A stretch of 64,000 nt of DNA from Leptolyngbya sp. NIES-3755 (GTDB lineage Bacteria; Cyanobacteriota; Cyanobacteriia; Leptolyngbyales; Leptolyngbyaceae), in contig AP017308.1 in assembly GCA_001548435.1 (NCBI GenBank), positions 3,605,030 to 3,669,029 on the forward strand, read 5' to 3'. The notes beneath the pieces were generated by a model. That model worked only from the letters and a program-made list of their open reading frames with translations, did not search any database and was not told the origin of the DNA. Both the position numbers and the translations under genes were made by a program. How positions within the stretch are numbered: the stretch's first letter is position 1; every line of letters begins with the position of its first letter. Of the stretch, positions 1-64,000 are shown piece after piece.

Positions 1-108
1 TTTACCATCGGATGCTAATCTCCACTCGCCATTGATGTACATCTTGGCTTGTTTGATCGGGGGAGCGGGGAGTGCGATCGTGGAAATAGAGGTTGCAGTC
101 ATAGTCAT
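1..108 (-). CDS. Aldehyde dehydrogenase, N-terminal 36 residues (runs off left edge)
   Basis: Read on the minus strand from ATG at 108, with GGAG just upstream. The 36 visible residues end in MYINGEWRLASDGK, the usual opening of NAD(P)-dependent aldehyde dehydrogenases (YINGEW is the first beta strand of the family). The catalytic Cys and Glu lie outside the window, so substrate and integrity cannot be judged. It lies 104 nt downstream of an AraC regulator on the same strand, which could control it. An alternative start is the second ATG at 102. Confidence 0.7.
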   Translation of the reverse strand, partial: MTMTATSISTIALPAPPIKQAKMYINGEWRLASDGK

Positions 109-212
109 GTCTCCAATGAAGTGCTTGAGAGGTTGAACTGCTGAACTTAAGTCGAGCTTATCAGCAAGACTCGCGGTTGTCTTTTCGATTCTTTTGAAAA
201 TTGTTCGATTCT

Positions 213-1145
213 TTAGATCAACTTTCGATAAGCAGTTGGAGTTAGCCCCAATTGCTGACGAAATAGCTTGGTCAAGTGGCTTTGACTCGAAAAACCACAG
301 TGTAGGGCAATCTCTGCGATCGAGAAGTGAGTCGTTTTGAGCAATTCCTGAGCTTTTTGCAATCGCCGTTGAATCACAAACTGATAGGGCGAAACTCCGG
401 TAGACTGCTTAAATAAACTGGCAAAGTAGCACGAACTCAAGCCTAAATGTTGAGCTAAATCACTCAGTTGAATCTCCTGATCCAAATGATCCTGAATATA
501 AGCGATCGCTCGGTTCAGCATTACTTTAGATAAACGTTGAGCAGCAGGAGTTTTAGCAGGTCGAGTGACATAATGCTTCAGCAAGTGAGCCGCGAGTGCA
601 GTCGTCAGCGATTCAACATAGAAGAGATCGGTTTGGATAACATTACTTTCGTTCGTGGACTGTGAGAGTAGTTCTATTTTCAAAGCCATTCCAATGTGAT
701 AGATCAAGGGATCAAACGTTGGAAAGCGAGGAATCAGTTCAACTTGATCGGGCACGATCGAGTCGTGTGCCGACTGTGCAAGACGCAGTGGATCTAAGGT
801 CAATAACATAAACTCTGCGGGCTGATTCCAACAGACTTGATGGGGAGTGTGTGCCGGGACAATGACGATACCTCCCTCGACTAAATGTTCTGAATGAACC
901 TGATCATCTAACACTCGTTTGATTTTGATCGAATCCTGAGTCTGAGTCTGAAGCGTAATTTTATGTTGGGTAAAGCAGTATTCGGGAATTTCATAAGCGG
1001 AACAAGCATACTGCTCCAGCAGAATACCTTGCCATCCTGTTCCACGGCTGGAAAAGACAGGCGAATTTGGCAGAATCGGCGGTAATCGTTGAGGATGGCT
1101 TACAATCTGGCTCTGTGTGAGTTTTTGAGTTGCTAGATCAGACAT
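213..1145 (-). CDS. AraC-family transcriptional regulator
   Basis: 310-residue DNA-binding regulator. The last ~100 residues hold the two helix-turn-helix motifs of the AraC/XylS family, with hallmarks LSDLAQHLGLSSCYFASLFK, FSIAEIALHCGFSSQSHLTK and a closing FRQQLGLTPTAYRK. The N-terminal ~200 residues resemble a cupin-like sensing domain (VIVPAHTPHQV). I place the start at ATG 1145, preceded by AAGGGAG, rather than the TTG two codons earlier. The ligand is unknown. It is codirectional with the aldehyde dehydrogenase at the left edge. Two more AraC genes, one broken, lie within 4 kb, so this area has been a hotspot for such regulators. Confidence 0.9.
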   Translation of the reverse strand: MSDLATQKLTQSQIVSHPQRLPPILPNSPVFSSRGTGWQGILLEQYACSAYEIPEYCFTQHKITLQTQTQDSIKIKRVLDDQVHSEHLVEGGIVIVPAHTPHQVCWNQPAEFMLLTLDPLRLAQSAHDSIVPDQVELIPRFPTFDPLIYHIGMALKIELLSQSTNESNVIQTDLFYVESLTTALAAHLLKHYVTRPAKTPAAQRLSKVMLNRAIAYIQDHLDQEIQLSDLAQHLGLSSCYFASLFKQSTGVSPYQFVIQRRLQKAQELLKTTHFSIAEIALHCGFSSQSHLTKLFRQQLGLTPTAYRKLI

Positions 1146-1376
1146 TATCAAGAACTCCCTTCCGCTTTATCTCTATTCTTTTCGTGGATTGGATCTAATC
1201 TAACCACTACTCGTTCAGCGCAAACAAATGTGAAAAATCAACACTCAATGCAATGAACTGAAACATTGATCAGATCAAATATTTACTCATTCAGTTTTGG
1301 TAGATCGTCGATGACTTAATCGATCGCCCTCTTCAACGCCTCGAACTCCAATGCACATAAATAACGGCGTTCGTTG

Positions 1377-1619
1377 ATGACTGAACTTCTACGAGTCGCC
1401 CAAGAAGTTCGGATTTTTCCGCTGCTTAACCTTGACGAAGAGCCATCTCTGTATACGCAAACAGTCATTGAAACGTTGTCTGATCAGGGTTTTGCTGTAC
1501 AGGTGCAATCTGTTGCCTACGAATTTCAGAAGGGTGGCAATCAGATGTTGAAAGTTAATCGCAAACGGTCAGCCGCATCGCAATTCCAATGTGTCAGAAC
1601 AATGTCAAGCGATCGATGA
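1377..1619 (+). pseudogene. Remnant of a class I SAM-dependent methyltransferase C-terminus
   Basis: The reading frame contains VRIFPLL and YEFQKGGNQMLK, which I recognise as the C-terminal strand region of cyanobacterial SAM-dependent methyltransferases. The SAM-binding GxGxG part is absent. The frame is closed by a TAA at 1362-1364 just upstream, and the last ~20 residues do not look family-like. It is therefore a tail fragment with no likely function. Recognition is from memory of the family and no search was run. The following 260 nt hold nothing I can name. Confidence 0.5.
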
Positions 1620-1878
1620 ATTGCAAAGGGTATCTGTGTCCGGTGATTGGAACCGTTAGTCTGCAATTCCTCTTACATCCTCACGGTAATATGTAAGCGC
1701 TTATTTGATTAAACTCAGCGCTGAAGCGAGATCGCCGGAATTTCTGCCTTCAATGCAACGAGACGCGGCTGATTTTCAGGCGACAAGCGAAACTATCCAA
1801 GATGCAACAACGTTCAGTACCAAATTGTGCGCTAGTTCTGGGCTGGATCATGATTGCTTAGTGGATTGAGAGAGTTAA
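1620..1878. other. Decayed intergenic stretch, no gene recognised
   Basis: About 260 nt between the methyltransferase remnant and the hydrolase remnant. No frame gives a recognisable protein. Short open stretches here are broken by stops and probably derive from the lost N-terminal half of the downstream hydrolase. Confidence 0.4.
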
Positions 1879-2571
1879 GGCGAAACAGGCGAAAGCGGTG
1901 GAAAGCTACGCGATTTCGAGTCTCCGACTGCCAAGATTGCGGACATCAAGAATGCCATCTCCTATCTACAAACGGTGGATGCGGTGGATGCGAATCGCAT
2001 TGCAGGATTAGGGATTTGTGCGAGTGCAGGCTACATGACTTCGGTTGCAGCGGAAGACGATCGCCTCAAAGCATTGGTGACGGTTGCACCCTGGTTACAT
2101 AATTCTCAGATCGTGAACACAGTTTATGGAGGAGAAGCGGCAGTACAAAAGCTAATTGCGAAAGGCAAAGCAGCAGAAGCAAAATTCCAGCAAACAGGTC
2201 AGGTTGTGTCTGTGCCAGCAACGAGCAGAACTGATAAGAACTCACCAATGTTTGGAGAGGTTGACTACTATCAAAACCCTAAGCGTGGTGCAATTCCACA
2301 ATGGGACAATCGTTTTGCCGTTGCATCCTGGGCAGAATGGCTCACCTTTAACCCACTGCCTGAAGCGAAGAACATTCAGATCCCGACTCTGTTCATCCAC
2401 AGCGAAAAAGCTGCAATTCCCGATGGTGCGAAACAGTTCTTTGCGGCAATTCCGAGCCAGAATAAGCAGTTTGAATGGTTAGAAGGTCGCACACAGTTCG
2501 ATTTCTATGACCAACCTCAGACGGTCGATCGTGCCGTTGCGCTTACGGTGAACAAGCTGATACCAAATTGA
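1879..2571 (+). pseudogene. Alpha/beta hydrolase (YcjY/dienelactone hydrolase-like), N-terminus lost
   Basis: The open frame runs from just after a TAA at 1876-1878. It begins GETGESGGKLRDFESP, matching the segment before the nucleophile elbow in YcjY-type hydrolases. The elbow itself is GLGICASAGY (about residue 52 of the fragment), and a downstream TLFIHSEK holds the strand before the catalytic acid. The ~100 residues expected before this point are missing or out of frame. The last codons and the stop (Ile-Pro-Asn-TGA) are supplied by an inserted MITE; without it the frame would read Lys-Leu-Arg-Thr-Val-Leu-TAG. Probably non-functional, although GTG 1975 could start a short product. Confidence 0.7.
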
Positions 2572-2666
2572 TTTTTCATTGCTACAGATCCTCGCCCCCT
2601 AAATCCCCCATTCTGGGGGATTTAGGGGGCTGCCAGGATCTGTAGCAATGAAAAATCAATTTGGTA
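2561..2666. mobile_element. 106-bp palindromic MITE with IS630-like ends
   Basis: The outer arms 2561-2592 and 2635-2666 are perfect 32-bp inverted repeats (TACCAAATTGATT... inwards). Inside them 2594-2610 and 2614-2630 form a second perfect 17-bp inverted repeat around a TTC loop (CCCCCTAAATCCCCCA type, a common cyanobacterial repeat core). The element is flanked by TGA on both sides (2558-2560 and 2667-2669). Its ends TACCA...TGCTACAGAT match the ends of the IS630 element at 46288-47408, so it is probably a non-autonomous relative. Transcribed, it folds into one long hairpin that could also terminate the hydrolase transcript. Confidence 0.85.
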
Positions 2667-2694
2667 TGAGAACAGTCCTGTAGAGAACCTCACC

Positions 2695-3291
2695 ATGAAA
2701 CTATCTCGTCGCAATCTAGTCTGGCTCGGTGGTGCAAGCACAACAGGTTTTTTAGCTGCCCTGTTCACCGCTCAATCTCAATCTAATGCACAGGGAAACT
2801 CGAACACGATGACGGATCAAGCTGCCATTATCAATGCAGTGAATGGAATCGCCATCTTTGCGGATTTGCGCGACTGGAAACGGTGTCGTCAAAGTTTTAC
2901 GAATGAAGTGGAGTTCGACTACACAGCGATGACAGGCGGAAAGCCAACGACGATCGCAGCCGATCAGCAAATGCAGCAATGGTCACAGTTCTTCAACAGC
3001 ACGTTCAAGAATACACAGCATATTATCGGTAGTCATGTGGTCACGGTCAACGGCAACACAGCAACCTGTGTCTCGAACTTCCAAGCGCATCATACATATC
3101 TAGATGAGAAGAAAGGAACTTGGATTTTGAGTGGCGTTTACAATCACGATCTCGTTCGCGAAGGTAATGCCTGGAAGGTCGATGAGAATGTCGATCGCTT
3201 GGGAAACAGGCAATCGCCCTGGCTAATTCAAGCTTCTAATTCAACGAAACTAAGGAATGCAGAGTATGAGTTCAACACAATTTGGTTGTAG
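2695..3291 (+). CDS. Exported SnoaL/NTF2-like protein with Tat-type signal
   Basis: 198 residues. The start MKLSRRNLVWLGG followed by a hydrophobic stretch and SNAQG looks like a twin-arginine signal peptide, so export after folding is likely. The mature part (IINAVNGIAIFADLRDWKRC..., YNHDLVREGNAWKV) fits the SnoaL-like/NTF2 fold seen in small isomerases and binding proteins; which one cannot be told. The last ~25 residues (from NRQSPWL) do not look conserved and may reflect a frameshift. It lies 29 nt after the MITE; its promoter may overlap the MITE hairpin. Confidence 0.75.
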   Translation: MKLSRRNLVWLGGASTTGFLAALFTAQSQSNAQGNSNTMTDQAAIINAVNGIAIFADLRDWKRCRQSFTNEVEFDYTAMTGGKPTTIAADQQMQQWSQFFNSTFKNTQHIIGSHVVTVNGNTATCVSNFQAHHTYLDEKKGTWILSGVYNHDLVREGNAWKVDENVDRLGNRQSPWLIQASNSTKLRNAEYEFNTIWL

Positions 3292-3320
3292 ATGGCGGAT
3301 TTACAGCCGTTCAGAAGTGA

Positions 3321-4160
3321 TCAATCGCGAAACTGCTTCGGGGTCATGCCCAGAGCCTTTCGGAACTGGGCAATAAAATGACTCTGATTCGAGAAACCCA
3401 CTTGATAGGCAACTTCAGCGATCGACAATCGAGTAGCAGACAGCAGAACTTTAGCTCGATCGATGCGGCGACTCAAAACATAGCGATGCGGCGGTTCTCC
3501 GATCGCGCTTTTGAATGCTCGTGCAAAGTGGAACTGACTCATTGGGACTAATGCGGCTAACTGTGCGATCGACAATTCTTCTGCTAAATTGTCCTCGATG
3601 TAATCCTTCAATCGTTTGACTGTCAAATCGTCCAGTGCTCCGGTTTGAACAACGGGTTGGGCATTTTGAGGCGCATAGTTCCGTAGCAGATGAACCGCTA
3701 ATAGATTTCGGATTGACTCAACGTAAAGATTGCTAGCAATTCCAGTTTGACTGAGTTCAGACCGAAGCAACTGAGCTACATTCGTCAGCATCGCATCCTG
3801 AAACATCACTCGATGCTCTAATCCTGTGACGCTCGACAATCCATTCTCGGTTGCAATTTGTTCCAATAGAGTTGTTTCTATATCCAGGTTGACATATTCG
3901 CTCGATTTGTGGCGCTCGTGCCAGACGAATTCGCGATCGCCATACAGCAAAACAGTTCCAGCGGGCAAAGCAGTGGTTTGCTTTGTGCCATCGACTGACC
4001 AAGTAACGCGATCATGCGGAGCCAAAATCACACTCAGCGTCCGCTTTGGAATAGAAAAATCAAAGTCGCCCGTCGCATCCAATCGACCATATTCGACAGT
4101 CAATCCATCCCATTCAGATTTTACGATAGTCGCTTCTGGTAAGGCGTTCGCGTCTTGCAT
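3321..4160 (-). CDS. AraC-family transcriptional regulator
   Basis: 279 residues from ATG 4160 (a TTG nine codons upstream is possible; neither has a strong ribosome site). The C-terminal ~100 residues carry the double helix-turn-helix: LSIAQLAALVPMSQFHFARA and LSIAEVAYQVGFSNQSHFIA, ending FRKALGMTPKQFR. The N-terminal half resembles the effector domain of stress/carbonyl-type AraC proteins. It converges with the SnoaL-like gene. Target and ligand are unknown. Confidence 0.88.
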   Translation of the reverse strand: MQDANALPEATIVKSEWDGLTVEYGRLDATGDFDFSIPKRTLSVILAPHDRVTWSVDGTKQTTALPAGTVLLYGDREFVWHERHKSSEYVNLDIETTLLEQIATENGLSSVTGLEHRVMFQDAMLTNVAQLLRSELSQTGIASNLYVESIRNLLAVHLLRNYAPQNAQPVVQTGALDDLTVKRLKDYIEDNLAEELSIAQLAALVPMSQFHFARAFKSAIGEPPHRYVLSRRIDRAKVLLSATRLSIAEVAYQVGFSNQSHFIAQFRKALGMTPKQFRD

Positions 4161-4322
4161 GGTCGTTCGATTTTGGAATTTCTTCAAGATTAATCGATTT
4201 TACGAAATTCGGCTACGTTGCACAGTCCGCAAGATTACAACAGAGTCGCGCAAGAAATGGGTATCCTCAGCCGCGAGAGTTTTCTAAAGTGAGAGAGCAT
4301 CAAACCCATCCGAGCGATTCCA

Positions 4323-4712
4323 ATGACCTTTGATTTAAGTCATCTAAGAATCTCAAGTACAGATCTCTCGATCGAGTATTCGACTGCTACGATTCAAGAT
4401 GCTGCCTGGATTGTCGCTGTCTGGATCTCCTGTACTTGTGCCGAGGAAACAATACTCGATTCGATCGCTGTGAATCAATTATCGATTCTGCTCAGTCCTG
4501 TGCGATTTCAGCAAATTACTGCAATCTCGCCCTTAAGCAGTCTTTACGAAGCAGAAGTCAGTGATCCTTGTGTGCTGCATCTCGTCCAACTTTTACGATC
4601 GGAGATGCAGCACCCGAAAATTCTGAGTCAACTGTATGTTGCTTCGATCGTGAATGTGCTTGTGCTGCATGTTGTGAAGGCGCGATCGTTAGAAATTGAG
4701 TCACTCAACTGA
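4323..4712 (+). pseudogene. Truncated AraC-type regulator lacking its DNA-binding domain
   Basis: 129 residues. The segment DPCVLHLVQLLRSEM and the following SQLYVASIVNVLVLHVVK match the linker just before the helix-turn-helix in AraC proteins such as the neighbour at 3321-4160. The protein stops where the DNA-binding domain should begin. It is best read as a 3'-deleted copy. A free sensing domain acting as a modulator is conceivable but unsupported. Confidence 0.6.
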
Positions 4713-4721
4713 CAACAGACG

Positions 4722-5745
4722 TTAAGCTGTGTAGCTGGCATTAAAACCGAGTGCGTTGTCGATCGTGGTTCCTGAAATCGTTTTAGCCGCATCACTGGCG
4801 AGAAAGAGCGCAGTTTGAGCCACATCCATTGGCTCTATTGCTCCAGCTTTACCCAGTGGACTAATTGGATCGATCAGCTTGTTCTGCGGCAGTGGTTACC
4901 CCCATCGATCGCATTTGCCCTTCGCTACGATACAGAGGCGTATTCACTGCACCCGGCGCGGTAGCTCCGCTTCACGAAGTGTTCGCATTCACAGCAATGT
5001 TGTATTTTCCCAGTTCTTGAGCCGCCTGCTTGGTCATGCCAATCACAGCCCATTTCGAGGAAGTATACGCTCCATTCCCGGCAAATCCTGCTCTGCCGCC
5101 AACGGATGCTAGATTGATGATGCGTCCACCACTGCGCTGTTTGAGAAATGGAATGGCGACCTTTGCTGTGTTGAAGACCCCGTGAACATTGACATCGTAG
5201 ACATCATTCCACTGTTGGGGCGTTCCCTCTTCAAAGCTATGCCAAGCACAATAGCCAGCATTGGCAACCACAATATCAATTCCGCCGAGTTCTCGATTCG
5301 TGCGTTCAGCAGCAGCCTGCCTCGCAACTAAGTCTCGAACATCCACTTGAATTTGCACAACCTTTGTCCCGTAGCGTTTCACCGCTGCAACTGCTTGATT
5401 GAACTCTGTCATATTTGCCACGCGATAGCCTTTGGTGGAGTTTAATCGGCTAGGGTCAGCGATATCAAGCATCGCAATGTTCGCTCCATTTGCTGCGAAG
5501 AGTTCAGCAATTGCGCGTCCAATCCCACGCGCTGCTCCTGTGATAAATGCAACTTTGCCCGTCAGCAGTTGATTTGCAGAAGAACGCTCTCTTGGCTGTT
5601 GGGCGATCGCTTCTGTTCGGTCTTGATCTCGACCATGAACAATCACATAGGCTTCTTCCTGTGCCAGAGACATTGCAATCTCCGCCCCAGTTCCAGCGCT
5701 AGATCCCGTGACTAGCACACGCTTACCTGCTAGTCGCAAATCCAT
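4722..5745 (-). pseudogene. Chimeric, frameshifted short-chain dehydrogenase/reductase
   Basis: From ATG 5745 the frame opens with one SDR N-terminus (LAGKRVLVTGSSAGTGAEIA, then VIVHGRDQDRTE). After ~55 residues a second complete SDR N-terminus follows (GKVAFITGAARGIGRAIAEL), with NAG, SSKWAVIG and the YTSSK catalytic Tyr-Lys region. The frame stops at 4972. The rest of the SDR continues in other frames: PGAVNTPLYRSEGQMRS, then after another shift near 4862 PLGKAGAIEPMDVAQTALF up to TAA at 4722. A short GC-rich insert near 4955-4975 causes the first shift. Two SDR genes were fused by deletion and the product then decayed. Confidence 0.75.
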
Positions 5746-5761
5746 TTTAGTTACCTCCTAG

Positions 5762-5872
5762 TTAGCCAGCAGGACTAGAGTACACTTCACCGCCATCGAC
5801 CAAAATTTCTGCTCCCGTGACGAAAGCAGCTAAATCGCTGACTAACACCAAAACCATCCGAGCAATGTCATC
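5762..5872 (-). pseudogene. C-terminal remnant of another SDR
   Basis: 36 codons ending in stop 5762-5764. They read DDIARMVLVLVSDLAAFVTG and then AEILVDGGEVYSSPAG, the standard C-terminus of a classical SDR (TG.E..VDGG). It lies just upstream of the chimeric SDR on the same strand, whose first ~55 residues may come from the same lost gene. Confidence 0.7.
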
Positions 5873-5875
5873 ATG

Positions 5876-6168
5876 GTGTTTTTGACTCTAGCAGCACAGT
5901 ATGAAAGCTACGTTGATCCCTTCATTATTCTGCTAACAGTTCCTTTAGCATTGTTAGGAGCATTGGGAGCGCTCGCACTGCGAGAATTAAACAATGATGT
6001 GTATGCCAACGTCGCTGATGCTGATCGGACTTGCGAGTAAAAACGCGATTCTGATTGTGAAGTTTGCCAATCAAGCTCTAGAACATCAAGGCGTGTCGGT
6101 AACACAAGCAGCCCTCACAGCGGCACGAGAACGATTTCGTCCGATCGTCATGACTTCGAGTGCTTCTC
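5876..6168 (+). pseudogene. Internal fragment of an RND efflux pump (AcrB-type)
   Basis: In one frame VFLTLAAQYESYVDPFIILL and TVPLALLGALGALAL, then in a second frame MLIGLASKNAILIVKFANQ and AARERFRPIVMTS. These are consecutive transmembrane segments 10-11 and the following loop of HAE-type RND transporters. The frames join near 6006-6020, where a few residues are missing. Both ends of the ~1,000-residue protein are absent. It is squeezed between an SDR remnant and the intact aldo/keto reductase, whose 3' end abuts it. Confidence 0.8.
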
Positions 6169-6171
6169 TGA

Positions 6172-7122
6172 TCAACCAGCCATCAACTGCTGAAGGCGTT
6201 GGGGTTCCTCCCCCAGCCATTGCGGGTGTTGAGCCGTTCCATCAAAGATTGAAGAGGTTTTGAACGGTTCAAACTCGCCCCGCGCCCCAGATTGTGCCGT
6301 TTTTTCTAACAACGCTTGCACCTGCTCATCGGTCATCGGCTGAAAAGTTCGGACTGCTTCAAACGCTTGATCCAGAATCTCTAAACTGTCTACCCCAGTA
6401 ATCACCACCGAAGTTGGTAGATTCAAAGCATAGTGGAGGCATTCGATCGGGGTCACAGTGTTCGATCGTAGCAGAATTCCATTTGCTAAACTCTTCATCC
6501 CCAAAATGCCAATGTTGCGCTTGACCAGTTCGGGTACAACGAGCTTGGCAAAACTGCGATAGTGGGCATCCATTACATTCAGTGGCATCTGGGCTGTATC
6601 AAACTGAAAATCGTGCTGATCTGCGACTTCTAGCATGTGCAGATGAATTGCAGGGTCTTTATGTCCAGTGAAGCCAATGTAGCGAACCTTCCCCGCTTGT
6701 TTAGCTTCTAGAACAGCAGTGAGCGCGCCTTCTGGGTCAAAAATGCGATGGGGGTCTTCAAATCGAATAATTTCATGAAATTGCACCAGATCAACGTGAT
6801 CGACTTGCAAGCGTTGAAGCGATTCATTGAGTTGCTGGGCGGCTTCAGTTTTGGATCGACCATCAATCTTGGTCATGAGAAATACTTTGTCTCGATCGCC
6901 TTCCCGCAGTGCCTTGCCCATGCGAATCTCACTCATTCCATCGTTGTAATCCCAGCAATTGTCCATAAAAGTAATGCCGCGATCGATGGCAGTATGAACA
7001 ATCCGGATCGCCAGAGATTCATCCACATGGGGTAAGCTGAGATGCCACCCGCCGAGTCCGATCGCAGACACCCTTTCTCCAGTGCGACCTAGTTCGCGAT
7101 AGAGCATTTCTGAAGTTGACAT
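6172..7122 (-). CDS. Aldo/keto reductase
   Basis: 316 residues, full length for the family. The catalytic tetrad is visible: Asp54 and Tyr59 in MDNCWDYN, Lys85 in LMTKID and His116 in VQFHE. NADPH-dependent reduction of carbonyl substrates in the cytoplasm is expected; the substrate cannot be read. Starts at ATG 7122. It is the only clearly intact enzyme in the first 8 kb. Its 3' end runs against the RND fragment, and the last residues (PQRLQQLMAG) may have been altered by that junction. Confidence 0.9.
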   Translation of the reverse strand: MSTSEMLYRELGRTGERVSAIGLGGWHLSLPHVDESLAIRIVHTAIDRGITFMDNCWDYNDGMSEIRMGKALREGDRDKVFLMTKIDGRSKTEAAQQLNESLQRLQVDHVDLVQFHEIIRFEDPHRIFDPEGALTAVLEAKQAGKVRYIGFTGHKDPAIHLHMLEVADQHDFQFDTAQMPLNVMDAHYRSFAKLVVPELVKRNIGILGMKSLANGILLRSNTVTPIECLHYALNLPTSVVITGVDSLEILDQAFEAVRTFQPMTDEQVQALLEKTAQSGARGEFEPFKTSSIFDGTAQHPQWLGEEPQRLQQLMAG

Positions 7123-7296
7123 GATAGGTTTCTATGCCTCTAGACGAGTGACGCTCTTTAGTCTAGGGTGAACCTTTTCGGTTATCCTGCTACTTCTGAC
7201 GGATTTGTTTTGCTATGGTTTGAGCCGTTGGTTCTGAGTGTTGCAGCGCTTAAAAACTGCTAAAAATGCACTAACAACAATGACAGAGAGCTAATA

Positions 7297-7401
7297 ATGC
7301 CGACACTCGAATCTCTACAACGCCAAATTGCTACCGCTCAAGATCTACAATTGGTGGTCAAAACCGTAAAGCAAGAGAAGCTTACAGAACTCTATCTATA
7401 G
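7297..7401 (+). pseudogene. First 34 codons of an alternate F1 ATPase gamma subunit
   Basis: ATG 7297 begins MPTLESLQRQIATAQDLQLV followed by VKTVKQ. This is the N-terminal helix of ATP synthase gamma subunits, closest in my memory to the alternate (N-type, Na+-linked) ATPase of cyanobacteria. After ~26 residues the match fails and a TAG follows at 7399-7401. It must be a leftover of a deleted operon; no other atp genes are present. Confidence 0.5.
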
Positions 7402-7704
7402 ATGCAGATCTGATAGTAACTGACCTTAGATTTTATACTTCTTAAACCTTGTATTTAAGAACGATTGACTTATTTATCGCTATCTCACAACTATAGATTG
7501 CTTTCAAGAAAGTTAGTGATCAAATGGTTTGAGATCATACAATTAGGCAGTTAGCTTCGATCGACTCATTAAACAGCTTCAGAACTAGCGCAGTCATCTT
7601 TGGACTGTTTCTAGATCCTCTACAAAAGTTGCTTACCTTAATAACATCTCACAAAATAGAACTATGGTCGTTTCAACATCTCTTCAAACCACTCATCGCT
7701 CTAT
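7402..7704. other. 303-nt gap, nothing recognised
   Basis: AT-rich sequence with no open frame of note, no hairpin with a T tract that I can identify, and no tRNA-like cloverleaf. Confidence 0.4.
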
Positions 7705-7857
7705 TCACAGGCAGATATGATCACAAGCCGCATGATCTTGACTCTGCGACAGACAGTCATTAACGGTGTTGAGACAAATGCTATGGCAGTCTAGACAACT
7801 CTGGATGCACTGCTGCATATCTGTATCAATTCGATTGAAAGCCAGTTGTTGAATCAT
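7705..7857 (-). pseudogene. Truncated four-helix-bundle copper-binding protein (DUF326)
   Basis: From ATG 7857 the product contains DMQQCIQSCLDCHSICLNTV followed by CLSQSQDHAACDHICL. The CxxxCxxC pattern is the first helix pair of DUF326/Csp copper-storage proteins, usually ~105-120 residues. Here the frame ends after ~50 residues, so the second half with its further Cys rows is missing. Probably non-functional. A longer frame reaches back to 7944 but adds nothing family-like. Confidence 0.6.
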
Positions 7858-7944
7858 GTGTGAGTTCCTGATAGCATGAGTTGGTGTGATTGAAGCGATT
7901 GCTAGAAAATCAAACCTACTCCAAGGTTTCATGCTAGGTATCAT

Positions 7945-8347
7945 GATCCCCTAAACCTTTTACCCAATGGTAGATCGACGGTTTAACATTACTTGTCTTA
8001 CATTGGCAAATCTAGCTTCAGTTAAAGTATTGGTCGTCAAAATATTCCTGCAATTCTCGCAACTTCAATCCTGCATAATCCATCTTCTGCTGCACCTGTT
8101 AGGGACTTGCCGCGAAATTGAATCCCGCTGTCAATTGCACAACCCGCGGAGTTGCCTCGATTAGCTCGGAGCTAAACCTCCGGGTGGGACAATGCCGAGA
8201 ACGAGGAGGCTTTCTCTAGGAGCTTATTTACAGTCAACTCCCTTACTTCTCAAAATGACCCTAACATCGTCCTCGACGAAGCTTGGCAGATTGTCAAAGC
8301 AACCGCGCTCCAGACGGCAAAATGATCCTCAAAAAAGTTGACGTTTC
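7945..8347. other. Gap upstream of the PadR operator, no gene supported
   Basis: A 65-codon plus-strand frame (7967-8164) lacks a ribosome site and family features. On the minus strand about 20 codons near 8020-8085 read MDYAGLKLRELQEYFDDQYF, too short to name. At 8240-8325 the plus strand reads DPNIVLDEAWQIVKA, possibly the end of a lost gene. No function is assigned. Confidence 0.4.
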
Positions 8348-8397
8348 CGATATATCGCGATAGATTAGTTCTAGAACAAAAACGATATATCGTGATA
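8348..8397 (+). promoter_or_regulatory. Paired operator-like repeats in front of padR
   Basis: Two 15-bp copies, CGATATATCGCGATA (8348-8362) and CGATATATCGTGATA (8383-8397), differ at one base and start 35 bp apart. Each contains short palindromes (TATCGCGATA; ACGATATATCGT). They end 22 nt before the ATG of the PadR gene. PadR proteins typically bind such dyads and repress themselves, so autoregulation is a good inference. Confidence 0.65.
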
Positions 8398-8418
8398 CAT
8401 CAAACAAAGGAGTTCAAT

Positions 8419-8979
8419 ATGTTCAGACCCTTCGATCGCCGTTCTCTCGTACCCGCTTGGGCAGGAGAAGGAGCGGGCAATTCATTCTTCATGAGTGGAC
8501 GACATGGGCACAAAGGTCGGTCTGGTGACGATTGGGGCGAGGGTCCTCGTACTCGTCGCGGAGACATCAAGTTCATTCTGCTGGAGCTTTTATCAGAGCG
8601 TCCTCAGCATGGCTATGAATTGATCAAAGAGCTAGAAGCCCGTCGCGGTGGCTTTCGTCGCCCCAGTCCAGGTTCGGTCTATCCGACGCTGCAAATGTTG
8701 GAAGAAGGCGGATATTTGACCAGTGAGGAAGTTGAAGGCAAGAGAGTTTACACGATTACAGACAGCGGTAGACAACTGTTGAGCGATCGTCCTGCTCCCA
8801 GACGCGATCGTGAATCTAGTCAGCCTGCCGAATTGATCGAGTTGCGCCAGACTTTAACCGAAGTCAATGATGCCGTCACTCAAGTGGCGCGAAGCAGCAA
8901 TCGGGAGCAAGCGAATCGAGTTCGTGATCTGCTCGTTCAAGTAAAACGTGAAATTTACAAGCTGCTTTCAGAGCAGTAA
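8419..8979 (+). CDS. PadR-family transcriptional regulator
   Basis: 186 residues from ATG 8419 (AAAGGAG 8 nt upstream). Residues ~46-130 form the PadR winged helix: RRGDIKFILLELLSERPQHG, YELIKELEARRGGFRRPSPG, then SVYPTLQMLEEGGYLTSEEV. The N-terminus is Gly/Arg-rich and the C-terminal third is a coiled-coil-like dimerisation helix. PadR proteins often repress detoxification or transport genes for phenolic acids. Here the gene precedes a phenolic-acid decarboxylase-type operon by ~0.5 kb, so a role in sensing phenolics is plausible but inferred. Confidence 0.9.
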   Translation: MFRPFDRRSLVPAWAGEGAGNSFFMSGRHGHKGRSGDDWGEGPRTRRGDIKFILLELLSERPQHGYELIKELEARRGGFRRPSPGSVYPTLQMLEEGGYLTSEEVEGKRVYTITDSGRQLLSDRPAPRRDRESSQPAELIELRQTLTEVNDAVTQVARSSNREQANRVRDLLVQVKREIYKLLSEQ

Positions 8980-8989
8980 GGAGGTTTTA

Positions 8990-9235
8990 ATGTCAGATGT
9001 CGCAAATTGCCCATCCTGCGGGGCGACCTGCCGAGTTGCGGGTCATGATCAGGAAGGTTTACCGAAGCTGCAAGCCTTTCAAGATACAGATGCCCAGCAA
9101 AAAATTGCACAGTTGAAAAAGTCGCTAAACCAGCTTCAGAAAACGCTTCGCACCGAACGAGCGACAGCAAACGCAAGGATTTCTGAACTAGAAGCAGAAC
9201 TCTCAACCTTGCGAAAATCGGTTGGGGTAAGTTGA
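8990..9235 (+). CDS. Small zinc-ribbon/coiled-coil protein in the padR operon
   Basis: 81 residues from ATG 8990, behind a strong AAGGAGG and 10 nt after padR. The N-terminus has CPSCGATC, half of a zinc ribbon; residues ~35-78 are heptad-rich (IAQLKKSLNQLQKTL..., ISELEAEL), so a coiled coil is likely. No named family is recognised. Co-transcription with padR suggests a partner or modulator of the regulator. Confidence 0.65.
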   Translation: MSDVANCPSCGATCRVAGHDQEGLPKLQAFQDTDAQQKIAQLKKSLNQLQKTLRTERATANARISELEAELSTLRKSVGVS

Positions 9236-9239
9236 GGCA

Positions 9240-9401
9240 ATGGTCAAACCCGCGATGCCTTTAGCACATGGGTACGTGCTTGCAGTGGTTAGCCGCAGCG
9301 ATGACAGTCTATTCGATCCATCGTTGCTGGCTGCGATCATAGAAGACAATTTCTTTTTCCATAAGCAGAAAATCCAACCAGAGATAGATATTGCTAACTA
9401 A
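9240..9401 (+). CDS. Possible 53-residue protein, unrecognised
   Basis: ATG 9240, four nt after the preceding stop, opens a 53-codon frame (MVKPAMPLAHGYVLAVVSRS...) to TAA 9401. The spacing fits an operon, but the ribosome site (TTGAGG, partly in the upstream stop) is weak and no family is recognised. It could be chance. Confidence 0.25.
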   Translation: MVKPAMPLAHGYVLAVVSRSDDSLFDPSLLAAIIEDNFFFHKQKIQPEIDIAN

Positions 9402-9519
9402 CACTGGTAGGATAGCCAGCATAGCGGTTGAATGAAGATTGCCTCAGCTATTTTTTAATCCGTCAAAGTTGTTAGGAACTGCTTGATTTAGACTTTCATT
9501 CGCAACGGAGAAGGTTCTC

Positions 9520-11052
9520 ATGTTGATCGATCAAGAGCAAGCCAAGACAGACCACCCGCTAGGATGGAATGTCCCAGATATTAATGATTTACGAGCAGCG
9601 ATCGCGCATCTCAAGAAGTTCAAGGGGCAGTACATTGAAACGGATCACCCCGTTGATCCCATTGCCGAACTAGCTGGAGTGTACCGATACATCGGTGCAG
9701 GCGGGACCGTGATGCGACCGACTCGCATCGGTCCAGCGATGACCTTTAACAATGTCAAGGGCTACCCAAACTCACGGGTGCTGGTGGGAATGATGGCGAG
9801 CCGTGAGCGAGTCAGCATACTGTTAGGTGCGCCCACCCGCGAACTTGGGATGCAGATGGGCAAAGCAGTCAAAACGATCGTTCCTCCCGCCACCATTGAC
9901 GCGAAAGACGCGCCCTGTCAAGAAGAGATCTATCGCGCAGACGATCCGACTTTTGATCTGCGTAAGCTGCTGCCAGCGCCGACAAACACCGAAGAGGATG
10001 CCGGACCTTATTTCTGTATGGGTCTTGTCCTGGGAAGCGACCCCGACGATGAAACCAATACCGATGTCACCATCCATCGACTTTGCGTCCAGAGCCGAGA
10101 TGAAATGTCCATCTTCTTCGCGCCGGGACGACACATTGATGCTTATCGACAAAAAGCAGAAGCGGCGGGTAAGCCTCTGCCGATCTCGGTCAATATGGGG
10201 CTAGATCCAGCGATTCATATTGGGGCTTGTTTTGAAGCTCCGACCACGCCCTTTGGCTTTGATGAACTCTGTGTCGCGGGAGGTTTGCGCGGCAAACCTG
10301 TCGAGCTAGTGAATTGCGTGACCGTGCAGCAAAAAGCGATCGCACGTGCCGAGATCGTGATTGAAGGTGAAGTTCTCCCGAATGTCCGGGTGGCTGAGGA
10401 TCAGAACACTCACACAGGTTACGCGATGCCGGAGTTCCCTGGTTACACGGGACCCGCTAACCCATCTCTGCCCGTGATCAAAGTGACTGCCGTGACAATG
10501 CGGCACAATGCGATCCTGCAAACCCTGGTTGGACCCGGTGAAGAGCACGTCAACTTAGCCGGAATTCCGACCGAGGCGAGTATCTACAACGCAGTAGAAC
10601 TTGCACTACCGGGTCTGCTACAGAATGTTTACTCTCACAGTTCCGGTGGTGGGAAGTTTCTGGCAATTTTGCAGATCAAAAAGCGGGTTGCTGGTGATGA
10701 TGGGAGCGCACGGCAGGCAGCACTCATCGCGCTTGCGGTCTATCGCGAAGTGAAAAACATCATCCTCGTTGATGAAGATGTTGATCTGTTCGATAGCGAT
10801 GATGTGCTTTGGGCAATGCAAACTCGCTACCAAGGCGATACGGGCACAATTGTTGTTCCGGGTATCACCGGGCACGTTCTCGATCCCTCACAGATTCCCG
10901 AATACAGCCCATCGATTCATACAAAAGGAAGTACGTGCAAGACGATCTTTGACTGCACCGTGCCGTTTGCGCTGAAGGAGCATTTCAAACGCGCCCAATT
11001 CCGTGAATTAGACCCGCGTCCCTTTGCGCCAGAATTGTTCAACGAGCCGTGA
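9520..11052 (+). CDS. UbiD-family decarboxylase, gallate decarboxylase (LpdC)-like
   Basis: 510 residues, full length. From memory the stretches GVYRYIGAGGTVMRPT, GPAMTFNNVKGYP, MPEFPGYTG and AGIPTEAS closely follow LpdC-type gallate/protocatechuate decarboxylases within the UbiD family. These enzymes use prenylated FMN with a metal ion to decarboxylate hydroxybenzoates, e.g. gallate to pyrogallol, in the cytoplasm. The conserved acidic/Arg region ARAEIVIEGEVLPN is present. UbiX, which makes the cofactor, is not in the window. The downstream tannase would release gallate, so the genes form a sensible pathway. Start ATG 9520 has GGAGAAGG upstream. Confidence 0.85.
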   Translation: MLIDQEQAKTDHPLGWNVPDINDLRAAIAHLKKFKGQYIETDHPVDPIAELAGVYRYIGAGGTVMRPTRIGPAMTFNNVKGYPNSRVLVGMMASRERVSILLGAPTRELGMQMGKAVKTIVPPATIDAKDAPCQEEIYRADDPTFDLRKLLPAPTNTEEDAGPYFCMGLVLGSDPDDETNTDVTIHRLCVQSRDEMSIFFAPGRHIDAYRQKAEAAGKPLPISVNMGLDPAIHIGACFEAPTTPFGFDELCVAGGLRGKPVELVNCVTVQQKAIARAEIVIEGEVLPNVRVAEDQNTHTGYAMPEFPGYTGPANPSLPVIKVTAVTMRHNAILQTLVGPGEEHVNLAGIPTEASIYNAVELALPGLLQNVYSHSSGGGKFLAILQIKKRVAGDDGSARQAALIALAVYREVKNIILVDEDVDLFDSDDVLWAMQTRYQGDTGTIVVPGITGHVLDPSQIPEYSPSIHTKGSTCKTIFDCTVPFALKEHFKRAQFRELDPRPFAPELFNEP

Positions 11053-11134
11053 TTCCCGACAAGCGTGATTAGCACGTGACACGCAACTCGAAAGAATCGA
11101 CCCGATCCACACCTATCGAAAAGTGAAGCTGAAG

Positions 11135-11635
11135 ATGAACGAAGCGAATCAAGTTTATGTTCCCCCTAAACCGATCGATCCGAAGGAGCTACCGAGCGCG
11201 ATCCGGTCCTTTCTGGATGGCAACAATCTCTCCGCTAAACCAATGAATGCCATTCGCCTCTCGACCGTGAACGAAGAGGGCTGGGCGCACGCATCGTTAT
11301 TGAGTGTGGGTGAAGTTCTGGCGTTGCCCGATGCCAAAATTCGATTTGCAATCTCTCCGCACTCAAGTACCACCACAAATTTGCTGCGGGATGGACGAGT
11401 TACGATGGTCATTCCCTTTGACAGGGGCGTATGTGAGATGCGGCTCCGATCGCGCCCAATTCACAAGGAGATCGAAGGTATTCCCCTCAGCTTCTTCGAG
11501 GCTCAAATCGAAAGTATTCGTCATCTCGTCTCTGCGTATGCGGATGTCGAGTCTGGAGAAACCTTCTCGCTGCATGAACCGCAAGCCGTATTTGGTCGCT
11601 GGGACAGACAGATCGCAGCATTACGCTCACTCTGA
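11135..11635 (+). CDS. Pyridoxamine 5'-phosphate oxidase-like split-barrel protein
   Basis: About 166 residues. A pattern such as MNAIRLSTVNEEGWAHASLL, then IRFAISPHSSTTTNLLRDGR and VTMVIP, is typical of split beta-barrel flavoproteins of the PNPOx superfamily, which bind FMN or F420. The reaction is unknown. It follows the decarboxylase by ~80 nt and precedes doxX, so it may be a redox partner for the aromatic product. ATG 11135 is preferred; a GTG four codons earlier lacks a ribosome site. Confidence 0.7.
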   Translation: MNEANQVYVPPKPIDPKELPSAIRSFLDGNNLSAKPMNAIRLSTVNEEGWAHASLLSVGEVLALPDAKIRFAISPHSSTTTNLLRDGRVTMVIPFDRGVCEMRLRSRPIHKEIEGIPLSFFEAQIESIRHLVSAYADVESGETFSLHEPQAVFGRWDRQIAALRSL

Positions 11636-11718
11636 TTTTCTTTGAGTTGATTCCGCTCTGAGCAAGCTTGACACGGAATTCACTTCAACGACACACAACT
11701 CATCCGAACGGAGGAAAG

Positions 11719-12150
11719 ATGGCACAACCGTTGCTTGTCCGCTACTCATCCTATATCTATGCAGTGTTGCGCGTGATTGTGGGACTGTCCTTTGCGCTTC
11801 ATGGGACTCAAAAGGTCTTTGGTATTCCCGGCAATAAAGCGCCGATGCCGATCGCATCATTACTTGGTGTAGGCGGACTGATCGAACTAATCTGCGGCTT
11901 ACTCATTGCCTTGGGACTCTGGGCGAGCTATGCCGCATTTCTAGCAAGCGGTGAAATGGCAGCCGCATACTTTATGGTACACGCCTCAAAAGGGTTACTC
12001 CCGATCGTCAATGGCGGTGAGTTATCTGTCCTCTATTGTTTCCTGTTCCTCTACATTGCGGCGCACGGGTCAGGGATTTGGAGTGTAGACGCATGGATCA
12101 GCAAAACAGGCAGCAAGCGATCGCCTGCGGTTGAATTGGAAAATCCATAA
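11719..12150 (+). CDS. DoxX-family membrane protein
   Basis: 143 residues from ATG 11719 after CGGAGGAAAG. Four hydrophobic helices can be seen (from AVLRVIVGLSFALHG, SLLGVGGLIELICGLLIALG, AAFLASGEMAAAYFM and LYCFLFLYIAAHG). HGTQKVFG at the end of helix 1 is the DoxX signature. DoxX proteins sit in the cytoplasmic membrane and are linked to quinone/redox reactions. Here it lies between the split-barrel gene and the esterase, probably in one operon. Confidence 0.85.
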   Translation: MAQPLLVRYSSYIYAVLRVIVGLSFALHGTQKVFGIPGNKAPMPIASLLGVGGLIELICGLLIALGLWASYAAFLASGEMAAAYFMVHASKGLLPIVNGGELSVLYCFLFLYIAAHGSGIWSVDAWISKTGSKRSPAVELENP

Positions 12151-12176
12151 AAGCTGAGAACAAACAGGAGGTTCGG

Positions 12177-13661
12177 GTGAAACTTCGGGAATTGGAACGA
12201 CTTTTAAGACGTGCCTTGAGCGTGACTTACACTGTAGGTATTACGCTTGCATTATCCGTTCTGTTGTTCATGATCAGGATCAACTTATTTCCTGCTCCGG
12301 TCATGGCACAAGTTCCCATCCAACGCCCACCCTCGAATGACTGTGAAGCATTGGCACAGAAGGATTTTTCTGCCATTCCCGATGCTCCCACTGCCCTCTT
12401 CTCATCTCAAGTTGTGGCTGCTACAGGTCAAACGCCGCAATACTGTAGCGTCACCGGATACATTACACCGCAGATTCAGTTCGAGATGCGCCTGCCGACT
12501 CAGAACTGGAATCGTCGCTATGTGCAAGTCGGTTGTGGTGGCTACTGCGGCAGTTTGAGAGCTTCCCCCGAAAGTAATACAGCTCTGAATCAAAACTTTG
12601 CCGTGGCGTTTGATAATTCGGGTCACGTTGGCGGTGGTAATGGAGCAGGAAGCGCACTTTGGGGACTCGATCAGCCTCAACTGCGAATCGATTTTGGCTA
12701 TCGCTCCGAGCATGTGATGTCGATCGCTGCCAAAGCTATCCTCGCGGCATACTACGGAAACGCTCCGAATTATGCGTACTTCCAGGGCTGCTCGAATGGC
12801 GGACGACAAGCCCTGCAAGAAGCACAACGATACCCGAATGACTTTAATGGCATCATCGCGGGCGCTCCTGCCGCCTTCCAAGCCCCTCTAAATGGCGAAT
12901 ACGAAACCTGGAATGCCCGCGCCAATCTTGACGCTCAGGGCAATTCAATTCTGTCACCTGATAAACTATCACTCATTCACAATGCTGCTCTTGCAGAGTG
13001 CGATGGAAAGGATGGATTAGTGGATGGACAAATTACTGATCCGAGAGTCTGTACCTTTAAGCCCGAATCACTACGGTGTACTAGCAGCAATCAAGCGAAT
13101 TGTTTAACAACGGCTGAGATTGCTGTGGTGAACAAAATCTATCGTGGTCCAGTCGATGAGCAAGGCAACCGACTCTATCCCGGTAATCAAACCATTGGAT
13201 CAGAACTCGGCTGGGCAGGTTCAATTATCGCTAGCAATGGACAGATCCCCCTTGCCGCCCAAATTTCTGATAGCTATCTAAAATATCTCGCCTTTCCGAA
13301 GAGTCCTCCACCCTCGTTCTCGTATAGGGACTGGCAATTTACTCGTGAAGGCTTTGATCAGTTGCGTCCGTTGGGCAAAGTCTACAATGCGACGAATCCG
13401 AATTTGAGGGCATTTCGAGACCGTGGAGGAAAACTGCTGCTCTATCATGGTTGGGCTGATCCAGCGATTCCGCCTCAGGGTACGATCGCTTACTATCAAG
13501 CCGTGCAAGATACCCTTGGCGGACTCGCAAACGTGCAACAGTTTGCCCGATTGTTCCTGCTGCCGGGGATGTATCACTGTCAAGGGGGAACAGGTCCGAG
13601 TCAGGTAGATTATCTCAGATCTTGCACCATTCCTGATAAGCGGGATTGGGTAGCGACTTGA
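12177..13661 (+). pseudogene. Tannase/feruloyl esterase, 5' part, cut by an IS
   Basis: GTG 12177 with AGGAGG upstream. Residues ~14-45 form a signal or anchor helix ending PVMAQ, so export is likely. The body matches the tannase/feruloyl esterase family (alpha/beta hydrolases cleaving galloyl or feruloyl esters): nucleophile Ser206 in QGCSNGGRQ, Asp in HGWADPAIPP (~426) and His467 in PGMYHCQGG. An IS enters at codon 479; the current frame then adds 15 foreign residues and stops at 13661. All three catalytic residues precede the break, so a shortened product might still fold. The missing 96 codons lie at 14879-15169. Confidence 0.88.
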
Positions 13662-14874
13662 GAACAATCTCAAACTGATAGCCAGCAGCAATCGGAACTG
13701 CTTCTTGGAGATATCGGAGAAACTGGAACCACAGCACAGAAGGAAACAAAATTGACAAAGCTAAATCACTGGCAACCTTCCAATCGAGTTGAGGGAGCAA
13801 CGAACTTTGGTAAATCCAATGAACGAGGAGATAGGCAATCAGAGCCAGAATTAACCAACGATAGACCCCCTGCTTTGTCGATTGACCAAAGCGATGCAGA
13901 CCAAAGCGATGCTTGATGGTTTTGAAGAAGGCTTCAATTGCCCACCGCTTGCGCCCCAAGCGCACGAGGTAGACTCCAGAGTAAGGATAGGTCGAAACCA
14001 CAAAACGCAGTTCTCGTTTGCCATCAGCGAGTCTGAGCCAGAACCAGGAGACAGTCAGTGGGAAGTCAATGCCATCAAGCTTGATCTGCGCTCCTCGCCG
14101 ATTGTGGCGATAAAGCTGTTTGAGATTACGCCCATCTTGTAATTTGCGGGTGCAGCGCATTCCGACCACCGCTCGCCAACGTCGATGCTTGACTGCTTTG
14201 AGAAAGTCAATCGTGCCAAACTCAGTGTCAGCGAGCACAATCACAGGCGCACCCGCTGCCAAGTCAGTGGGCACAGTTGCCAGTAACTTACAGGCTAACT
14301 GAGCCGGACTTGCCTGCCCCTTGCCTCGCCAGACTCGAAAACTCCACGGGATGCGCCAATTGCCAAGGTTGAGATACAACACGACCAAATGTAGTCCCCG
14401 CTTGCTATTCAGCATTCGTACCCAAGGGTCAGGCGCATCCGGGTTTTGGGTCGGGGTACTCAGATGCAAGAACTTGCCACATTTCTCCAAGGTTGTCAGA
14501 TCGATGAGTACCCGCAGCGGCAGGTCTCTGCGCGACGGATGCTGCCTCAGTTGGTCGAAGATCGCTTTGCGGGTGGCGCGAATCACGCTGCGCGTAGACC
14601 ACGAGTAATGGTTCAAAAATCGGCTGAGCGAACTGGCTGATTTCACCTGAGTGGATTGAGGCAATGGATGTCCCAGCGCTTCGAGAAATAGCCCGAACAG
14701 CGCATTCAAACTGGCTTTTTGGTAGGCACTAGGCATCAAGCAGAGAAGACTATAAACTAGCGATTGGGCGTGTACAGCGATGGTTTCCATAACCGTCTCA
14801 TCTTTTTTCTACGCCCTTTCTTTCAGATTTTGATGCCTTTGGCAACCCCTATTGAGACTGGTGCAAGATCTGAG
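13614..14874. mobile_element. IS4-superfamily insertion sequence, 1,261 bp
   Basis: Ends are perfect 16-bp inverted repeats: CTCAGATCTTGCACCA at 13614-13629 and its complement at 14859-14874. Both flanks are TTAT (13610-13613 and 14875-14878), a 4-bp target duplication. Removing the IS and one TTAT restores the tannase frame exactly (Asp-Tyr-Leu-Thr-Pro-Ile). One transposase gene fills it. The clean ends and intact transposase indicate a recent insertion. Confidence 0.93.
13615..14790 (-). CDS. IS4-like DDE transposase
   Basis: 391 residues from ATG 14790, with its TGA inside the terminal repeat. The first Asp lies in RVLIDLTTLEK, the second in VIVLADTEFG, and the Glu in the family signature RKRWAIEAFFKTIKHR (W..IE.FFK..K). 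It is about full length for IS4/IS701-type transposases, with no frameshift. It catalyses cut-and-paste movement of its element, and the 4-bp duplication agrees with that group. Confidence 0.93.
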   Translation of the reverse strand: METIAVHAQSLVYSLLCLMPSAYQKASLNALFGLFLEALGHPLPQSTQVKSASSLSRFLNHYSWSTRSVIRATRKAIFDQLRQHPSRRDLPLRVLIDLTTLEKCGKFLHLSTPTQNPDAPDPWVRMLNSKRGLHLVVLYLNLGNWRIPWSFRVWRGKGQASPAQLACKLLATVPTDLAAGAPVIVLADTEFGTIDFLKAVKHRRWRAVVGMRCTRKLQDGRNLKQLYRHNRRGAQIKLDGIDFPLTVSWFWLRLADGKRELRFVVSTYPYSGVYLVRLGRKRWAIEAFFKTIKHRFGLHRFGQSTKQGVYRWLILALIAYLLVHWIYQSSLLPQLDWKVASDLALSILFPSVLWFQFLRYLQEAVPIAAGYQFEIVLKSLPNPAYQEWCKI

Positions 14875-14878
14875 TTAT

Positions 14879-15169
14879 CTAACTCCGATCGTCACCTGGG
14901 TCGAACAAGGCAAAGCACCAACTCAATTGATTGCTACTCAAACCACGACTAACTCAGCTAGTGGTGGATTTAGCAATCCGACTGAGGGAGCATCGACAAA
15001 CAATGCCAAAGTGATCAGAACCCGACCCATATTTCCTTACCCGATGCAAGCCAGGTACAGCGGTAAAGGAAGTGTTGACGACGCTGCAAACTTCGTCGGA
15101 GTGATGCCTTCTCAGACACCCAGCGGTGGCATTAACTGGATTGGCAATGATTTGTTGCAACCTCAGTAA
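14879..15169 (+). pseudogene. Tannase/feruloyl esterase, 3' part beyond the IS
   Basis: 96 codons plus TAA continue the esterase from Leu480: LTPIVTWVEQGKAPTQLIAT, then TRPIFPYPMQARYSGKGSVD and FVG. The motif R(P).FPYP..ARY.G.G..DDA is the usual C-terminus of the tannase family. Joined to 12177-13613 it makes a 575-residue protein, normal for the family. It is not translated in frame at present. Confidence 0.9.
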
Positions 15170-15203
15170 TGATTGCGCTACGCAGATATCGCAAGGGTCA
15201 CGC

Positions 15204-16823
15204 TCAATCGGTGTCAGATTCCTGTAATCCTTGCTCCCGGACTCTGAATTCTTCTACGTCGGTCAATGCAAGATACTTTCTGATCAACGCTTCGTCAAAC
15301 TCAGCACGCTGATTCATTTTGTGCAGCAACTCTCGTCGTCGGTCTAGCATTTCTAAGTAAATCGATTGATAGTCTTTGAGTCGGTTTCGCCTAGCTAAAT
15401 TGGATTCTTCGAGTTCTCGATCGAAAAACCTCAGGTCGATTTCGAGCTTCGAGAACAAACTATTCAAATGTTCGTTTTGGGTACGCTCTTCACTGTGTTT
15501 TTCTTCCAAAAAGCGAAGCGAAGCGAGTGCTAATTTCTTCTGAATGATGATTTCCTGCTTGGGTTCAGGAATGAGAGTGAACCGATCTCTGAGATTGACT
15601 TTGCGGATCAGCCAGGGAAGCGTTAATCCTTGAAAAACCAGGGTGATGAGAATAACAATAAACGTGATAAAGAGAATTAGCTCACGGTAAGGAAACGGCT
15701 GTCCTGTTTGAGTCAGGATCGGGATAGAAAGGGCGGATGCAAGTGATACCACGCCGCGCATTCCTGTCCAACCAAATATCAACGGACCCCTCCATCCCGG
15801 ATTCGGATCTGACACCGTGATAAAGCGGCTCATGACTCTCATCAAAACGGAAGTTCCTAGTGTGCAAAGTAGTCTGGTTACGATCAGCACGAGAGAGATG
15901 ATTACTCCATACCCAATCGCACTGCCTAAACTAATACTGCCAAGCTGTCGGACGACAAACGGCAATTCGAGTCCGATGAGCAAAAAAATCAGTCCGTTCA
16001 AGACAAAGACGAGATTCGTCCAGACATTTACGCCTTCAATCCGACTTCGATAGCTCAACATACGATCGCGCTTGCTAGATAAAAGTAGTCCACCACTGAC
16101 AACCGCTAGCACACCCGACACATGAAAGTGTTCAGCAAAATAATACATACAGTAGGGCGTGACTAGGGTTAAAACAATTTCGATGCTGGATGTGGTGGGT
16201 AATAAACGATGAATGCTGTAGAAAATCAATCCCACAACAAGACCGATCAGGGTTCCCATTAAAATACCGACAACGAAGCTAACGGCTGCCTGATGCAATT
16301 GAAACTGTCCAGTGAGGACTGTCGCCAACGCAAAGCGAAACACAATCAGCGAAGAAGCATCGTTCAGCAGACTTTCGCCTTCAACCAAGCTAACCATCGA
16401 TTTCGGCACATTAACCCGCTGCATGATCGTCGTTGCAGAAACGGCATCAGGCGGTGAGATAATGCCACCTAAAAGGAAGCCCAGCGCTAAAGTAAAACCG
16501 GGAATGATCGCACTAGAGACCACTGCAACCACGCACGAGGTCAAGATCACGATCGGAAAAGCAAACCCGATGATTAGCCCTCGTCGTCTCCAGAATTCCT
16601 TCCACGAGACTTGCCATGCCGCTTCATACAGCAAGGGTGGGAGGAAGATCAGAAAAACTAGCTCTGGGTCAATGGTGATATTGGAAAACGGAGCGATGAA
16701 ACTCAGCGCGAGTCCGCCCAATACAAGTACGATCGGGTAAGCCAGTCGCAGCTTATTCGCAATCATGACCAGTCCGAGAATGATCAAGATGAGGCAAATG
16801 TATTGAATGAAAATGCCTTGCAT
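15204..16823 (-). CDS. Na+(K+)/H+ antiporter, CPA1/NhaP type
   Basis: 539 residues. Residues 1-420 contain about 12 hydrophobic helices. The ion-binding core is seen in GGIISPPDAVSATTI (Pro-Asp pair), GESLLNDASSLIVFR (Asn-Asp) and GWTGMRGVVSLASAL (conserved Arg), all hallmarks of CPA1 exchangers. The last ~120 residues form a cytoplasmic, charged, helical tail. It lies 34 nt after an aldo/keto reductase and is probably last in that operon. It would link pH/ion balance with stress metabolism. Confidence 0.9.
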   Translation of the reverse strand: MQGIFIQYICLILIILGLVMIANKLRLAYPIVLVLGGLALSFIAPFSNITIDPELVFLIFLPPLLYEAAWQVSWKEFWRRRGLIIGFAFPIVILTSCVVAVVSSAIIPGFTLALGFLLGGIISPPDAVSATTIMQRVNVPKSMVSLVEGESLLNDASSLIVFRFALATVLTGQFQLHQAAVSFVVGILMGTLIGLVVGLIFYSIHRLLPTTSSIEIVLTLVTPYCMYYFAEHFHVSGVLAVVSGGLLLSSKRDRMLSYRSRIEGVNVWTNLVFVLNGLIFLLIGLELPFVVRQLGSISLGSAIGYGVIISLVLIVTRLLCTLGTSVLMRVMSRFITVSDPNPGWRGPLIFGWTGMRGVVSLASALSIPILTQTGQPFPYRELILFITFIVILITLVFQGLTLPWLIRKVNLRDRFTLIPEPKQEIIIQKKLALASLRFLEEKHSEERTQNEHLNSLFSKLEIDLRFFDRELEESNLARRNRLKDYQSIYLEMLDRRRELLHKMNQRAEFDEALIRKYLALTDVEEFRVREQGLQESDTD

Positions 16824-16857
16824 GAAGTGAATGTTGAAGAGAACGTCATCAATTAAC

Positions 16858-17968
<1,111 letters not shown>

Positions 17969-17970
17969 GC

Positions 17971-19176
<1,206 letters not shown>

Positions 19177-19221
19177 GTAATAAGTTACCTTCTGAAATAT
19201 AGATTTGTATTTCAAACCAGA

Positions 19222-20085
<864 letters not shown>

Positions 20086-20123
20086 TCATTCTCCTTTTGG
20101 GACTGATTCCCTGATTGCTTCGG

Positions 20124-21173
20124 TTATTCAGATTTGAGCGAGGTCATATCGATCGAGAAACGGTACTTCACATCGGATTTGAGTAAGCGATCGTATGCTT
20201 CGTTGATCTTCTGAATTGGAATCACTTCAACATCCGCCGTAAGGTTATGCTTGCCGCAAAAGTCGAGCATTTCTTGAGTTTCAGCAATGCCACCAATCAG
20301 CGATCCAGAAAGATTGCGGCGACCCATAATCAGACTAAATGCCGCAACGCTTAGCTTTGTTGGCGATGCTCCGACTAAGGTGAGATTCCCATCGAGCCGA
20401 AGCAGATTGAGATAAGCATCAATGTCGTGTTCAGCAGAAACAGTATCGAGAATGAAGTCAAAGCTCCCTGTGTGCTGTTTCATCTCGTCCTCGTTGCGAG
20501 ACACCACGACTTCATCCGCACCAAGGCGAAGTGCGTCTTCTTTCTTATTCGGTGAAGTTGTAAAAACCACGACGTGCGCCCCAAGTGCATGAGCGATCTT
20601 CACGCCCATGTGACCCAATCCCCCAAGACCCACTACGCCTACTTTTTTACCCTTGGTAATCCCCCAGTGATGCAGAGGTGAATAGGTCGTAATGCCAGCA
20701 CAGAGAAGCGGTGCGACTCCCGCTAGATCGAGATTAGGAGGAACGCGCAGCACGAAGCGTTGATCGACGACGATGCTATCTGAGTAGCCGCCATAGGTCA
20801 CACCGCCAGAATGTTTGTCTGGAGAGTTGTAAGTTTGGATCATATTGGGGCAGAACTGCTCCAGCCCTGCTTTGCACTGAGGACAAGTGCCATCCGAATC
20901 CACCATGCAGCCGACTCCCACCGTGTCACCCGGCTTGAATTTCGTCACGGCTGAGCCGATTTGAGTGACCCGACCCACAATCTCATGACCGGGAACGATC
21001 GGGTAAACCGCGCCGCCCCACTCATCCCGCACCGAATGCAGGTCAGAGTGGCAGATGCCGCAGAAGAGAATTTCGATTTGGACATCGGTTTCGGTGAGAT
21101 CGCGCCGCTCGATCGTATCGGCAGCCAGCGGTGAGGTTGCACTAGCAGCGGAGTAAGCTTTGGACTTGTACAT
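20124..21173 (-). CDS. Zinc-dependent NAD(P) alcohol dehydrogenase (CAD/YahK-like)
   Basis: 349 residues. Catalytic zinc ligands are in CGICHSDLH (Cys41), PGHEIVG (His63-Glu64) and LLCAGITTY (Cys). The nucleotide fold shows VVGLGGLGHMGVK. The structural zinc loop reads DSDGTCPQCKAGLEQFC, where the usual first Cys (DSC.TC) is Asp, an unusual ligand change. It is expected to reduce aldehydes to alcohols with NADPH. First gene of a minus-strand operon, divergent from the AraC regulator at 21472. Confidence 0.92.
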   Translation of the reverse strand: MYKSKAYSAASATSPLAADTIERRDLTETDVQIEILFCGICHSDLHSVRDEWGGAVYPIVPGHEIVGRVTQIGSAVTKFKPGDTVGVGCMVDSDGTCPQCKAGLEQFCPNMIQTYNSPDKHSGGVTYGGYSDSIVVDQRFVLRVPPNLDLAGVAPLLCAGITTYSPLHHWGITKGKKVGVVGLGGLGHMGVKIAHALGAHVVVFTTSPNKKEDALRLGADEVVVSRNEDEMKQHTGSFDFILDTVSAEHDIDAYLNLLRLDGNLTLVGASPTKLSVAAFSLIMGRRNLSGSLIGGIAETQEMLDFCGKHNLTADVEVIPIQKINEAYDRLLKSDVKYRFSIDMTSLKSE

Positions 21174-21471
21174 GAATGATGCTCCAGGATGTAAAACTTA
21201 TGAGATGTCGTTTGGGTTGCCGCCCCAATCGTAGAGATTCGGCACTAATCGCCTGCTCTATCGGTAGGGATAAGAATGTGTGAAGCAGCAAGGTTAGCCT
21301 TAATACCGTTGTCGTGATCGTTTAGAAGGATATTTTCGCTTGCATTAATGTCTAGAAGGTTTACAAGAAGCTAACATCGCCTTTCCTTGCTTTAGCTCCA
21401 TCTTATAAATCCTAAAGAGCGAGTCATAGAATGATCGTCTAAGATCGTTGTACAATCCTGCAAAATTGAAC
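21174..21471. promoter_or_regulatory. Divergent promoter region between adh operon and araC-type gene
   Basis: A 298-nt spacer separates the two divergent starts. It must hold both promoters and probably the regulator's sites. I see no clear long dyad; AT-rich patches near 21340-21440 are the likely core. Confidence 0.4.
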
Positions 21472-22431
21472 ATGAACGCTGTCAAACCGAATGAAAAGCT
21501 CGATGTGCGATCGCAGCGTGAGGCAGACCGATCTCAAGCCGATCGAGACGAATTGGTTGAGCGCATCTCACAGGCAATTCCCACGGACGTGACAATCGAG
21601 CCGCTAAAAGGTGTGCACTTCAAACGCTCCTCCTTGGCTTTGGAACCCTGTCATGCGGTCTCTGTTCCTGCTTTTTGTGTGATTGCCCAAGGCAGCAAAG
21701 AAGTTCTGCTAGGTGACGATCGCTATCAGTACGATCCAATGCTCTATTTGCTGGCAACCGCCGAACTACCGATCGTCACCCAAATTCTGGAAGCATCCGA
21801 GGCAAAACCTTACCTCAGCCTTCGTCTCGATCTTGAGCCAACGCTGGTTGGTTCTGTTATTGTCGAGGCGGGCTATCCCTCAGCGCAACGGAGCGCAACG
21901 GTCAAAGCGATCGATGTCAGTCCGTTAGATGCAAATCTCTTAGATGCAGTGGTACGACTCGTCAGGCTGCTCGATTCCCCGACTGAAGCTCACGTTCTCG
22001 CACCTTTGATTCAGCGAGAAATCATTTATCGATTGCTGATCGGAGCGCAAGGCGATCGATTGCGTCAGATTGCCGTTTTGGGCGGCTACACGCATCATAT
22101 TGCTAGAGCCATCGATCGACTGCGAAAAGACTTCAATCAACCGCTGCGAATTGAAACGATCGCACGAGAGCTAGGAATGAGCGTTTCGGGCTTTCACCAT
22201 CACTTCAAGTCTGTGACTGCGATGAGTCCGCTACAGTTTCAAAAGCAACTGCGGCTCCAAGAGGCTCGTCGTCTGATGCTGGGGGAAAACCTGGATGCGA
22301 CCAGTGCGGCTTATCGAGTGGGGTATGACGATGCCTCACACTTCAATCGGGAGTATAAGCGGCTGTTTGGGGAACCGCCGATGCGCGACGTGGAACGGTT
22401 GCGGGTCGCGACCCGACTGAGTTCTGTGTGA
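21472..22431 (+). CDS. AraC-family regulator (YqhC/CmrA-like)
   Basis: 319 residues from ATG 21472. The N-terminal half (FCVIAQGSKEVLLGDDRYQY, LATAELPIVTQI) is the AraC_N domain found in YqhC, which activates yqhD and dkgA when aldehydes are present. The C-terminal ~100 residues hold the helix-turn-helix pair: IETIARELGMSVSGFHHHFK and TSAAYRVGYDDASHFNREYK, then FGEPP. Its divergent position next to an alcohol dehydrogenase and an AKR5 reductase makes aldehyde-responsive activation of that operon a strong inference. Confidence 0.9.
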   Translation: MNAVKPNEKLDVRSQREADRSQADRDELVERISQAIPTDVTIEPLKGVHFKRSSLALEPCHAVSVPAFCVIAQGSKEVLLGDDRYQYDPMLYLLATAELPIVTQILEASEAKPYLSLRLDLEPTLVGSVIVEAGYPSAQRSATVKAIDVSPLDANLLDAVVRLVRLLDSPTEAHVLAPLIQREIIYRLLIGAQGDRLRQIAVLGGYTHHIARAIDRLRKDFNQPLRIETIARELGMSVSGFHHHFKSVTAMSPLQFQKQLRLQEARRLMLGENLDATSAAYRVGYDDASHFNREYKRLFGEPPMRDVERLRVATRLSSV

Positions 22432-22564
22432 TGTGTAGCGTTGAGTATTGTTCGCTTCTAATTTTTAGGGTTAGCGATCGACTGATTTGTCTGATCTCGA
22501 TTTGCCTAACGACCCCAAGCTCCGCAGTTCGCCGCAGCGCATGGTTAGTCCGCTAGTTGACCTC

Positions 22565-22993
22565 ATGCCTGCCAAAGACCTTTATCACGCCACCGTAAAA
22601 GCAGCCCCAATTAAAGACGGCTGGACGATCACGGATGATCCCCTCACTCTTAAGATTCGCAACCGTTCCGCAGCTATTGACCTCGGTGCTGAAAAGATGA
22701 TTGCCGCCGAGCGGGGATCTGAAAAAATTGCCGTTGAAATCAAAAGTTTCATTGGTGCGTCGTTCATTAACGACCTCGAAAACGCTTGGGGGCAGTTCTT
22801 TTTCTATGCCAGAATCCTCGCTAGAAAAGAACCTGATCGTCGATTATATTTAGCAGTAAGCCAAACGATTGCCGAAACCCTATTGCAAGAGGAAGCCGGA
22901 AAATTACTCCTAGAAGAACCTGGCTTTCGCCTACTCGTTTTTGATCCAACAACCCAGGAGATCATCGAATGGAAACCGCCAATCATCCCCTAG
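22565..22993 (+). CDS. xisH: XisH family protein
   Basis: 142 residues from ATG 22565: MPAKDLYHATVKAAPIKDGW, then TDDPLTLKI, EKIAVEIKSFIGASFINDLE and a conserved C-terminus. XisH is known from the fdxN excision element of heterocyst formers, where it controls excision together with XisI; homologues are widespread and their molecular role is unsettled. The fold resembles PD-(D/E)XK nucleases (acidic residue ... VEIKSF). An upstream extension from 22487 is possible but not family-like. It overlaps xisI by 25 nt. Confidence 0.9.
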   Translation: MPAKDLYHATVKAAPIKDGWTITDDPLTLKIRNRSAAIDLGAEKMIAAERGSEKIAVEIKSFIGASFINDLENAWGQFFFYARILARKEPDRRLYLAVSQTIAETLLQEEAGKLLLEEPGFRLLVFDPTTQEIIEWKPPIIP

Positions 22994-23340
22994 AGCAAGC
23001 AACTCAGCAGCCTGTTGATCAATGGCGTGAATTCTTAGAGCGAATCTTGCAAGTCTACGCTGATCGCCCCTACCGCTATGGAGAAGTCTTGACCTATCTC
23101 GTGGTTAGCTGCGATCGCAACCATTACCTGCTGATGCACGAAGGCTAGGAACAACTTCATCGCGTTCACGGAATTCTCGTCCATGCTGAAATTCGCGACA
23201 ACAAGATTTGGATTCATTACGATGGAATCGAAGACGGTATCACTGATGAACTCGTCGCCGCAGGGGTTCCCAAAGAACAGATCGTTCTCGCGTTTCATCC
23301 GCCCCATATCCGTCCACACACCGGATATGCAGTTGCCTGA
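22969..23340 (+). pseudogene. xisI: xisI with a premature TAG
   Basis: ATG 22969 (inside the end of xisH) opens a 123-codon XisI frame: WREFLERILQVYADRPYRYG, LVVSCDRNHYLLMHEG, a TAG at 23146-23148, then EQLHRVHGILVHAEIRDNKI and GVPKEQIVLAFHPPHIRPHT up to TGA 23340. The family has Trp where TAG stands (HxGW), so one G-to-A change (TGG to TAG) broke it. Everything else is intact, implying recent loss or a sequence error. Without XisI the neighbouring XisH is probably idle. Confidence 0.88.
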
Positions 23341-23998
23341 GTGATTTCCAGTTTCAGCACTGTGATTGAAGGCGGAGATTTTTACGAAGCGTATATTTTC
23401 AGCCTCGTGATTCGGGCTGCCGTGAATGAAGGTCCGAGTCAGCGCAGGAGAGATATGTCAGCTTAATTCCTAACCGTTGCAATCCTTACAGGTGGATTTA
23501 TGATCGGCAGAAGGTTGTGAACGTTGAGGATAAGCCTGTCGATGAAGAATTATTCTGGTGCAATTGCCCAATTGCTCATTCTGGGAAACGACCTGCCGAT
23601 CGCGTCACCGGACTGGGCGGATTATGCGGCACTCGTGTCAGTGGCGATTGGGAGGATATTCAAGTGGATCTCGGACTCAAATCGCGCTCAGAGGTACGGA
23701 CAAAATCGCAGTTTGCTTTTGTGGAGCCAGCTAGAGGATATCGATCGCCTGCACGATCGACAGAATTCAAAGGATTCTCTGGCAGTCAGTCAAACCCAAA
23801 TCAGAAACCCAAAAACAAACAGCGCCACAACGGAAAAAATCGCAAGAAGAAAAAATAGGGTTAAGTAATATTTGGCTGAGCCTTGAAGCAAGTTTTGTTG
23901 CGGGAGCTTTGCGGTTGCTGCATCATCCCATTCGTCGAAATCCTGATTCTGCGCCTTTGTCCTACACTTGAGAGTAAACTCTAAAAAGTCGTGGTTCG
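23341..23998 (+). other. Decayed region, origin not recognised
   Basis: About 30 codons at 23362-23465 read GGDFYEAYIFSLVIRAAVNE and then stop. Downstream, two overlapping frames (23517-23858 and 23524-23868) are both open, end in Lys/Asn-rich low-complexity sequence, and match no family I know. Probably a broken gene plus noise; a small genuine protein at 23517 cannot be excluded. Confidence 0.35.
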
Positions 23999-25549
23999 AT
24001 GACTCGTTGGTTTAACACTGCTGGACCTTGCCAAGCGGACATTCATTACATGCTCCCGCCTACCCGTCGCTTGCCAAACTTGGAGCGACTGATTCAGCAG
24101 CGTAGCTATTTTGTCATCCATGCGCCTCGTCAAACGGGAAAGACGACGGCGATGCTTGCTTTAGCAGAACAGTTAAGAGAGCGTGGACAGTTCGCTGCTG
24201 TGATGGTTTCAGCCGAGGTCGGTGCGCCGTTTAGTCATGACATTGGAACCGCAGAAGGAGCTATTTTAGGGGCATGGCAAGATGCAATTCGGTTTCGATT
24301 GCCGTCAGAGTTGCATCCGCCAGACTGGAGGCAGACAGAACCTGGACAGCAGATTCGAGCCGCTCTTCAAGTTTGGGCAGAAGCCTCTCCACTCCCCATC
24401 GTCCTGTTCATTGATGAAATTGATGCGTTGCGAGATGAAACCTTGGTGTCAGTGTTGAGACAGTTGCGCGATGGGTTTCCCACTCGTCCCAAAGCATTCC
24501 CGCATTCAGTGGGCTTGATTGGATTACGCGATGTCCGGGATTACAAGGTCGCATCAGGCGGAAGTGGTCGCTTAAATACAGCCAGTCCTTTTAACGTCAA
24601 AGTCCAATCGCTGACGCTGAGAGATTTTACGGCTGAGGAAGTCGCGGAACTCTATGCTCAACATACGACCGAAACCGGACAAGAATTTATGGAGGATGCG
24701 ATCGCACTCGCATTCGATCTCACCCAAGGACAACCCTGGCTCGTCAATGCTTTAGCGAAAGCTGCGATCGAAGAGTTGATCGATGATCTCTCTGTGCCGA
24801 TTACGGTTGAGCATATTCAGGACGCAAAAGAACTGTTGATCCGTCGGCAAGATACCCATCTCGATAGCTTGGCGGAACGACTGCAAGAGCCGCGTGTTCG
24901 GGCGATTATCGAACCGATTTTGTCAGGGCAAGAGTTAGGAGATGTGCCCGTGGATGATATTCAGTTTGTGCTGGATTTGGGCTTGTGTCGGATGAGTCCT
25001 TTGGGTGGATTGACGATCGCAAATCCCATTTATCGAGAAGTCCTGCCGCGAGTTCTCACGATTACGCCTTCGGCTTCGTTGCCGCAGATTCAGCCGACTT
25101 GGTTAACGCCAGAGGGGGCACTCAACCCAGACAAGCTTTTGGAAGCTTTTCTCACCTTTTGGCGACAGCATGGAGAACCGTTGCTCAACAGTGCGTCGTA
25201 TCACGAAATTGCGCCGCATTTGGTGTTGATGGCGTTTCTGCATCGGGTAGTGAATGGCGGCGGGACTCTGGAACGGGAATATGCGATCGGCAGCGATCGG
25301 ATGGATTTGTGTTTGCGCTATGGGCAGGTGACGCTGGGGATTGAACTGAAGGTGTGGCGGACGAATCGAGCCGATCCGAAAACGGCAGGACTGAATCAGT
25401 TGGAGGGTTATTTGGCACGATTGGGATTGGAAACCGGATGGCTTGTAATCTTCGATCGTCGCCGGAATGCTGCCCCGATCGAGGAGCGTCTGGCGACTGA
25501 GCTTGCGACGACTCCGCAAGGGAGAACGGTAACGATCGTGCGGGCTTAA
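23999..25549 (+). CDS. AAA-like ATPase with C-terminal PD-(D/E)XK-type domain
   Basis: 516 residues. The P-loop APRQTGKTT is at 42-50 and the Walker B IVLFIDEID near 134-142, followed by an AAA+/STAND-like lid to ~330. The last ~130 residues contain DRMDLCLRYGQVTLGIELKV, an Asp...Glu-x-Lys arrangement typical of PD-(D/E)XK nucleases, and EGYLARLG. Such AAA-nuclease proteins are numerous in cyanobacteria and their role is unknown. A decayed copy of the 3' end lies at 26424-26521. Start ATG 23999 was chosen because the conserved start follows at once. Confidence 0.8.
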   Translation: MTRWFNTAGPCQADIHYMLPPTRRLPNLERLIQQRSYFVIHAPRQTGKTTAMLALAEQLRERGQFAAVMVSAEVGAPFSHDIGTAEGAILGAWQDAIRFRLPSELHPPDWRQTEPGQQIRAALQVWAEASPLPIVLFIDEIDALRDETLVSVLRQLRDGFPTRPKAFPHSVGLIGLRDVRDYKVASGGSGRLNTASPFNVKVQSLTLRDFTAEEVAELYAQHTTETGQEFMEDAIALAFDLTQGQPWLVNALAKAAIEELIDDLSVPITVEHIQDAKELLIRRQDTHLDSLAERLQEPRVRAIIEPILSGQELGDVPVDDIQFVLDLGLCRMSPLGGLTIANPIYREVLPRVLTITPSASLPQIQPTWLTPEGALNPDKLLEAFLTFWRQHGEPLLNSASYHEIAPHLVLMAFLHRVVNGGGTLEREYAIGSDRMDLCLRYGQVTLGIELKVWRTNRADPKTAGLNQLEGYLARLGLETGWLVIFDRRRNAAPIEERLATELATTPQGRTVTIVRA

Positions 25550-25630
25550 TCGCGTTATCTGTTACTGTCCTTAGCCAGCAACAGACTTCAGATTGATATG
25601 ATAGAAGCCAAGGTGAATTGAGGTCGGCTG

Positions 25631-26392
25631 ATGGCATCACCCTTTCCAGGAATGAATCCCTTTCTTGAAGATCCGGAGTTTTGGTCGGCGGTGCATAATC
25701 GTTTGATTGTTGCGATCGCGGACGATCTCGTAGATCATCTCAGCGAAAAATACCGAGTCGAAATCGAAAAACGAACTTACTTCAGCAATGACGATGAAAG
25801 TCTGCTGGTTGGAATTCCTGATGTTTCTGTTGTGACGGGCAGAGTAGAAGCAACGCCCTCAACGACTCAATCCTCACTTTCGGTTTTACCCGAAAAAGTA
25901 ACGGTTCCCATTCTGGAAGAGGTGAATGAGCGTTATCTAGAGATTCGCGAGGTGGCAACAGGAACCGTGGTGACGGTGCTGGAGATTTTGTCTCCTAAAA
26001 ACAAGCGGGCTGGGGAAGGGAGACTTGCCTATGAACGTAAACGCAATCAGGTTTTAGCCAGTGCTACAAACCTTGTGGAGATTGATTTACTTCGAGGGGG
26101 CAAGCCGTTTCCGATCGCGAGTCAATCCCTTGGAGACTACCGAATTTTGATCTGTCGAGGCAACGATCGTCCGAGGGGTGATCTTTACGCTTTTGAGTTA
26201 CGTCAGCCGATTCCAATGATTCCGATTCCGCTTGTTCCAGGTGAAACTGAACCGATGCTTGATCTGCAATCTTTGCTGCATCGGGTGTATGACAAAGGGC
26301 GATATCAGTTAGCCATTGATTACACCCGTCAACTTCAGCCCAAATTATCTGACCTCGATCGTGAGTGGGTCGAAACCTTGCTGAGACATTAA
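25631..26392 (+). CDS. DUF4058 family protein
   Basis: 253 residues. The opening MASPFPGMNPFLEDPEFWSA is the signature of the cyanobacterial DUF4058 family, followed by EILSPKNKRAGEGRLAYERK and a C-terminal LLHRVYDKGRYQLAIDY. The conserved acidic/Lys pattern suggests a nuclease-like fold, but no function is established. It lies 81 nt after the ATPase-nuclease gene and may be cotranscribed. Confidence 0.9.
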   Translation: MASPFPGMNPFLEDPEFWSAVHNRLIVAIADDLVDHLSEKYRVEIEKRTYFSNDDESLLVGIPDVSVVTGRVEATPSTTQSSLSVLPEKVTVPILEEVNERYLEIREVATGTVVTVLEILSPKNKRAGEGRLAYERKRNQVLASATNLVEIDLLRGGKPFPIASQSLGDYRILICRGNDRPRGDLYAFELRQPIPMIPIPLVPGETEPMLDLQSLLHRVYDKGRYQLAIDYTRQLQPKLSDLDREWVETLLRH

Positions 26393-26423
26393 TTTCTAAT
26401 CGGTACAATCCTCATGGGTGGAT

Positions 26424-26521
26424 CTTCGATCGTCGCCAGAATGCTCCCGATCGAGGAGCAACTGACGACTGAGCCTGCGACGACTCTGCAAGGGAGAACG
26501 GTGACGATCGTGCGGGCTTAG
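26424..26521 (+). pseudogene. Duplicated 3' end of the AAA-nuclease gene
   Basis: About 98 nt here repeat the end of the gene at 23999-25549 (25452-25549) with few changes: CTTCGATCGTCGCC..., GATCGAGGAGC, GACGACT...GCAAGGGAGAACGGT. The frame is disturbed near the start by missing bases. It is the scar of a second copy of the ATPase-nuclease, or of a duplicated tail that jumped across DUF4058. Confidence 0.8.
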
Positions 26522-26764
26522 GGATTGGGTGCGATCGCTTTCTCTGGTCGATACTGTGCCAGAAGCCGCTCATGACGCAAAATTGCATGGCAGCGATAGT
26601 GTTTTCGGAATTTGTCGAGTAGGAGTAATGATCGTGCGGCTCACACTACTAAAACGTCGGCTTCTGCATGGGATACTTCTCTAAGGTATTTAGAAGTCGT
26701 GTGACATCCTGACGATAGCGATTCATCAGTTCTGAATCTGGCTTTGAGTATTTTGAGTATGAAG
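26522..26764. other. Intergenic stretch with a possible protein scrap
   Basis: The minus strand around 26525-26640 reads LDKFRKHYRCHAILRHERLL and AQYRPEKAIAPNP, a short open stretch that could be the tail of a lost gene. I recognise no family and no complete frame. Confidence 0.3.
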
Positions 26765-27139
26765 TCAGAACCCATCTATCAAATTTCCGACCAACGAGTG
26801 TAAGCGCGTCATTCTTGGCTCAGATGATTCCTCGCATTTCTCCCAGGCTGTTATGTACACCTCTCTTTTGTTATCAGCGTTGACTACTAGAAGAACTGTG
26901 TTAGACACAAGCCGTTGATTCTTTAGATAACAATATCGATAGAGGGTTAGATTATTAACGGAAGTGAGATTTGGATTATGGCAAATGATTGTGTTCGCAT
27001 CAACTCGAACCACTTGTGTTTCTGGTGAAGGACAGGTGTTTGTGCGGGATTGAGCAGATGCGGGAAGTGCTAGGAATCCCAATGAAATGGCAGAAGCCCC
27101 AACAATAAGAAGTCTTTTCAAATTACGATCGACCTGCAT
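26765..27139 (-). CDS. Small secreted protein, unknown
   Basis: 124 residues from ATG 27139. Residues 1-29 form a signal peptide (charged MQVDRNLKR, hydrophobic LIVGASAISLGFLALP, cleavage near ASAQ). The mature part has four Cys (CPSPE, IICHN, YCYLK, EKCEE) that could form two disulfides, suggesting a folded periplasmic or secreted protein. No family is recognised. Confidence 0.6.
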   Translation of the reverse strand: MQVDRNLKRLLIVGASAISLGFLALPASAQSRTNTCPSPETQVVRVDANTIICHNPNLTSVNNLTLYRYCYLKNQRLVSNTVLLVVNADNKREVYITAWEKCEESSEPRMTRLHSLVGNLIDGF

Positions 27140-27226
27140 GAACCCAAAATATGAACGAACTGAGTATCAAAGATAACGCCTCAGCCAGCAGAGTTCCCGG
27201 AAGGATGCGTGTGCGAGACAGCACTT

Positions 27227-27499
27227 TCACAAAAGCGGTTGATTTAGAACAGCCGTTATCTCTTCATAAGTCCATCCCACTTCAAGCAAAATCTTCATTG
27301 CTTCAGTTTTATCTCTCTTATCGAAATCCCAATCAGAAACCGCCAAAATCTTTACTGCCGAAGTTATATTTCTGTCCGGTGGAAGTTGTAACGCTGATTG
27401 TCGTTGCCGAAGTGCCTCAGCTTGCAGCCTAGCTATTGATGGTAAATAGTTGAAACCTTCTGATGGTTGACCAGTCGTGCGATTTGCTCTCGCGCCCAT
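27227..27499 (-). CDS. Small hypothetical protein
   Basis: 90 residues from ATG 27499, behind AGAGAGGTG. The sequence GARANRTTGQPSEGFNYLPS and a helical C-terminus (KTEAMKILLEVGWTYEEITA) show no membrane span and no known domain. The last segment could be a small UBA-like three-helix unit. It follows the membrane protein at 27530 by 31 nt on the same strand. Confidence 0.5.
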   Translation of the reverse strand: MGARANRTTGQPSEGFNYLPSIARLQAEALRQRQSALQLPPDRNITSAVKILAVSDWDFDKRDKTEAMKILLEVGWTYEEITAVLNQPLL

Positions 27500-27529
27500 G
27501 TTTATCACCTCTCTAAAAGTTGAAATTGT

Positions 27530-28039
27530 TTATCTCGATAACAGCCGCTTTTTTTTAATTAATTTTTGAGTTTGTTCGCCAATAGAAACCGCTTCACTGA
27601 ACAGAGATCGAAGCTCGTTAAGATGGTCTTCGATCTCTTTATTCTCCCACCTATTAATGCCTTCACCATTAAGGGTGTCAATGTCTTCTAGAATCGCAAA
27701 TGCAATCGTGTACAGTAGTACAATCTTTCCTGGTAGTGGACTAGGTAGTAATCCAATTTTATCTATATTCTTTTCGTAAACATTGAAGTAAGAACGGGTC
27801 AGCTTGAAAGAATAAAACTCTCTAGCCCCAGCTTGAATATTCATCAATGAGTATTCAATTCCTTCAATGTATTTTCTCCTTTCAACTATTTGTAGTAATG
27901 CCTCAATTTCCCCATAGAATGCAGAAGCCAAACCTCTTCTTTCCTTTAGGGTCTGTAATTGAAAATTCAATGTCGCGGTTACAATTCCACCAGCAGCACC
28001 TATTCCAGCACCAATCAGTCCAGCCACAGCAGCATCCAT
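27530..28039 (-). CDS. Single-pass membrane protein, unknown
   Basis: 169 residues from ATG 28039. Residues 4-27 (AVAGLIGAGIGAAGGIVTAT) form a glycine-rich N-terminal helix that could span or line the membrane. The rest is charged and helical, ending in Lys/Arg-rich KLIKKKRLLSR. No family is recognised; such proteins sometimes accompany mobile elements. Confidence 0.5.
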   Translation of the reverse strand: MDAAVAGLIGAGIGAAGGIVTATLNFQLQTLKERRGLASAFYGEIEALLQIVERRKYIEGIEYSLMNIQAGAREFYSFKLTRSYFNVYEKNIDKIGLLPSPLPGKIVLLYTIAFAILEDIDTLNGEGINRWENKEIEDHLNELRSLFSEAVSIGEQTQKLIKKKRLLSR

Positions 28040-28084
28040 ACATCTATCGTACTCGTTTCACCATACGTTCTATGATTCAGCAGA

Positions 28085-28252
28085 TCATGTGTGAATTCCG
28101 GCAAAAACTGGTGCGATAGCAATAATGTGTTCTATCTCAAAGCTGAGCAGAGAAGCTTGTTGAGGATAGAGGCAATATTCGCATTTCTCCCAGAACGTTG
28201 AATCACGAGACAACGCAACGCAGCAGAAACGTAACTCATTGCTGTTCCTATA
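28085..28252 (-). pseudogene. HNH endonuclease remnant
   Basis: The frame contains CEYCLYPQQASLLSFEIEHI and IA, the CxxC...EHIIA core of a common cyanobacterial HNH endonuclease. The second CxxC and the Asn/His of the active site are missing, and a stop follows at 28085. The upstream partner gene at 28248 is intact, as in the usual gene pair. Confidence 0.65.
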
Positions 28253-28592
28253 ATCGCTTGTATGCACTCGCTTTTGCCAACCGAACAAGATGCTCCATCA
28301 CCAAATAACGATCGATCTCAGCTTCTTCTTGACGAGAGAGTTGCCGCGTTTTGTTGTCCGTGAGAAGCTGACTCATCCGTTCTTGCAAAGCAGGGGTCGG
28401 ACGAATTGCCAAAATTTCTTTGGGTGTCGGCTGACTGGCGAGCAGTTCAATGATTTGAAGCTCATCGGAAAATGAGATCGATGCTATGGACGAGAATTCC
28501 TCAAGAGCGCGATCGAGGAGTTCTGGCAAGCGATCGTGATAGGCTTGCAATTTTTCGCCCAAACTATCAGGCACTTCCAAAACGTTCTGCAT
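28248..28592 (-). CDS. Hypothetical protein, usual partner of a cyanobacterial HNH gene
   Basis: 114 residues from ATG 28592. The pattern VPDSLGEKLQAYHDRLPELL, LLASQPTPKEILAIRP, then LSRQEEAEIDRYLVMEHLVR is one I know from small cyanobacterial proteins encoded directly before HNH endonucleases. It is all-helical and has no catalytic motif. By arrangement it may be an antitoxin or regulator of the nuclease. The nuclease here is broken, so this gene is an orphan. Confidence 0.65.
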   Translation of the reverse strand: MQNVLEVPDSLGEKLQAYHDRLPELLDRALEEFSSIASISFSDELQIIELLASQPTPKEILAIRPTPALQERMSQLLTDNKTRQLSRQEEAEIDRYLVMEHLVRLAKASAYKRL

Positions 28593-28728
28593 CTCGCTGC
28601 TCCGTACAGAGGATTAGAACCAAGAGTTCCGATTCTACTTTAGGGCGAAATTTGCTGAATCGCTTTTGCTTTCACAGTCTTCAGGTCTGCTAGGCTGAAC
28701 ATCAGATGCTCAGTAAAGTCAATGCCCT

Positions 28729-30498
28729 ATGCAGTTCCCATCGATTTCTGAAGGTGTGATTCGCCAAAACTCTACTGAAAATTCGTTTAATCGAGGCAAA
28801 GACTATGACCGAACGGGTTCGGTGATCGATCTCGTCCAGCGTGGCACACTCCTGCAAGCGGAAGTCGAAGGCACTGAAGTCAAGCCTTATCGCGTGACGG
28901 TTGAATTTGATGCGGGAGGGGTGAGCGCGGCACATTGTACTTGCCCTTACGACTATGGCGGTTGGTGCAAGCATACGGTTGCAACGTTACTCACCTGCAA
29001 TCGGCAACCCGACAGAATTGAAGCGCGTCCTACTCTGGCGCAATTACTCGATCGCTTAAATCCAGTTCAGACTCAGCGCTTGGTACAAGAGTTAGTCGCA
29101 GCACAGCCTGAATTGATTGAGACTGTCGATCGACAAGTTCAGCTAATGACCAATGCAGCACCGACAAAACCTGCCCGCAAACCGCGCCGAAGTCCCATTG
29201 ATGTCACTCCAATCCGAAGACAAGTGCGGCAGATTATTCGAGAAGGCATCCGAGAGCTAGAAGACGGCTATGAAGATGATCCATTTGGAGAAGGGTTACT
29301 GGAACTTGTCGATCGAGCGCGATCGTTTTCCGAAACGGGCGATGGAGAAAGCGCGATCGCAATTCTCGAAGCCATTACTCAAAGCTATGCCGAAGAATGG
29401 GACGAAATTAGTAATTATGGTGGTGATGTTTATGGCATCAATGACGAACTAAACGAAGCTTGGACGGAAGCAATCTTGTCAGCGGAACTAGATGAATCCC
29501 AAATCACGGATTTACAAGGAACGATCGTGAATTGGCAAGATGAATTAGGGGCTGATTTTGGCATGAGTCTCGCCGCTCTAGAGCAAAGATGGACTGACCC
29601 AACGTTGCAGGAAATCTTGGCAGGAACGCTCTCAGAAGCAGAGTTTTGGCTCGAAGATCATCCCGACTTTACACAAGATCTTGCCTTAATTCGGCTGCAA
29701 ATCCTCGATCGCCAAGACCGAGAAACTGAGTACCTCAACCTAGCAAGAGTCGCAGGACTCACTCAGCAGTATCTCACTCGGCTAGCAGAATCTGGCGAAA
29801 TTGAGACTGCGGTTGAGTTAGCCAAGACAGAGATATCTGCGATCGAGGAAGCATCCGCCCTTGCAAAAACGCTGCGTGAATCGGATCATCCAGAGGAAGC
29901 TTTGGAGATTGCTGAGCAAGGATTAGCGTTTTCAGGCAATGGACTGTATGACTTTGCGATTTGGACAGGAGAATTTGCAGAAGGACTGAACAATCGCGAG
30001 ATTGCTCTACAAGCCTATCAAGCAGCTTTCTCTGCTCGTCCATCGTTCAAGCTTTACCAAGGATTAGGAACCTTAGCAGACAAAGCTTGGAAACGTTTGA
30101 AACCCGCAGTACTCAAAACCTTGCGTCAGGCGAATGAATGGAGCAGCAATGAAGCAAGAGTGAATATTTTTCTGTATGAGAATCTACTCGATGATGCAAT
30201 TTCCACAGTCAGCAACCGATACATCTACAACATTGGATTAGTTTACCAAGTGATGGATGCTGTGATTAACTATCAACCTGATTGAGTGATTGAAACTGCG
30301 GTGCGAAATGCAGATGAGATTATGAATGCTGGAAAGAGTGATAAATACAGTACTGCGATCGAGTGGCTGAAACGAGTCAAAGCTGCTTATGTCGCCTCGA
30401 AACGCCAAGCGGAATGGCAGACCTATCGCAGAGACTTAGCTCTAACACATGGCAAGAAAAGGAAGCTCATGACCTTGCTCGAAACTGCTAAGTTGTAG
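28729..30498 (+). pseudogene. SWIM zinc-finger protein with an in-frame TGA
   Basis: ATG 28729 opens a 518-codon frame that stops at TGA 30283-30285 and continues in the same frame to 30498 (589 codons in all). The SWIM finger is CTCPYDYGGWCKH (residues 70-82), preceded by the usual F..G..Y...G.V start, and a long TPR-like helical region follows. Beyond the TGA the conserved tail of the family goes on (YSTAIEWLKRVKAAYVASKR). The family has Trp at this point, so TGG changed to TGA. SWIM proteins bind DNA or proteins, and many sit beside SNF2 helicases; none is here. The shortened 518-residue form might still work. Confidence 0.85.
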
Positions 30499-30611
30499 AA
30501 CATCAATCAATGGCTTTTTATAGGATTGCTGCTCATGCCCATCATCCGCTGCACTCAAAAGCTTCTAGTGCAGCTTCAGGAGACCTTTATTGCAAGCGGT
30601 TCCAGTAACGG

Positions 30612-31666
30612 TCACTCAAAGTAATCACAGACTCTCGTTTGTAGTTCTTGCGCCGTTAACTTACGATTGGGTTCCACAATCGCACGTTTCGCATCAATCC
30701 ATTTCGGTTCAATCGCATTCAACCAAGGACTTTTGACCGGAAGCTGACAGACAATCAATCGCACCCCTACTCCAGTTTGCTTCACTGGGCGATTGTGATT
30801 GCGAATCCATTGCTTGACTTGCTTGGACAGATGCCAACTGGCGTTGTCCCAAATCAGGGGCATCACTCGTTTACCCATCTGCCCCACTTGTTGAGCGACC
30901 CACTCTAAAAATTGGCAGGTGATCTCACTCACCGGACGCGCACTGGTGAAGCGCAGTAACAGCTTTGACTCGGCTCTCAAGTAGATGCCGTAGCAAGCGA
31001 TGGCTTTCGGGTCTACCTCGCTACTCTCCGCGTTCTTCTCCACTAAGCGTAAGGGTGCGCCGTCTTCAGTCCAACTGTGCATCCTTGGGTCACGCAACCG
31101 ACTCCACCCCACCTCATCCATAAACCCCAAGACCCAATCAGGGTTCTGCTGACTCAGATTGATCAAGCGGTTGCGTTGACGCGAGATAACAATCCATGCT
31201 TTCGCACGACTCCCAGTGAGATTCATCGCTTTCAGGGCTTGCTCAATCGTCGTTAGACTCACTTGGGTTTCGGTGATGCCTTGTTGCTGGCACACCTCAG
31301 CCAGTAAGTCTAACGTCCACGTCGAACGAGCTTTGCCGAAGTGTCGCGGATTGGCATGGAGGATTTGTCGTAATTGCTCGCGTTTGTCAGGGTCAAAAAT
31401 TGGCATTACCGTTTTGGGGCGGCTTGATTCAGCGTCCAGGTACGCGACTCCTTGCTGCTCAAAGGCGTGAATCGTATTGCGAACCGTTTGCACACTGCAC
31501 CCTAAATGCATTGCAATTTCCTTCACCCGACTTCCCTTAGCACTCGCCAGTAGGATTTGGTAGCGGCGCAGTGTAAAAGTGTAAAGGCATCTTTTGAGCG
31601 CAGTCCTTGTTCTAGCGAAGTTTGTTCACTTTCTGTCAATCGACGAACAGATAATGGAGGCAGCAT
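30612..31666 (-). pseudogene. IS630-family transposase, frameshifted by an 8-bp duplication
   Basis: ATG 31666 starts MLPPLSVRRLTESEQTSLEQ. After GLRSKDAF the sequence TTTACACT is repeated in tandem (about 31584-31599), shifting the frame. The original frame resumes with VKEIAMHLGCSVQTVRNTIH (helix-turn-helix) and runs to 30612. The DDE residues are in VLGFMDEVGWS, LIWDNASWH and KSPWLNAIEPKW. Removing one repeat unit gives an intact ~350-residue protein. The IS ends are not clear to me; they lie near 30560-30610 and 31670-31730. It probably truncated the lysozyme-like gene to its right. Confidence 0.85.
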
Positions 31667-31725
31667 AGAGCAATTCAAGCATCAGAGGGCATTGCTCTTA
31701 GCATAGCTGCTCTTTCTTATCATTG

Positions 31726-32223
31726 CACAACAGGTTCGCTGAAGTCACACTAGCAATTGGGGTTTACACTTGCGCTGATCAGGGTAAGAACTGCGGTCAG
31801 GCATTGGGCAAATATCAGTTCATGCCCTACAACGAGTTTGCGGTGGCAATGATTCAAGCCAAGCTTGGTGGACAAGATTTTTTGAAGCGTGTTCAAAGCG
31901 GCAGTATACCAACTGAGCAAGATTTAATGAAATTCTTTCCGCCTGCAGAGCAAGATCAAGCGTTTCAAAATTCTATTATCCAGAAAATCAATGCAAGTGC
32001 TGAGGAACTTGACCCAAGAACAGGGCAGCGATTCATCGGCGATCGCTTAATCGAGCGAGCTGCTCAGAAACACTTTGGCGGCGATGCTGCTGCGGTTCCT
32101 TCGGAGTTGCGCGAAGCGCTAAACGATGGTCAAAGTTCTGATGCAGTAGGAGCTTTATCCCTTCTCGACTACAGAGCTAAAGCAAGCCAGTATTACCAGG
32201 CAACTTCAAACTGCACGAATTGA
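31726..32223 (+). pseudogene. Lysozyme-like muramidase, N-terminus lost
   Basis: From ~31740 the frame reads FAEVTLAIGVYTCADQGKNC, then GQALGKYQFMPY, where the Gly-Lys-Tyr-Gln-Phe segment is typical of lysozyme-like muramidases. A folded C-terminal half follows (IIQKINASAEELDPRTGQRF, AAQKHFGGDAAAVP). The expected N-terminal catalytic Glu region and signal peptide are absent because the IS630 copy begins there. No ATG or ribosome site remains. Confidence 0.55.
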
Positions 32224-32255
32224 TAACGAACTGCTCTATGTCAACAGGAGGAATC

Positions 32256-32816
32256 ATGAATCGAAGTCAGAATTCTTTGCCATCTCCACCGAAATCATGG
32301 CTGCGATCGCTACTGCTACTCAAAGTCGCGATCGCAATTGCGCTGCTAATCACCGGACTCAGCTTATCCAGTTGTACCAGACAAAACCTTGTTTTAGTCG
32401 GAACGCCTTTGGAATGGAAAGATGCAGCAACGATCGTGCCGCAAGACAAAATTGTTACTGTCATTCAGCAAACAACATTGCTCTCTCCGGCACAACAGAA
32501 AGCTGTTCCCATTCGGGCTGCTCGACTACAGGGCAAAGAGGACATTATATTTCTGAACTTCTCTCAAGTTCCAGATCTGTGCGGTAAGTTAGGCTGTCTC
32601 GTCGTTGCCTACTTTGCCAATCGTCCCCATTCTTTAGCCTGGAGTACCTATGTGTCCCCAAACTTACCTAAAGAAGTCCCATTGCTTGCTCAGGTTGATC
32701 ACCAATCTGTTCCGTCGCTGATTGTGAATCAAATAGAGGGAACACAGATCCGACAAATGCTCTACACCTGGCATGGCTCAAACTATCAACTAGAAAAAAG
32801 CCTGATCAACAAATGA
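32256..32816 (+). CDS. Putative lipoprotein, unknown
   Basis: 186 residues from ATG 32256 after AGGAGG. Basic N-terminus, hydrophobic VAIAIALLITGLSL, then SSCTR, a fair lipobox for Cys about 36 residues in. The mature domain (VPIRAARLQGKEDIIFLNFS, LCGKLGCLVVAYF) is beta-rich with two Cys. It directly follows the muramidase fragment, so the two may once have formed an envelope-related operon. Confidence 0.6.
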   Translation: MNRSQNSLPSPPKSWLRSLLLLKVAIAIALLITGLSLSSCTRQNLVLVGTPLEWKDAATIVPQDKIVTVIQQTTLLSPAQQKAVPIRAARLQGKEDIIFLNFSQVPDLCGKLGCLVVAYFANRPHSLAWSTYVSPNLPKEVPLLAQVDHQSVPSLIVNQIEGTQIRQMLYTWHGSNYQLEKSLINK

Positions 32817-32866
32817 TGTTTTAGAACTCACAGGAATTGTACTCTCACGCTCACCAACACTGACCC

Positions 32867-33298
32867 ATGAGCCAAGAAGATCCAACTATCATTTTGCAAC
32901 AAGCGGTAGCTTCGCTGTTGCTGAAGGCAATCGCACTTCTTCAAAAAACTGAAGCACTTCTAGAGGAAGTCAATGCAAAAGTCACTCAGCTAGACTCGCC
33001 TGTAATTATTCCTGAATGGATTGATAAACATGATGCTACCAAAATTGTTTGCAAACACTGGAAAACTCTCGATCGTTGGCGTGTCGCAGAAGGCAGCAGC
33101 TTGATCGAGGGAATTCACTGGCAGCATGATGGCGGCGAGATTGTTTACCATGCGGAACTCCTCAAAGATTGGTATCGCAACCGCAGCAATCCAGTTGCTC
33201 ACTATCACGCGAACACTACGTGGAGCGAAGCTTGCGAGCACTTCACCCGCAACTCATACAGCAATCAACCCAAGAAGCGTGGGCGCAAAGCAGGTTAG
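32867..33298 (+). CDS. Small DNA-binding-like protein next to the integrase
   Basis: 143 residues. An N-terminal coiled coil (VASLLLKAIALLQKTEALLE) is followed by WIDKHDATKIVCKHWKTLDR and W, which resembles an excisionase/helix-turn-helix module, and a basic tail KKRGRKAG. Its end overlaps the convergent integrase gene by 4 nt. Position and size suggest a recombination directionality factor, which is inference. Confidence 0.5.
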   Translation: MSQEDPTIILQQAVASLLLKAIALLQKTEALLEEVNAKVTQLDSPVIIPEWIDKHDATKIVCKHWKTLDRWRVAEGSSLIEGIHWQHDGGEIVYHAELLKDWYRNRSNPVAHYHANTTWSEACEHFTRNSYSNQPKKRGRKAG

Positions 33299-34449
33299 TC
33301 ATCGCCTAGAAAATCAGGTGGCGCATTGGGTTTACCATAATCACCAACATAATTCCGAAATAAGGTTCGTGGATCATGCCCCAAGCGTTGGGCAACACTA
33401 GCAGGGTTCTCCTCATATTCAAAGATTGACATCGTCGCGTTTGTATGCCGACTAATGGAGGGACGACGATAATCGATCTTCAGCTTCTTCAAGGTTTGTT
33501 TCCAAGCCCGTTTCGCGAAATTACGTGGATTGATGATTTTGCTACGTCGGGATGGAAAAACAGAAGCATCAGGATCAAAATCTTTAGGGCGACGCGCTTG
33601 GACTAGCTTTTGTAACCGTGGCGTGAGCGGAAATGAACGCGCCTCGTTTGTCTTGGTGGCTTTACGATCTCCATCGACCGTGACACTCTCTCCGATCCAA
33701 ACTTCTCCACAATCGTCGCTAAAATGCTTCCAGCACAACGCAACCGCTTCTCCAGTTCGACATCCAACCCCTAAAAAGAACTCTACAAAATCGCCATAGT
33801 AGGAATATTCAGCGTCAAGGCGAAACCCCTGAACAATCTTCCGAACTTCCTCAATGCTGAAAGGCTTCTTCTTTTGCTTCGGTGGAACTTTATGCGTAGC
33901 ACAGAGACGAGTCCAAGGATTTTTATGATCGCTGGGGAGTCTCGCATCTTCAACCCCCCAATTCCAAGCGGCTGAGGTGAGGTAAAGCTTATCTCTCACG
34001 GTCACTGGGGCTAAATTCTCAGTTTGGACTAACAATCTCGAAATGTGATGGCTTCTGCTTCGCCAACACTCACAACTGCTTTGGATTTGAAGAATTTCCG
34101 CAGGTGGGTGAGTAGCCCTCGATATTTAATCAGCGTCGATTTATAAACATAGGGCGTTTTTGCTGCGATGAACTTCTCAAATAAATCCACAACCGTCAGT
34201 TTCCCCCCAGCACGATCGCCTCGGTACTTCCGTAAAGTAGGGTCAAAAAGCTGATTCACGATATCGCGCTCAATCAGTTTGGCTTGCAGTTCTGCGATCG
34301 CACGATTGGCTTTCGTATCGGGTAGCTCGATCGCAATTTCAAATCGTTTTCCATTTCCCCCCAATTCGACTGACCAAGACCAGCGAAGATAGAGGCGATC
34401 ATCATTGGAACGGAGCTACTGTGCCTTTTGGCGCTTTTGAAGAGGTCAT
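33295..34449 (-). pseudogene. Tyrosine integrase with two frameshifts
   Basis: Three frames join into one ~384-residue integrase. The start MTSSKAPKGTV (ATG 34449) leads into RLYLRWSW...KRFEIAIELP after a shift near 34405. The core-binding domain follows (VYKSTLIKYRGLLTHLRKFF). A 1-nt deletion near 34030 (TTCGAGATTG|TTAGTC) moves the frame before LAPVTVRDKLYLTSAAWNWG and the catalytic domain: Arg in GVGCRTGEAVAL, His-x-x-Arg-like SRHTNATM, and Tyr in RTLFRNYVGDYG. It lies ~165 nt from a tRNA-Pro half, presumably its attachment site. Confidence 0.82.
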
Positions 34450-34575
34450 TGGGGGGAATCTCGATTGGCGTGACGACAGGATGACTTTCCCCCCAATTCT
34501 CCCCCAGTAAACCTCCCAAATCGCCCTAAATCGTCCCTCGCAAAAGACGCTCCAAAGGGAGAAAATTCTCACTAA

Positions 34576-34607
34576 AAAACCGTACAATCCTTAGACTGTA
34601 CGGTTTT
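34576..34607. terminator. Hairpin terminator below the tRNA-Pro fragment
   Basis: AAAACCGTACA (34576-34586) and TGTACGGTTTT (34597-34607) pair perfectly around a 10-nt loop, with T-rich ends on both strands. On the minus strand it directly follows the 3' end of the tRNA-Pro fragment and looks like the terminator of that tRNA, carried along as part of the att core. Confidence 0.75.
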
Positions 34608-34613
34608 CGTTGA

Positions 34614-34660
34614 TCGGAGCGGCGGGATTTGAACCCACGACCCCTACTACCCCAAAGTAG
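34614..34660 (-). tRNA. 3' fragment of tRNA-Pro(GGG): probable attachment site
   Basis: The minus strand reads CTACT TTGGGGT AGTAG (anticodon arm, anticodon GGG), a variable loop, GTGGG TTCAAAT CCCGC (T arm) and CGCTCCG with discriminator A. The 5' half (acceptor strand and D arm) is absent; sequence beyond 34660 does not fold with it. A 3' tRNA half next to an integrase is the classic attP/attL signature of elements that integrate into a tRNA gene. Not a functional tRNA. Confidence 0.88.
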
Positions 34661-35111
34661 AAAGCCAGAGTTTGAAGTTAGCTTGCTGTCTAACTTCCAC
34701 CATTCTTCATAACAAATGCACCAATTTTGCACCAGTTTATAAATGTGAAGTGATAGCAAATCTCAACCTCCCGCTCAACAACAGCACTACTTAATCTTTG
34801 CAAAAGATAGAGCTATTATACGCTGTAGCCGTTGAGAGTAGCATCAACAAGACACCAACGCGAAAACAACATCTGTTTGAATTCCTGGTTCTACAATTCA
34901 GTATTTGCGTCATGAAAATTTATAAAATTCTAGAGAACTTAATAATCTAACTTTGCTGCACTAGAATTCTGTGAAATTTAAAGTTCGTAGGATTTGCAGT
35001 GTCAGACATTCTGAAGATTGCAAATTTCTTTCGTATGTGAGGTCTTTTTCTTCTAGAACTTAGATGCTGAGTAAGTTTCAATATTCATGACAGGGAAGAC
35101 TTGATAGGAAT
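34661..35111. other. 450-nt AT-rich gap, nothing recognised
   Basis: Upstream flank of the tRNA fragment. No gene-like frame, repeat or RNA that I can name. The AT-rich character fits the arm-binding region of a recombination site, but no repeated arm motif is evident. Confidence 0.4.
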
Positions 35112-35561
35112 TCAACGAGTACGGAAATGTTCTATTACCTCTATATACGAACGCAAGATTCGCTTGAGACGCTCAATCCTCTTAGATGTAAAGAAGTCGC
35201 CGTGTAGAAAGCAGCCTAGCTCTATGAGTTCTCTTTTTCGATTTGCACTGAGTACCGCGATTTGATTATGTAGAGAAAAGCCAGCAGCTAAATCAGCAGG
35301 GGCAATGCCAGAAACTTCTATGGGACGACGATTGAGGTCTAGATCCTGCAAGCGATGCATGAGGTAACGCACTGCTCGGTATGCAGTGCGTTTTACCTCA
35401 AATGATTGGTCAGGATAATCAATTTGTTTCAGAACCTGAATTAAAGAGAAAATCTTATCGATTTCCTCTGAGGGTAATGGGCTAAATACTCTATGAATTT
35501 CTTGGTGTATGGACAACGACTCCGCTATCGACTGAGCAATAGAGTCCAATGGATTTGACAA
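35112..35561 (-). CDS. Small helical protein at the end of the GTPase operon
   Basis: 149 residues from TTG 35561; the frame stays open upstream into the end of the preceding gene, so translational coupling is possible. It is all-helical (IFSLIQVLKQIDYPDQSFEV, RRPIEVSGIAPADLAAGFSL, IERLKRILRSYIEVIEHF) with no membrane span or known motif. It lies 59 nt after the membrane protein gene and is probably the fourth gene of the operon that starts near 40151. Confidence 0.5.
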   Translation of the reverse strand: MSNPLDSIAQSIAESLSIHQEIHRVFSPLPSEEIDKIFSLIQVLKQIDYPDQSFEVKRTAYRAVRYLMHRLQDLDLNRRPIEVSGIAPADLAAGFSLHNQIAVLSANRKRELIELGCFLHGDFFTSKRIERLKRILRSYIEVIEHFRTR

Positions 35562-35620
35562 TCGCTCTACCTGATACTGATATCTGCTGATCTCAGAATT
35601 TGCATATTCGGAAGACTCCG

Positions 35621-36592
35621 TTATGGGGTTGAGTTTGGAGAAGGGATCGCTTTGGGCACTGTAATTTTTTGTTGAGTTGGAATCAGATTTGGAGCCGCTT
35701 CGATTATCGGGTTCAGTTGAAAACTCATCACGATAATAATCAGTGCTGCGATCGCTGTTGTAATTCCCAGAATTATGATGCGAGTCGTAGGAAATGATTT
35801 CGTTTCGGGTTGAACTGGTAAAGTTTTTTTTTCAGGCTCAGCTTCTTCTGGTATTGGCGCGATCTCTTCCACAGCCTGAGTGGGCGCTTTCCAAATATTG
35901 CCTCTGTACTCAAGGCATTCATCTTTGAACTCGGCAACCACTACAACAGGTTTATCGGTGTCAGGCAGAGAAGTTTGACTGATTTGTTGAGCAAGAGAAT
36001 GTAAATGCTCAGTGTTAGCGATGGTGCCAGAAGTGAGCCATACAGAAACATCGCTTTGCTCTGAGGGAGAGTGTAGAGAAACTTCCATGTATGCTTCCGG
36101 GTGAGCAGTCAATCGCTCGATCGCAACTCGATCAACCCGAAACTCATTTAACCCCTCAAAGCGAATCGCATTACGAATAGTCTTTAGAAAAGGAGAGTCT
36201 TGCTTCTGAAAGCTCAATAACGCACAAGCTGCCAGTTTCCTTAGATGAGCTTCTGTTTCTGATGAGTCATCCCCCACCCACAAGAGAACTTCTGTGATCC
36301 TCCGACCAAGTTGATACGATCGCTCTTCGGATGCTTCCAGTCCTGCCACTTCTAAAAGTGTTTTGATAGCGCCTGTTTTATCAGAATATCTCGCCAGTAT
36401 TATGGACGGCTTGACATCGTTGATTAAGGCATTGATCGTTGCTTTCTTACCATTACCCTTCGTAATAATCCGCTCTTTTAGCACAATCGGCTCTGCTACT
36501 GGTTGCTCATCTTTGTTAATATTGCGCCAATGAATTCCAACGGAACCTAGCGGAGAACTTTTAACGTAAATCTCGATCGAGTTCTGGCTCAT
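35621..36592 (-). CDS. Single-pass membrane protein of the GTPase operon
   Basis: 323 residues from ATG 36592 with GAGG upstream. The N-terminal ~250 residues are soluble and unrecognised (IEIYVKSSPLGSVGIHWRNI, KATINALINDVKPSIILARY). One strong transmembrane helix lies near 270-295 (IIILGITTAIAALIIIVMSF), preceded by a Pro/Glu-rich linker and followed by a short Pro-rich tail. The orientation would put the large domain in the cytoplasm, where it could meet the two GTPases encoded 15 nt and ~1.3 kb upstream. It may be the membrane effector or anchor of the system. Confidence 0.65.
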   Translation of the reverse strand: MSQNSIEIYVKSSPLGSVGIHWRNINKDEQPVAEPIVLKERIITKGNGKKATINALINDVKPSIILARYSDKTGAIKTLLEVAGLEASEERSYQLGRRITEVLLWVGDDSSETEAHLRKLAACALLSFQKQDSPFLKTIRNAIRFEGLNEFRVDRVAIERLTAHPEAYMEVSLHSPSEQSDVSVWLTSGTIANTEHLHSLAQQISQTSLPDTDKPVVVVAEFKDECLEYRGNIWKAPTQAVEEIAPIPEEAEPEKKTLPVQPETKSFPTTRIIILGITTAIAALIIIVMSFQLNPIIEAAPNLIPTQQKITVPKAIPSPNSTP

Positions 36593-36622
36593 ATCGTCCT
36601 CATTCAATACTCTGGGTAGGAT

Positions 36623-37873
36623 TCAACCACTTGGCCTGCCTTGAAGAATGGCAAAGCCACGATCTTGCTTGCAATCAAACGCAAATTTAGAAATTGCAGT
36701 ATTGAATGCTTGAATTTGAGCCGCTGTTGCTTCAGCCCTATCTTGAACTGCCACTCTTTTAGACTCTGTACGGTTCAGGTCAGAAACCTTTTGTGAATAA
36801 CTGGTTGTGGCTTGCTTGTGCGGAGTGTGAACATCATCAAAGAGATCAACAACCCATCTGAATGGTGCCCAAAGTTGATTGCGCTCCTTGACCCGCTGCT
36901 CTGCTACGTTCAGTCTACGTCTAGCATCGTCTAGTTGATTTGCTTGGGTACTTGCTTCTGCTTCTAGCTTCTGCAAGTCCTGTCTGGCGTGTTCTAATTC
37001 TAGCTTTCTGCCTTCGTTAAAGACATTTAGTAGAAATCTCAAAACATAACGTAGTGGTTGATCCCCATCTTTGGGTGCATAAGGCGCATCTAAGGGCACT
37101 TTGTTGTAGAAGAAGCGGGTAAAGCCGTCGATCGATTCTGCATGAGAAAAGGTGATGTGACCGATCGTCTGAACCGGAGCGATGACGACAGCGAGTTTGT
37201 GATACTGCTCATCTTGTTTGAAGAAATCCAATAACTCTCGGTAGCCAATTTTGACGTGCTCCAGCAAATCATTGGCATCCTTATCCGTTTTCATGTAGGT
37301 TTCGCACCGGATCGGCGCGAGAATCACTAATCTTGGACGAGTTAACCCGATATAAGAATCTTTCAGAAGCCTGGTAATTCGAGCAGGATCATTTTTTTCG
37401 TCGTGCCACAGTCCAATTTCTGCGCTGTTGGTTCTGCCTGTTTTCTTTTCCATCAATGCTGTTGCATCAATTGGAATAATGACTGCATCACATTCGTTCA
37501 ACTGTTCTCGAATATATTCCTTCTGGTCAGGTCTTGCTTCTGATTTGAAGTACTCACCAGAAGGGTCGGTAAAACGAATTCGCATGAATTTTCTGCCACC
37601 GCTACCGACCTCAAAGACGAAACCTTCATCATCCCACGGATCAAGTCCGGGAGACGTAGGGGTAACTTGTCGTTGCAAACGATAGTCCATGTTGCGAAGC
37701 AGGTGTTTGCATTCGTCGATCGCATCCAATGTTTTTCCATCGGTTGTCCAAGTCGTTAGTCCTGCACTCTCGAAAGTTTTGTCGAATTCTTCGTGCATGG
37801 CAGCGAGCAGGCTGGTTTTGCCAACGCCTCTAGGCGCAACCATGATGATGTTTAATTCTTGAAGGTCTTGCAT
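36623..37873 (-). CDS. TRAFAC-like P-loop GTPase with C-terminal coiled coil
   Basis: 416 residues from ATG 37873. The P-loop is APRGVGKTS (13-21), and a G3-like Asp-Pro-Ser-Gly in RIRFTDPSGEYF lies near 102. A strand LVILAPIRCET occupies the place of a base-specificity motif but lacks NKxD. Residues ~265-345 form a coiled coil (QDLQKLEAEASTQANQLDDA). The layout resembles the 'DO-GTPase' proteins described computationally in bacterial conflict systems, but I cannot confirm this. It follows the dynamin-like gene by 40 nt and precedes the membrane protein by 30 nt. Confidence 0.7.
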   Translation of the reverse strand: MQDLQELNIIMVAPRGVGKTSLLAAMHEEFDKTFESAGLTTWTTDGKTLDAIDECKHLLRNMDYRLQRQVTPTSPGLDPWDDEGFVFEVGSGGRKFMRIRFTDPSGEYFKSEARPDQKEYIREQLNECDAVIIPIDATALMEKKTGRTNSAEIGLWHDEKNDPARITRLLKDSYIGLTRPRLVILAPIRCETYMKTDKDANDLLEHVKIGYRELLDFFKQDEQYHKLAVVIAPVQTIGHITFSHAESIDGFTRFFYNKVPLDAPYAPKDGDQPLRYVLRFLLNVFNEGRKLELEHARQDLQKLEAEASTQANQLDDARRRLNVAEQRVKERNQLWAPFRWVVDLFDDVHTPHKQATTSYSQKVSDLNRTESKRVAVQDRAEATAAQIQAFNTAISKFAFDCKQDRGFAILQGRPSG

Positions 37874-37913
37874 CGTTTGTCTCAAGGATAGGGTTCAGCA
37901 GAAATTTCGGAGG

Positions 37914-40151
37914 TTAAGACAGAAAGTGAATCGTGTCGATTCGGTTGACTTCTTCGAGTTGCGCGATCGTAGTCTGCCACTCTTGCTGACGGTTTTGTTC
38001 TTGCTCCAACTCGCCAATTTCTTTTGACCAAACTTGCGATCTCACCCGTCCAAGAAACTTTCTCCAGTCCTTTTCAGCGTCTTTGTGGTAGATGATGTTA
38101 TCGATTAGCTTCTCGACTCGGGCGTAGGCTGCGATGCTGGGCTGATAGAGTAATTCCTCCAATGCAGCTTTAATTCTGGCAACAGTACGATCGTAGTCAA
38201 TTTGGAGTGCAGCCAAAATTAGATCAGCCGTTGTATTAGGTCCGACTTTCAAGATGGGTTCTTTTTCAGCAGAGAGTTGGATATTACTCAAATCAACGAC
38301 ATACTGATAAATTTGGGGTTCGATCAAACCACTATACGAAAGCTCAAATTCATCAATAATCTTCAAACCTTTTAGAAGTCGTTCAAGGTCAGCGTGATCT
38401 CGTTCAACCAGTTTCCTGAAGGCGCTCAGAAATTCAGCCCCCTCTAAATCATCTGCCAGAACACCCAATTGACCGACTTCAATCAGAATTTTTGCCACCC
38501 GTACCTTCACTGCTTGCGTCGTTTCTTTGAGTCCTTCATCCAAATGACTGAAGTGATCTGAAAGCAAAGTCCGCAATTGATCGCGATAGTCAGCGTAAGC
38601 TTTCATCGGATTACTGGCTTTAATCTGCTTCTGAATTTTTGCTTCTGAGTCTTCATCGGTTAAGATTCCAGCTTCTAATTTGCAAGCCTTGTAAACCGCC
38701 TCGACACCTGATGCGAGTTGTGTTGAGGATGATTGACATTGTTCAGCAAATTCAATTCGCAGTTCTTGGAACGCGATCGTCATTTCGCTCCACCACCCGT
38801 ACTGATACGAACCAAATAGGTCAGTGAACGATTCGTCAATCTTGCTCGAAAAATTACTTTGAACTCCACAAGCCTCTCTCGTTGCTTGCCTGACCGATTC
38901 AATGTCTTGCTGAAGTTTGATCAATCGGTCTTGACTTTGTTGAGCATATGCTTCATCGATTTCCAAAATGTGTTCGGTCAAGTAATTGAGAACGTGATCA
39001 AGAACTCGATTTGCGTCTTCAGGGCTGGAACAGTCCGCAATTTGGCAACTGACTACTTTCATTCGCAACGTCTCTTGAAGCGATTGACAAGCTTTGTCAT
39101 TTTGCGTTCTCTGGCTACGGTTGATCACCATAAATGATCGACCCGCCAAATTATTTAGAGCTTCTGCCGCACGATCGTAGAGGGCAGAATCAGCATCTTG
39201 CCATTGATACCGCTGTGGATCTGGACGAGTAATAAACAACACGACATCCACTTCTCGCCCTAGCGTTTCCAATAAGATGCGCTCATCTCCTAATTTTGAG
39301 TCACCCAGACCGGGAATATCAACGAGGGCGATTTTACCCACATCAGGGTTCTGAAAGGGACAGGAAATATTGACTTCCCGCACAGCCAAATGTTTGTAGG
39401 TGGTTAAAGCGCCAAAACCGTTGCGCCCTTGCCTCACATAATCAGCAACTTCTTCTACAGAGATCAGTTGGTGGTGAGGTTCCGTTCCAGGAACGATTAG
39501 ATACTGATAATGCTGTAGATTCTGATAGTAATCTTGTTGAAGCGTTCCATATAAAGCTCGATCAGTTTCCCTTTCAAAACTTCGATCTGGCAGAGATGCA
39601 CGAGCAAACTCATCCAGCGTGAGAGGCTTGGATTCGAGTTTGAGAGATTCATAGTAAGGATGAATTACCTCTTCCAGAAAGGTTTGCTCTGAATGCAGTG
39701 TAACCTTGATCTCGATCGAGCCTTCTTTGTTTGCAAGGACGCTACGAACTGCTGTACAAGCTGCTCCTTCATAAGCTGGAATCTCTGAATCGGTCAACCC
39801 ACTCAAGCTCTTTAGAAGTGTACTTTTCCCTTGCCCCATCAGTCCCATGACACCGATGTTGAGCGTTGCTCTAGAGAAGCGGCTTTTGAGCTTGGACAAC
39901 ACCAGTAACTCAAACCGAATTCTTTTCTGAATGTCGTTGATGCTTGACTTGAGCGGTTCTGAAGACTGTGCATTAGGTTTGCCTTTTAGCAGTGCTTCTA
40001 ATCGATACAAAGCAGAAGCTCGCGCTTGGAGTTCTCGTTCAACGATCGCAATTTTGGTCGGCAAGTAACGCGATCGGCGTTCAATAATGTCCGCAACCCG
40101 TTCTGCTCTGGAACTTGTCCCCGTTCGGCGGTCTAATGCTGAAGATACCAT
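37914..40151 (-). CDS. Dynamin-like large GTPase
   Basis: 745 residues from ATG 40151 (a GTG four codons earlier is possible). The GTPase domain has P-loop GLMGQGKST near 103-111, switch Thr in GAACTAVRSV, G3 VDIPGLGD near 277-284, and a strand FMVINRSQ in place of NKxD. Before it stands an ~80-residue helical segment and after it ~380 residues of long helices (ASNPMKAYADYRDQLRTLLS, DYDRTVARIKAALEELLYQP), as in bacterial dynamin-like proteins that tubulate or fuse membranes. First gene of a four-gene operon. Bacterial dynamins are known in membrane repair and some anti-phage systems; which applies here is open. Confidence 0.8.
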   Translation of the reverse strand: MVSSALDRRTGTSSRAERVADIIERRSRYLPTKIAIVERELQARASALYRLEALLKGKPNAQSSEPLKSSINDIQKRIRFELLVLSKLKSRFSRATLNIGVMGLMGQGKSTLLKSLSGLTDSEIPAYEGAACTAVRSVLANKEGSIEIKVTLHSEQTFLEEVIHPYYESLKLESKPLTLDEFARASLPDRSFERETDRALYGTLQQDYYQNLQHYQYLIVPGTEPHHQLISVEEVADYVRQGRNGFGALTTYKHLAVREVNISCPFQNPDVGKIALVDIPGLGDSKLGDERILLETLGREVDVVLFITRPDPQRYQWQDADSALYDRAAEALNNLAGRSFMVINRSQRTQNDKACQSLQETLRMKVVSCQIADCSSPEDANRVLDHVLNYLTEHILEIDEAYAQQSQDRLIKLQQDIESVRQATREACGVQSNFSSKIDESFTDLFGSYQYGWWSEMTIAFQELRIEFAEQCQSSSTQLASGVEAVYKACKLEAGILTDEDSEAKIQKQIKASNPMKAYADYRDQLRTLLSDHFSHLDEGLKETTQAVKVRVAKILIEVGQLGVLADDLEGAEFLSAFRKLVERDHADLERLLKGLKIIDEFELSYSGLIEPQIYQYVVDLSNIQLSAEKEPILKVGPNTTADLILAALQIDYDRTVARIKAALEELLYQPSIAAYARVEKLIDNIIYHKDAEKDWRKFLGRVRSQVWSKEIGELEQEQNRQQEWQTTIAQLEEVNRIDTIHFLS

Positions 40152-40311
40152 TGCTCTCGACACATCACTCTAGGTTTGCAAGTCTGACAAGCTTGGAAGA
40201 CCAGACGGCAGACTGGTTTAGCGCTCATCTCGTTGTGCTTAGAGTGCCCAGCTTAATGATTTCTTCAACGTCAGTTTGGACATTTGGTGGGAAAGAGATT
40301 GAACTTCAAAA

Positions 40312-40337
40312 TACCAACTTTAAGCTCAAAGTTGGTA
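40312..40337 (+). repeat. 10-bp inverted repeat touching a start codon
   Basis: TACCAACTTT (40312-40321) and AAAGTTGGTA (40328-40337) pair perfectly around AAGCTC; the ATG of the recombinase follows two nt later. A third copy, AAAGTTGGTAAAA, lies inside the gene near 40396. The hairpin would cover the ribosome site, and the repeats may be sites for the recombinase itself. Both are inference. Confidence 0.6.
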
Positions 40338-40339
40338 AA

Positions 40340-41011
40340 ATGGCGGAAATAGCCTATGAGTTTTCAGGAGGTCAAGCGATCGTGGGTGAACTCGTCCAAC
40401 TATCGAAAGTTGGTAAAACTGATTTACCGAAGCGGCAATCTCCAAATCAGCGGAAATACTCAGAGGTGCGATCGCGTGAACACCTGCTTCTCGAAGAAGT
40501 TGAAGCGATGCGTGAAGCCATCAAGAAAAGGGGCGGTCGTCACGCCCATCGAGACAGCACGTTGATTTTGATAATCTATCGGCATGGATTACGAGTTGAG
40601 GAAGCTGCCAATCTGAAATGGGAGCAAGTGAATTTCGCTTCGGGCAATCTTCATGTGCGCCGGATTAAGCGTGGAACGCCTTCAACTCAGCCGTTGGGCG
40701 GTGATGAAATGCGAGCGTTGCGGAAGCTCCAGCGGGAGTATCCGACATCTCCTTATATTTTTCAGTCCAGTCGAAAGGGACCACTTGCGAATGACACGAT
40801 CGCTGGAATCATCGAAAAGGCTGGAAGGCTGGCAAACTTGTCTTTTCCGATTCACCCTCATATGCTCCGGCATGGAACAGGGTATTACTTAGCCAATAAA
40901 GGAATTGACACTCGTACGATCCAAGCATATCTGGGGCACAAAAATATTCAGCACACGGTTCGCTACACTGAACTTGCCCCAGAACGATTTAAAGGATTGT
41001 GGGATTCGTAG
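40340..41011 (+). CDS. Short tyrosine recombinase (FimB/XerC-like)
   Basis: 223 residues from ATG 40340, only the catalytic domain plus a short N-terminus, the size of Fim-type recombinases. Catalytic residues: Arg in YRHGLRVEEAANLKWEQV, Lys in RRIKRG, His-x-x-Arg in HPHMLRHGTGYYL, His in AYLGHKNIQHT and Tyr in VRYTELAP. It cuts and rejoins DNA through a 3'-phosphotyrosine. Possible substrates include the inverted repeats at its start codon. It diverges from the dynamin operon. Confidence 0.9.
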   Translation: MAEIAYEFSGGQAIVGELVQLSKVGKTDLPKRQSPNQRKYSEVRSREHLLLEEVEAMREAIKKRGGRHAHRDSTLILIIYRHGLRVEEAANLKWEQVNFASGNLHVRRIKRGTPSTQPLGGDEMRALRKLQREYPTSPYIFQSSRKGPLANDTIAGIIEKAGRLANLSFPIHPHMLRHGTGYYLANKGIDTRTIQAYLGHKNIQHTVRYTELAPERFKGLWDS

Positions 41012-41106
41012 ATTGCCTGAATTTGTTAGGGGCGAAGGTGTATGTATGCCTTGTCCAGATTGACTGGTATGCTAGGTGAACGATCTACTGGCTGATTGGC
41101 AGTCTT

Positions 41107-41916
41107 ATGGCAAAAGCCGTTTTCGAGAAAGCACCGCTCACTGAGGTTGTGTGTGGCGTTGAGTTTAACGCCCCAAATTTCTCATCGGTGCATTTCGGAA
41201 TGTATTGGCAAAAGGTTTTAGAGCGATTTCCCATGCCGCCGCTTGATCGCTCCCCTATTGGAGAAATGCCAATTTTGTCGCTGATGCCACAACTTCGACG
41301 AGTTTGGTTTCAGTCCCAGGATCAGAAGAAATTGGTCCAGTTGCAAGCTGATCGATTTCTCTACAACTGGCGGAAGCTGGCAGAAAACGATCGTTATCCT
41401 CATTTTCAAGAGGTCTATCAGGAGTTTGAGCGAGAATGGGCTGTCTTTCAAGAATGGTGGGATGAAATTGGAAAGGTACAGCAAATACCTCTCAATGTTC
41501 CTGGAGTTGAATTTAGTTTTCGTGCGCTTCAACCGCTTCGTTATGAGTTGACCTACATCAACCAGATCGATGCGTCATTTGGATGGACAAACTCATCAGA
41601 CCATCGAAAAATATTTAATTTTTTGGGACGGGATTGGGAAGGCTGTCGGGTTGGAAAACCTGGACTACACAATACAAATCTAGAATTTGTATTGCCAGAT
41701 GGCTTGGGAACGCTTGGTGTAGCGATTTCGCAAGCGATGAAGTTAGAAGATGAAACGGCTCTGCTCTTTTGTGAATTAACAGCTAGAAGTCCTGATGCTA
41801 GAGTGAATCTACAGGAGTGGTTTAAAGCAGCAAATAAGAATATCGTGCAAACCTTTATTGATTTGCTACAAGAAGATATTAAAAGGGAGTGGGACTTAAA
41901 ATGGTTGGAACCGTAA
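41107..41916 (+). CDS. TIGR04255 family protein
   Basis: 269 residues. The start AVFEKAPLTEVVCGVEFNAP (KAPL.EV...V.F) and the middle QADRFLYNWRK are hallmarks of TIGR04255, a sporadically distributed family of unknown function found next to small unknown genes in accessory regions. No catalytic motif is evident. It overlaps the next gene's start at 41901, so the two are translationally coupled; the third gene follows closely. Confidence 0.8.
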   Translation: MAKAVFEKAPLTEVVCGVEFNAPNFSSVHFGMYWQKVLERFPMPPLDRSPIGEMPILSLMPQLRRVWFQSQDQKKLVQLQADRFLYNWRKLAENDRYPHFQEVYQEFEREWAVFQEWWDEIGKVQQIPLNVPGVEFSFRALQPLRYELTYINQIDASFGWTNSSDHRKIFNFLGRDWEGCRVGKPGLHNTNLEFVLPDGLGTLGVAISQAMKLEDETALLFCELTARSPDARVNLQEWFKAANKNIVQTFIDLLQEDIKREWDLKWLEP

Positions 41917-42569
41917 ATCGATCCGTGATCAGCTACAGCAGTCGAGGTTTGTCTACTGCGTATGACGCTCCTGTTCAACGGGTAAGTTCTGTTAATGCCC
42001 CCTATGTCGAGCCTGATTTGCGAGTGAGGCAGTACTTTCTGACCTATCCACAGACGCGAGCCAAAATCAGAGGCGCGATCGCGAAAAGTTTTACATCCGT
42101 CGATTCACTTCTTGCGATCGTTGCATTTGGGGGAAATCGAAACCTTGAAGATGCCTATGATGGAGCCGTTGATTTACTGGCTGAATGTAGTGGCTATCTC
42201 CTCTGGAATACAGCGATTACATTATTGAACCTAACTCAAGCGTCTTTGAGGTATCAGAGTCGATCGCGAATCGCGGAGCAAGAAATTTTCTGGGAAGTTC
42301 TCATTCGAGGAATTGGATGTGCTTACCATGTTCCTGCTCAAGATCGATTGCAGATGCTAGGACAATTATTGGCAATGTCGAGCGCCGCTGAGATCTTAAC
42401 TCGTAGAGTTGTCAAAGCTGCAATGATTGATAGTCTGAGGAACTTAGCCGATGATGAAGGGGTAGACAAAAGCGAGATCAGAGCTTACATTGGTCTATTC
42501 GTGATACCCTCTGAACGTGATCAATACATTCGCACTTATGCAGAAGAGGCTCTTGAGGATTTAGCATAA
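41901..42569 (+). CDS. Helical protein coupled to the TIGR04255 gene
   Basis: 222 residues from ATG 41901, with AAAAGGGAG inside the upstream gene. The sequence is mostly helical (DAYDGAVDLLAECSGYLLWN, LQMLGQLLAMSSAAEILTRR) and may form an armadillo/HEAT-like bundle. No family is recognised. Overlap with the TIGR04255 gene suggests the two products act together. Confidence 0.6.
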   Translation: MVGTVNRSVISYSSRGLSTAYDAPVQRVSSVNAPYVEPDLRVRQYFLTYPQTRAKIRGAIAKSFTSVDSLLAIVAFGGNRNLEDAYDGAVDLLAECSGYLLWNTAITLLNLTQASLRYQSRSRIAEQEIFWEVLIRGIGCAYHVPAQDRLQMLGQLLAMSSAAEILTRRVVKAAMIDSLRNLADDEGVDKSEIRAYIGLFVIPSERDQYIRTYAEEALEDLA

Positions 42570-42595
42570 GCTGCTTTCGCTGTTCTGCTCGTCTT

Positions 42596-43114
42596 ATGCT
42601 GCCAACTCTTGAAGATTTTGGGATATACTGCCCCGTCTACCTTCGGAGAATTAACAGTCTCGCGCACTGGAATCCAGAAGGTGTAAGTGATAACTACGAT
42701 CGCGCTTTTCGAGTTGCAGAGCGTCTATTTCAATCTCCTCAAGGAATCTACAGTTTCTGGAAGATTGCAACAAATGAGGAATTTTACAGCGTAATTGGGG
42801 CTTTAAGTGCTTTAAGGTCACCTCAAAATCAGGATATTAATTTCATCTGGCTTAAAGAGTCTGAAATCTTGGACATTGAGATCGAGCCTGTTGCAGAAGG
42901 AAGCTGCTTACGTGCAGAATCTTTGCATTTTAATGCCCAAATCGAGCAGCAATCAGCGATTGATCTCTGCTGCCGACTGCTCGAAGTGGGTCGAGAAGCT
43001 TACCGTTGCAAAAAAAAGATGACGACCAGCATTTTGGAACTTCAGAGAAGTTTGAGGTGCAAAGCGTTGGGTGAGCAAACCGACCCCTGTGAGTGCGAAC
43101 TAAGTGCAGGATAA
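42596..43114 (+). CDS. Third gene of the TIGR04255 operon, unknown
   Basis: 172 residues from ATG 42596, 26 nt after its neighbour. It has an alpha/beta look (FGIYCPVYLRRINSLAHWNP, FIWLKESEILDIEIEP) and a Cys-rich tail (CCRLLEVG, YRCKKK, DPCECE). No known domain. It converges with hsdR, so the operon of three is self-contained. Confidence 0.55.
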   Translation: MLPTLEDFGIYCPVYLRRINSLAHWNPEGVSDNYDRAFRVAERLFQSPQGIYSFWKIATNEEFYSVIGALSALRSPQNQDINFIWLKESEILDIEIEPVAEGSCLRAESLHFNAQIEQQSAIDLCCRLLEVGREAYRCKKKMTTSILELQRSLRCKALGEQTDPCECELSAG

Positions 43115-43162
43115 TGAAGGGATTCGGCTTGGATGAAAAGGGTCTTTCAGGGTGAGAGGACT

Positions 43163-46126
43163 CTAGTAGTATTGCCGAACGTATTCATAAGCTCGATCGA
43201 ATAAATCTTTCTCTTTATGCAATTTGTACTTGAAGAGGGTTTGGCGCAGAGCTTTTTGAACTTCGCGATCGCCAGCCACTGTATTCTGCCAACCGTCAAA
43301 TCGGGTGACTTTCACGACTTGATCAATGTCATCGACGATTCGCCCAATGATTTCAGGAGTATCAATCACCTTGGACTCCTGGAATAGCGTCGTCAAAGCC
43401 GTTTTTCCATCTTCGATTAGTTCAACATGGGTTTCTTGCTCGGTCTGTACGATTTCTCGTGCGACTTCTAGAAGTTGTTTGAGCCATTCAAGGCTTTCGA
43501 GGACACCCATTTCGTACTGGTTCTTGAGGCGTTCTAAGCGTTCGCCAAGTGCCTCGAAACGCGGATCGCCTTTGAATTTTCGCAGGCGGCGCTCGATCGT
43601 AATCTGGATCTCTAGTCCTTTACGCTTTCTATCGTCAACGGTTAATGTTTGTACCACGTCAGCATCGAGGATAAGGGGTTCTAAATCGTCGCGGATTTCT
43701 TTGACGGTGACATTGTTATAGATCAGTTCTAGCGTTTTGGGTCCGAGGGATTGCCAAATGAGACGACCAATACCGCTCACGGGTTGGATCGATTCGTAGA
43801 CTTGACTCAACCATTTGTAGTCCGCACGATACTGGCTCAGCATCTCGTCTGGCGACAGGATTTCCCAAAGGCGGCTGACTACGGAATAATCTGCGGCGAA
43901 TTCATCACGGAGTTCGTTGGTTTTGAGGCACTCTTGAGCCGCCATCAGTCCTGCATAGCCTTGGAGCGTACGATCGCAGTTGGGGAAATGAGAAAGGGCA
44001 GTCGCGATCGCAGTTGGAAATTGATCACGGAGTTCTTGGAGATTGGCGACTGTGCCTTTGATTTGTTTGGGATCGAAGTCGAGAGCTTTCGAGACATCAT
44101 CGAACACGCCTAAGTAATCGATGACTAAACCATTGTACTTGTTGGGATAGAGGCGATTGGTGCGGCAGATGGCTTGTAGGAGGGTGTGATCGCGTAGTGG
44201 CTTGTCGAGATACATCACCTTGCAAATGGGGGCATCGAATCCGGTGAGGAGTTTTGAGGTGACGATGAGCAGCTTGAGCGGGTCACTGGGATCGCGGAAT
44301 CGATTGAGGAGTTTTTCGAGGGCGGCTGCGTCTTTGTCGAGTTTTTGCCAGCGTTGATAGTCGGCTTGGGCGATCGCAATTTTTTTCTCGCGCCAGTCAT
44401 CAAGATCGCCAGGTTGCGTGACCATGACGACTTCGGTGGCTTCGGGAGTGAGCAGTTGATCGAGTAAGGCTTTCATCATGACGCAGGCTTCGCGATCGTA
44501 CATGACGACCTGACCTTTGAATCCGCTGGGTTCGATGTGGGTCTGAAAGTGGCGGGCGATGTCTTCGGCAACGGCTTGAAAGCGTTGAGGGGATTTGAGC
44601 AGGTGCGCGAGTCGTCCACCACGTTTGGAGAGTTCGATACGTCCGGATTCGTCGAGTCCTTCTTCTTGAGCCAGTTGCTCGAAACCTTCATTGATTGCGT
44701 CTTGATCGACGTGAAGCGGGACGAGGCGCGGCTCGAAGTGAACTGGGAGCGTAGCTTGGTCGCGGATGGATTGTTGATACGAGTAGTAGTTGAGGTAGCC
44801 GTTTTCGTCCTGCTCGGCTCCAAACCAGGCGAATGTATTGCGATCGCGGCGGGAGATGGGAGTTCCGGTTAAGCCGAAGAGGAAAGCATTGGGTAGGGCT
44901 TCACGCATTTTGAGACCGAGATCGCCTTCTTGGGTGCGGTGGGCTTCGTCTACTAAAACAATGATGTTGGGGCTGGGGTTGAGGGCTTGTTTGATTTGGG
45001 CGAATTTGTGAATTGTGGTGATGATAATTTGGCGGCTGCCTTTGCTGAGGAGTTGTTCGAGTTCTTCGCGGGAGTTGGCTTTGACGGTGTTGGGGACATC
45101 GGCGGCATCGAAGGTGGTGCCAATTTGGGTGTTGAGGTCTTTGCGATCGACCACGATCAAAACGGTCGGGTTTCTTAGTTCGGGTTGGGCTTTGAGCAAC
45201 TGTGCCGCGAAGACCATGAGGAGGGATTTACCAGAGCCTTGAAAGTGCCAGATTAAACCGCGTTTGATGATGCCTTGTGTGACGCGATCGACAATTAGTT
45301 TGGCGGCTTCGTATTGGGGATAGCGGGCGATCGTTTTGATTTTGCGACCGGAGCGGTTGACCGGAAAGATGGTGAAGTGTTTGAGCAGATCGAGGATGAC
45401 TTCAGGTTTGAGCATTCCGATCGCGGCTTTGCGGACTTCTTCGAGGGGATTGGGGGTGCGGTCTTCGGTTTCGCGCCAGGGGAGCCAGTCTTGGTAGGTG
45501 CTGTTGAGGGTGGCGTAGCGGTAGGTTTTGCCTTCGGAGGCGAAGCAGAAAATGTTGGGGACGAAGAGACCAGGGATGGTTTTCCAGTAGTCGTCAAGGA
45601 AGTCGATCGCGCCATCGACCCAGGAGATAGCAGGGCGGACGGGGGTTTTGACTTCGCCGATGACGATCGGGAAGCCGTTGACGAGGAGTACGATGTCCAT
45701 GCGCTTTTCGAGGTTAGGCGCAGGGGCGTAGGTGTATTGCTGGGTGATGATGAAGCGGTTTGAGATCGGGTTGTCGAAGTCGATCAGGGTGATGGGGACG
45801 TGTTCGTAATTGTTGCCGAAGGGCATACTTTTTTCGCCGCGTAGCCATTCGGTTAGCATTTCGTTGGCTTTGATCAGGTTGGTGCGGCTTTCTTGCAGGA
45901 TGATGGCGCGGAGATGGTAAAGAACTTCGTCGGCTTTGTTGGGGTCGGCGGCGATGTCGGGGTTAAATTTGATCAGGGCAGCTTTGACCATTGATTCAAC
46001 GAGTACATCGGTTTGGTTGCGTCCGAGTTTGCTGTGATGGATGTATTCCCAACGAAGACCGGGTAAGCGGGTGAGCGTATCGATGAGGAGTTGTTCGATC
46101 GTATTGGCTTCGTTGAAGGAGGGCAT
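43163..46126 (-). CDS. hsdR: Type I restriction enzyme, R subunit
   Basis: 987 residues, full length. The N-terminal nuclease shows Asp144 in KRMDIVLLV and Glu158-Val-Lys160 in IGEVKTP. The helicase motor has Walker A FQGSGKS (295-301), DEAH (393-396), LFGLTGTP and later helicase motifs (VTSKLLTGFDAP). The C-terminal ~250 residues are the helical domain that docks on the methyltransferase. It cuts unmethylated DNA after ATP-driven translocation. It is separated from hsdS by the vapBC/IS block, though still on the same strand. Confidence 0.95.
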   Translation of the reverse strand: MPSFNEANTIEQLLIDTLTRLPGLRWEYIHHSKLGRNQTDVLVESMVKAALIKFNPDIAADPNKADEVLYHLRAIILQESRTNLIKANEMLTEWLRGEKSMPFGNNYEHVPITLIDFDNPISNRFIITQQYTYAPAPNLEKRMDIVLLVNGFPIVIGEVKTPVRPAISWVDGAIDFLDDYWKTIPGLFVPNIFCFASEGKTYRYATLNSTYQDWLPWRETEDRTPNPLEEVRKAAIGMLKPEVILDLLKHFTIFPVNRSGRKIKTIARYPQYEAAKLIVDRVTQGIIKRGLIWHFQGSGKSLLMVFAAQLLKAQPELRNPTVLIVVDRKDLNTQIGTTFDAADVPNTVKANSREELEQLLSKGSRQIIITTIHKFAQIKQALNPSPNIIVLVDEAHRTQEGDLGLKMREALPNAFLFGLTGTPISRRDRNTFAWFGAEQDENGYLNYYSYQQSIRDQATLPVHFEPRLVPLHVDQDAINEGFEQLAQEEGLDESGRIELSKRGGRLAHLLKSPQRFQAVAEDIARHFQTHIEPSGFKGQVVMYDREACVMMKALLDQLLTPEATEVVMVTQPGDLDDWREKKIAIAQADYQRWQKLDKDAAALEKLLNRFRDPSDPLKLLIVTSKLLTGFDAPICKVMYLDKPLRDHTLLQAICRTNRLYPNKYNGLVIDYLGVFDDVSKALDFDPKQIKGTVANLQELRDQFPTAIATALSHFPNCDRTLQGYAGLMAAQECLKTNELRDEFAADYSVVSRLWEILSPDEMLSQYRADYKWLSQVYESIQPVSGIGRLIWQSLGPKTLELIYNNVTVKEIRDDLEPLILDADVVQTLTVDDRKRKGLEIQITIERRLRKFKGDPRFEALGERLERLKNQYEMGVLESLEWLKQLLEVAREIVQTEQETHVELIEDGKTALTTLFQESKVIDTPEIIGRIVDDIDQVVKVTRFDGWQNTVAGDREVQKALRQTLFKYKLHKEKDLFDRAYEYVRQYY

Positions 46127-46173
46127 AAATGGCTACCGAGATGGGGGTTCTACTTACATAGTATTCCCGTCGA

Positions 46174-46284
46174 TTAGCCTGGGTTCCGTAACAAAATTTC
46201 AAAGGGTTGGGTGTTGTTGTAGCGGTAGGTGCTGAAGTCGCGTCGATCGACGGTCAGAATTCGCCCGTGTCCTAGATGCTCTGC
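46174..46284 (-). pseudogene. vapC toxin, 3' part beyond the IS
   Basis: Reads AEHLGHGRILTVDRRDFSTY, then RYNNTQPFEILL and a stop at 46174. This is the C-terminal end of a PIN-domain toxin, including the conserved TVDRRDF. It continues exactly from the piece at 47409-47720, once the IS630 element is removed. Confidence 0.85.
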
Positions 46285-46343
46285 TAATACCAAGTGGATC
46301 AATATGTGCTACAGATAATAGAAGTCGCGTTTGAGGCAACGGG

Positions 46344-46850
46344 ATGGTTGGAGTCACCCGGATTGAAATCCAAGAAAGTACAGATCAACTCAAACATCTG
46401 ATGCACTTACAAACCAGTGCCAGCGCAAAAGAACGATTACAAGTGCTGTACTTGCTGAAAAGCTTGCAGGCAAAAGATATCAGTACTGCGGCGCAACTGG
46501 TAGGACGAGACCGGACAACAGTACAGCGATGGATGTTGAAATACGAAGCACAGGGCATTGAGAAACTGCTTGCTCCGCGCACCGGGCAAGGACGCAAATG
46601 CACCATACCTGAAGCAGTCAATCAAGTATTAGTGGAGAAACTTGACGATCCAAATGGTGTGAGTAGCTATCTTGAGATTCAACAATGGCTGGAAACAGAA
46701 CATCAGTTGCAGGTGAAGTACTCCACGGTGCATCGCCATGTGCGCTACCGCTTGGGAGCAAAGTTGAAAGTTCCCCGTCCCGTCAACGAACTCGCCGATG
46801 AGCACGAACAACACGCTTTTCGTAAACACTTGCGGCACGGTTGGGCGTGA
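46344..46850 (+). CDS. IS630 transposase, first reading frame
   Basis: 168 residues: two helix-turn-helix units (DISTAAQLVGRDRTTVQRWM and a second, LEIQQWLETEHQLQVKYSTV) that bind the element's ends. It stops at 46850 after RHGWA, just before the catalytic part, which continues in the -1 frame. I see no slippery heptamer in the 46826-46850 overlap, so this may be a frameshift mutation rather than programmed recoding. Confidence 0.85.
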   Translation: MVGVTRIEIQESTDQLKHLMHLQTSASAKERLQVLYLLKSLQAKDISTAAQLVGRDRTTVQRWMLKYEAQGIEKLLAPRTGQGRKCTIPEAVNQVLVEKLDDPNGVSSYLEIQQWLETEHQLQVKYSTVHRHVRYRLGAKLKVPRPVNELADEHEQHAFRKHLRHGWA

Positions 46851-47401
46851 TGCGAATGGGGCGGTCTGAGCAAACGATCCGCTACTGGTGCCAAGATGAA
46901 ACCCGGCTCGGTCTGATGACGATTCATCGACGCAAGATCACCAATTGTGGAGTCAAGCCGATTGGCATTGAGCAATGGCAACGAGACACCTACTATCTCT
47001 ATGGCATCGTCGAACCGAAGACTGGGGACAGTTTTTTCTATGAGTTCTCGCACCTTGACCACATCTGCTTTGAGCAGTTCTTGAAGTTAGTGTCCGAGCA
47101 GTTTCCAGACAGTTTGAACATCATTCAACTTGATAACAGTGGTGCACACACCGCAGGCGATATCACGATTCCTGACAATGTATTGCTCGTGTTTCAGCCG
47201 CCTTATTCGCCCGAACTCAATCCGATTGAACGATTGTGGCAATACCTCAAAGATGATTTGGCATGGATGCGCTATGAAACCTTAGAAGCGTTGCGGCTCG
47301 ACGTGCGCGATTTGCTCAGTCATCTTTGTCAAAAGACGATCGCATCTTTGACTGGATACTGGTTCATCTTATCTGCTTTATCTGTAGCAGGTATTAATTG
47401 A
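46826..47401 (+). CDS. IS630 transposase, second reading frame (DDE domain)
   Basis: Open from 46826, possible TTG/ATG starts at 46841-46856. Catalytic residues: Asp in IRYWCQDETRLGL, Asp in HIIQLDNSG-type NIIQLDNSGAHT, and Glu in ELNPIERLWQYLK. With the upstream frame it forms a ~350-residue transposase. The product needs a -1 shift or separate initiation to be active. Confidence 0.85.
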   Translation, partial: TLAARLGVMRMGRSEQTIRYWCQDETRLGLMTIHRRKITNCGVKPIGIEQWQRDTYYLYGIVEPKTGDSFFYEFSHLDHICFEQFLKLVSEQFPDSLNIIQLDNSGAHTAGDITIPDNVLLVFQPPYSPELNPIERLWQYLKDDLAWMRYETLEALRLDVRDLLSHLCQKTIASLTGYWFILSALSVAGIN

Positions 47402-47408
47402 GATGGTA

Positions 47409-47720
47409 TAAGACAACGAGTGAGGCATCAGCGAAGTCCATTGGAAGATCGGCGTAGCTTTCCATCAGTTGAATTGCGCGATCGATATGAGACGACTGAA
47501 GATCGAAAACCTCAAAGGTACTCATGCCAATTCCACGCAAAAAGTTAATCTGCGCTGATTGACCAATTCTTCGACCGAGAAAATAGCAAGTTTCGGTGAT
47601 AACTGGATAGGTTGTGATGAGTGTTTCCTGAACAGAACTAAAGGCAATTTGAGCGGCAGCATTAAAGGAATCACGTCGATCGAAGAGTGCTACGAATGCG
47701 CCTGTATCAACGATGATCAT
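47409..47720 (-). pseudogene. vapC: vapC PIN-domain toxin, 5' part, split by the IS
   Basis: From ATG 47720 (overlapping the antitoxin stop as ATGA): MIIVDTGAFVALFDRRDSFN, VITETCYFLGRR, then MDFADASLVVL up to the IS. The PIN acidic residues are Asp in VDTG, Glu in TETCYF and Asp in DFADAS; the last, in TVDRRDF, is beyond the IS. VapC toxins cleave RNA. The insertion adds a few residues and stops the frame, so the toxin is probably dead. Confidence 0.88.
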
Positions 47721-48022
47721 AGGCAACCTTGATCGTGCTTCTCTTGCAAGTATTGATCAATAACAGCTTTGTAGTTCTGCGATGAATCTGGTTCACCGTC
47801 GATACATCCAACTAATCCTAGTTCTTGGAACGCTTCAAATGGTGTTTTTTTCTGGGTTTGTGAGCTTTGAGGCTGCTCTACGATCGACTGATTATCTTGA
47901 ACTTGATCGTAGTAAGCTGCGATCGCGGCTTTGAGGATCTCTGCCTGATTTTGGTTGGTTTGCTGCTGGATTTGCTGAAGTTGATGAATTGTTTCTTCGT
48001 CAAGTTGTGCGGTAATTTCCAT
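47717..48022 (-). CDS. vapB: VapB-type antitoxin (ribbon-helix-helix)
   Basis: 101 residues from ATG 48022 with GGAGA upstream. The start MEITAQLDEETIHQLQQIQQ followed by NQAEILKAAIAAYY is a ribbon-helix-helix DNA-binding fold. A Gln-rich linker leads to a C-terminal toxin-binding tail (FQELGLVGCIDGEPDSSQNY). It would repress its own operon and neutralise VapC. The toxin is broken, so it is now free to persist without a partner. Confidence 0.82.
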   Translation of the reverse strand: MEITAQLDEETIHQLQQIQQQTNQNQAEILKAAIAAYYDQVQDNQSIVEQPQSSQTQKKTPFEAFQELGLVGCIDGEPDSSQNYKAVIDQYLQEKHDQGCL

Positions 48023-48155
48023 TGAATTTCTCCGATCGTATTTTGATCTTAACTGTGCGATCACGAATTTCTACAAACGACCTTGCTCATCCTTTCTCTG
48101 CGTTTAGGTCTATGAAAATTGCGATTATTTGAGCCGGACAATCTGCCATGTTGGA

Positions 48156-49400
48156 TTAGACATGAGCTATTTCTCTTACTTCTACCGTACTGCCTAAATT
48201 CCCGTCAGCAGAAAGCAAAGAATTGACAATCTGTTTTTTCAAGTAATTTAGTTTCTCTGTGTGTTTTTGAAGTTGCTCAATTTCGGCATCTTGACTGTCA
48301 AAGACTTCTATTATCTGCTTCTGCTCGTGCTTAGGAGGCAATGGTATTTTTAAGGCAATCAATTTCTCGCGTGTTAGATGAGCAATGCTTGTCTGAGTAG
48401 TTATTTTATTCAGACGACCATCCAAAGCAGCAAAATTCATGTATCTAAGCATATATCCAGGCAAGATCTGATCACTCTTTGCACGAAGGCGATGTATTGC
48501 TTTTTGAAAATATACGTCTTTTGCTTGATCCTGCCAAATTGCTGTGCGTCCTACTTCGCCGCCCTCACACACAAGAAGATCGCCTAAAGTCAGCGAAAAT
48601 TTCTTGCGTTCCTCATCTGAGAAATCCATCCACTCCAAATCTGTTAAATCAAATTTATTCCATAGCACGTTTCGATTGGCTAAGTACTTGGCAGGAGATT
48701 TACCAGTTTTGGAGTCCTTGTTGAGCATTTTGCCCAGTTGAGCATCGAATAAGTCGCCTACTTGCTTCACTTTCCAAGTTGACGGAAGATCTCCCAGCTC
48801 AGTGTGAATGTACTCCGTGTGCTCAATCCCTCTAATGAATACTTCCTGCATCAAAATCTGCTTGAGATCCTCAGCAGATCTGATCGATACCTCCGTCGCA
48901 GCAATAGCATCCTCGATCGCTTGAAACAACTCCACCATTTCCTTTTGTTTATCGATCGGTGGAATCAGAAACTCTTGTGCAGCAAGCACCTTCCATTTGA
49001 TTGTTGGTGATAGTGAACCCTCTGAAATTGCGATCGCTCGATCAAAAAACAAATCTGACTGCATGAAAAACGGCAGAAATCCTGGTACTGTCGCTGTCGG
49101 GTTTGCCTCTAACACCATTGCATGAGCCGAGCAAATGCCATCAAAATCAGCCACCGCCACTTTGCGCTGATATGCTCGACGCTTTCCAAAAATAATCTGT
49201 CCTGGCTTAACTCGCAATTTGGTTGCATTCACATCGTCAGGAGTTCCGCGTCTTCTGATCTTCAAACTGCCTGGATCAAGATGCTCTAGCCCTACGTAAA
49301 CTTCGACTCCTGCCGCTTTAGGATCATCAACGCGATCGCTAATGTGAAAGGCTAATTCTTCAAAACGTAGTTTTCTCCACCCATTCGGTAACTCAGACAT
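48156..49400 (-). CDS. hsdS: Type I restriction enzyme, S (specificity) subunit
   Basis: 414 residues with the usual two target-recognition halves: LPNGWRKLRFEELAFHI...first domain to ~175 with the conserved spacer helix (DKQKEMVELFQAIEDAIAAT), then LPSTWKVKQVGDLFDAQLG...second domain and spacer (KHEQKQIIEVFDSQDAEIEQ). It chooses the bipartite DNA target and joins two M subunits. It lies between hsdR and the two hsdM genes, ~2.9 kb from the latter. Confidence 0.93.
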   Translation of the reverse strand: MSELPNGWRKLRFEELAFHISDRVDDPKAAGVEVYVGLEHLDPGSLKIRRRGTPDDVNATKLRVKPGQIIFGKRRAYQRKVAVADFDGICSAHAMVLEANPTATVPGFLPFFMQSDLFFDRAIAISEGSLSPTIKWKVLAAQEFLIPPIDKQKEMVELFQAIEDAIAATEVSIRSAEDLKQILMQEVFIRGIEHTEYIHTELGDLPSTWKVKQVGDLFDAQLGKMLNKDSKTGKSPAKYLANRNVLWNKFDLTDLEWMDFSDEERKKFSLTLGDLLVCEGGEVGRTAIWQDQAKDVYFQKAIHRLRAKSDQILPGYMLRYMNFAALDGRLNKITTQTSIAHLTREKLIALKIPLPPKHEQKQIIEVFDSQDAEIEQLQKHTEKLNYLKKQIVNSLLSADGNLGSTVEVREIAHV

Positions 49401-49573
49401 CGATCGCGCTCATCTTCCAACCCACGTCATGATACAAGCAAATTGCGTGAGTCGTGAAAATCTCGAAGATTAAGCGAAAACCCAAGCGTTAGGTTATGAT
49501 AGAAGCGAATACACAAGCGAGGTAGTTTCAATGAAGTTGAACAAGATAGTGATTGTTTGGAGAAATCTAATAG

Positions 49574-49870
49574 ATGTCCAAAGTTTTAGAAGACCGCAAG
49601 AACAATCTGTTTATCTACATCTATTCAGATGATCATCTTCCACCGCACGTCCATGTATTTGTAGGACGAAAGAAAAGCCGAAGCGATAAGGATATCAAGA
49701 TCAGCATTGGAAACGACGCGATCGCGCCTGAGATCCTTGCTGCACATCCAAAAATTAAAAATACTGATATTCGTAAAGCCTGGGAATTAGTCGCTGATCA
49801 CCAGGATGAACTATTAATCAAATGGGAAGAAATACATGGCTCAGAAAAAATGGAGAAAGGAGATCACTGA
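49574..49870 (+). CDS. DUF4160 protein
   Basis: 98 residues from ATG 49574. The motif YSDDHLPPHVHV is the signature of DUF4160. It overlaps the following DUF2442 gene by 35 nt. Such pairs are common in accessory regions and have been suggested to be toxin-antitoxin-like; I know of no settled activity. It runs opposite to the restriction genes. Confidence 0.85.
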   Translation: MSKVLEDRKNNLFIYIYSDDHLPPHVHVFVGRKKSRSDKDIKISIGNDAIAPEILAAHPKIKNTDIRKAWELVADHQDELLIKWEEIHGSEKMEKGDH

Positions 49871-50285
49871 TGAGCAAATAGAAGCCCAGATTAGCAAGGC
49901 GAAGGCAGCTTGGGTTGAAGCGGCTTCGACAGAACCTCGTGCTGAGTCTGTGAGCTTTGATTCTGAGAGATTGATATATACGATCGATCTATCAACAGGT
50001 GTCCAACTCTCTTTTCCAGCTACTTTAATTCGAGAAATCGCCGAAGCCCCAGTAGAAGACTTATCTGATGTACATCTTTCTGGAGTGGGCAACAGCATTC
50101 ACTGGGAGAAATTAGACGTTGACTTTAGCATTCCTGGACTGATTTTCAGAATATTGGGGACACAGGTATCAATGTCTGTGTTAGCAAGGCAAGGCGGCAA
50201 AAAGAGTTCTGTTGCAAAAGCAGAGGCAGCGAGGCAGAACGGGAAGAAAGGTGGACGACCTCGGAAGAACAAAGTACCCGTTTAG
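49836..50285 (+). CDS. DUF2442 protein
   Basis: 149 residues from ATG 49836. The core RLIYTIDLSTGVQLSFPATL ... SGVGNSIHWEKLDVDFSIPG is the DUF2442 pattern (..L.W..LD.D.S). The tail is basic and Gly/Lys-rich (ARQNGKKGGRPRKNK), suggesting nucleic-acid binding and making it the likely antitoxin of the pair with DUF4160. Confidence 0.85.
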   Translation: MAQKKWRKEITDEQIEAQISKAKAAWVEAASTEPRAESVSFDSERLIYTIDLSTGVQLSFPATLIREIAEAPVEDLSDVHLSGVGNSIHWEKLDVDFSIPGLIFRILGTQVSMSVLARQGGKKSSVAKAEAARQNGKKGGRPRKNKVPV

Positions 50286-50585
50286 GGGAAAAGTGCGATC
50301 GTGAATGTGAAATATCAACGCTTTATCTGATGAATCAGAATGCGATCGTAGTTATCATCTGAACATACAGAGTTATACAAATAATTCTTTCCTTTGTCGC
50401 AACTTAAACACAGTGCAAAAATGCCAATCGTCCCCACAAAACTGGCTCCAGATCTTGCTTGACAAGCCTTATAGTACAGATCTACCATGAACAAGTGTAC
50501 TGAGTTTGTCCCAGATTGCGGTATAGATTGTCCCCAGAGAGATACGTAAAATGCGATCGCACATTCGTTTTGTGAGGAGCGATCG

Positions 50586-50861
50586 ATGAGCGAATCAAAA
50601 GAATGGTCACTAATTAAACGCACTCTGGGATGGGCTTACATCGTTCTAGAGGAACTTACCATGTCCCAACCCTCGAACAGTGTTGATCCTATTACCAAAA
50701 ATAAAATGGAGCAGGCAAAAACCAAGATTGCTGAGACTTTGCGAAATCCAGCGGTTGAAGTAGCTGCTCAAAACGTGGAGTATCAATCTTTAGTTCAAAA
50801 ACTGCAAGCTGCGGATATGCCCATCACAGATGAGCGAATTGACAGGGCAAAGAGGCTTTGA
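50586..50861 (+). CDS. Small hypothetical protein
   Basis: 91 residues from ATG 50586 (GAGGAG upstream); a second ATG at 50661 (GAGGAA upstream) is also possible. The helical C-terminal part (TKIAETLRNPAVEVAAQNVE, MPITDERIDRAKRL) has no known domain. The minus-strand frame across 50315-50623 is less convincing. Confidence 0.4.
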   Translation: MSESKEWSLIKRTLGWAYIVLEELTMSQPSNSVDPITKNKMEQAKTKIAETLRNPAVEVAAQNVEYQSLVQKLQAADMPITDERIDRAKRL

Positions 50862-50908
50862 GATTGATTTCTTAGCCTCTCTAGTCAATCATTCTCCACA
50901 GGCGCATT

Positions 50909-51730
50909 TCATGGAGAATTAGTTTCTATTCTTGCAATCAGTTTGCTCAAATAATCTTTTAGGATCTTCTTAGCTCGTTCCCGGTGTTCTTCTCTCAATA
51001 GATTGGCAACACTGGGACGATCAACTAAGTGATTTCTGACATACCTAATCGCCTTGACGTAATACTCTTTCTTCGGTGATGCCTCATTTGGATATCTCTG
51101 CCTAATCTCGCAAAATGGCATTTCTCTGCGGTTCCTGATGCTAATCATTAACCAAGCTTTGAGATAAACGTAAATATCTTGGCAAAATAGCTCCAAACGC
51201 ATATTCTTTATTTCCTCATTAGAAGCATCTTGTTTACCCAATGCTTCTAAGCAGGCGCGAAGAGCAATATTTTGAAGAAGCTCATCCTCATCTCCTAATG
51301 CTCTTCCGATCTCGTCGTGAGCTAATGAATCTTCTAGCAATTCTAGGTGCGACGAATCGCTCCATAATTTTAAGGAGGGATTGCCCCTCTTAAAGTCAAA
51401 CCGCAGTGGCACGTTCTTTTCAATCAGCGCATAATACTCCCAATTCTGCCGCTCTAAGACTCCCTCAGATGTTTGAGTTTTGTCGCGCTCTTTGAGTTCT
51501 TTGTCTTTAGCATCCTCTATTGCACCCACCACTAGCGCGTGTACCATGTCCCAAGAAAAAGCCAACATGAGACCTGCGTAGACTAATTCCAAACCAGAAT
51601 CATTTTCAAAAGTTTTGGACAACCAGCGCGACAGCACAAAGGCAGCAAAGATAAGAAATAACGTTGTTGCTACTGCCCATTCCTTACTCGTCCGCAGCCG
51701 TTTACGATAACGCACCCTTGAAAGAACCAT
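50909..51730 (-). CDS. Two-pass membrane protein, unknown
   Basis: 273 residues from ATG 51730. Two transmembrane helices lie near 20-38 (AVATTLFLIFAAFVLSRWL) and 48-72 (LELVYAGLMLAFSWDMVHAL). A ~200-residue cytoplasmic helical domain follows with many charged residues (EIGRALGDEDELLQNIALRA, KILKDYLSKLIARIE). No family is recognised. It sits inside the restriction island, between hsdS and hsdM. Confidence 0.6.
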   Translation of the reverse strand: MVLSRVRYRKRLRTSKEWAVATTLFLIFAAFVLSRWLSKTFENDSGLELVYAGLMLAFSWDMVHALVVGAIEDAKDKELKERDKTQTSEGVLERQNWEYYALIEKNVPLRFDFKRGNPSLKLWSDSSHLELLEDSLAHDEIGRALGDEDELLQNIALRACLEALGKQDASNEEIKNMRLELFCQDIYVYLKAWLMISIRNRREMPFCEIRQRYPNEASPKKEYYVKAIRYVRNHLVDRPSVANLLREEHRERAKKILKDYLSKLIARIETNSP

Positions 51731-51807
51731 CTATAACCTCCGAAGGTATACTTGATAGCTACCATTGAAACCTTTCTAAAGCGTTCATCACGATGTAGTG
51801 ACTCCGA

Positions 51808-52182
51808 TTATTTATCTAGCGATCGCATTATCTGTTTCAACAATTCAGCTTCTTCCTCCTCTGCTTTGCGAATCCGAGCGATCATATACGAAGCAGTATT
51901 TTTGCTCACCCCGACCTCTTGAGCAAGTCGGCGTACACTAATCACCCGAAATGGGTTCAACACTAATTTAATTGCATGAAACCATTTCTGTAAATCTACA
52001 TGAGTTTGATGAAACAGAGTGCCTACTGTAACGCTGTACGACGTAAAGCAATCGTTACAGTGATATCTTTGTTCTGTCTTAAAAGCTGCTGCATTGGTTG
52101 AACCGCAATACGGGCATTGAGGCTTCCCATTCCAACGAATGCTTTCTAGCAAATGCAAACATTCCTGATGAGTTTTTGACAT
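51808..52182 (-). CDS. Zinc-ribbon/HTH protein derived from an IS1595-type transposase
   Basis: 124 residues from ATG 52182. CPYCGSTNAAAF...YHCNDC is the zinc ribbon, then YSVTVGTLFHQTHVDLQKWF and VRRLAQEVGVSKNTASYMIA, the helix-turn-helix that opens IS1595/ISXO2 transposases. The catalytic DDE domain is absent, but the end is clean (KQIMRSLDK) with no sign of decay. It could be a domesticated DNA-binding regulator in the hsd locus, or just a truncated IS. Confidence 0.7.
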   Translation of the reverse strand: MSKTHQECLHLLESIRWNGKPQCPYCGSTNAAAFKTEQRYHCNDCFTSYSVTVGTLFHQTHVDLQKWFHAIKLVLNPFRVISVRRLAQEVGVSKNTASYMIARIRKAEEEEAELLKQIMRSLDK

Positions 52183-52290
52183 AGCGCAAAGAATCAAAAT
52201 CGAGCTTCACGCTAATCAAAAGCCCAATCTGACCCCTGTTACGCAGAACATCAGGTTAAATCAGTTACGTTCGACAATCCGCACCAATTT

Positions 52291-53769
52291 TTAGACGGTG
52301 TACCCTGTCTGTTTTAATACTTGAAACAGCGCATCCGTCTGCTGCTTGACTAAGATCCGGCTGTCCTGCCACGCCTGCTGTGCGGCAGAAACATCATATT
52401 GCCGATGCTCATTTCCAATGCGTGTGTAAAGCGGAATGCTGAGATTGTGATGATTCTTCCGAATCTTCTCTAACTCAACCAGTCGAGCAATGTCCGCGTG
52501 TTCCTGCGGCTCAAAGTAAGCCCCCAGTAGCTTTGCTTCATTCGCAGGTGATAAAAAGCTTTGTGCCCGTTCTCGTGTCACCTGCTGAACCCCTTCAACA
52601 AACAGAATCTTTCCTCGTCGCTCAGACGATTTCTGCGATCGCAGCACCACAACACAAGCCTCCATCGGCGAGTTGTAAAACAAATTCGCGCCCAGTCCGA
52701 TCACCGCTTCCACCAAATCCGCTTCTACGATCGCTTTTCGCATTTCGACTTCCGAATCCCGAAACAAAATGCCATGCGGGTACAAAATCGCCGCCCGTCC
52801 CGTATCTGGCTTCAAACTCGCCAAAATATGCTGAAAAAACGCATAGTCCGCGTTCCCTTGAGGCGGCGTACCAAACTGATTGCGCTGAAACGGATCAGCC
52901 GCGAACTTCTCCCGATTCCATCGCTTCACGCTATACGGTGGATTCGCCAGCACCAGATCAAATTGCTTTAAGCGATCGCCCTCAATAAACTTCGGCTCAT
53001 CCAAGGTATTGCCGCGTTGAATCTCAAATTCTTCAATATCATGCAGAAACAAATTCATCCGAGCGATCGCACTCGTAATCAAATTCACTTCCTGACCATA
53101 CACTTTCACATTACGATGCTCTTTCCCCCGCTTCTTTAGCTCCAGCACCGCATTCAACAGCATTCCACCCGATCCACAGGTCGGATCGTAAATCGATTCC
53201 CCACTCTGCAACTCCAACAATTGCGTCATCAAATGCACAACCGTTCGATTGGTATAAAATTCGGCTGCCGTATGTCCAGAATCATCGGCAAACTTCTTGA
53301 TCAAAAACTCATAAGCGTTCCCCAGTTGATCTTGAGGCACATTCGCAATGCTGAGATCATGAGTACTGAAATGCTCGAACAACCGCAGCAGCAACGCATC
53401 TGGTAATCGATCGCGATTCGTCCAAGGTGCATCCCCAAAAACGCCGTAAAGCTTATCAGGATTCGCCTTCTCAATCTCGCGCATCGCGTTCTGAATCGCT
53501 TGACCCACCTGAGAGGTCTTTTGCCTGACATCATTCCATCGCTGCCCTTTCGGAATCACAAAGCGATGCTGCTCCGGCAGTTCCGCGTATTCTTCATCTC
53601 CACCAAACGCCGTCACTGCCTGCTCAAATTCTTCGTCATACACATCACACAAGCGTTTGAAGAACAGCAGTGGAAAAATAAACTGCTTATAGTCCGACGC
53701 ATCAATCTGTCCGCGCAGCAGTTCTGCGGCTCCCCACAAATACTTTTCCAGTTCTGCCTGCGTCATCAT
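52291..53769 (-). CDS. hsdM: Type I restriction enzyme, M subunit (first copy in map order)
   Basis: 492 residues. N6-adenine methyltransferase: SAM-binding motif I DPTCGSGG (195-202) and catalytic motif IV NPPY (276-279), with the N-terminal helical HsdM domain (FPLLFFKRLCDVYDEEFEQA). Its ATG overlaps the stop of the other hsdM gene (ATGA), so the two are translated together. The two proteins share layout but differ at many positions, so this is an old paralogue, not a recent duplicate. Confidence 0.95.
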   Translation of the reverse strand: MMTQAELEKYLWGAAELLRGQIDASDYKQFIFPLLFFKRLCDVYDEEFEQAVTAFGGDEEYAELPEQHRFVIPKGQRWNDVRQKTSQVGQAIQNAMREIEKANPDKLYGVFGDAPWTNRDRLPDALLLRLFEHFSTHDLSIANVPQDQLGNAYEFLIKKFADDSGHTAAEFYTNRTVVHLMTQLLELQSGESIYDPTCGSGGMLLNAVLELKKRGKEHRNVKVYGQEVNLITSAIARMNLFLHDIEEFEIQRGNTLDEPKFIEGDRLKQFDLVLANPPYSVKRWNREKFAADPFQRNQFGTPPQGNADYAFFQHILASLKPDTGRAAILYPHGILFRDSEVEMRKAIVEADLVEAVIGLGANLFYNSPMEACVVVLRSQKSSERRGKILFVEGVQQVTRERAQSFLSPANEAKLLGAYFEPQEHADIARLVELEKIRKNHHNLSIPLYTRIGNEHRQYDVSAAQQAWQDSRILVKQQTDALFQVLKQTGYTV

Positions 53770-55259
53770 ACGTCCAACCCTGCCTTTTTCAGTAATGCCT
53801 CTAACCGTTCTTCCGCCTGAGCTTGCAGCTTTAAACTCTCCTGGAGTTGTGCGATCGCTTCCTGGACACTCATCCCTTGCTCAACCTGTTCCTTCTGAAT
53901 GTACCGACTGATGTTGAGGTTGTAGCCGTGTGATTCAATCTCTTGCAGCTCGACCGATCGCGAAATGCCTGTAATCTCTTGTCGATCGCGACAAATCGCA
54001 TAAATCTGATCTGACTGCTCCGGGGTTAGCGTATTTTGCGATCGACCTTTCGTATAAATCTCGCTGGCATCAATGAAAAATACCTTTTCACGATCGCTCA
54101 CTGCTTTACGATCGCGCATCACCAAAATGCACCCAGGAATCCCCGTTCCATAAAACAAGTTCGATCCCAAGCCAATAATCGCCTCAATATAATCTTCAAT
54201 CAGCAATCGCTTCCGAATCTCTCCCTCTTTTCCGCCCCGAAACAACACCCCATGCGGCAACACCACAGCCATGCGCCCTTTTCCTGGTTTGAGCGATTTC
54301 ATCATGTGCATCACCCAGGCAAAATCCCCGTTACTATCCCCAGGCAATCCGAACACATTGCGAGCGTAAACATCACTAATCCACTGATCCCGTCCCCATT
54401 TTTTCAGGCTAAACGGTGGATTCGCCAATACACAATCAAACTGCTCCAAGGCATCCCCCACATGGAATGCAGGCTCTTGCAGCGTGTCGCCACGAACAAC
54501 CTTAAAATCCTCAACGCCATGCAGAAACAGATTCATGCGGGCAATCCCCTGCGTCGTCAAGTTCCGCTCTTGCCCCCGAATCACAAGATTGCGCCACTCT
54601 CCCTGGCTTTCTCGCACATGATGAATCGCTTCTAGCAGCATTCCACCCGTTCCACACGCCGGATCGTAGATGCTTTCCTTTGATCGTGGATCAAGAATGT
54701 TCACCATCAACCGCACGATCGTTCGAGGCGTATAAAACTCTCCTGCCTTCTTATTAGAGCTATCCGCGAACTTCTTAATCAGGTACTCATACGCCTGACC
54801 CATCATATCTTCCCGCACATGAGCATTCGCCAATCGAATCTGGTTAAAATGCTCCAGCAGCTTTTTCATCAACGAATCAGGCAACCGCTCAGTATTCGCC
54901 CATTGAGCATCGCCAAAAATCCCATATAGCGCGTCTGGATTCGCCTTTTCCAGTTCTCTCAGTGCCGTCTGTAGTGCAAATCCAATCTGTTCATCTCGCT
55001 CAAACACATTCCGCCAATGATGTCCTTCTGGCACTTGAAAGCGGTGATTCTCTGGGAAAGCCGCAAACTCTTCGCCATACGTTTCCTGAATCTGCTGATA
55101 CTCTTCGTCATACACATCACAGATGCGCTTAAAAAACAGTAGAGGAAAAATATAGCTTTTGAAGTCAGCCGCATCGATCGGACCTCTGAGCAGATTGGCT
55201 GCGTCCCAGAGATGTTGCTGAAGTTGTGAGAGTGAGTACGAAGATTCGAGAGATTGCAA
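53766..55259 (-). CDS. hsdM: Type I restriction enzyme, M subunit (second copy)
   Basis: 497 residues from TTG 55259, chosen because AAGGAAG precedes it and no in-frame ATG lies before conserved sequence. Motif I is DPACGTGG (199-206) and motif IV NPPF (280-283); FPLLFFKRICDVYDEEY is shared with its paralogue. NPPF instead of NPPY is also found in active N6-adenine enzymes. The C-terminus (SVQEAIAQLQESLKLQAQAE) has an extra helix. It is the upstream member of the coupled pair. Confidence 0.95.
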   Translation of the reverse strand: MQSLESSYSLSQLQQHLWDAANLLRGPIDAADFKSYIFPLLFFKRICDVYDEEYQQIQETYGEEFAAFPENHRFQVPEGHHWRNVFERDEQIGFALQTALRELEKANPDALYGIFGDAQWANTERLPDSLMKKLLEHFNQIRLANAHVREDMMGQAYEYLIKKFADSSNKKAGEFYTPRTIVRLMVNILDPRSKESIYDPACGTGGMLLEAIHHVRESQGEWRNLVIRGQERNLTTQGIARMNLFLHGVEDFKVVRGDTLQEPAFHVGDALEQFDCVLANPPFSLKKWGRDQWISDVYARNVFGLPGDSNGDFAWVMHMMKSLKPGKGRMAVVLPHGVLFRGGKEGEIRKRLLIEDYIEAIIGLGSNLFYGTGIPGCILVMRDRKAVSDREKVFFIDASEIYTKGRSQNTLTPEQSDQIYAICRDRQEITGISRSVELQEIESHGYNLNISRYIQKEQVEQGMSVQEAIAQLQESLKLQAQAEERLEALLKKAGLDV

Positions 55260-55334
55260 GACTAAACTTCCTTTCGAGGCACGAGTCGATTAATCGTTAT
55301 AGCGCCTTTTAGGGGAGTTTCTACATCTCAACTT

Positions 55335-55793
55335 CTAATTTCTAGATTTATTCCAGCCCTCGAAGCTCTGTTTCAATTGTTCATGCCGCATTCGAGATGC
55401 GATCGCGACTCGATTTCCTTTCTTCGCATTACAAGTCCAGCACAGCATAATCAAATTCTGCTTGTCCAATGCCAACTTTGGAAACAACGACTTTGGCAAA
55501 ACGTGATCTACGGTTGGGTGGTTCGGCTGGAGCAGAAAATCCCCATTTGCCAGATAAACCGTCTGACCCAATTCCATGAGCTGATTACAGCAATTACACC
55601 GCCAGTTCTGCCGCTCTAGCTGCTTCGCTCTCCACTGCTTCCAATCGGCTGTATTGCGCCACTGTTCGTAAAGCAGCCTGCCATCTTTACGCTGTTGTCT
55701 CAAGGCATTCTGTAGCTGTTTCGCCTGGGTAAACTTCTGATCAATCTCAGATAAGTCAATGCTCGATCGCATCATCTCATCAAAACTGCTCAT
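55335..55793 (-). CDS. HNH endonuclease
   Basis: 152 residues from ATG 55793. CNCCNQLM, then TVDHVLPKSLFPKLALDKQN and LIMLCWTCNAKKGNR give the full HNH fold with two CxxC zinc pairs, the catalytic His of VDH and the Asn of DKQN. It nicks or cuts DNA. It overlaps the upstream gene by ATGA, so the two are coupled, and lies ~75 nt before the hsdM pair. Possibly an extra nuclease arm of the defence island. Confidence 0.85.
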   Translation of the reverse strand: MSSFDEMMRSSIDLSEIDQKFTQAKQLQNALRQQRKDGRLLYEQWRNTADWKQWRAKQLERQNWRCNCCNQLMELGQTVYLANGDFLLQPNHPTVDHVLPKSLFPKLALDKQNLIMLCWTCNAKKGNRVAIASRMRHEQLKQSFEGWNKSRN

Positions 55794-56152
55794 GTCCTCG
55801 CTCCTCGAAGCTGATCCGCTCGTGCTTTCGCTTGGGCAAACAGATCTTCCGATCGTTGATGCAAGCTGTCCGCCTCCTCAATTTGATCAAGGACACTCAT
55901 GCCGAATGGTGCATCCTGAATCTGTTCTGCTAACGCTAAGAGTTCCCAACGAACTTCTTGAAGTACATCGCGAGTTGCCGCCTTAATTCGACTATTTTCG
56001 AGGAGTATCCGAATGCGATCGCTGACCGCAAACAAGTCATACACATTCGCTCTCCCCTGCCGACAAAGCGGAGTTAGCGATTTCGTCATTAACTCAGCCT
56101 GATACTGACTGGCTCCCAGATCCTTGAGTTGCTTTCGGGTAACGGTCTTCAT
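55790..56152 (-). CDS. Small helical protein coupled to the HNH gene
   Basis: 120 residues from ATG 56152. TRKQLKDLGASQYQAELMTK and PLCRQGRANVYDLFAVSDRI look like a winged-helix DNA-binding start; the C-terminal half is helical (DVLQEVRWELLALAEQIQDA). No family named. Its stop overlaps the HNH start, suggesting a complex or regulation of the nuclease. Confidence 0.6.
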   Translation of the reverse strand: MKTVTRKQLKDLGASQYQAELMTKSLTPLCRQGRANVYDLFAVSDRIRILLENSRIKAATRDVLQEVRWELLALAEQIQDAPFGMSVLDQIEEADSLHQRSEDLFAQAKARADQLRGART

Positions 56153-56176
56153 GAGCAAGTTCCTAGTATGACCTGT

Positions 56177-56743
56177 TTATGACGCGGCTGAGACTCTGCG
56201 AACCGTTCCACAATGCGGACAGAATCGATAGTCAGGTGAAATAATCACACCATCACAATTGTGGCAGTGTTCGGTCAACTCTGGTTTCGTGCCAAATACC
56301 CACTGAATAAATGCTTGTCCTGCCTCTAGCGGCGGCATCTGTCTGAACCGTTTAATCTGGTGTTTCAAGGCTGCGAATCGGCTTAATTCTGTCCGCTGTG
56401 TAACGATAACATCCTCGTAATCCTGGGCAACTTTCTCCCAGTTTTTTGCTTCATCCTGAAGTCGATCGAGTTCTTGTTCGTGATTGTGCTGCTGTTGCTC
56501 AAACACCTGCAACAGATTTTCCAGCACCTGCTTATGGATTTCACCGTCTTGATTCCGCTCAGTCCGGAGTTGCTCAACCAGGCGATTTTGCGCTTCAATC
56601 TGCTTCGTATGCGAGACGAGTTGAGCGCGAAGGGCTTCGATCTGCTTATGTTCAGTTCGAGCGATTTGCAGGAGTTCCGTCTTCTTGGTGCGTCCGAGAA
56701 TTGTCGAATCTGCTAATTCCCAAAAGTCCTTTTTTCGCGGCAT
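56177..56743 (-). CDS. Coiled-coil protein with C-terminal zinc ribbon
   Basis: 188 residues from ATG 56743. Residues ~25-110 are a long coiled coil (EALRAQLVSHTKQIEAQNRL, EQQQHNHEQELDRLQDEAKN), and the end holds CHNCDGVIISPDYRFCPHCG, a zinc ribbon. No family recognised. It precedes the small helical gene by 24 nt; together with the HNH nuclease it forms a three-gene operon. Confidence 0.65.
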   Translation of the reverse strand: MPRKKDFWELADSTILGRTKKTELLQIARTEHKQIEALRAQLVSHTKQIEAQNRLVEQLRTERNQDGEIHKQVLENLLQVFEQQQHNHEQELDRLQDEAKNWEKVAQDYEDVIVTQRTELSRFAALKHQIKRFRQMPPLEAGQAFIQWVFGTKPELTEHCHNCDGVIISPDYRFCPHCGTVRRVSAAS

Positions 56744-56850
56744 GACTGCAATCCTTCGTCTATACGTATAGAAAATTATGAGAATCTACACCTAGTTCTC
56801 CCTGTTTTACGTACAGAATAAGCAAAAATTCATACAAGGGTGACAGTAAA

Positions 56851-57492
56851 TTACTCTTCCTTCATACAAGACGATTTGCTGACTCTCCAAGCAATTTGTC
56901 CGCCCTTACGCCGTCCGTTGCGAGTAAAGATAAATCCTGCGTCTTCAAACTGTTCACCGTAGCCCGCGATCGTACTCGGCTTCAAGCCCAGCAGATTAGC
57001 AATGTTCAGCGTTGATAGCTGATATTCTTCTTTCGCTGCTTCATTCAATTCTCGGTATGACGCAAGTTCAAGTCCTTTTCGAGCTGGAGGTAAGGGTGGC
57101 GGGAAAATGACTGCAAGCCCTTTCAAGAAGACCTCAATCAGCCCTTCCCCCAGAAATCCTTGTGGCTTTGACCGTACCTCGGCTTTTTCCAATTCCCTGT
57201 CCTGCTTCACGTAGGACAACTGGGGATTGTCCTGTCCTTGCCCATAGGACAGATTTGCTTCTTCTAGCGTTGGAAAGCTCGCGATCGCGCTTCCAGACTT
57301 AAGATGTCGATCGAGCGCATCCATCACGGCGACCTGCATCGCGTTATAAATTGATTTGCCGCTGCGCGTTTCGGGCTGCATATCGTAGCCCTTTCGCTTT
57401 AGCCCATCTAGGCGATTGTAGATATTGGACCGAACGAGGCTGTAGCGATTCTCTAAGTCTTTAATCGAAAACGAGTCCAATTCAGTTGACAT
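56851..57492 (-). CDS. Helix-turn-helix protein, plasmid-type
   Basis: 213 residues from ATG 57492. The N-terminal FSIKDLENRYSLVRSNIYNR, LDGLKRKGYDM and the C-terminal YQLSTLNIANLLGLKPSTIA, GYGEQFEDAGFIFTRNGRRK both look like winged or helix-turn-helix units, joined by a linker with PPPLPP. It lies between the mobilisation module and the restriction island and may regulate either one. A role in replication is possible, since no rep gene is otherwise evident. Confidence 0.55.
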   Translation of the reverse strand: MSTELDSFSIKDLENRYSLVRSNIYNRLDGLKRKGYDMQPETRSGKSIYNAMQVAVMDALDRHLKSGSAIASFPTLEEANLSYGQGQDNPQLSYVKQDRELEKAEVRSKPQGFLGEGLIEVFLKGLAVIFPPPLPPARKGLELASYRELNEAAKEEYQLSTLNIANLLGLKPSTIAGYGEQFEDAGFIFTRNGRRKGGQIAWRVSKSSCMKEE

Positions 57493-57579
57493 TCTGACGG
57501 CTCCTGCTGTCTTGTCCTACTGTCTTAATCGATAGGATAGCGCTGAATTCATTGAATTTCACACGCTGTCAATTTTGAC

Positions 57580-59691
57580 TTAGCGATCATGTTCGATCTC
57601 GTTCTGGCGCAGCATTATCCTGGCTTGCTCAAAATATTCGTAATCATTTTGGGTCAGTTGTTGCCCGCTGGGTAGCCTATCTGAATTGATGGAAATCTCA
57701 AGAATTGGTTTGGAGTTTCCTTTTCGATGAAGGTAAAGTAAGCCATCTGCTTGAGAGACATCATATTGCTGACCCACGATTGCTTGTGGCGCTCCAGCAC
57801 TCCGCCAGGTATCAAGGACTGCCTCGCCAATCTCGATCGCCCAGTGCTTCTGCTGAATAATCTGAAATCGCTCGACATCAGATTCAGTCAATCCAAAGCC
57901 CTGCGGTAATTGGGTTGCATCTAGAGGAAACCGACCGATCTCTTGTCCATCCTTCCGAGTTAGCGAGATGTGATCATCATGCTGTAACAAAATGTAGTGA
58001 GTGCCATTGATGTTGCCTATTTGAGCCAGCCAACGAATTTCAGCGGCGATCGTTTCAGCAAACCGTTGTTGTCGCAAGAACTCAGACTCTTGTGGCTCTG
58101 GGTCTGCAACCTGCCAGAATTCGATGGCTCCGATCGTTTCTCCGCTGTCCTCTTCGCGTTCAGGCTCAATTAGTTGAGGAGGCGCATCAGCGATCAACCT
58201 CTGGTTTAGCCAGCGATCTAAGTCTTGCCAGTTCTCTAGGTCACGATCGGTAATTCCCTGAAATAGTTGAAGATTCATCTCGCTATTTTCACACCGAACG
58301 TTATAAGTGCTTGTCAGATGGTCGCGGCTGACCAAATAAGCACAACCGCTCACCTCAATGCGATAAACCCATTCCAGCGTATCGGAATTTACTTCATGCA
58401 GTGGTTCACCAATTTCGAGGTAGTACTCGAACAGGCGAACCGCGATCGATTCAATCAAGTTTGCTGCATCTATTTGGCGATCGACGGTTTGAATAGACTC
58501 CGAATCATTTGGTAAAAACTGAGCGATCGACACTTGATCGTCCCAGTAAGATTCAAATACATCAATTAAATCTGTAACGCTCTGTTCTCCTTGCTGAAAT
58601 TCTTTGCTCACTGGCGCTTCTTCAACCTGCTCATCAGAAATTGATGGGATCACGAACGGGAGATCAGGCAGGTCTGTGGTGTGTTCTGCGAGAATCGCTT
58701 CGATTAGATCATCGAGATTTTCAGTCGGACGTGGTTCAAGTGCGGATTCTCGCTCTTCCGGCGTAAGTGGTATTTGCTGACATAGTTCTTGAATGCGATC
58801 GTTATCTCGCTCAGTTTCATAACTCAAGCCACTATTGCGCTGTAATCCAGGAAAGCTGTAGCGATTTCCCAATCGATTTCCTGCCATTGGCACGTCATCA
58901 AGTATGTAACTGATGCCTTTTGGCTTACCTGTGCGAGTGAAATCAACTCGAACGCCAATCCCATCTAGCAACAGTTTCTCGATCAATTCTGGAATGGTTC
59001 GGCTGATAGCGATCGCTCGGTCTAACACATTTTGGATTTGCTTTTGAACACTGGGTCTTCCGGTTTCAAGTTCAGTTTGAATTTGTCGGCGTGTTTCGGC
59101 TTTACGTCCAACCTCCCAGCTATTTTCCAGCACTGACAATCCATACTGCCGTTCTAAATCACGCAGAATTTTCTGAGCGCGATAGTAGTCGTATGACGTG
59201 GAAAGCGCTTGCTCGGTTTCAAGATTGATTTTGCTGGCGATGATATGTGCGTGGGCGTGATCGGCATCCACATGACGCACGATCGAATATTGATATTTGT
59301 GCAATTCTTCATTCTGAAATTGATCGACCGCAGCGCGAAATGTTGAAGCATCGAAATCCTTGAGCAAATTGGGTTGCTGTGCCGACAAAATCAGTGCAGC
59401 CGTGAAAGACTCGCAAAGCTGAGAAAGATTTTCATCGGATAAATCCTCATGCGGTGGAAGTGCGATCGAGATGTGGTACACCGGACGCTTAATCTCACGA
59501 TTGAGATCCGCCGATATCATGAACTGCTTCACTGTGACATCAATCAGCGCTTTCAATTGCACATCAGATAACTGATCGCGCTCCAGCCACGGTGCAGCAT
59601 TGCCGCCGATAATCCGCGCTCCGCTCTTTCCCACCGCATAGCTAAATGTGGCGCGAAACGAATGATTTTGCATGATCTTCGCGATCGTCAT
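57580..59691 (-). CDS. Relaxase (MOBP-type mobilisation nuclease)
   Basis: 703 residues. The relaxase domain covers ~1-260: candidate catalytic Tyr18 (FSYAVGK), motif II RPVYHISIALPPHEDLSDEN, and the metal-binding His triad in RHVDADHAHAHIIASKIN (140-157). The C-terminal ~400 residues have repeats of a wing-like unit (RHDHLTSTYNV-type and WAIEIGEAVLDTW), function unknown. It nicks oriT and leads the strand during transfer. Its ATG overlaps the MobC-like stop (ATGA). Confidence 0.9.
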   Translation of the reverse strand: MTIAKIMQNHSFRATFSYAVGKSGARIIGGNAAPWLERDQLSDVQLKALIDVTVKQFMISADLNREIKRPVYHISIALPPHEDLSDENLSQLCESFTAALILSAQQPNLLKDFDASTFRAAVDQFQNEELHKYQYSIVRHVDADHAHAHIIASKINLETEQALSTSYDYYRAQKILRDLERQYGLSVLENSWEVGRKAETRRQIQTELETGRPSVQKQIQNVLDRAIAISRTIPELIEKLLLDGIGVRVDFTRTGKPKGISYILDDVPMAGNRLGNRYSFPGLQRNSGLSYETERDNDRIQELCQQIPLTPEERESALEPRPTENLDDLIEAILAEHTTDLPDLPFVIPSISDEQVEEAPVSKEFQQGEQSVTDLIDVFESYWDDQVSIAQFLPNDSESIQTVDRQIDAANLIESIAVRLFEYYLEIGEPLHEVNSDTLEWVYRIEVSGCAYLVSRDHLTSTYNVRCENSEMNLQLFQGITDRDLENWQDLDRWLNQRLIADAPPQLIEPEREEDSGETIGAIEFWQVADPEPQESEFLRQQRFAETIAAEIRWLAQIGNINGTHYILLQHDDHISLTRKDGQEIGRFPLDATQLPQGFGLTESDVERFQIIQQKHWAIEIGEAVLDTWRSAGAPQAIVGQQYDVSQADGLLYLHRKGNSKPILEISINSDRLPSGQQLTQNDYEYFEQARIMLRQNEIEHDR

Positions 59692-60128
59692 TTCGCAAGT
59701 TGCTCCTTAATCTCGTCCAGAGTTTGCAGAATTTGAGCAAGAAGCTTTTGATCACTCGCCAATAGTATTGGAATTGATCGACTATGGAGTTTACGAACGG
59801 CTTGATTTAGATTCGATCCAATGCGATTGAGTTCAATCAGAATTTGACGATCAAGAGAAGATGATTTTTGGTGCGGTCGGGGTTGGGGTAATGGTTCATC
59901 GTAGAGACGCGATCGTACACAGTCAGAAAACAACACGCCTTGATCTTCGCACCACTGTTTGAGTGCCTGATTTTTGTCGCGAGGCACACGACAGGACAGT
60001 AATTCAGTTTGAGGTTTTTTAGCAGGCAGAATTGGTTCAAGCAACGATTCTAATGCTTTCCGATCTCGAACTTGATGCGTTGAGTCAGAACCACTTAAAT
60101 CATTGTTCCGTGACTTAAATCGAGCCAT
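59688..60128 (-). CDS. MobC-like relaxosome protein
   Basis: 146 residues from ATG 60128. The N-terminal part holds a ribbon-helix-helix-like RVPRDKNQALKQWCEDQGVL; the C-terminal LIELNRIGSNLNQAVRKLHS (E.N.IG.N.NQ..R.L) is the MobC/BmgB signature. It helps the relaxase open oriT. The frame extends upstream to 60245 through the oriT-like sequence, but the conserved part begins at 60128. Confidence 0.85.
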   Translation of the reverse strand: MARFKSRNNDLSGSDSTHQVRDRKALESLLEPILPAKKPQTELLSCRVPRDKNQALKQWCEDQGVLFSDCVRSRLYDEPLPQPRPHQKSSSLDRQILIELNRIGSNLNQAVRKLHSRSIPILLASDQKLLAQILQTLDEIKEQLAK

Positions 60129-60453
60129 ACGACCTCTTGGATGGGAGAGGGGTTTCCAAAGGGGACATCCCCTTTGGCGAGCAGCGCAATCACAGCGTAG
60201 CTGGGAGGTGATACCGCAGGTGTCATACAGCGCATTGCTCGCCAACGCGCTCCACCCGTTGAATAAATAGTACGCTAATCCTACCGCAAATTAGCGTGTT
60301 CGGGGCGGCGCTCAGCTACAAAGCGTTAAGATTGCTTCTACGATCGATTGACCAGTAAATAGGACAGCACACAAGACATTTAGCAGGACATCTCTTAAAC
60401 ATCCACAATCCCTAAAGTGGGCACTAGAATGAGAAAAATTAGGAGTCTTGAAA
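60129..60453. other. Candidate origin of transfer (oriT) between divergent mob genes
   Basis: The spacer holds nested inverted repeats: CCAAAGGGGA/TCCCCTTTGG (60156-60165 and 60168-60177) and TTGGCGAGCA/TGCTCGCCAA (60174-60183 and 60236-60245). It lies between the MobC-like gene and a divergent small gene, where oriT is usually found in MOBP systems. The nick site is not identified. Confidence 0.6.
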
Positions 60454-60735
60454 ATGCCGAAACCTGGAAGCGCAAAAGATCCCAGCGAGTCTGAAAAAGG
60501 TGTAGAACTTGATCTGGATGCTGCCTTACAAGAATTAGAGACGTTAGCTACAAAGCCGAAAAAGATTGCGCCTGATAAGATTGCTCAACTGGGATTTGAG
60601 CGAATTGAGCAAGCGCTTGAACAGGGCTACAGTTACACGGATATCGCAAAGGTCTTTGTGCGTCACGGGGTCAGAGTGTCCGCCAAAAATCTCAAAACGG
60701 AATACGAAGCGATCGCATCAAATCGCAGTGCTTGA
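60454..60735 (+). CDS. Small accessory protein of the mobilisation module
   Basis: 93 residues from ATG 60454, with AGGAG 8 nt upstream. The acidic start SAKDPSESEKGVELDLDAAL is followed by a helix-turn-helix-like FERIEQALEQGYSYTDIAKV and FVRHGVRVSAKNLKTEYEAI. Such small divergent genes opposite mobC in cyanobacterial plasmids probably bind oriT or regulate the module. I cannot name a family. Confidence 0.6.
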   Translation: MPKPGSAKDPSESEKGVELDLDAALQELETLATKPKKIAPDKIAQLGFERIEQALEQGYSYTDIAKVFVRHGVRVSAKNLKTEYEAIASNRSA

Positions 60736-60775
60736 ACCTTGCGGTGATCGTTAATTTCGACCGAGTACTAGCAGT

Positions 60776-61807
60776 CTAATAACTACCGTTCTGCATCCAG
60801 GTATCTACTTGACCTTGAATGCTACCTTTGAGTTGTCTGAATTGATGATTTGCTTCTTCTCCGAATCCACCCGCTTCAGTATGGCGGATCAGCGATTGAA
60901 TAATCGGAGTCGCAATACTCAAGCCGAATAAAGCATTAAAGCCAGCTACGACCGCAGGCGCAGATAACAGCACTGCAAATTCAGGCAGCAAAGCCAGCAC
61001 TGCAATGAAGATTACGAAGAAAATTGGCGTACTCAAGCCAACGCTTTTCGCAGTTTCCCAGATTAAGTCTCGGTATTCTTTGATCGTGATGTCGCCACGG
61101 TAGAGATCTAAAGAGTATGCGATCGCAACGACGATCACCTGAGTCAGCGTTGCCGTCAGGGTGACGGTGATGCCCATTTTTGCGATCGTGCCTGAGTTTC
61201 TCAGAATTGAATCCACCGCGTTGTAAATGCGAATATAAACCTGCTCACCGCTTGTCATCGTTCTTGCACCACGGCGAATATTATCGATGCCAACTTCCCA
61301 AACAATGTTATCCGCCGCGTTAGATCCACCTTGCGCGTGGGGCTGAATGTGGCTGCCATGCTTATCAGACAGAAATTGACGAATTGTGGTTTGTGGATCG
61401 CGACCCAGTTTGGAAGTTGCCGGAATTTTATCGAACAACTTCATGACCTCAGCATCTGCTCTAGGTGAATCTGTAATGCGAACTCCTGCACGTCTTAAGC
61501 GTTGAGCAACTTTCGGCATTTCTCGCGCTAACCCTTCGACGGTTTGAGGGAGGGCTGCAAGTGCGATCGCAAATTGGCTTCCGGTTGCACCTAGACTCGC
61601 GGCTGTATTACTGACTTGATGAGCCGTTTGATTGACGATCGCGGATGAGTCTTGTGTCCATTGCTCGATCGTTTCCGCGCTGGAAGATACAAAACCAGTG
61701 GTCGCTTCTTTTGCAATGTCGATCGCTTCACTGGCTTTCTGAGCCGTTTCCTGAGCAGTGCTTTGGGCAGCCTGCAAAAATTTCTTCGATTCACGCAGAA
61801 AATCCAT
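60776..61807 (-). CDS. Membrane protein with HNH-like stretch, partner of a dynamin-like GTPase
   Basis: 343 residues from ATG 61807 (TGAGGA upstream; a GTG four codons earlier is possible). Residues ~10-110 form an amphipathic Ala/Thr/Gln-rich coiled coil. Then SDKHGSHIQPHAQGGSNAAD and NIVWE (~150-175) resemble the HxxP..QGG...N core of HNH nucleases. Two or three transmembrane helices follow (VTLTATLTQVIVVAIAYSL, TPIFFVIFIAVLALL, AVLLSAPAVVAGFNALFGLS). It lies 98 nt after the dynamin-like gene on the same strand. Membrane-bound effector is a guess. Confidence 0.65.
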   Translation of the reverse strand: MDFLRESKKFLQAAQSTAQETAQKASEAIDIAKEATTGFVSSSAETIEQWTQDSSAIVNQTAHQVSNTAASLGATGSQFAIALAALPQTVEGLAREMPKVAQRLRRAGVRITDSPRADAEVMKLFDKIPATSKLGRDPQTTIRQFLSDKHGSHIQPHAQGGSNAADNIVWEVGIDNIRRGARTMTSGEQVYIRIYNAVDSILRNSGTIAKMGITVTLTATLTQVIVVAIAYSLDLYRGDITIKEYRDLIWETAKSVGLSTPIFFVIFIAVLALLPEFAVLLSAPAVVAGFNALFGLSIATPIIQSLIRHTEAGGFGEEANHQFRQLKGSIQGQVDTWMQNGSY

Positions 61808-61905
61808 CTCAATCCTCACAATTACTCATTCAATTCATGCGATCGCTGGTCAGCACAATTTTCATTTCAGACAGGTCTGAAATATAGCCAGTCCGCTATA
61901 TCAAT

Positions 61906-64000
61906 CTACGAACACTTCATCGTTTCTTGCATTTGCGTCAATCGAATCAGCAAATTTTTCAAATTCGCTTGTGCTTGCTCTAATGCAGCAATTTTCTCAG
62001 GTGTTATTTCTGCGTGGGTTTGCCGCTCTTCGAGCAGGCGCTTTAGCTGTTGATCGAATCGGTTGATGTAGTTCTCTAGCTGCTTCTTGGCATTCAGAAA
62101 GTCAGCTTGAACTTGTTGTTTAATCACCCGCTTCAGCGTCTTCTGACTCATCGTGGAGCTTTCATCGATTTGTTGATGAATTTGCTCTAAGACCTGCTTC
62201 AAATCGATTTCGTAAGCATTTCGAGTTTCGCGAGTCTCGATCGGTACTTTGTACTTATCCATGTCGCTAAATCCGCGACGACGGCTTCTATATCTAACCC
62301 TGGTATAGGTCTCCCGTAGCTTAGAAATTCGAGCGTCGATACCGTCGAAGTTAAAACTCGGAAATTGAATTGGATTCAGATTGAGATCGACTTTCAATTC
62401 TTCCCCCAAATAACTAGACAGTTCATCTGAGATCTCTTGAACATCAAGGCGGATCATACTTGCCAGTTCTTCTCGAATTTGTGTGCCTTCTCGAATGAGT
62501 CGATCCTGCGAGCCAGTCCACCAATCTTGGAGATGAGGAACACAAAAATCGTTGATTCGTTTGTGAAATTTTTTAGCTTGATCTGCGTCTGAGAATCTGA
62601 ATTTGTAGGGATCTTTGGTTTCCGTGAAATTAGTCGCCTGCTGCATTGAGCCATCTACATAATCCACTAGCGATCGACCGCCCCCAACGATTACATCTCC
62701 GATCGCATCAACCAGTTTAGGCACAAATTGAGGGACAGGTAAAAAGGTAAGGGTTCTGCTGGCAACTTCTTTTGCAGCGTTTAGGATATCAATAATAAAG
62801 TTGCCTGTTCTCTGTCGCTGTTTTCGAGTCTTTTCTCGGTGTTGAAGTTCAGCTTGGCGTACTGCTGCAATACTGTCAATTTCTTGCTTAATTTGACGTT
62901 TGGAAATTTCTGCGAAGGTGTCGATTGCAATTCCGAATCCCTGTGCAAGTACTTCCTGGTGCTGGCTAACCTTCGCTTTAACCACCTCCAACTTTTTTCG
63001 GGCAACCTCGGCGCGTTGGCTGTATTCTTTGACTTGGCGCTCCAAAGTTTCAATGCTTTGCTTCCAACCTGCGATCTCTGTATCCAAGGTATCCTCGATC
63101 GCACCAGCAGCTTTATCAAATCCCTTCAGTACATCCTCTAAAAGGTTCCATCCTGCTGACTGAATGATTGTCGAAAATACTTTTGCCTGAATCTCTGGAA
63201 TGTGACTATCTTTCAGTGCTGTTGAAGCAATTCTGTGTGGGGCTGGGATGACCAAATCACCATCTTCATTAGTCTGAGCGAATTTTGCACTGAAAAAGCG
63301 TCTGAAGTCTGTGATTTGACCTTCCGATGCGGCTCCGGTTGTGATTAACTTCGATAGTAATCCTTGGAGAGAACTGGCGGGATAAACCTGTGGATTCTGG
63401 AACTCAAACCTGCTTAATTCCTTCCGCAGTTTGCTGAGTGTTTCCTCGATTGACGGATCTCGTTCAGAGCGCAGGTCAATTTGATTCAAAATGAAATAGA
63501 TTCTGGCTTTGTCAGCTTGCAAAAGCTCTTGACGATTTTGTGTGATGGCTCTGAACAATTCGTCGGATGCGTTGTCTTTCACCGATCGGTAATTCAGCAC
63601 AAAGATGACTACGTTGCACTGTCTCAAAGCTGCAAGTGTGGTTTGTTTAAGCGCAACCATTTCTCTAGAGAGCGTTCCCGCTTCCCATTCATTCGGTCCA
63701 GGCGTGTCGATTAATGTGAATCCTGACAAGGCAGGTAAGTCTTGAACTGCCTCGATTGGATACCATAACTCAAACCGTGTGGGATAGGATGCTTCAGGAT
63801 TATGTTCTCGATTTTCTCGCAATTCACGAGTTCGCTGCAAAAACGTTTTCTGAATTGTCTGAGCATCTCCTTCAACCAAGATTTCGCCCCGGTTCTGATC
63901 GTTCCAGTACTCCATTAGGCGCGGTGTTTGCCCTGATTGGAGATGCCGCACTTCTGTCCGACAAATCGTGCAGGCAGCGGACTCACTCGCCAATAGATCA
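61906..64000 (-). CDS. Dynamin-like GTPase, N-terminus beyond the right edge
   Basis: At least 695 residues, still open at 64000. The visible start SESAACTICRTEVRHL corresponds to switch I; the P-loop must lie just outside. G3 is LIDTPGPNEWE, and the base-specificity motif is YFILNQIDLRS (Asn-x-x-Asp). Long helical stalk regions follow (SIETLERQVKEYSQRAEVAR, VIKQQVQADFLNAKKQLENY), with a short hydrophobic region (IIDILNAAKEVASRTLTFLP) that may touch lipid. It differs in sequence from the dynamin-like protein at 37914-40151, so this is a separate system. Confidence 0.85.
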   Translation of the reverse strand, partial: DLLASESAACTICRTEVRHLQSGQTPRLMEYWNDQNRGEILVEGDAQTIQKTFLQRTRELRENREHNPEASYPTRFELWYPIEAVQDLPALSGFTLIDTPGPNEWEAGTLSREMVALKQTTLAALRQCNVVIFVLNYRSVKDNASDELFRAITQNRQELLQADKARIYFILNQIDLRSERDPSIEETLSKLRKELSRFEFQNPQVYPASSLQGLLSKLITTGAASEGQITDFRRFFSAKFAQTNEDGDLVIPAPHRIASTALKDSHIPEIQAKVFSTIIQSAGWNLLEDVLKGFDKAAGAIEDTLDTEIAGWKQSIETLERQVKEYSQRAEVARKKLEVVKAKVSQHQEVLAQGFGIAIDTFAEISKRQIKQEIDSIAAVRQAELQHREKTRKQRQRTGNFIIDILNAAKEVASRTLTFLPVPQFVPKLVDAIGDVIVGGGRSLVDYVDGSMQQATNFTETKDPYKFRFSDADQAKKFHKRINDFCVPHLQDWWTGSQDRLIREGTQIREELASMIRLDVQEISDELSSYLGEELKVDLNLNPIQFPSFNFDGIDARISKLRETYTRVRYRSRRRGFSDMDKYKVPIETRETRNAYEIDLKQVLEQIHQQIDESSTMSQKTLKRVIKQQVQADFLNAKKQLENYINRFDQQLKRLLEERQTHAEITPEKIAALEQAQANLKNLLIRLTQMQETMKCS

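Follow-up and report, generated by a model that had tools for sequence, protein, structure and literature searches.

The m6A/m4C subgroup of type I restriction-modification systems was reportedly first described by Morgan et al. in 2016. Members of this subgroup have two M subunits, an M1 with the motifs AGEF and NPPF that produces N6-methyladenine (m6A), and an M2 with the motifs AAEF and NPPY that produces N4-methylcytosine (m4C) (PMC9613975). The non-canonical m6A/m4C system PacII is represented by crystal structures of its M1M2S complex (PDB 7vru/7vs4), a heterotrimer in which target recognition domain (TRD) 1 of the S subunit binds CCC beside M2, the adenine half-site being bound by TRD2 beside M1 (PMC9613975). 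PacII M2 was found not to be strictly selective, as adenine was also methylated if an A target was given. In addition, asymmetric gating was described for PacII, and the arginine at the position of M2 R29 was stated to be conserved among M2 subunits, in contrast to M1 (PMC9613975). Two M genes are also present in a type I locus of a cyanobacterium, Ssp6803V on plasmid pSYSX of Synechocystis PCC 6803; these are described as encoding the two terminal portions, N and C, of a single split M, with m6A produced on both strands (PMC7296061).

Here we describe a locus within a 64,000-nucleotide stretch of DNA from Leptolyngbya sp. NIES-3755 (the window), in which all positions below are given unless another contig is named. 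Based on its gene content, gene overlap, homology, conserved residues, clade membership and co-occurrence, all of which were observed directly, we consider it very probable that this is a complete type I locus of the m6A/m4C (PacII) subgroup, with M1, M2 and S at 1:1:1, M2 producing m4C and M1 producing m6A, together with HsdR. The preliminary description of this DNA had presented the two M genes as an anomaly against the norm of one M subunit; the arrangement is that of an already described, PacII-type subgroup (PMC9613975). The locus is a known kind of system with a solved structural answer, and what is new is the cyanobacterial member that it adds to the subgroup.

Gene content of the locus

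The two hsdM genes encode proteins of 497 aa (hsdM1, TTG start) and 492 aa (hsdM2, ATG start) and overlap by exactly ATGA, which holds the TGA stop of M1 and the ATG start of M2 (Table 1). The Pfam domains HsdM_N and N6_Mtase were identified in each protein above the cut-offs, and TIGR00497 (hsdM) was the top NCBIfam match for both, at 237.2 and 219.3 bits, below its curated cut-off of 242.75. M1 has AGEF at residue 172 and NPPF at 280, and M2 has AAEF at 168 and NPPY at 276. Alignment of the two proteins gave 48% identity (233 identical residues among 489 aligned; E 3e-173), so they represent paralogues rather than the two parts of a split gene. A split M gene such as that of Ssp6803V was ruled out, as both M genes in the window are full length. 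The canonical type I arrangement, a single hsdM used twice, is not that of the window locus. Earlier claims of two full-length paralogues, one NPPF and one NPPY, overlapping by ATGA were right to the base in positions and overlap, and the single hsdS and hsdR reported nearby were both found downstream on the same strand, hsdS at 2.9 kb from hsdM2 and hsdR at 2.0 kb from hsdS.

Table 1. Features of the type I locus and the genes within it (positions in the window).
Feature	Position	Strand	Basis
hsdM1, NPPF/AGEF-type M subunit (predicted m6A)	53766..55259	-	best PDB match PacII M1; signatures
hsdM2, NPPY/AAEF-type M subunit (predicted m4C)	52291..53769	-	best PDB match PacII M2; signatures; clade
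zn129, IS1595-type Zn-ribbon/HTH protein	51808..52197	-	Pfam PF12760 above cut-off; NCBIfam IS1595 model below cut-off
tm273, no family match; two TM helices predicted at the N-terminus from hydropathy	50909..51730	-	
small91, convergent to tm273	50586..50861	+	relatives adjoin those of tm273 in L017, G394, G413 and G405
DUF4160/DUF2442 pair, toxin-antitoxin candidates, upstream of hsdS	49574..50285	+	DhiT match weak, below cut-off
hsdS, two target recognition domains; TRD1 PacII-like, TRD2 divergent	48156..49400	-	PDB match PacII S; TRD1 contacts
RHH/PIN (VapBC-like) pair, between hsdS and hsdR	47394..48064	-	
Transposase between hsdS and hsdR, made up of an HTH frame and a DDE_3 frame that overlap	46344..47401	+	
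hsdR, HSDR_N nuclease and SWI2/SNF2-type motor, uninterrupted	43163..46126	-	TIGR00348 E 3.9e-151, above cut-off

The nuclease and motor expected of a type I HsdR were both present in the hsdR product, with GSGKS at 297, DEAH at 393 and the EVK of the nuclease motif. The zn129 protein is too short to include a transposase DDE domain, and its likely ATG start is at 52182. Based on its HTH/DDE_3 domain pair, we take the transposase between hsdS and hsdR to be IS630-type. Co-expression of hsdS and hsdR with hsdM2 is not assured, with cargo genes and an IS standing between them.

Comparison with the PacII subunits

Searches against all PDB chains placed each M protein nearest its own PacII counterpart. 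The top match of M1 was PacII M1 (7vru_A, E 6.3e-191, 639 bits versus 459 for 7vru_B), that of M2 was PacII M2 (7vru_B, E 6.2e-211, 704 bits versus 450 for 7vru_A), and that of HsdS was PacII S (7vru_C, E 8.6e-68). The locus also shares with the subgroup its NPPF/AGEF and NPPY/AAEF paralogues and an HsdS with a PacII-like cytosine TRD1, and an R subunit is present in both systems. It differs from PacII in its unlike TRD2, in an arginine (Arg25) of M1 where PacII M1 has threonine, and in the cargo genes between M2, S and R, which are a feature of the window.

By analogy with PacII, M1, M2 and S would form a 1:1:1 methyltransferase, in which M1 would bind S first and M2 would be recruited next, helped by translational coupling as suggested by the ATGA overlap. 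M2, positioned at TRD1, would produce m4C in a CCC-like half-site, and M1 at TRD2 would produce m6A in the half-site of the opposite strand. By the example of PacII, M1 and S without M2 would still give partial m6A, and M2 and S without M1 would give no methylation (PMC9613975, citing the 2016 work). Two HsdR subunits would complete a restriction enzyme that cuts DNA without both marks. We infer this chemistry, target, stoichiometry and activity. One of the two readings offered in the preliminary description, a heterodimer with one M per half-site, gains support from the homology to PacII M1M2S, the conserved residues, the phylogeny and the synteny, with M2 the predicted m4C subunit; the NPPF/NPPY difference had been noted there, the prediction of m4C had not.

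The HsdS of the window retains in TRD1 the six PacII contact residues that we checked (R74, R75, Y77, Q78, K80 and H93). Among 50 HsdS rows, two of these columns varied, namely H93 (25 H, 23 D, 2 T) and Q78 (38 Q, 12 L); the remaining four were nearly invariant (48 to 50 of the 50 rows). Mean identity to the window over the same rows was 49% for TRD1 and 18% for TRD2. Conservation of TRD1 and not of TRD2 would be in line with a cytosine half-site that changes less than the adenine half-site, and the lack of conservation in TRD2 means that the adenine half-site is not predictable.

As PacII M2 is able to methylate adenine, the choice of base is not fixed by NPPY alone. It is conceivable that the heterodimer produces m6A on both strands, with M2 keeping NPPY and TRD1 presenting an adenine, and both the relaxed selectivity of PacII M2 (PMC9613975) and the variation of TRD1 contacts among relatives are in keeping with such an enzyme. 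We consider this very unlikely, however, as the window TRD1 keeps all the contacts checked, H93 included. The variation of the TRD1 contacts within the family and the scores of both M proteins below the NCBIfam hsdM cut-off also count against the assignment of an m6A/m4C system.

Residue columns of the M proteins were compared in 36 M1 and 36 M2 rows, the window counted. The last residue of motif IV was Y in 36/36 M2 and F in 36/36 M1. The column of PacII M2 H175 had H in all 36 M2 and K in 35 of the 36 M1, and the second residue of AAEF in M2 was A in 33/36 and Q in 3/36. Arginine occupied the R29 column in every M2 row (R19 in the window M2) and in 3/4 canonical M rows. The M1 rows were divided, with R in 16/36, including R25 of the window, and T in 20/36. 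The 20 threonine rows formed one clade (100/99) beside the M1 of the window, a clade that we call PacII-like, tentatively, as PacII M1 has threonine there and the tree was made without a PacII row. Among these 36 M1 rows, the statement in the PacII paper that the arginine is not conserved in M1 is true only for the threonine clade. Since the window M1 has R25 where PacII M1 has threonine, the asymmetric gating of PacII may differ here, and the confinement of threonine to one clade of 20 of the 36 rows bears on the generality of the published gating.

Co-occurrence and phylogeny of M1 and M2

Relatives of M2 were taken from a scan of genome_contigs, in which 578 were confirmed; the best 80, i.e., the nearest only, were studied. 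All 80 of these M2 proteins, from many phyla, were of the NPPY type. By our filter, 72 of the best 80 of 578 loci had an NPPF M1 upstream of M2 in the same orientation, and the number was 73 with the inclusion of L095, whose full M1 had been dropped by the filter. Of the other seven of the eight loci without M1 by the filter, six have M2 less than 2 kb from the contig start (L020, L058, L065, L072, L075 and L089), and in L024 the contig ends 2 kb before M2, with two other ORFs filling this interval. M1 and M2 overlapped by 4 bases in 19 of the 70 loci measured from this set and were separated by gaps of more than 250 bases in 29 of the 70, so coupling is common and not required. The M2 type is rare in the phylum (5/386 genomes, E<=1e-120) and was found in 3/42 genomes of the family (E<=1e-110), the genome of the window counted in each case. 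This locus also seems to be present in G422, a genome of the window's family.

A tree of 76 rows was constructed from M1 and M2 of 32 of the 67 loci in which both were full length (the first in order), the window and loci L098, L139 and L142, along with four canonical M proteins. Rows with X were skipped, hence L017, the nearest relative, is absent. M2 formed one side of a branch (100/99) that included the window protein, and members from Pseudomonadota, Planctomycetota, archaea and the genome of the window were together in this clade, apart from M1. The M1 rows were mixed with canonical M, although M1 may have had a single origin. M2 as a derived subunit fits this tree, subject to the caveats of an unfixed root and of flagged long branches.

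Two further origins of the gene pair were considered. A recent tandem duplication of hsdM without division of labour might be imagined from the adjacency of the genes and their 48% identity; the membership of the window M2 in a clade shared with other phyla and separate from M1 led us to reject it, and we regard it as hardly credible. Alternatively, as the preliminary description had proposed, two type I systems, one of which now lacks its own S and R, might share a single HsdS and HsdR, and the genome does contain other type I loci. We rejected this also, and see almost no chance of its being correct. M1 and M2 travel together, in 73 of the best 80 of 578 loci across many phyla, and the same 14 loci clustered on both the M1 and the M2 sides of the tree. 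This is the outcome of the survey of M-clade co-occurrence that had been suggested at the outset.

The other S and M genes of the genome also bear on sharing. We searched its 6.76 Mb in 4 contigs (the window is on contig C1) and identified ten matches each for Methylase_S and N6_Mtase, including those of the window. The S genes at C1:758914, C2:300628 and C2:203400 are near M genes or M fragments of their own, and the S at C1:1258184 is in the same frame as a methylase domain. At C1:5781246 (G000, L003 238-2037), a single ORF encodes the N-terminal and motor domains of HsdR and, after them, one Methylase_S domain; we rejected it as an intact hsdS and consider this HsdR-S fusion ORF a remnant, likely formed by deletion. 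A second hsdS pairing with one of the two hsdM had been named earlier as a result that would speak against the heterodimer, and among the S places inspected none needed M1 or M2. Motif IV of the genome's other M genes was NPPF wherever it was read (the N6_Mtase matches at C1:4155379 and C1:5274090 were left out), in further disagreement with sharing.

M2-S fusions in related loci

In ten of the best 80 of 578 loci (L037, L048, L062, L065, L067, L072, L081, L083, L093 and L094), M2 and S were in one open frame of 780-957 aa. The S profile matched these fusions with E 2.5e-89 to 4.1e-130, that of L072 being cut by the contig end. M1 was upstream in eight of the ten, in pieces in L094, and L065 and L072 begin near a contig end. 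The fusions join M2 to the TRD1 end of S, which is where M2 sits in PacII (PMC9613975), and there must therefore be at least one M2 per S in those loci. These natural fusions tie one M2 to each S. The first half of the PADLOC model PDLC03038 (896 aa) matched the window M2, with TRD1 after it, so the fused form is already in databases. An engineered parallel is the EcoKI hsdM-hsdS fusion termed type IMS, which differs in having one kind of M and does not have the arrangement of the window (PMC3510504).

A recurrent cargo slot between M2 and S

The spacing of M2 and S was determined in 79 of the best 80 of 578 loci, L038 having been dropped as its M2 is cut by the contig end. The genes were fused in 10 loci, there was no S in reach in 10, S was within 60 bases of M2 in 26, and the gap exceeded 500 bases in 33. 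A gap of this size in 33 of the 59 loci with a separate S represents a recurrent cargo slot.

We scanned 59 slot proteins against Pfam. Of these, 57 came from the 69 ORFs in the M2-S intervals, and L166, which belongs to the same genus as the window, supplied two more; the four of L077, near-identical in place to those of L076, and short or reverse-strand ORFs were omitted. There were matches to 44 families. Among the 25 listed were DUF4062, AlbA_2, the DUF1016/YhcG nuclease, AbiEii, HipA_C and RloB, and also subtilase and general HTH and AAA domains. We read the slot as holding, among others, putative defence and toxin-antitoxin families. A literature search on accessory genes or cargo associated with hsdM and hsdS returned nothing on this topic as judged from titles and the opening of abstracts.

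The nearest relative among the best 80 of 578, L017 (Leptolyngbya sp. ULC077bin1), likewise has the order M1-M2-cargo-S-R, with an M2 77% identical to that of the window, and its slot contains relatives of zn129, tm273 and small91. It differs in TRD2, which is 29% identical over the matched part, and in having S and R 127 bases apart without PIN/RHH genes or an IS between them; its M1 is incomplete in the assembly owing to unread bases.

The separation of S from R and M in the window by a transposase and toxin-antitoxin-like genes could indicate a locus of the right kind, compatible with a PacII-type identity, that has decayed and is non-functional after being broken by cargo and IS. We consider this quite unlikely. 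None of the four genes is interrupted and their motifs are present, the changes between the window and L017 were concentrated at third codon positions in M2, R and TRD1, and large M2-S gaps are frequent among the separate-S loci, as described above.

The three-gene cassette in the slot

The slot of the window contains zn129, tm273, small91 and DUF4160/DUF2442. The first three of these form a cassette (50586-52197) that was also located at L017 3397-5140, L158 815-2480, L159 8356-9874 and L160 6652-8289. It is inside a type I operon in two loci, those of the window and L017, and outside the M2 locus in three (genomes G394, G413 and G405). Identities between the cassettes of L017 and the window were 61-62% for zn, 30-34% for tm and 31-36% for small. 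The zn of the window is 87% identical to that of G394 and about 61% identical to that of L017. Since zn is nearer to G394 while M2 is 77% identical to L017, the histories of the cassette and the operon may differ.

In G394 (L158 2097-2635), window-like DNA continues past the cassette into a relic of the 3' end of hsdM2. The relic scored 61 versus 31 for the best of 200 shuffles, with 17 upstream stretches tested, and suggests a past linkage of cassette and M2. A candidate M2 tail in G413 was borderline among these 17, with a score of 25 that was reached by 1/200 shuffles, and the other 15 had chance-like scores. No clear pair of terminal repeats was found around the cassette.

Genes for zn homologues were more widespread (18/386 genomes of the phylum, E<=1e-15) than those for tm273 (2/386, E<=1e-5). 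There were 21 distinct zn neighbourhoods after six zn places were left out and a Calothrix plasmid was recognized as the same record as G091:C2. A downstream gene whose product has an N-terminal hydrophobic segment was present in 15/21, and sequence matches to tm273 were present in 6/21. The tm273 protein is a fast-evolving two-TM protein that resembles the other TM proteins following zn homologues only in position and topology. Alignment with hhalign of tm273 and two relatives gave no link to these other TM proteins (probability 1.7% for the L128/L129 pair, about the control level). An AlphaFold model of tm273 from two sequences had a mean pLDDT of 43, too poor for a fold search. No relatives of tm273 were confirmed in viral_contigs, and there were none in plasmids at E 1e-5. 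Neither zn129 nor tm273 matched the PADLOC models, and we found no literature on an IS1595 zinc ribbon in cyanobacteria. Based on the company it keeps, we speculate that the cassette might be an uncharacterised cyanobacterial defence or toxin-antitoxin-like module that rides in the slot of the m6A/m4C operon and also stands alone, a proposal that is tentative and that we hold to be somewhat doubtful.

Genes flanking the locus

hsdM1 is closely preceded, in the same orientation, by an HNH endonuclease gene (55335-55793), whose product had weak PtuB-like PADLOC matches. Beside the locus, at 57580-60245, there are matches to a MobA/VirD2-like relaxase and, weakly, to MobC; as these are on a chromosome-sized contig, they may mark a mobilizable element that has integrated here. 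A gene for a 347 aa protein without a family (60776-61819) is next to that for a dynamin-like GTPase (61906-63993), whose match to PF00350 was just below the cut-off.
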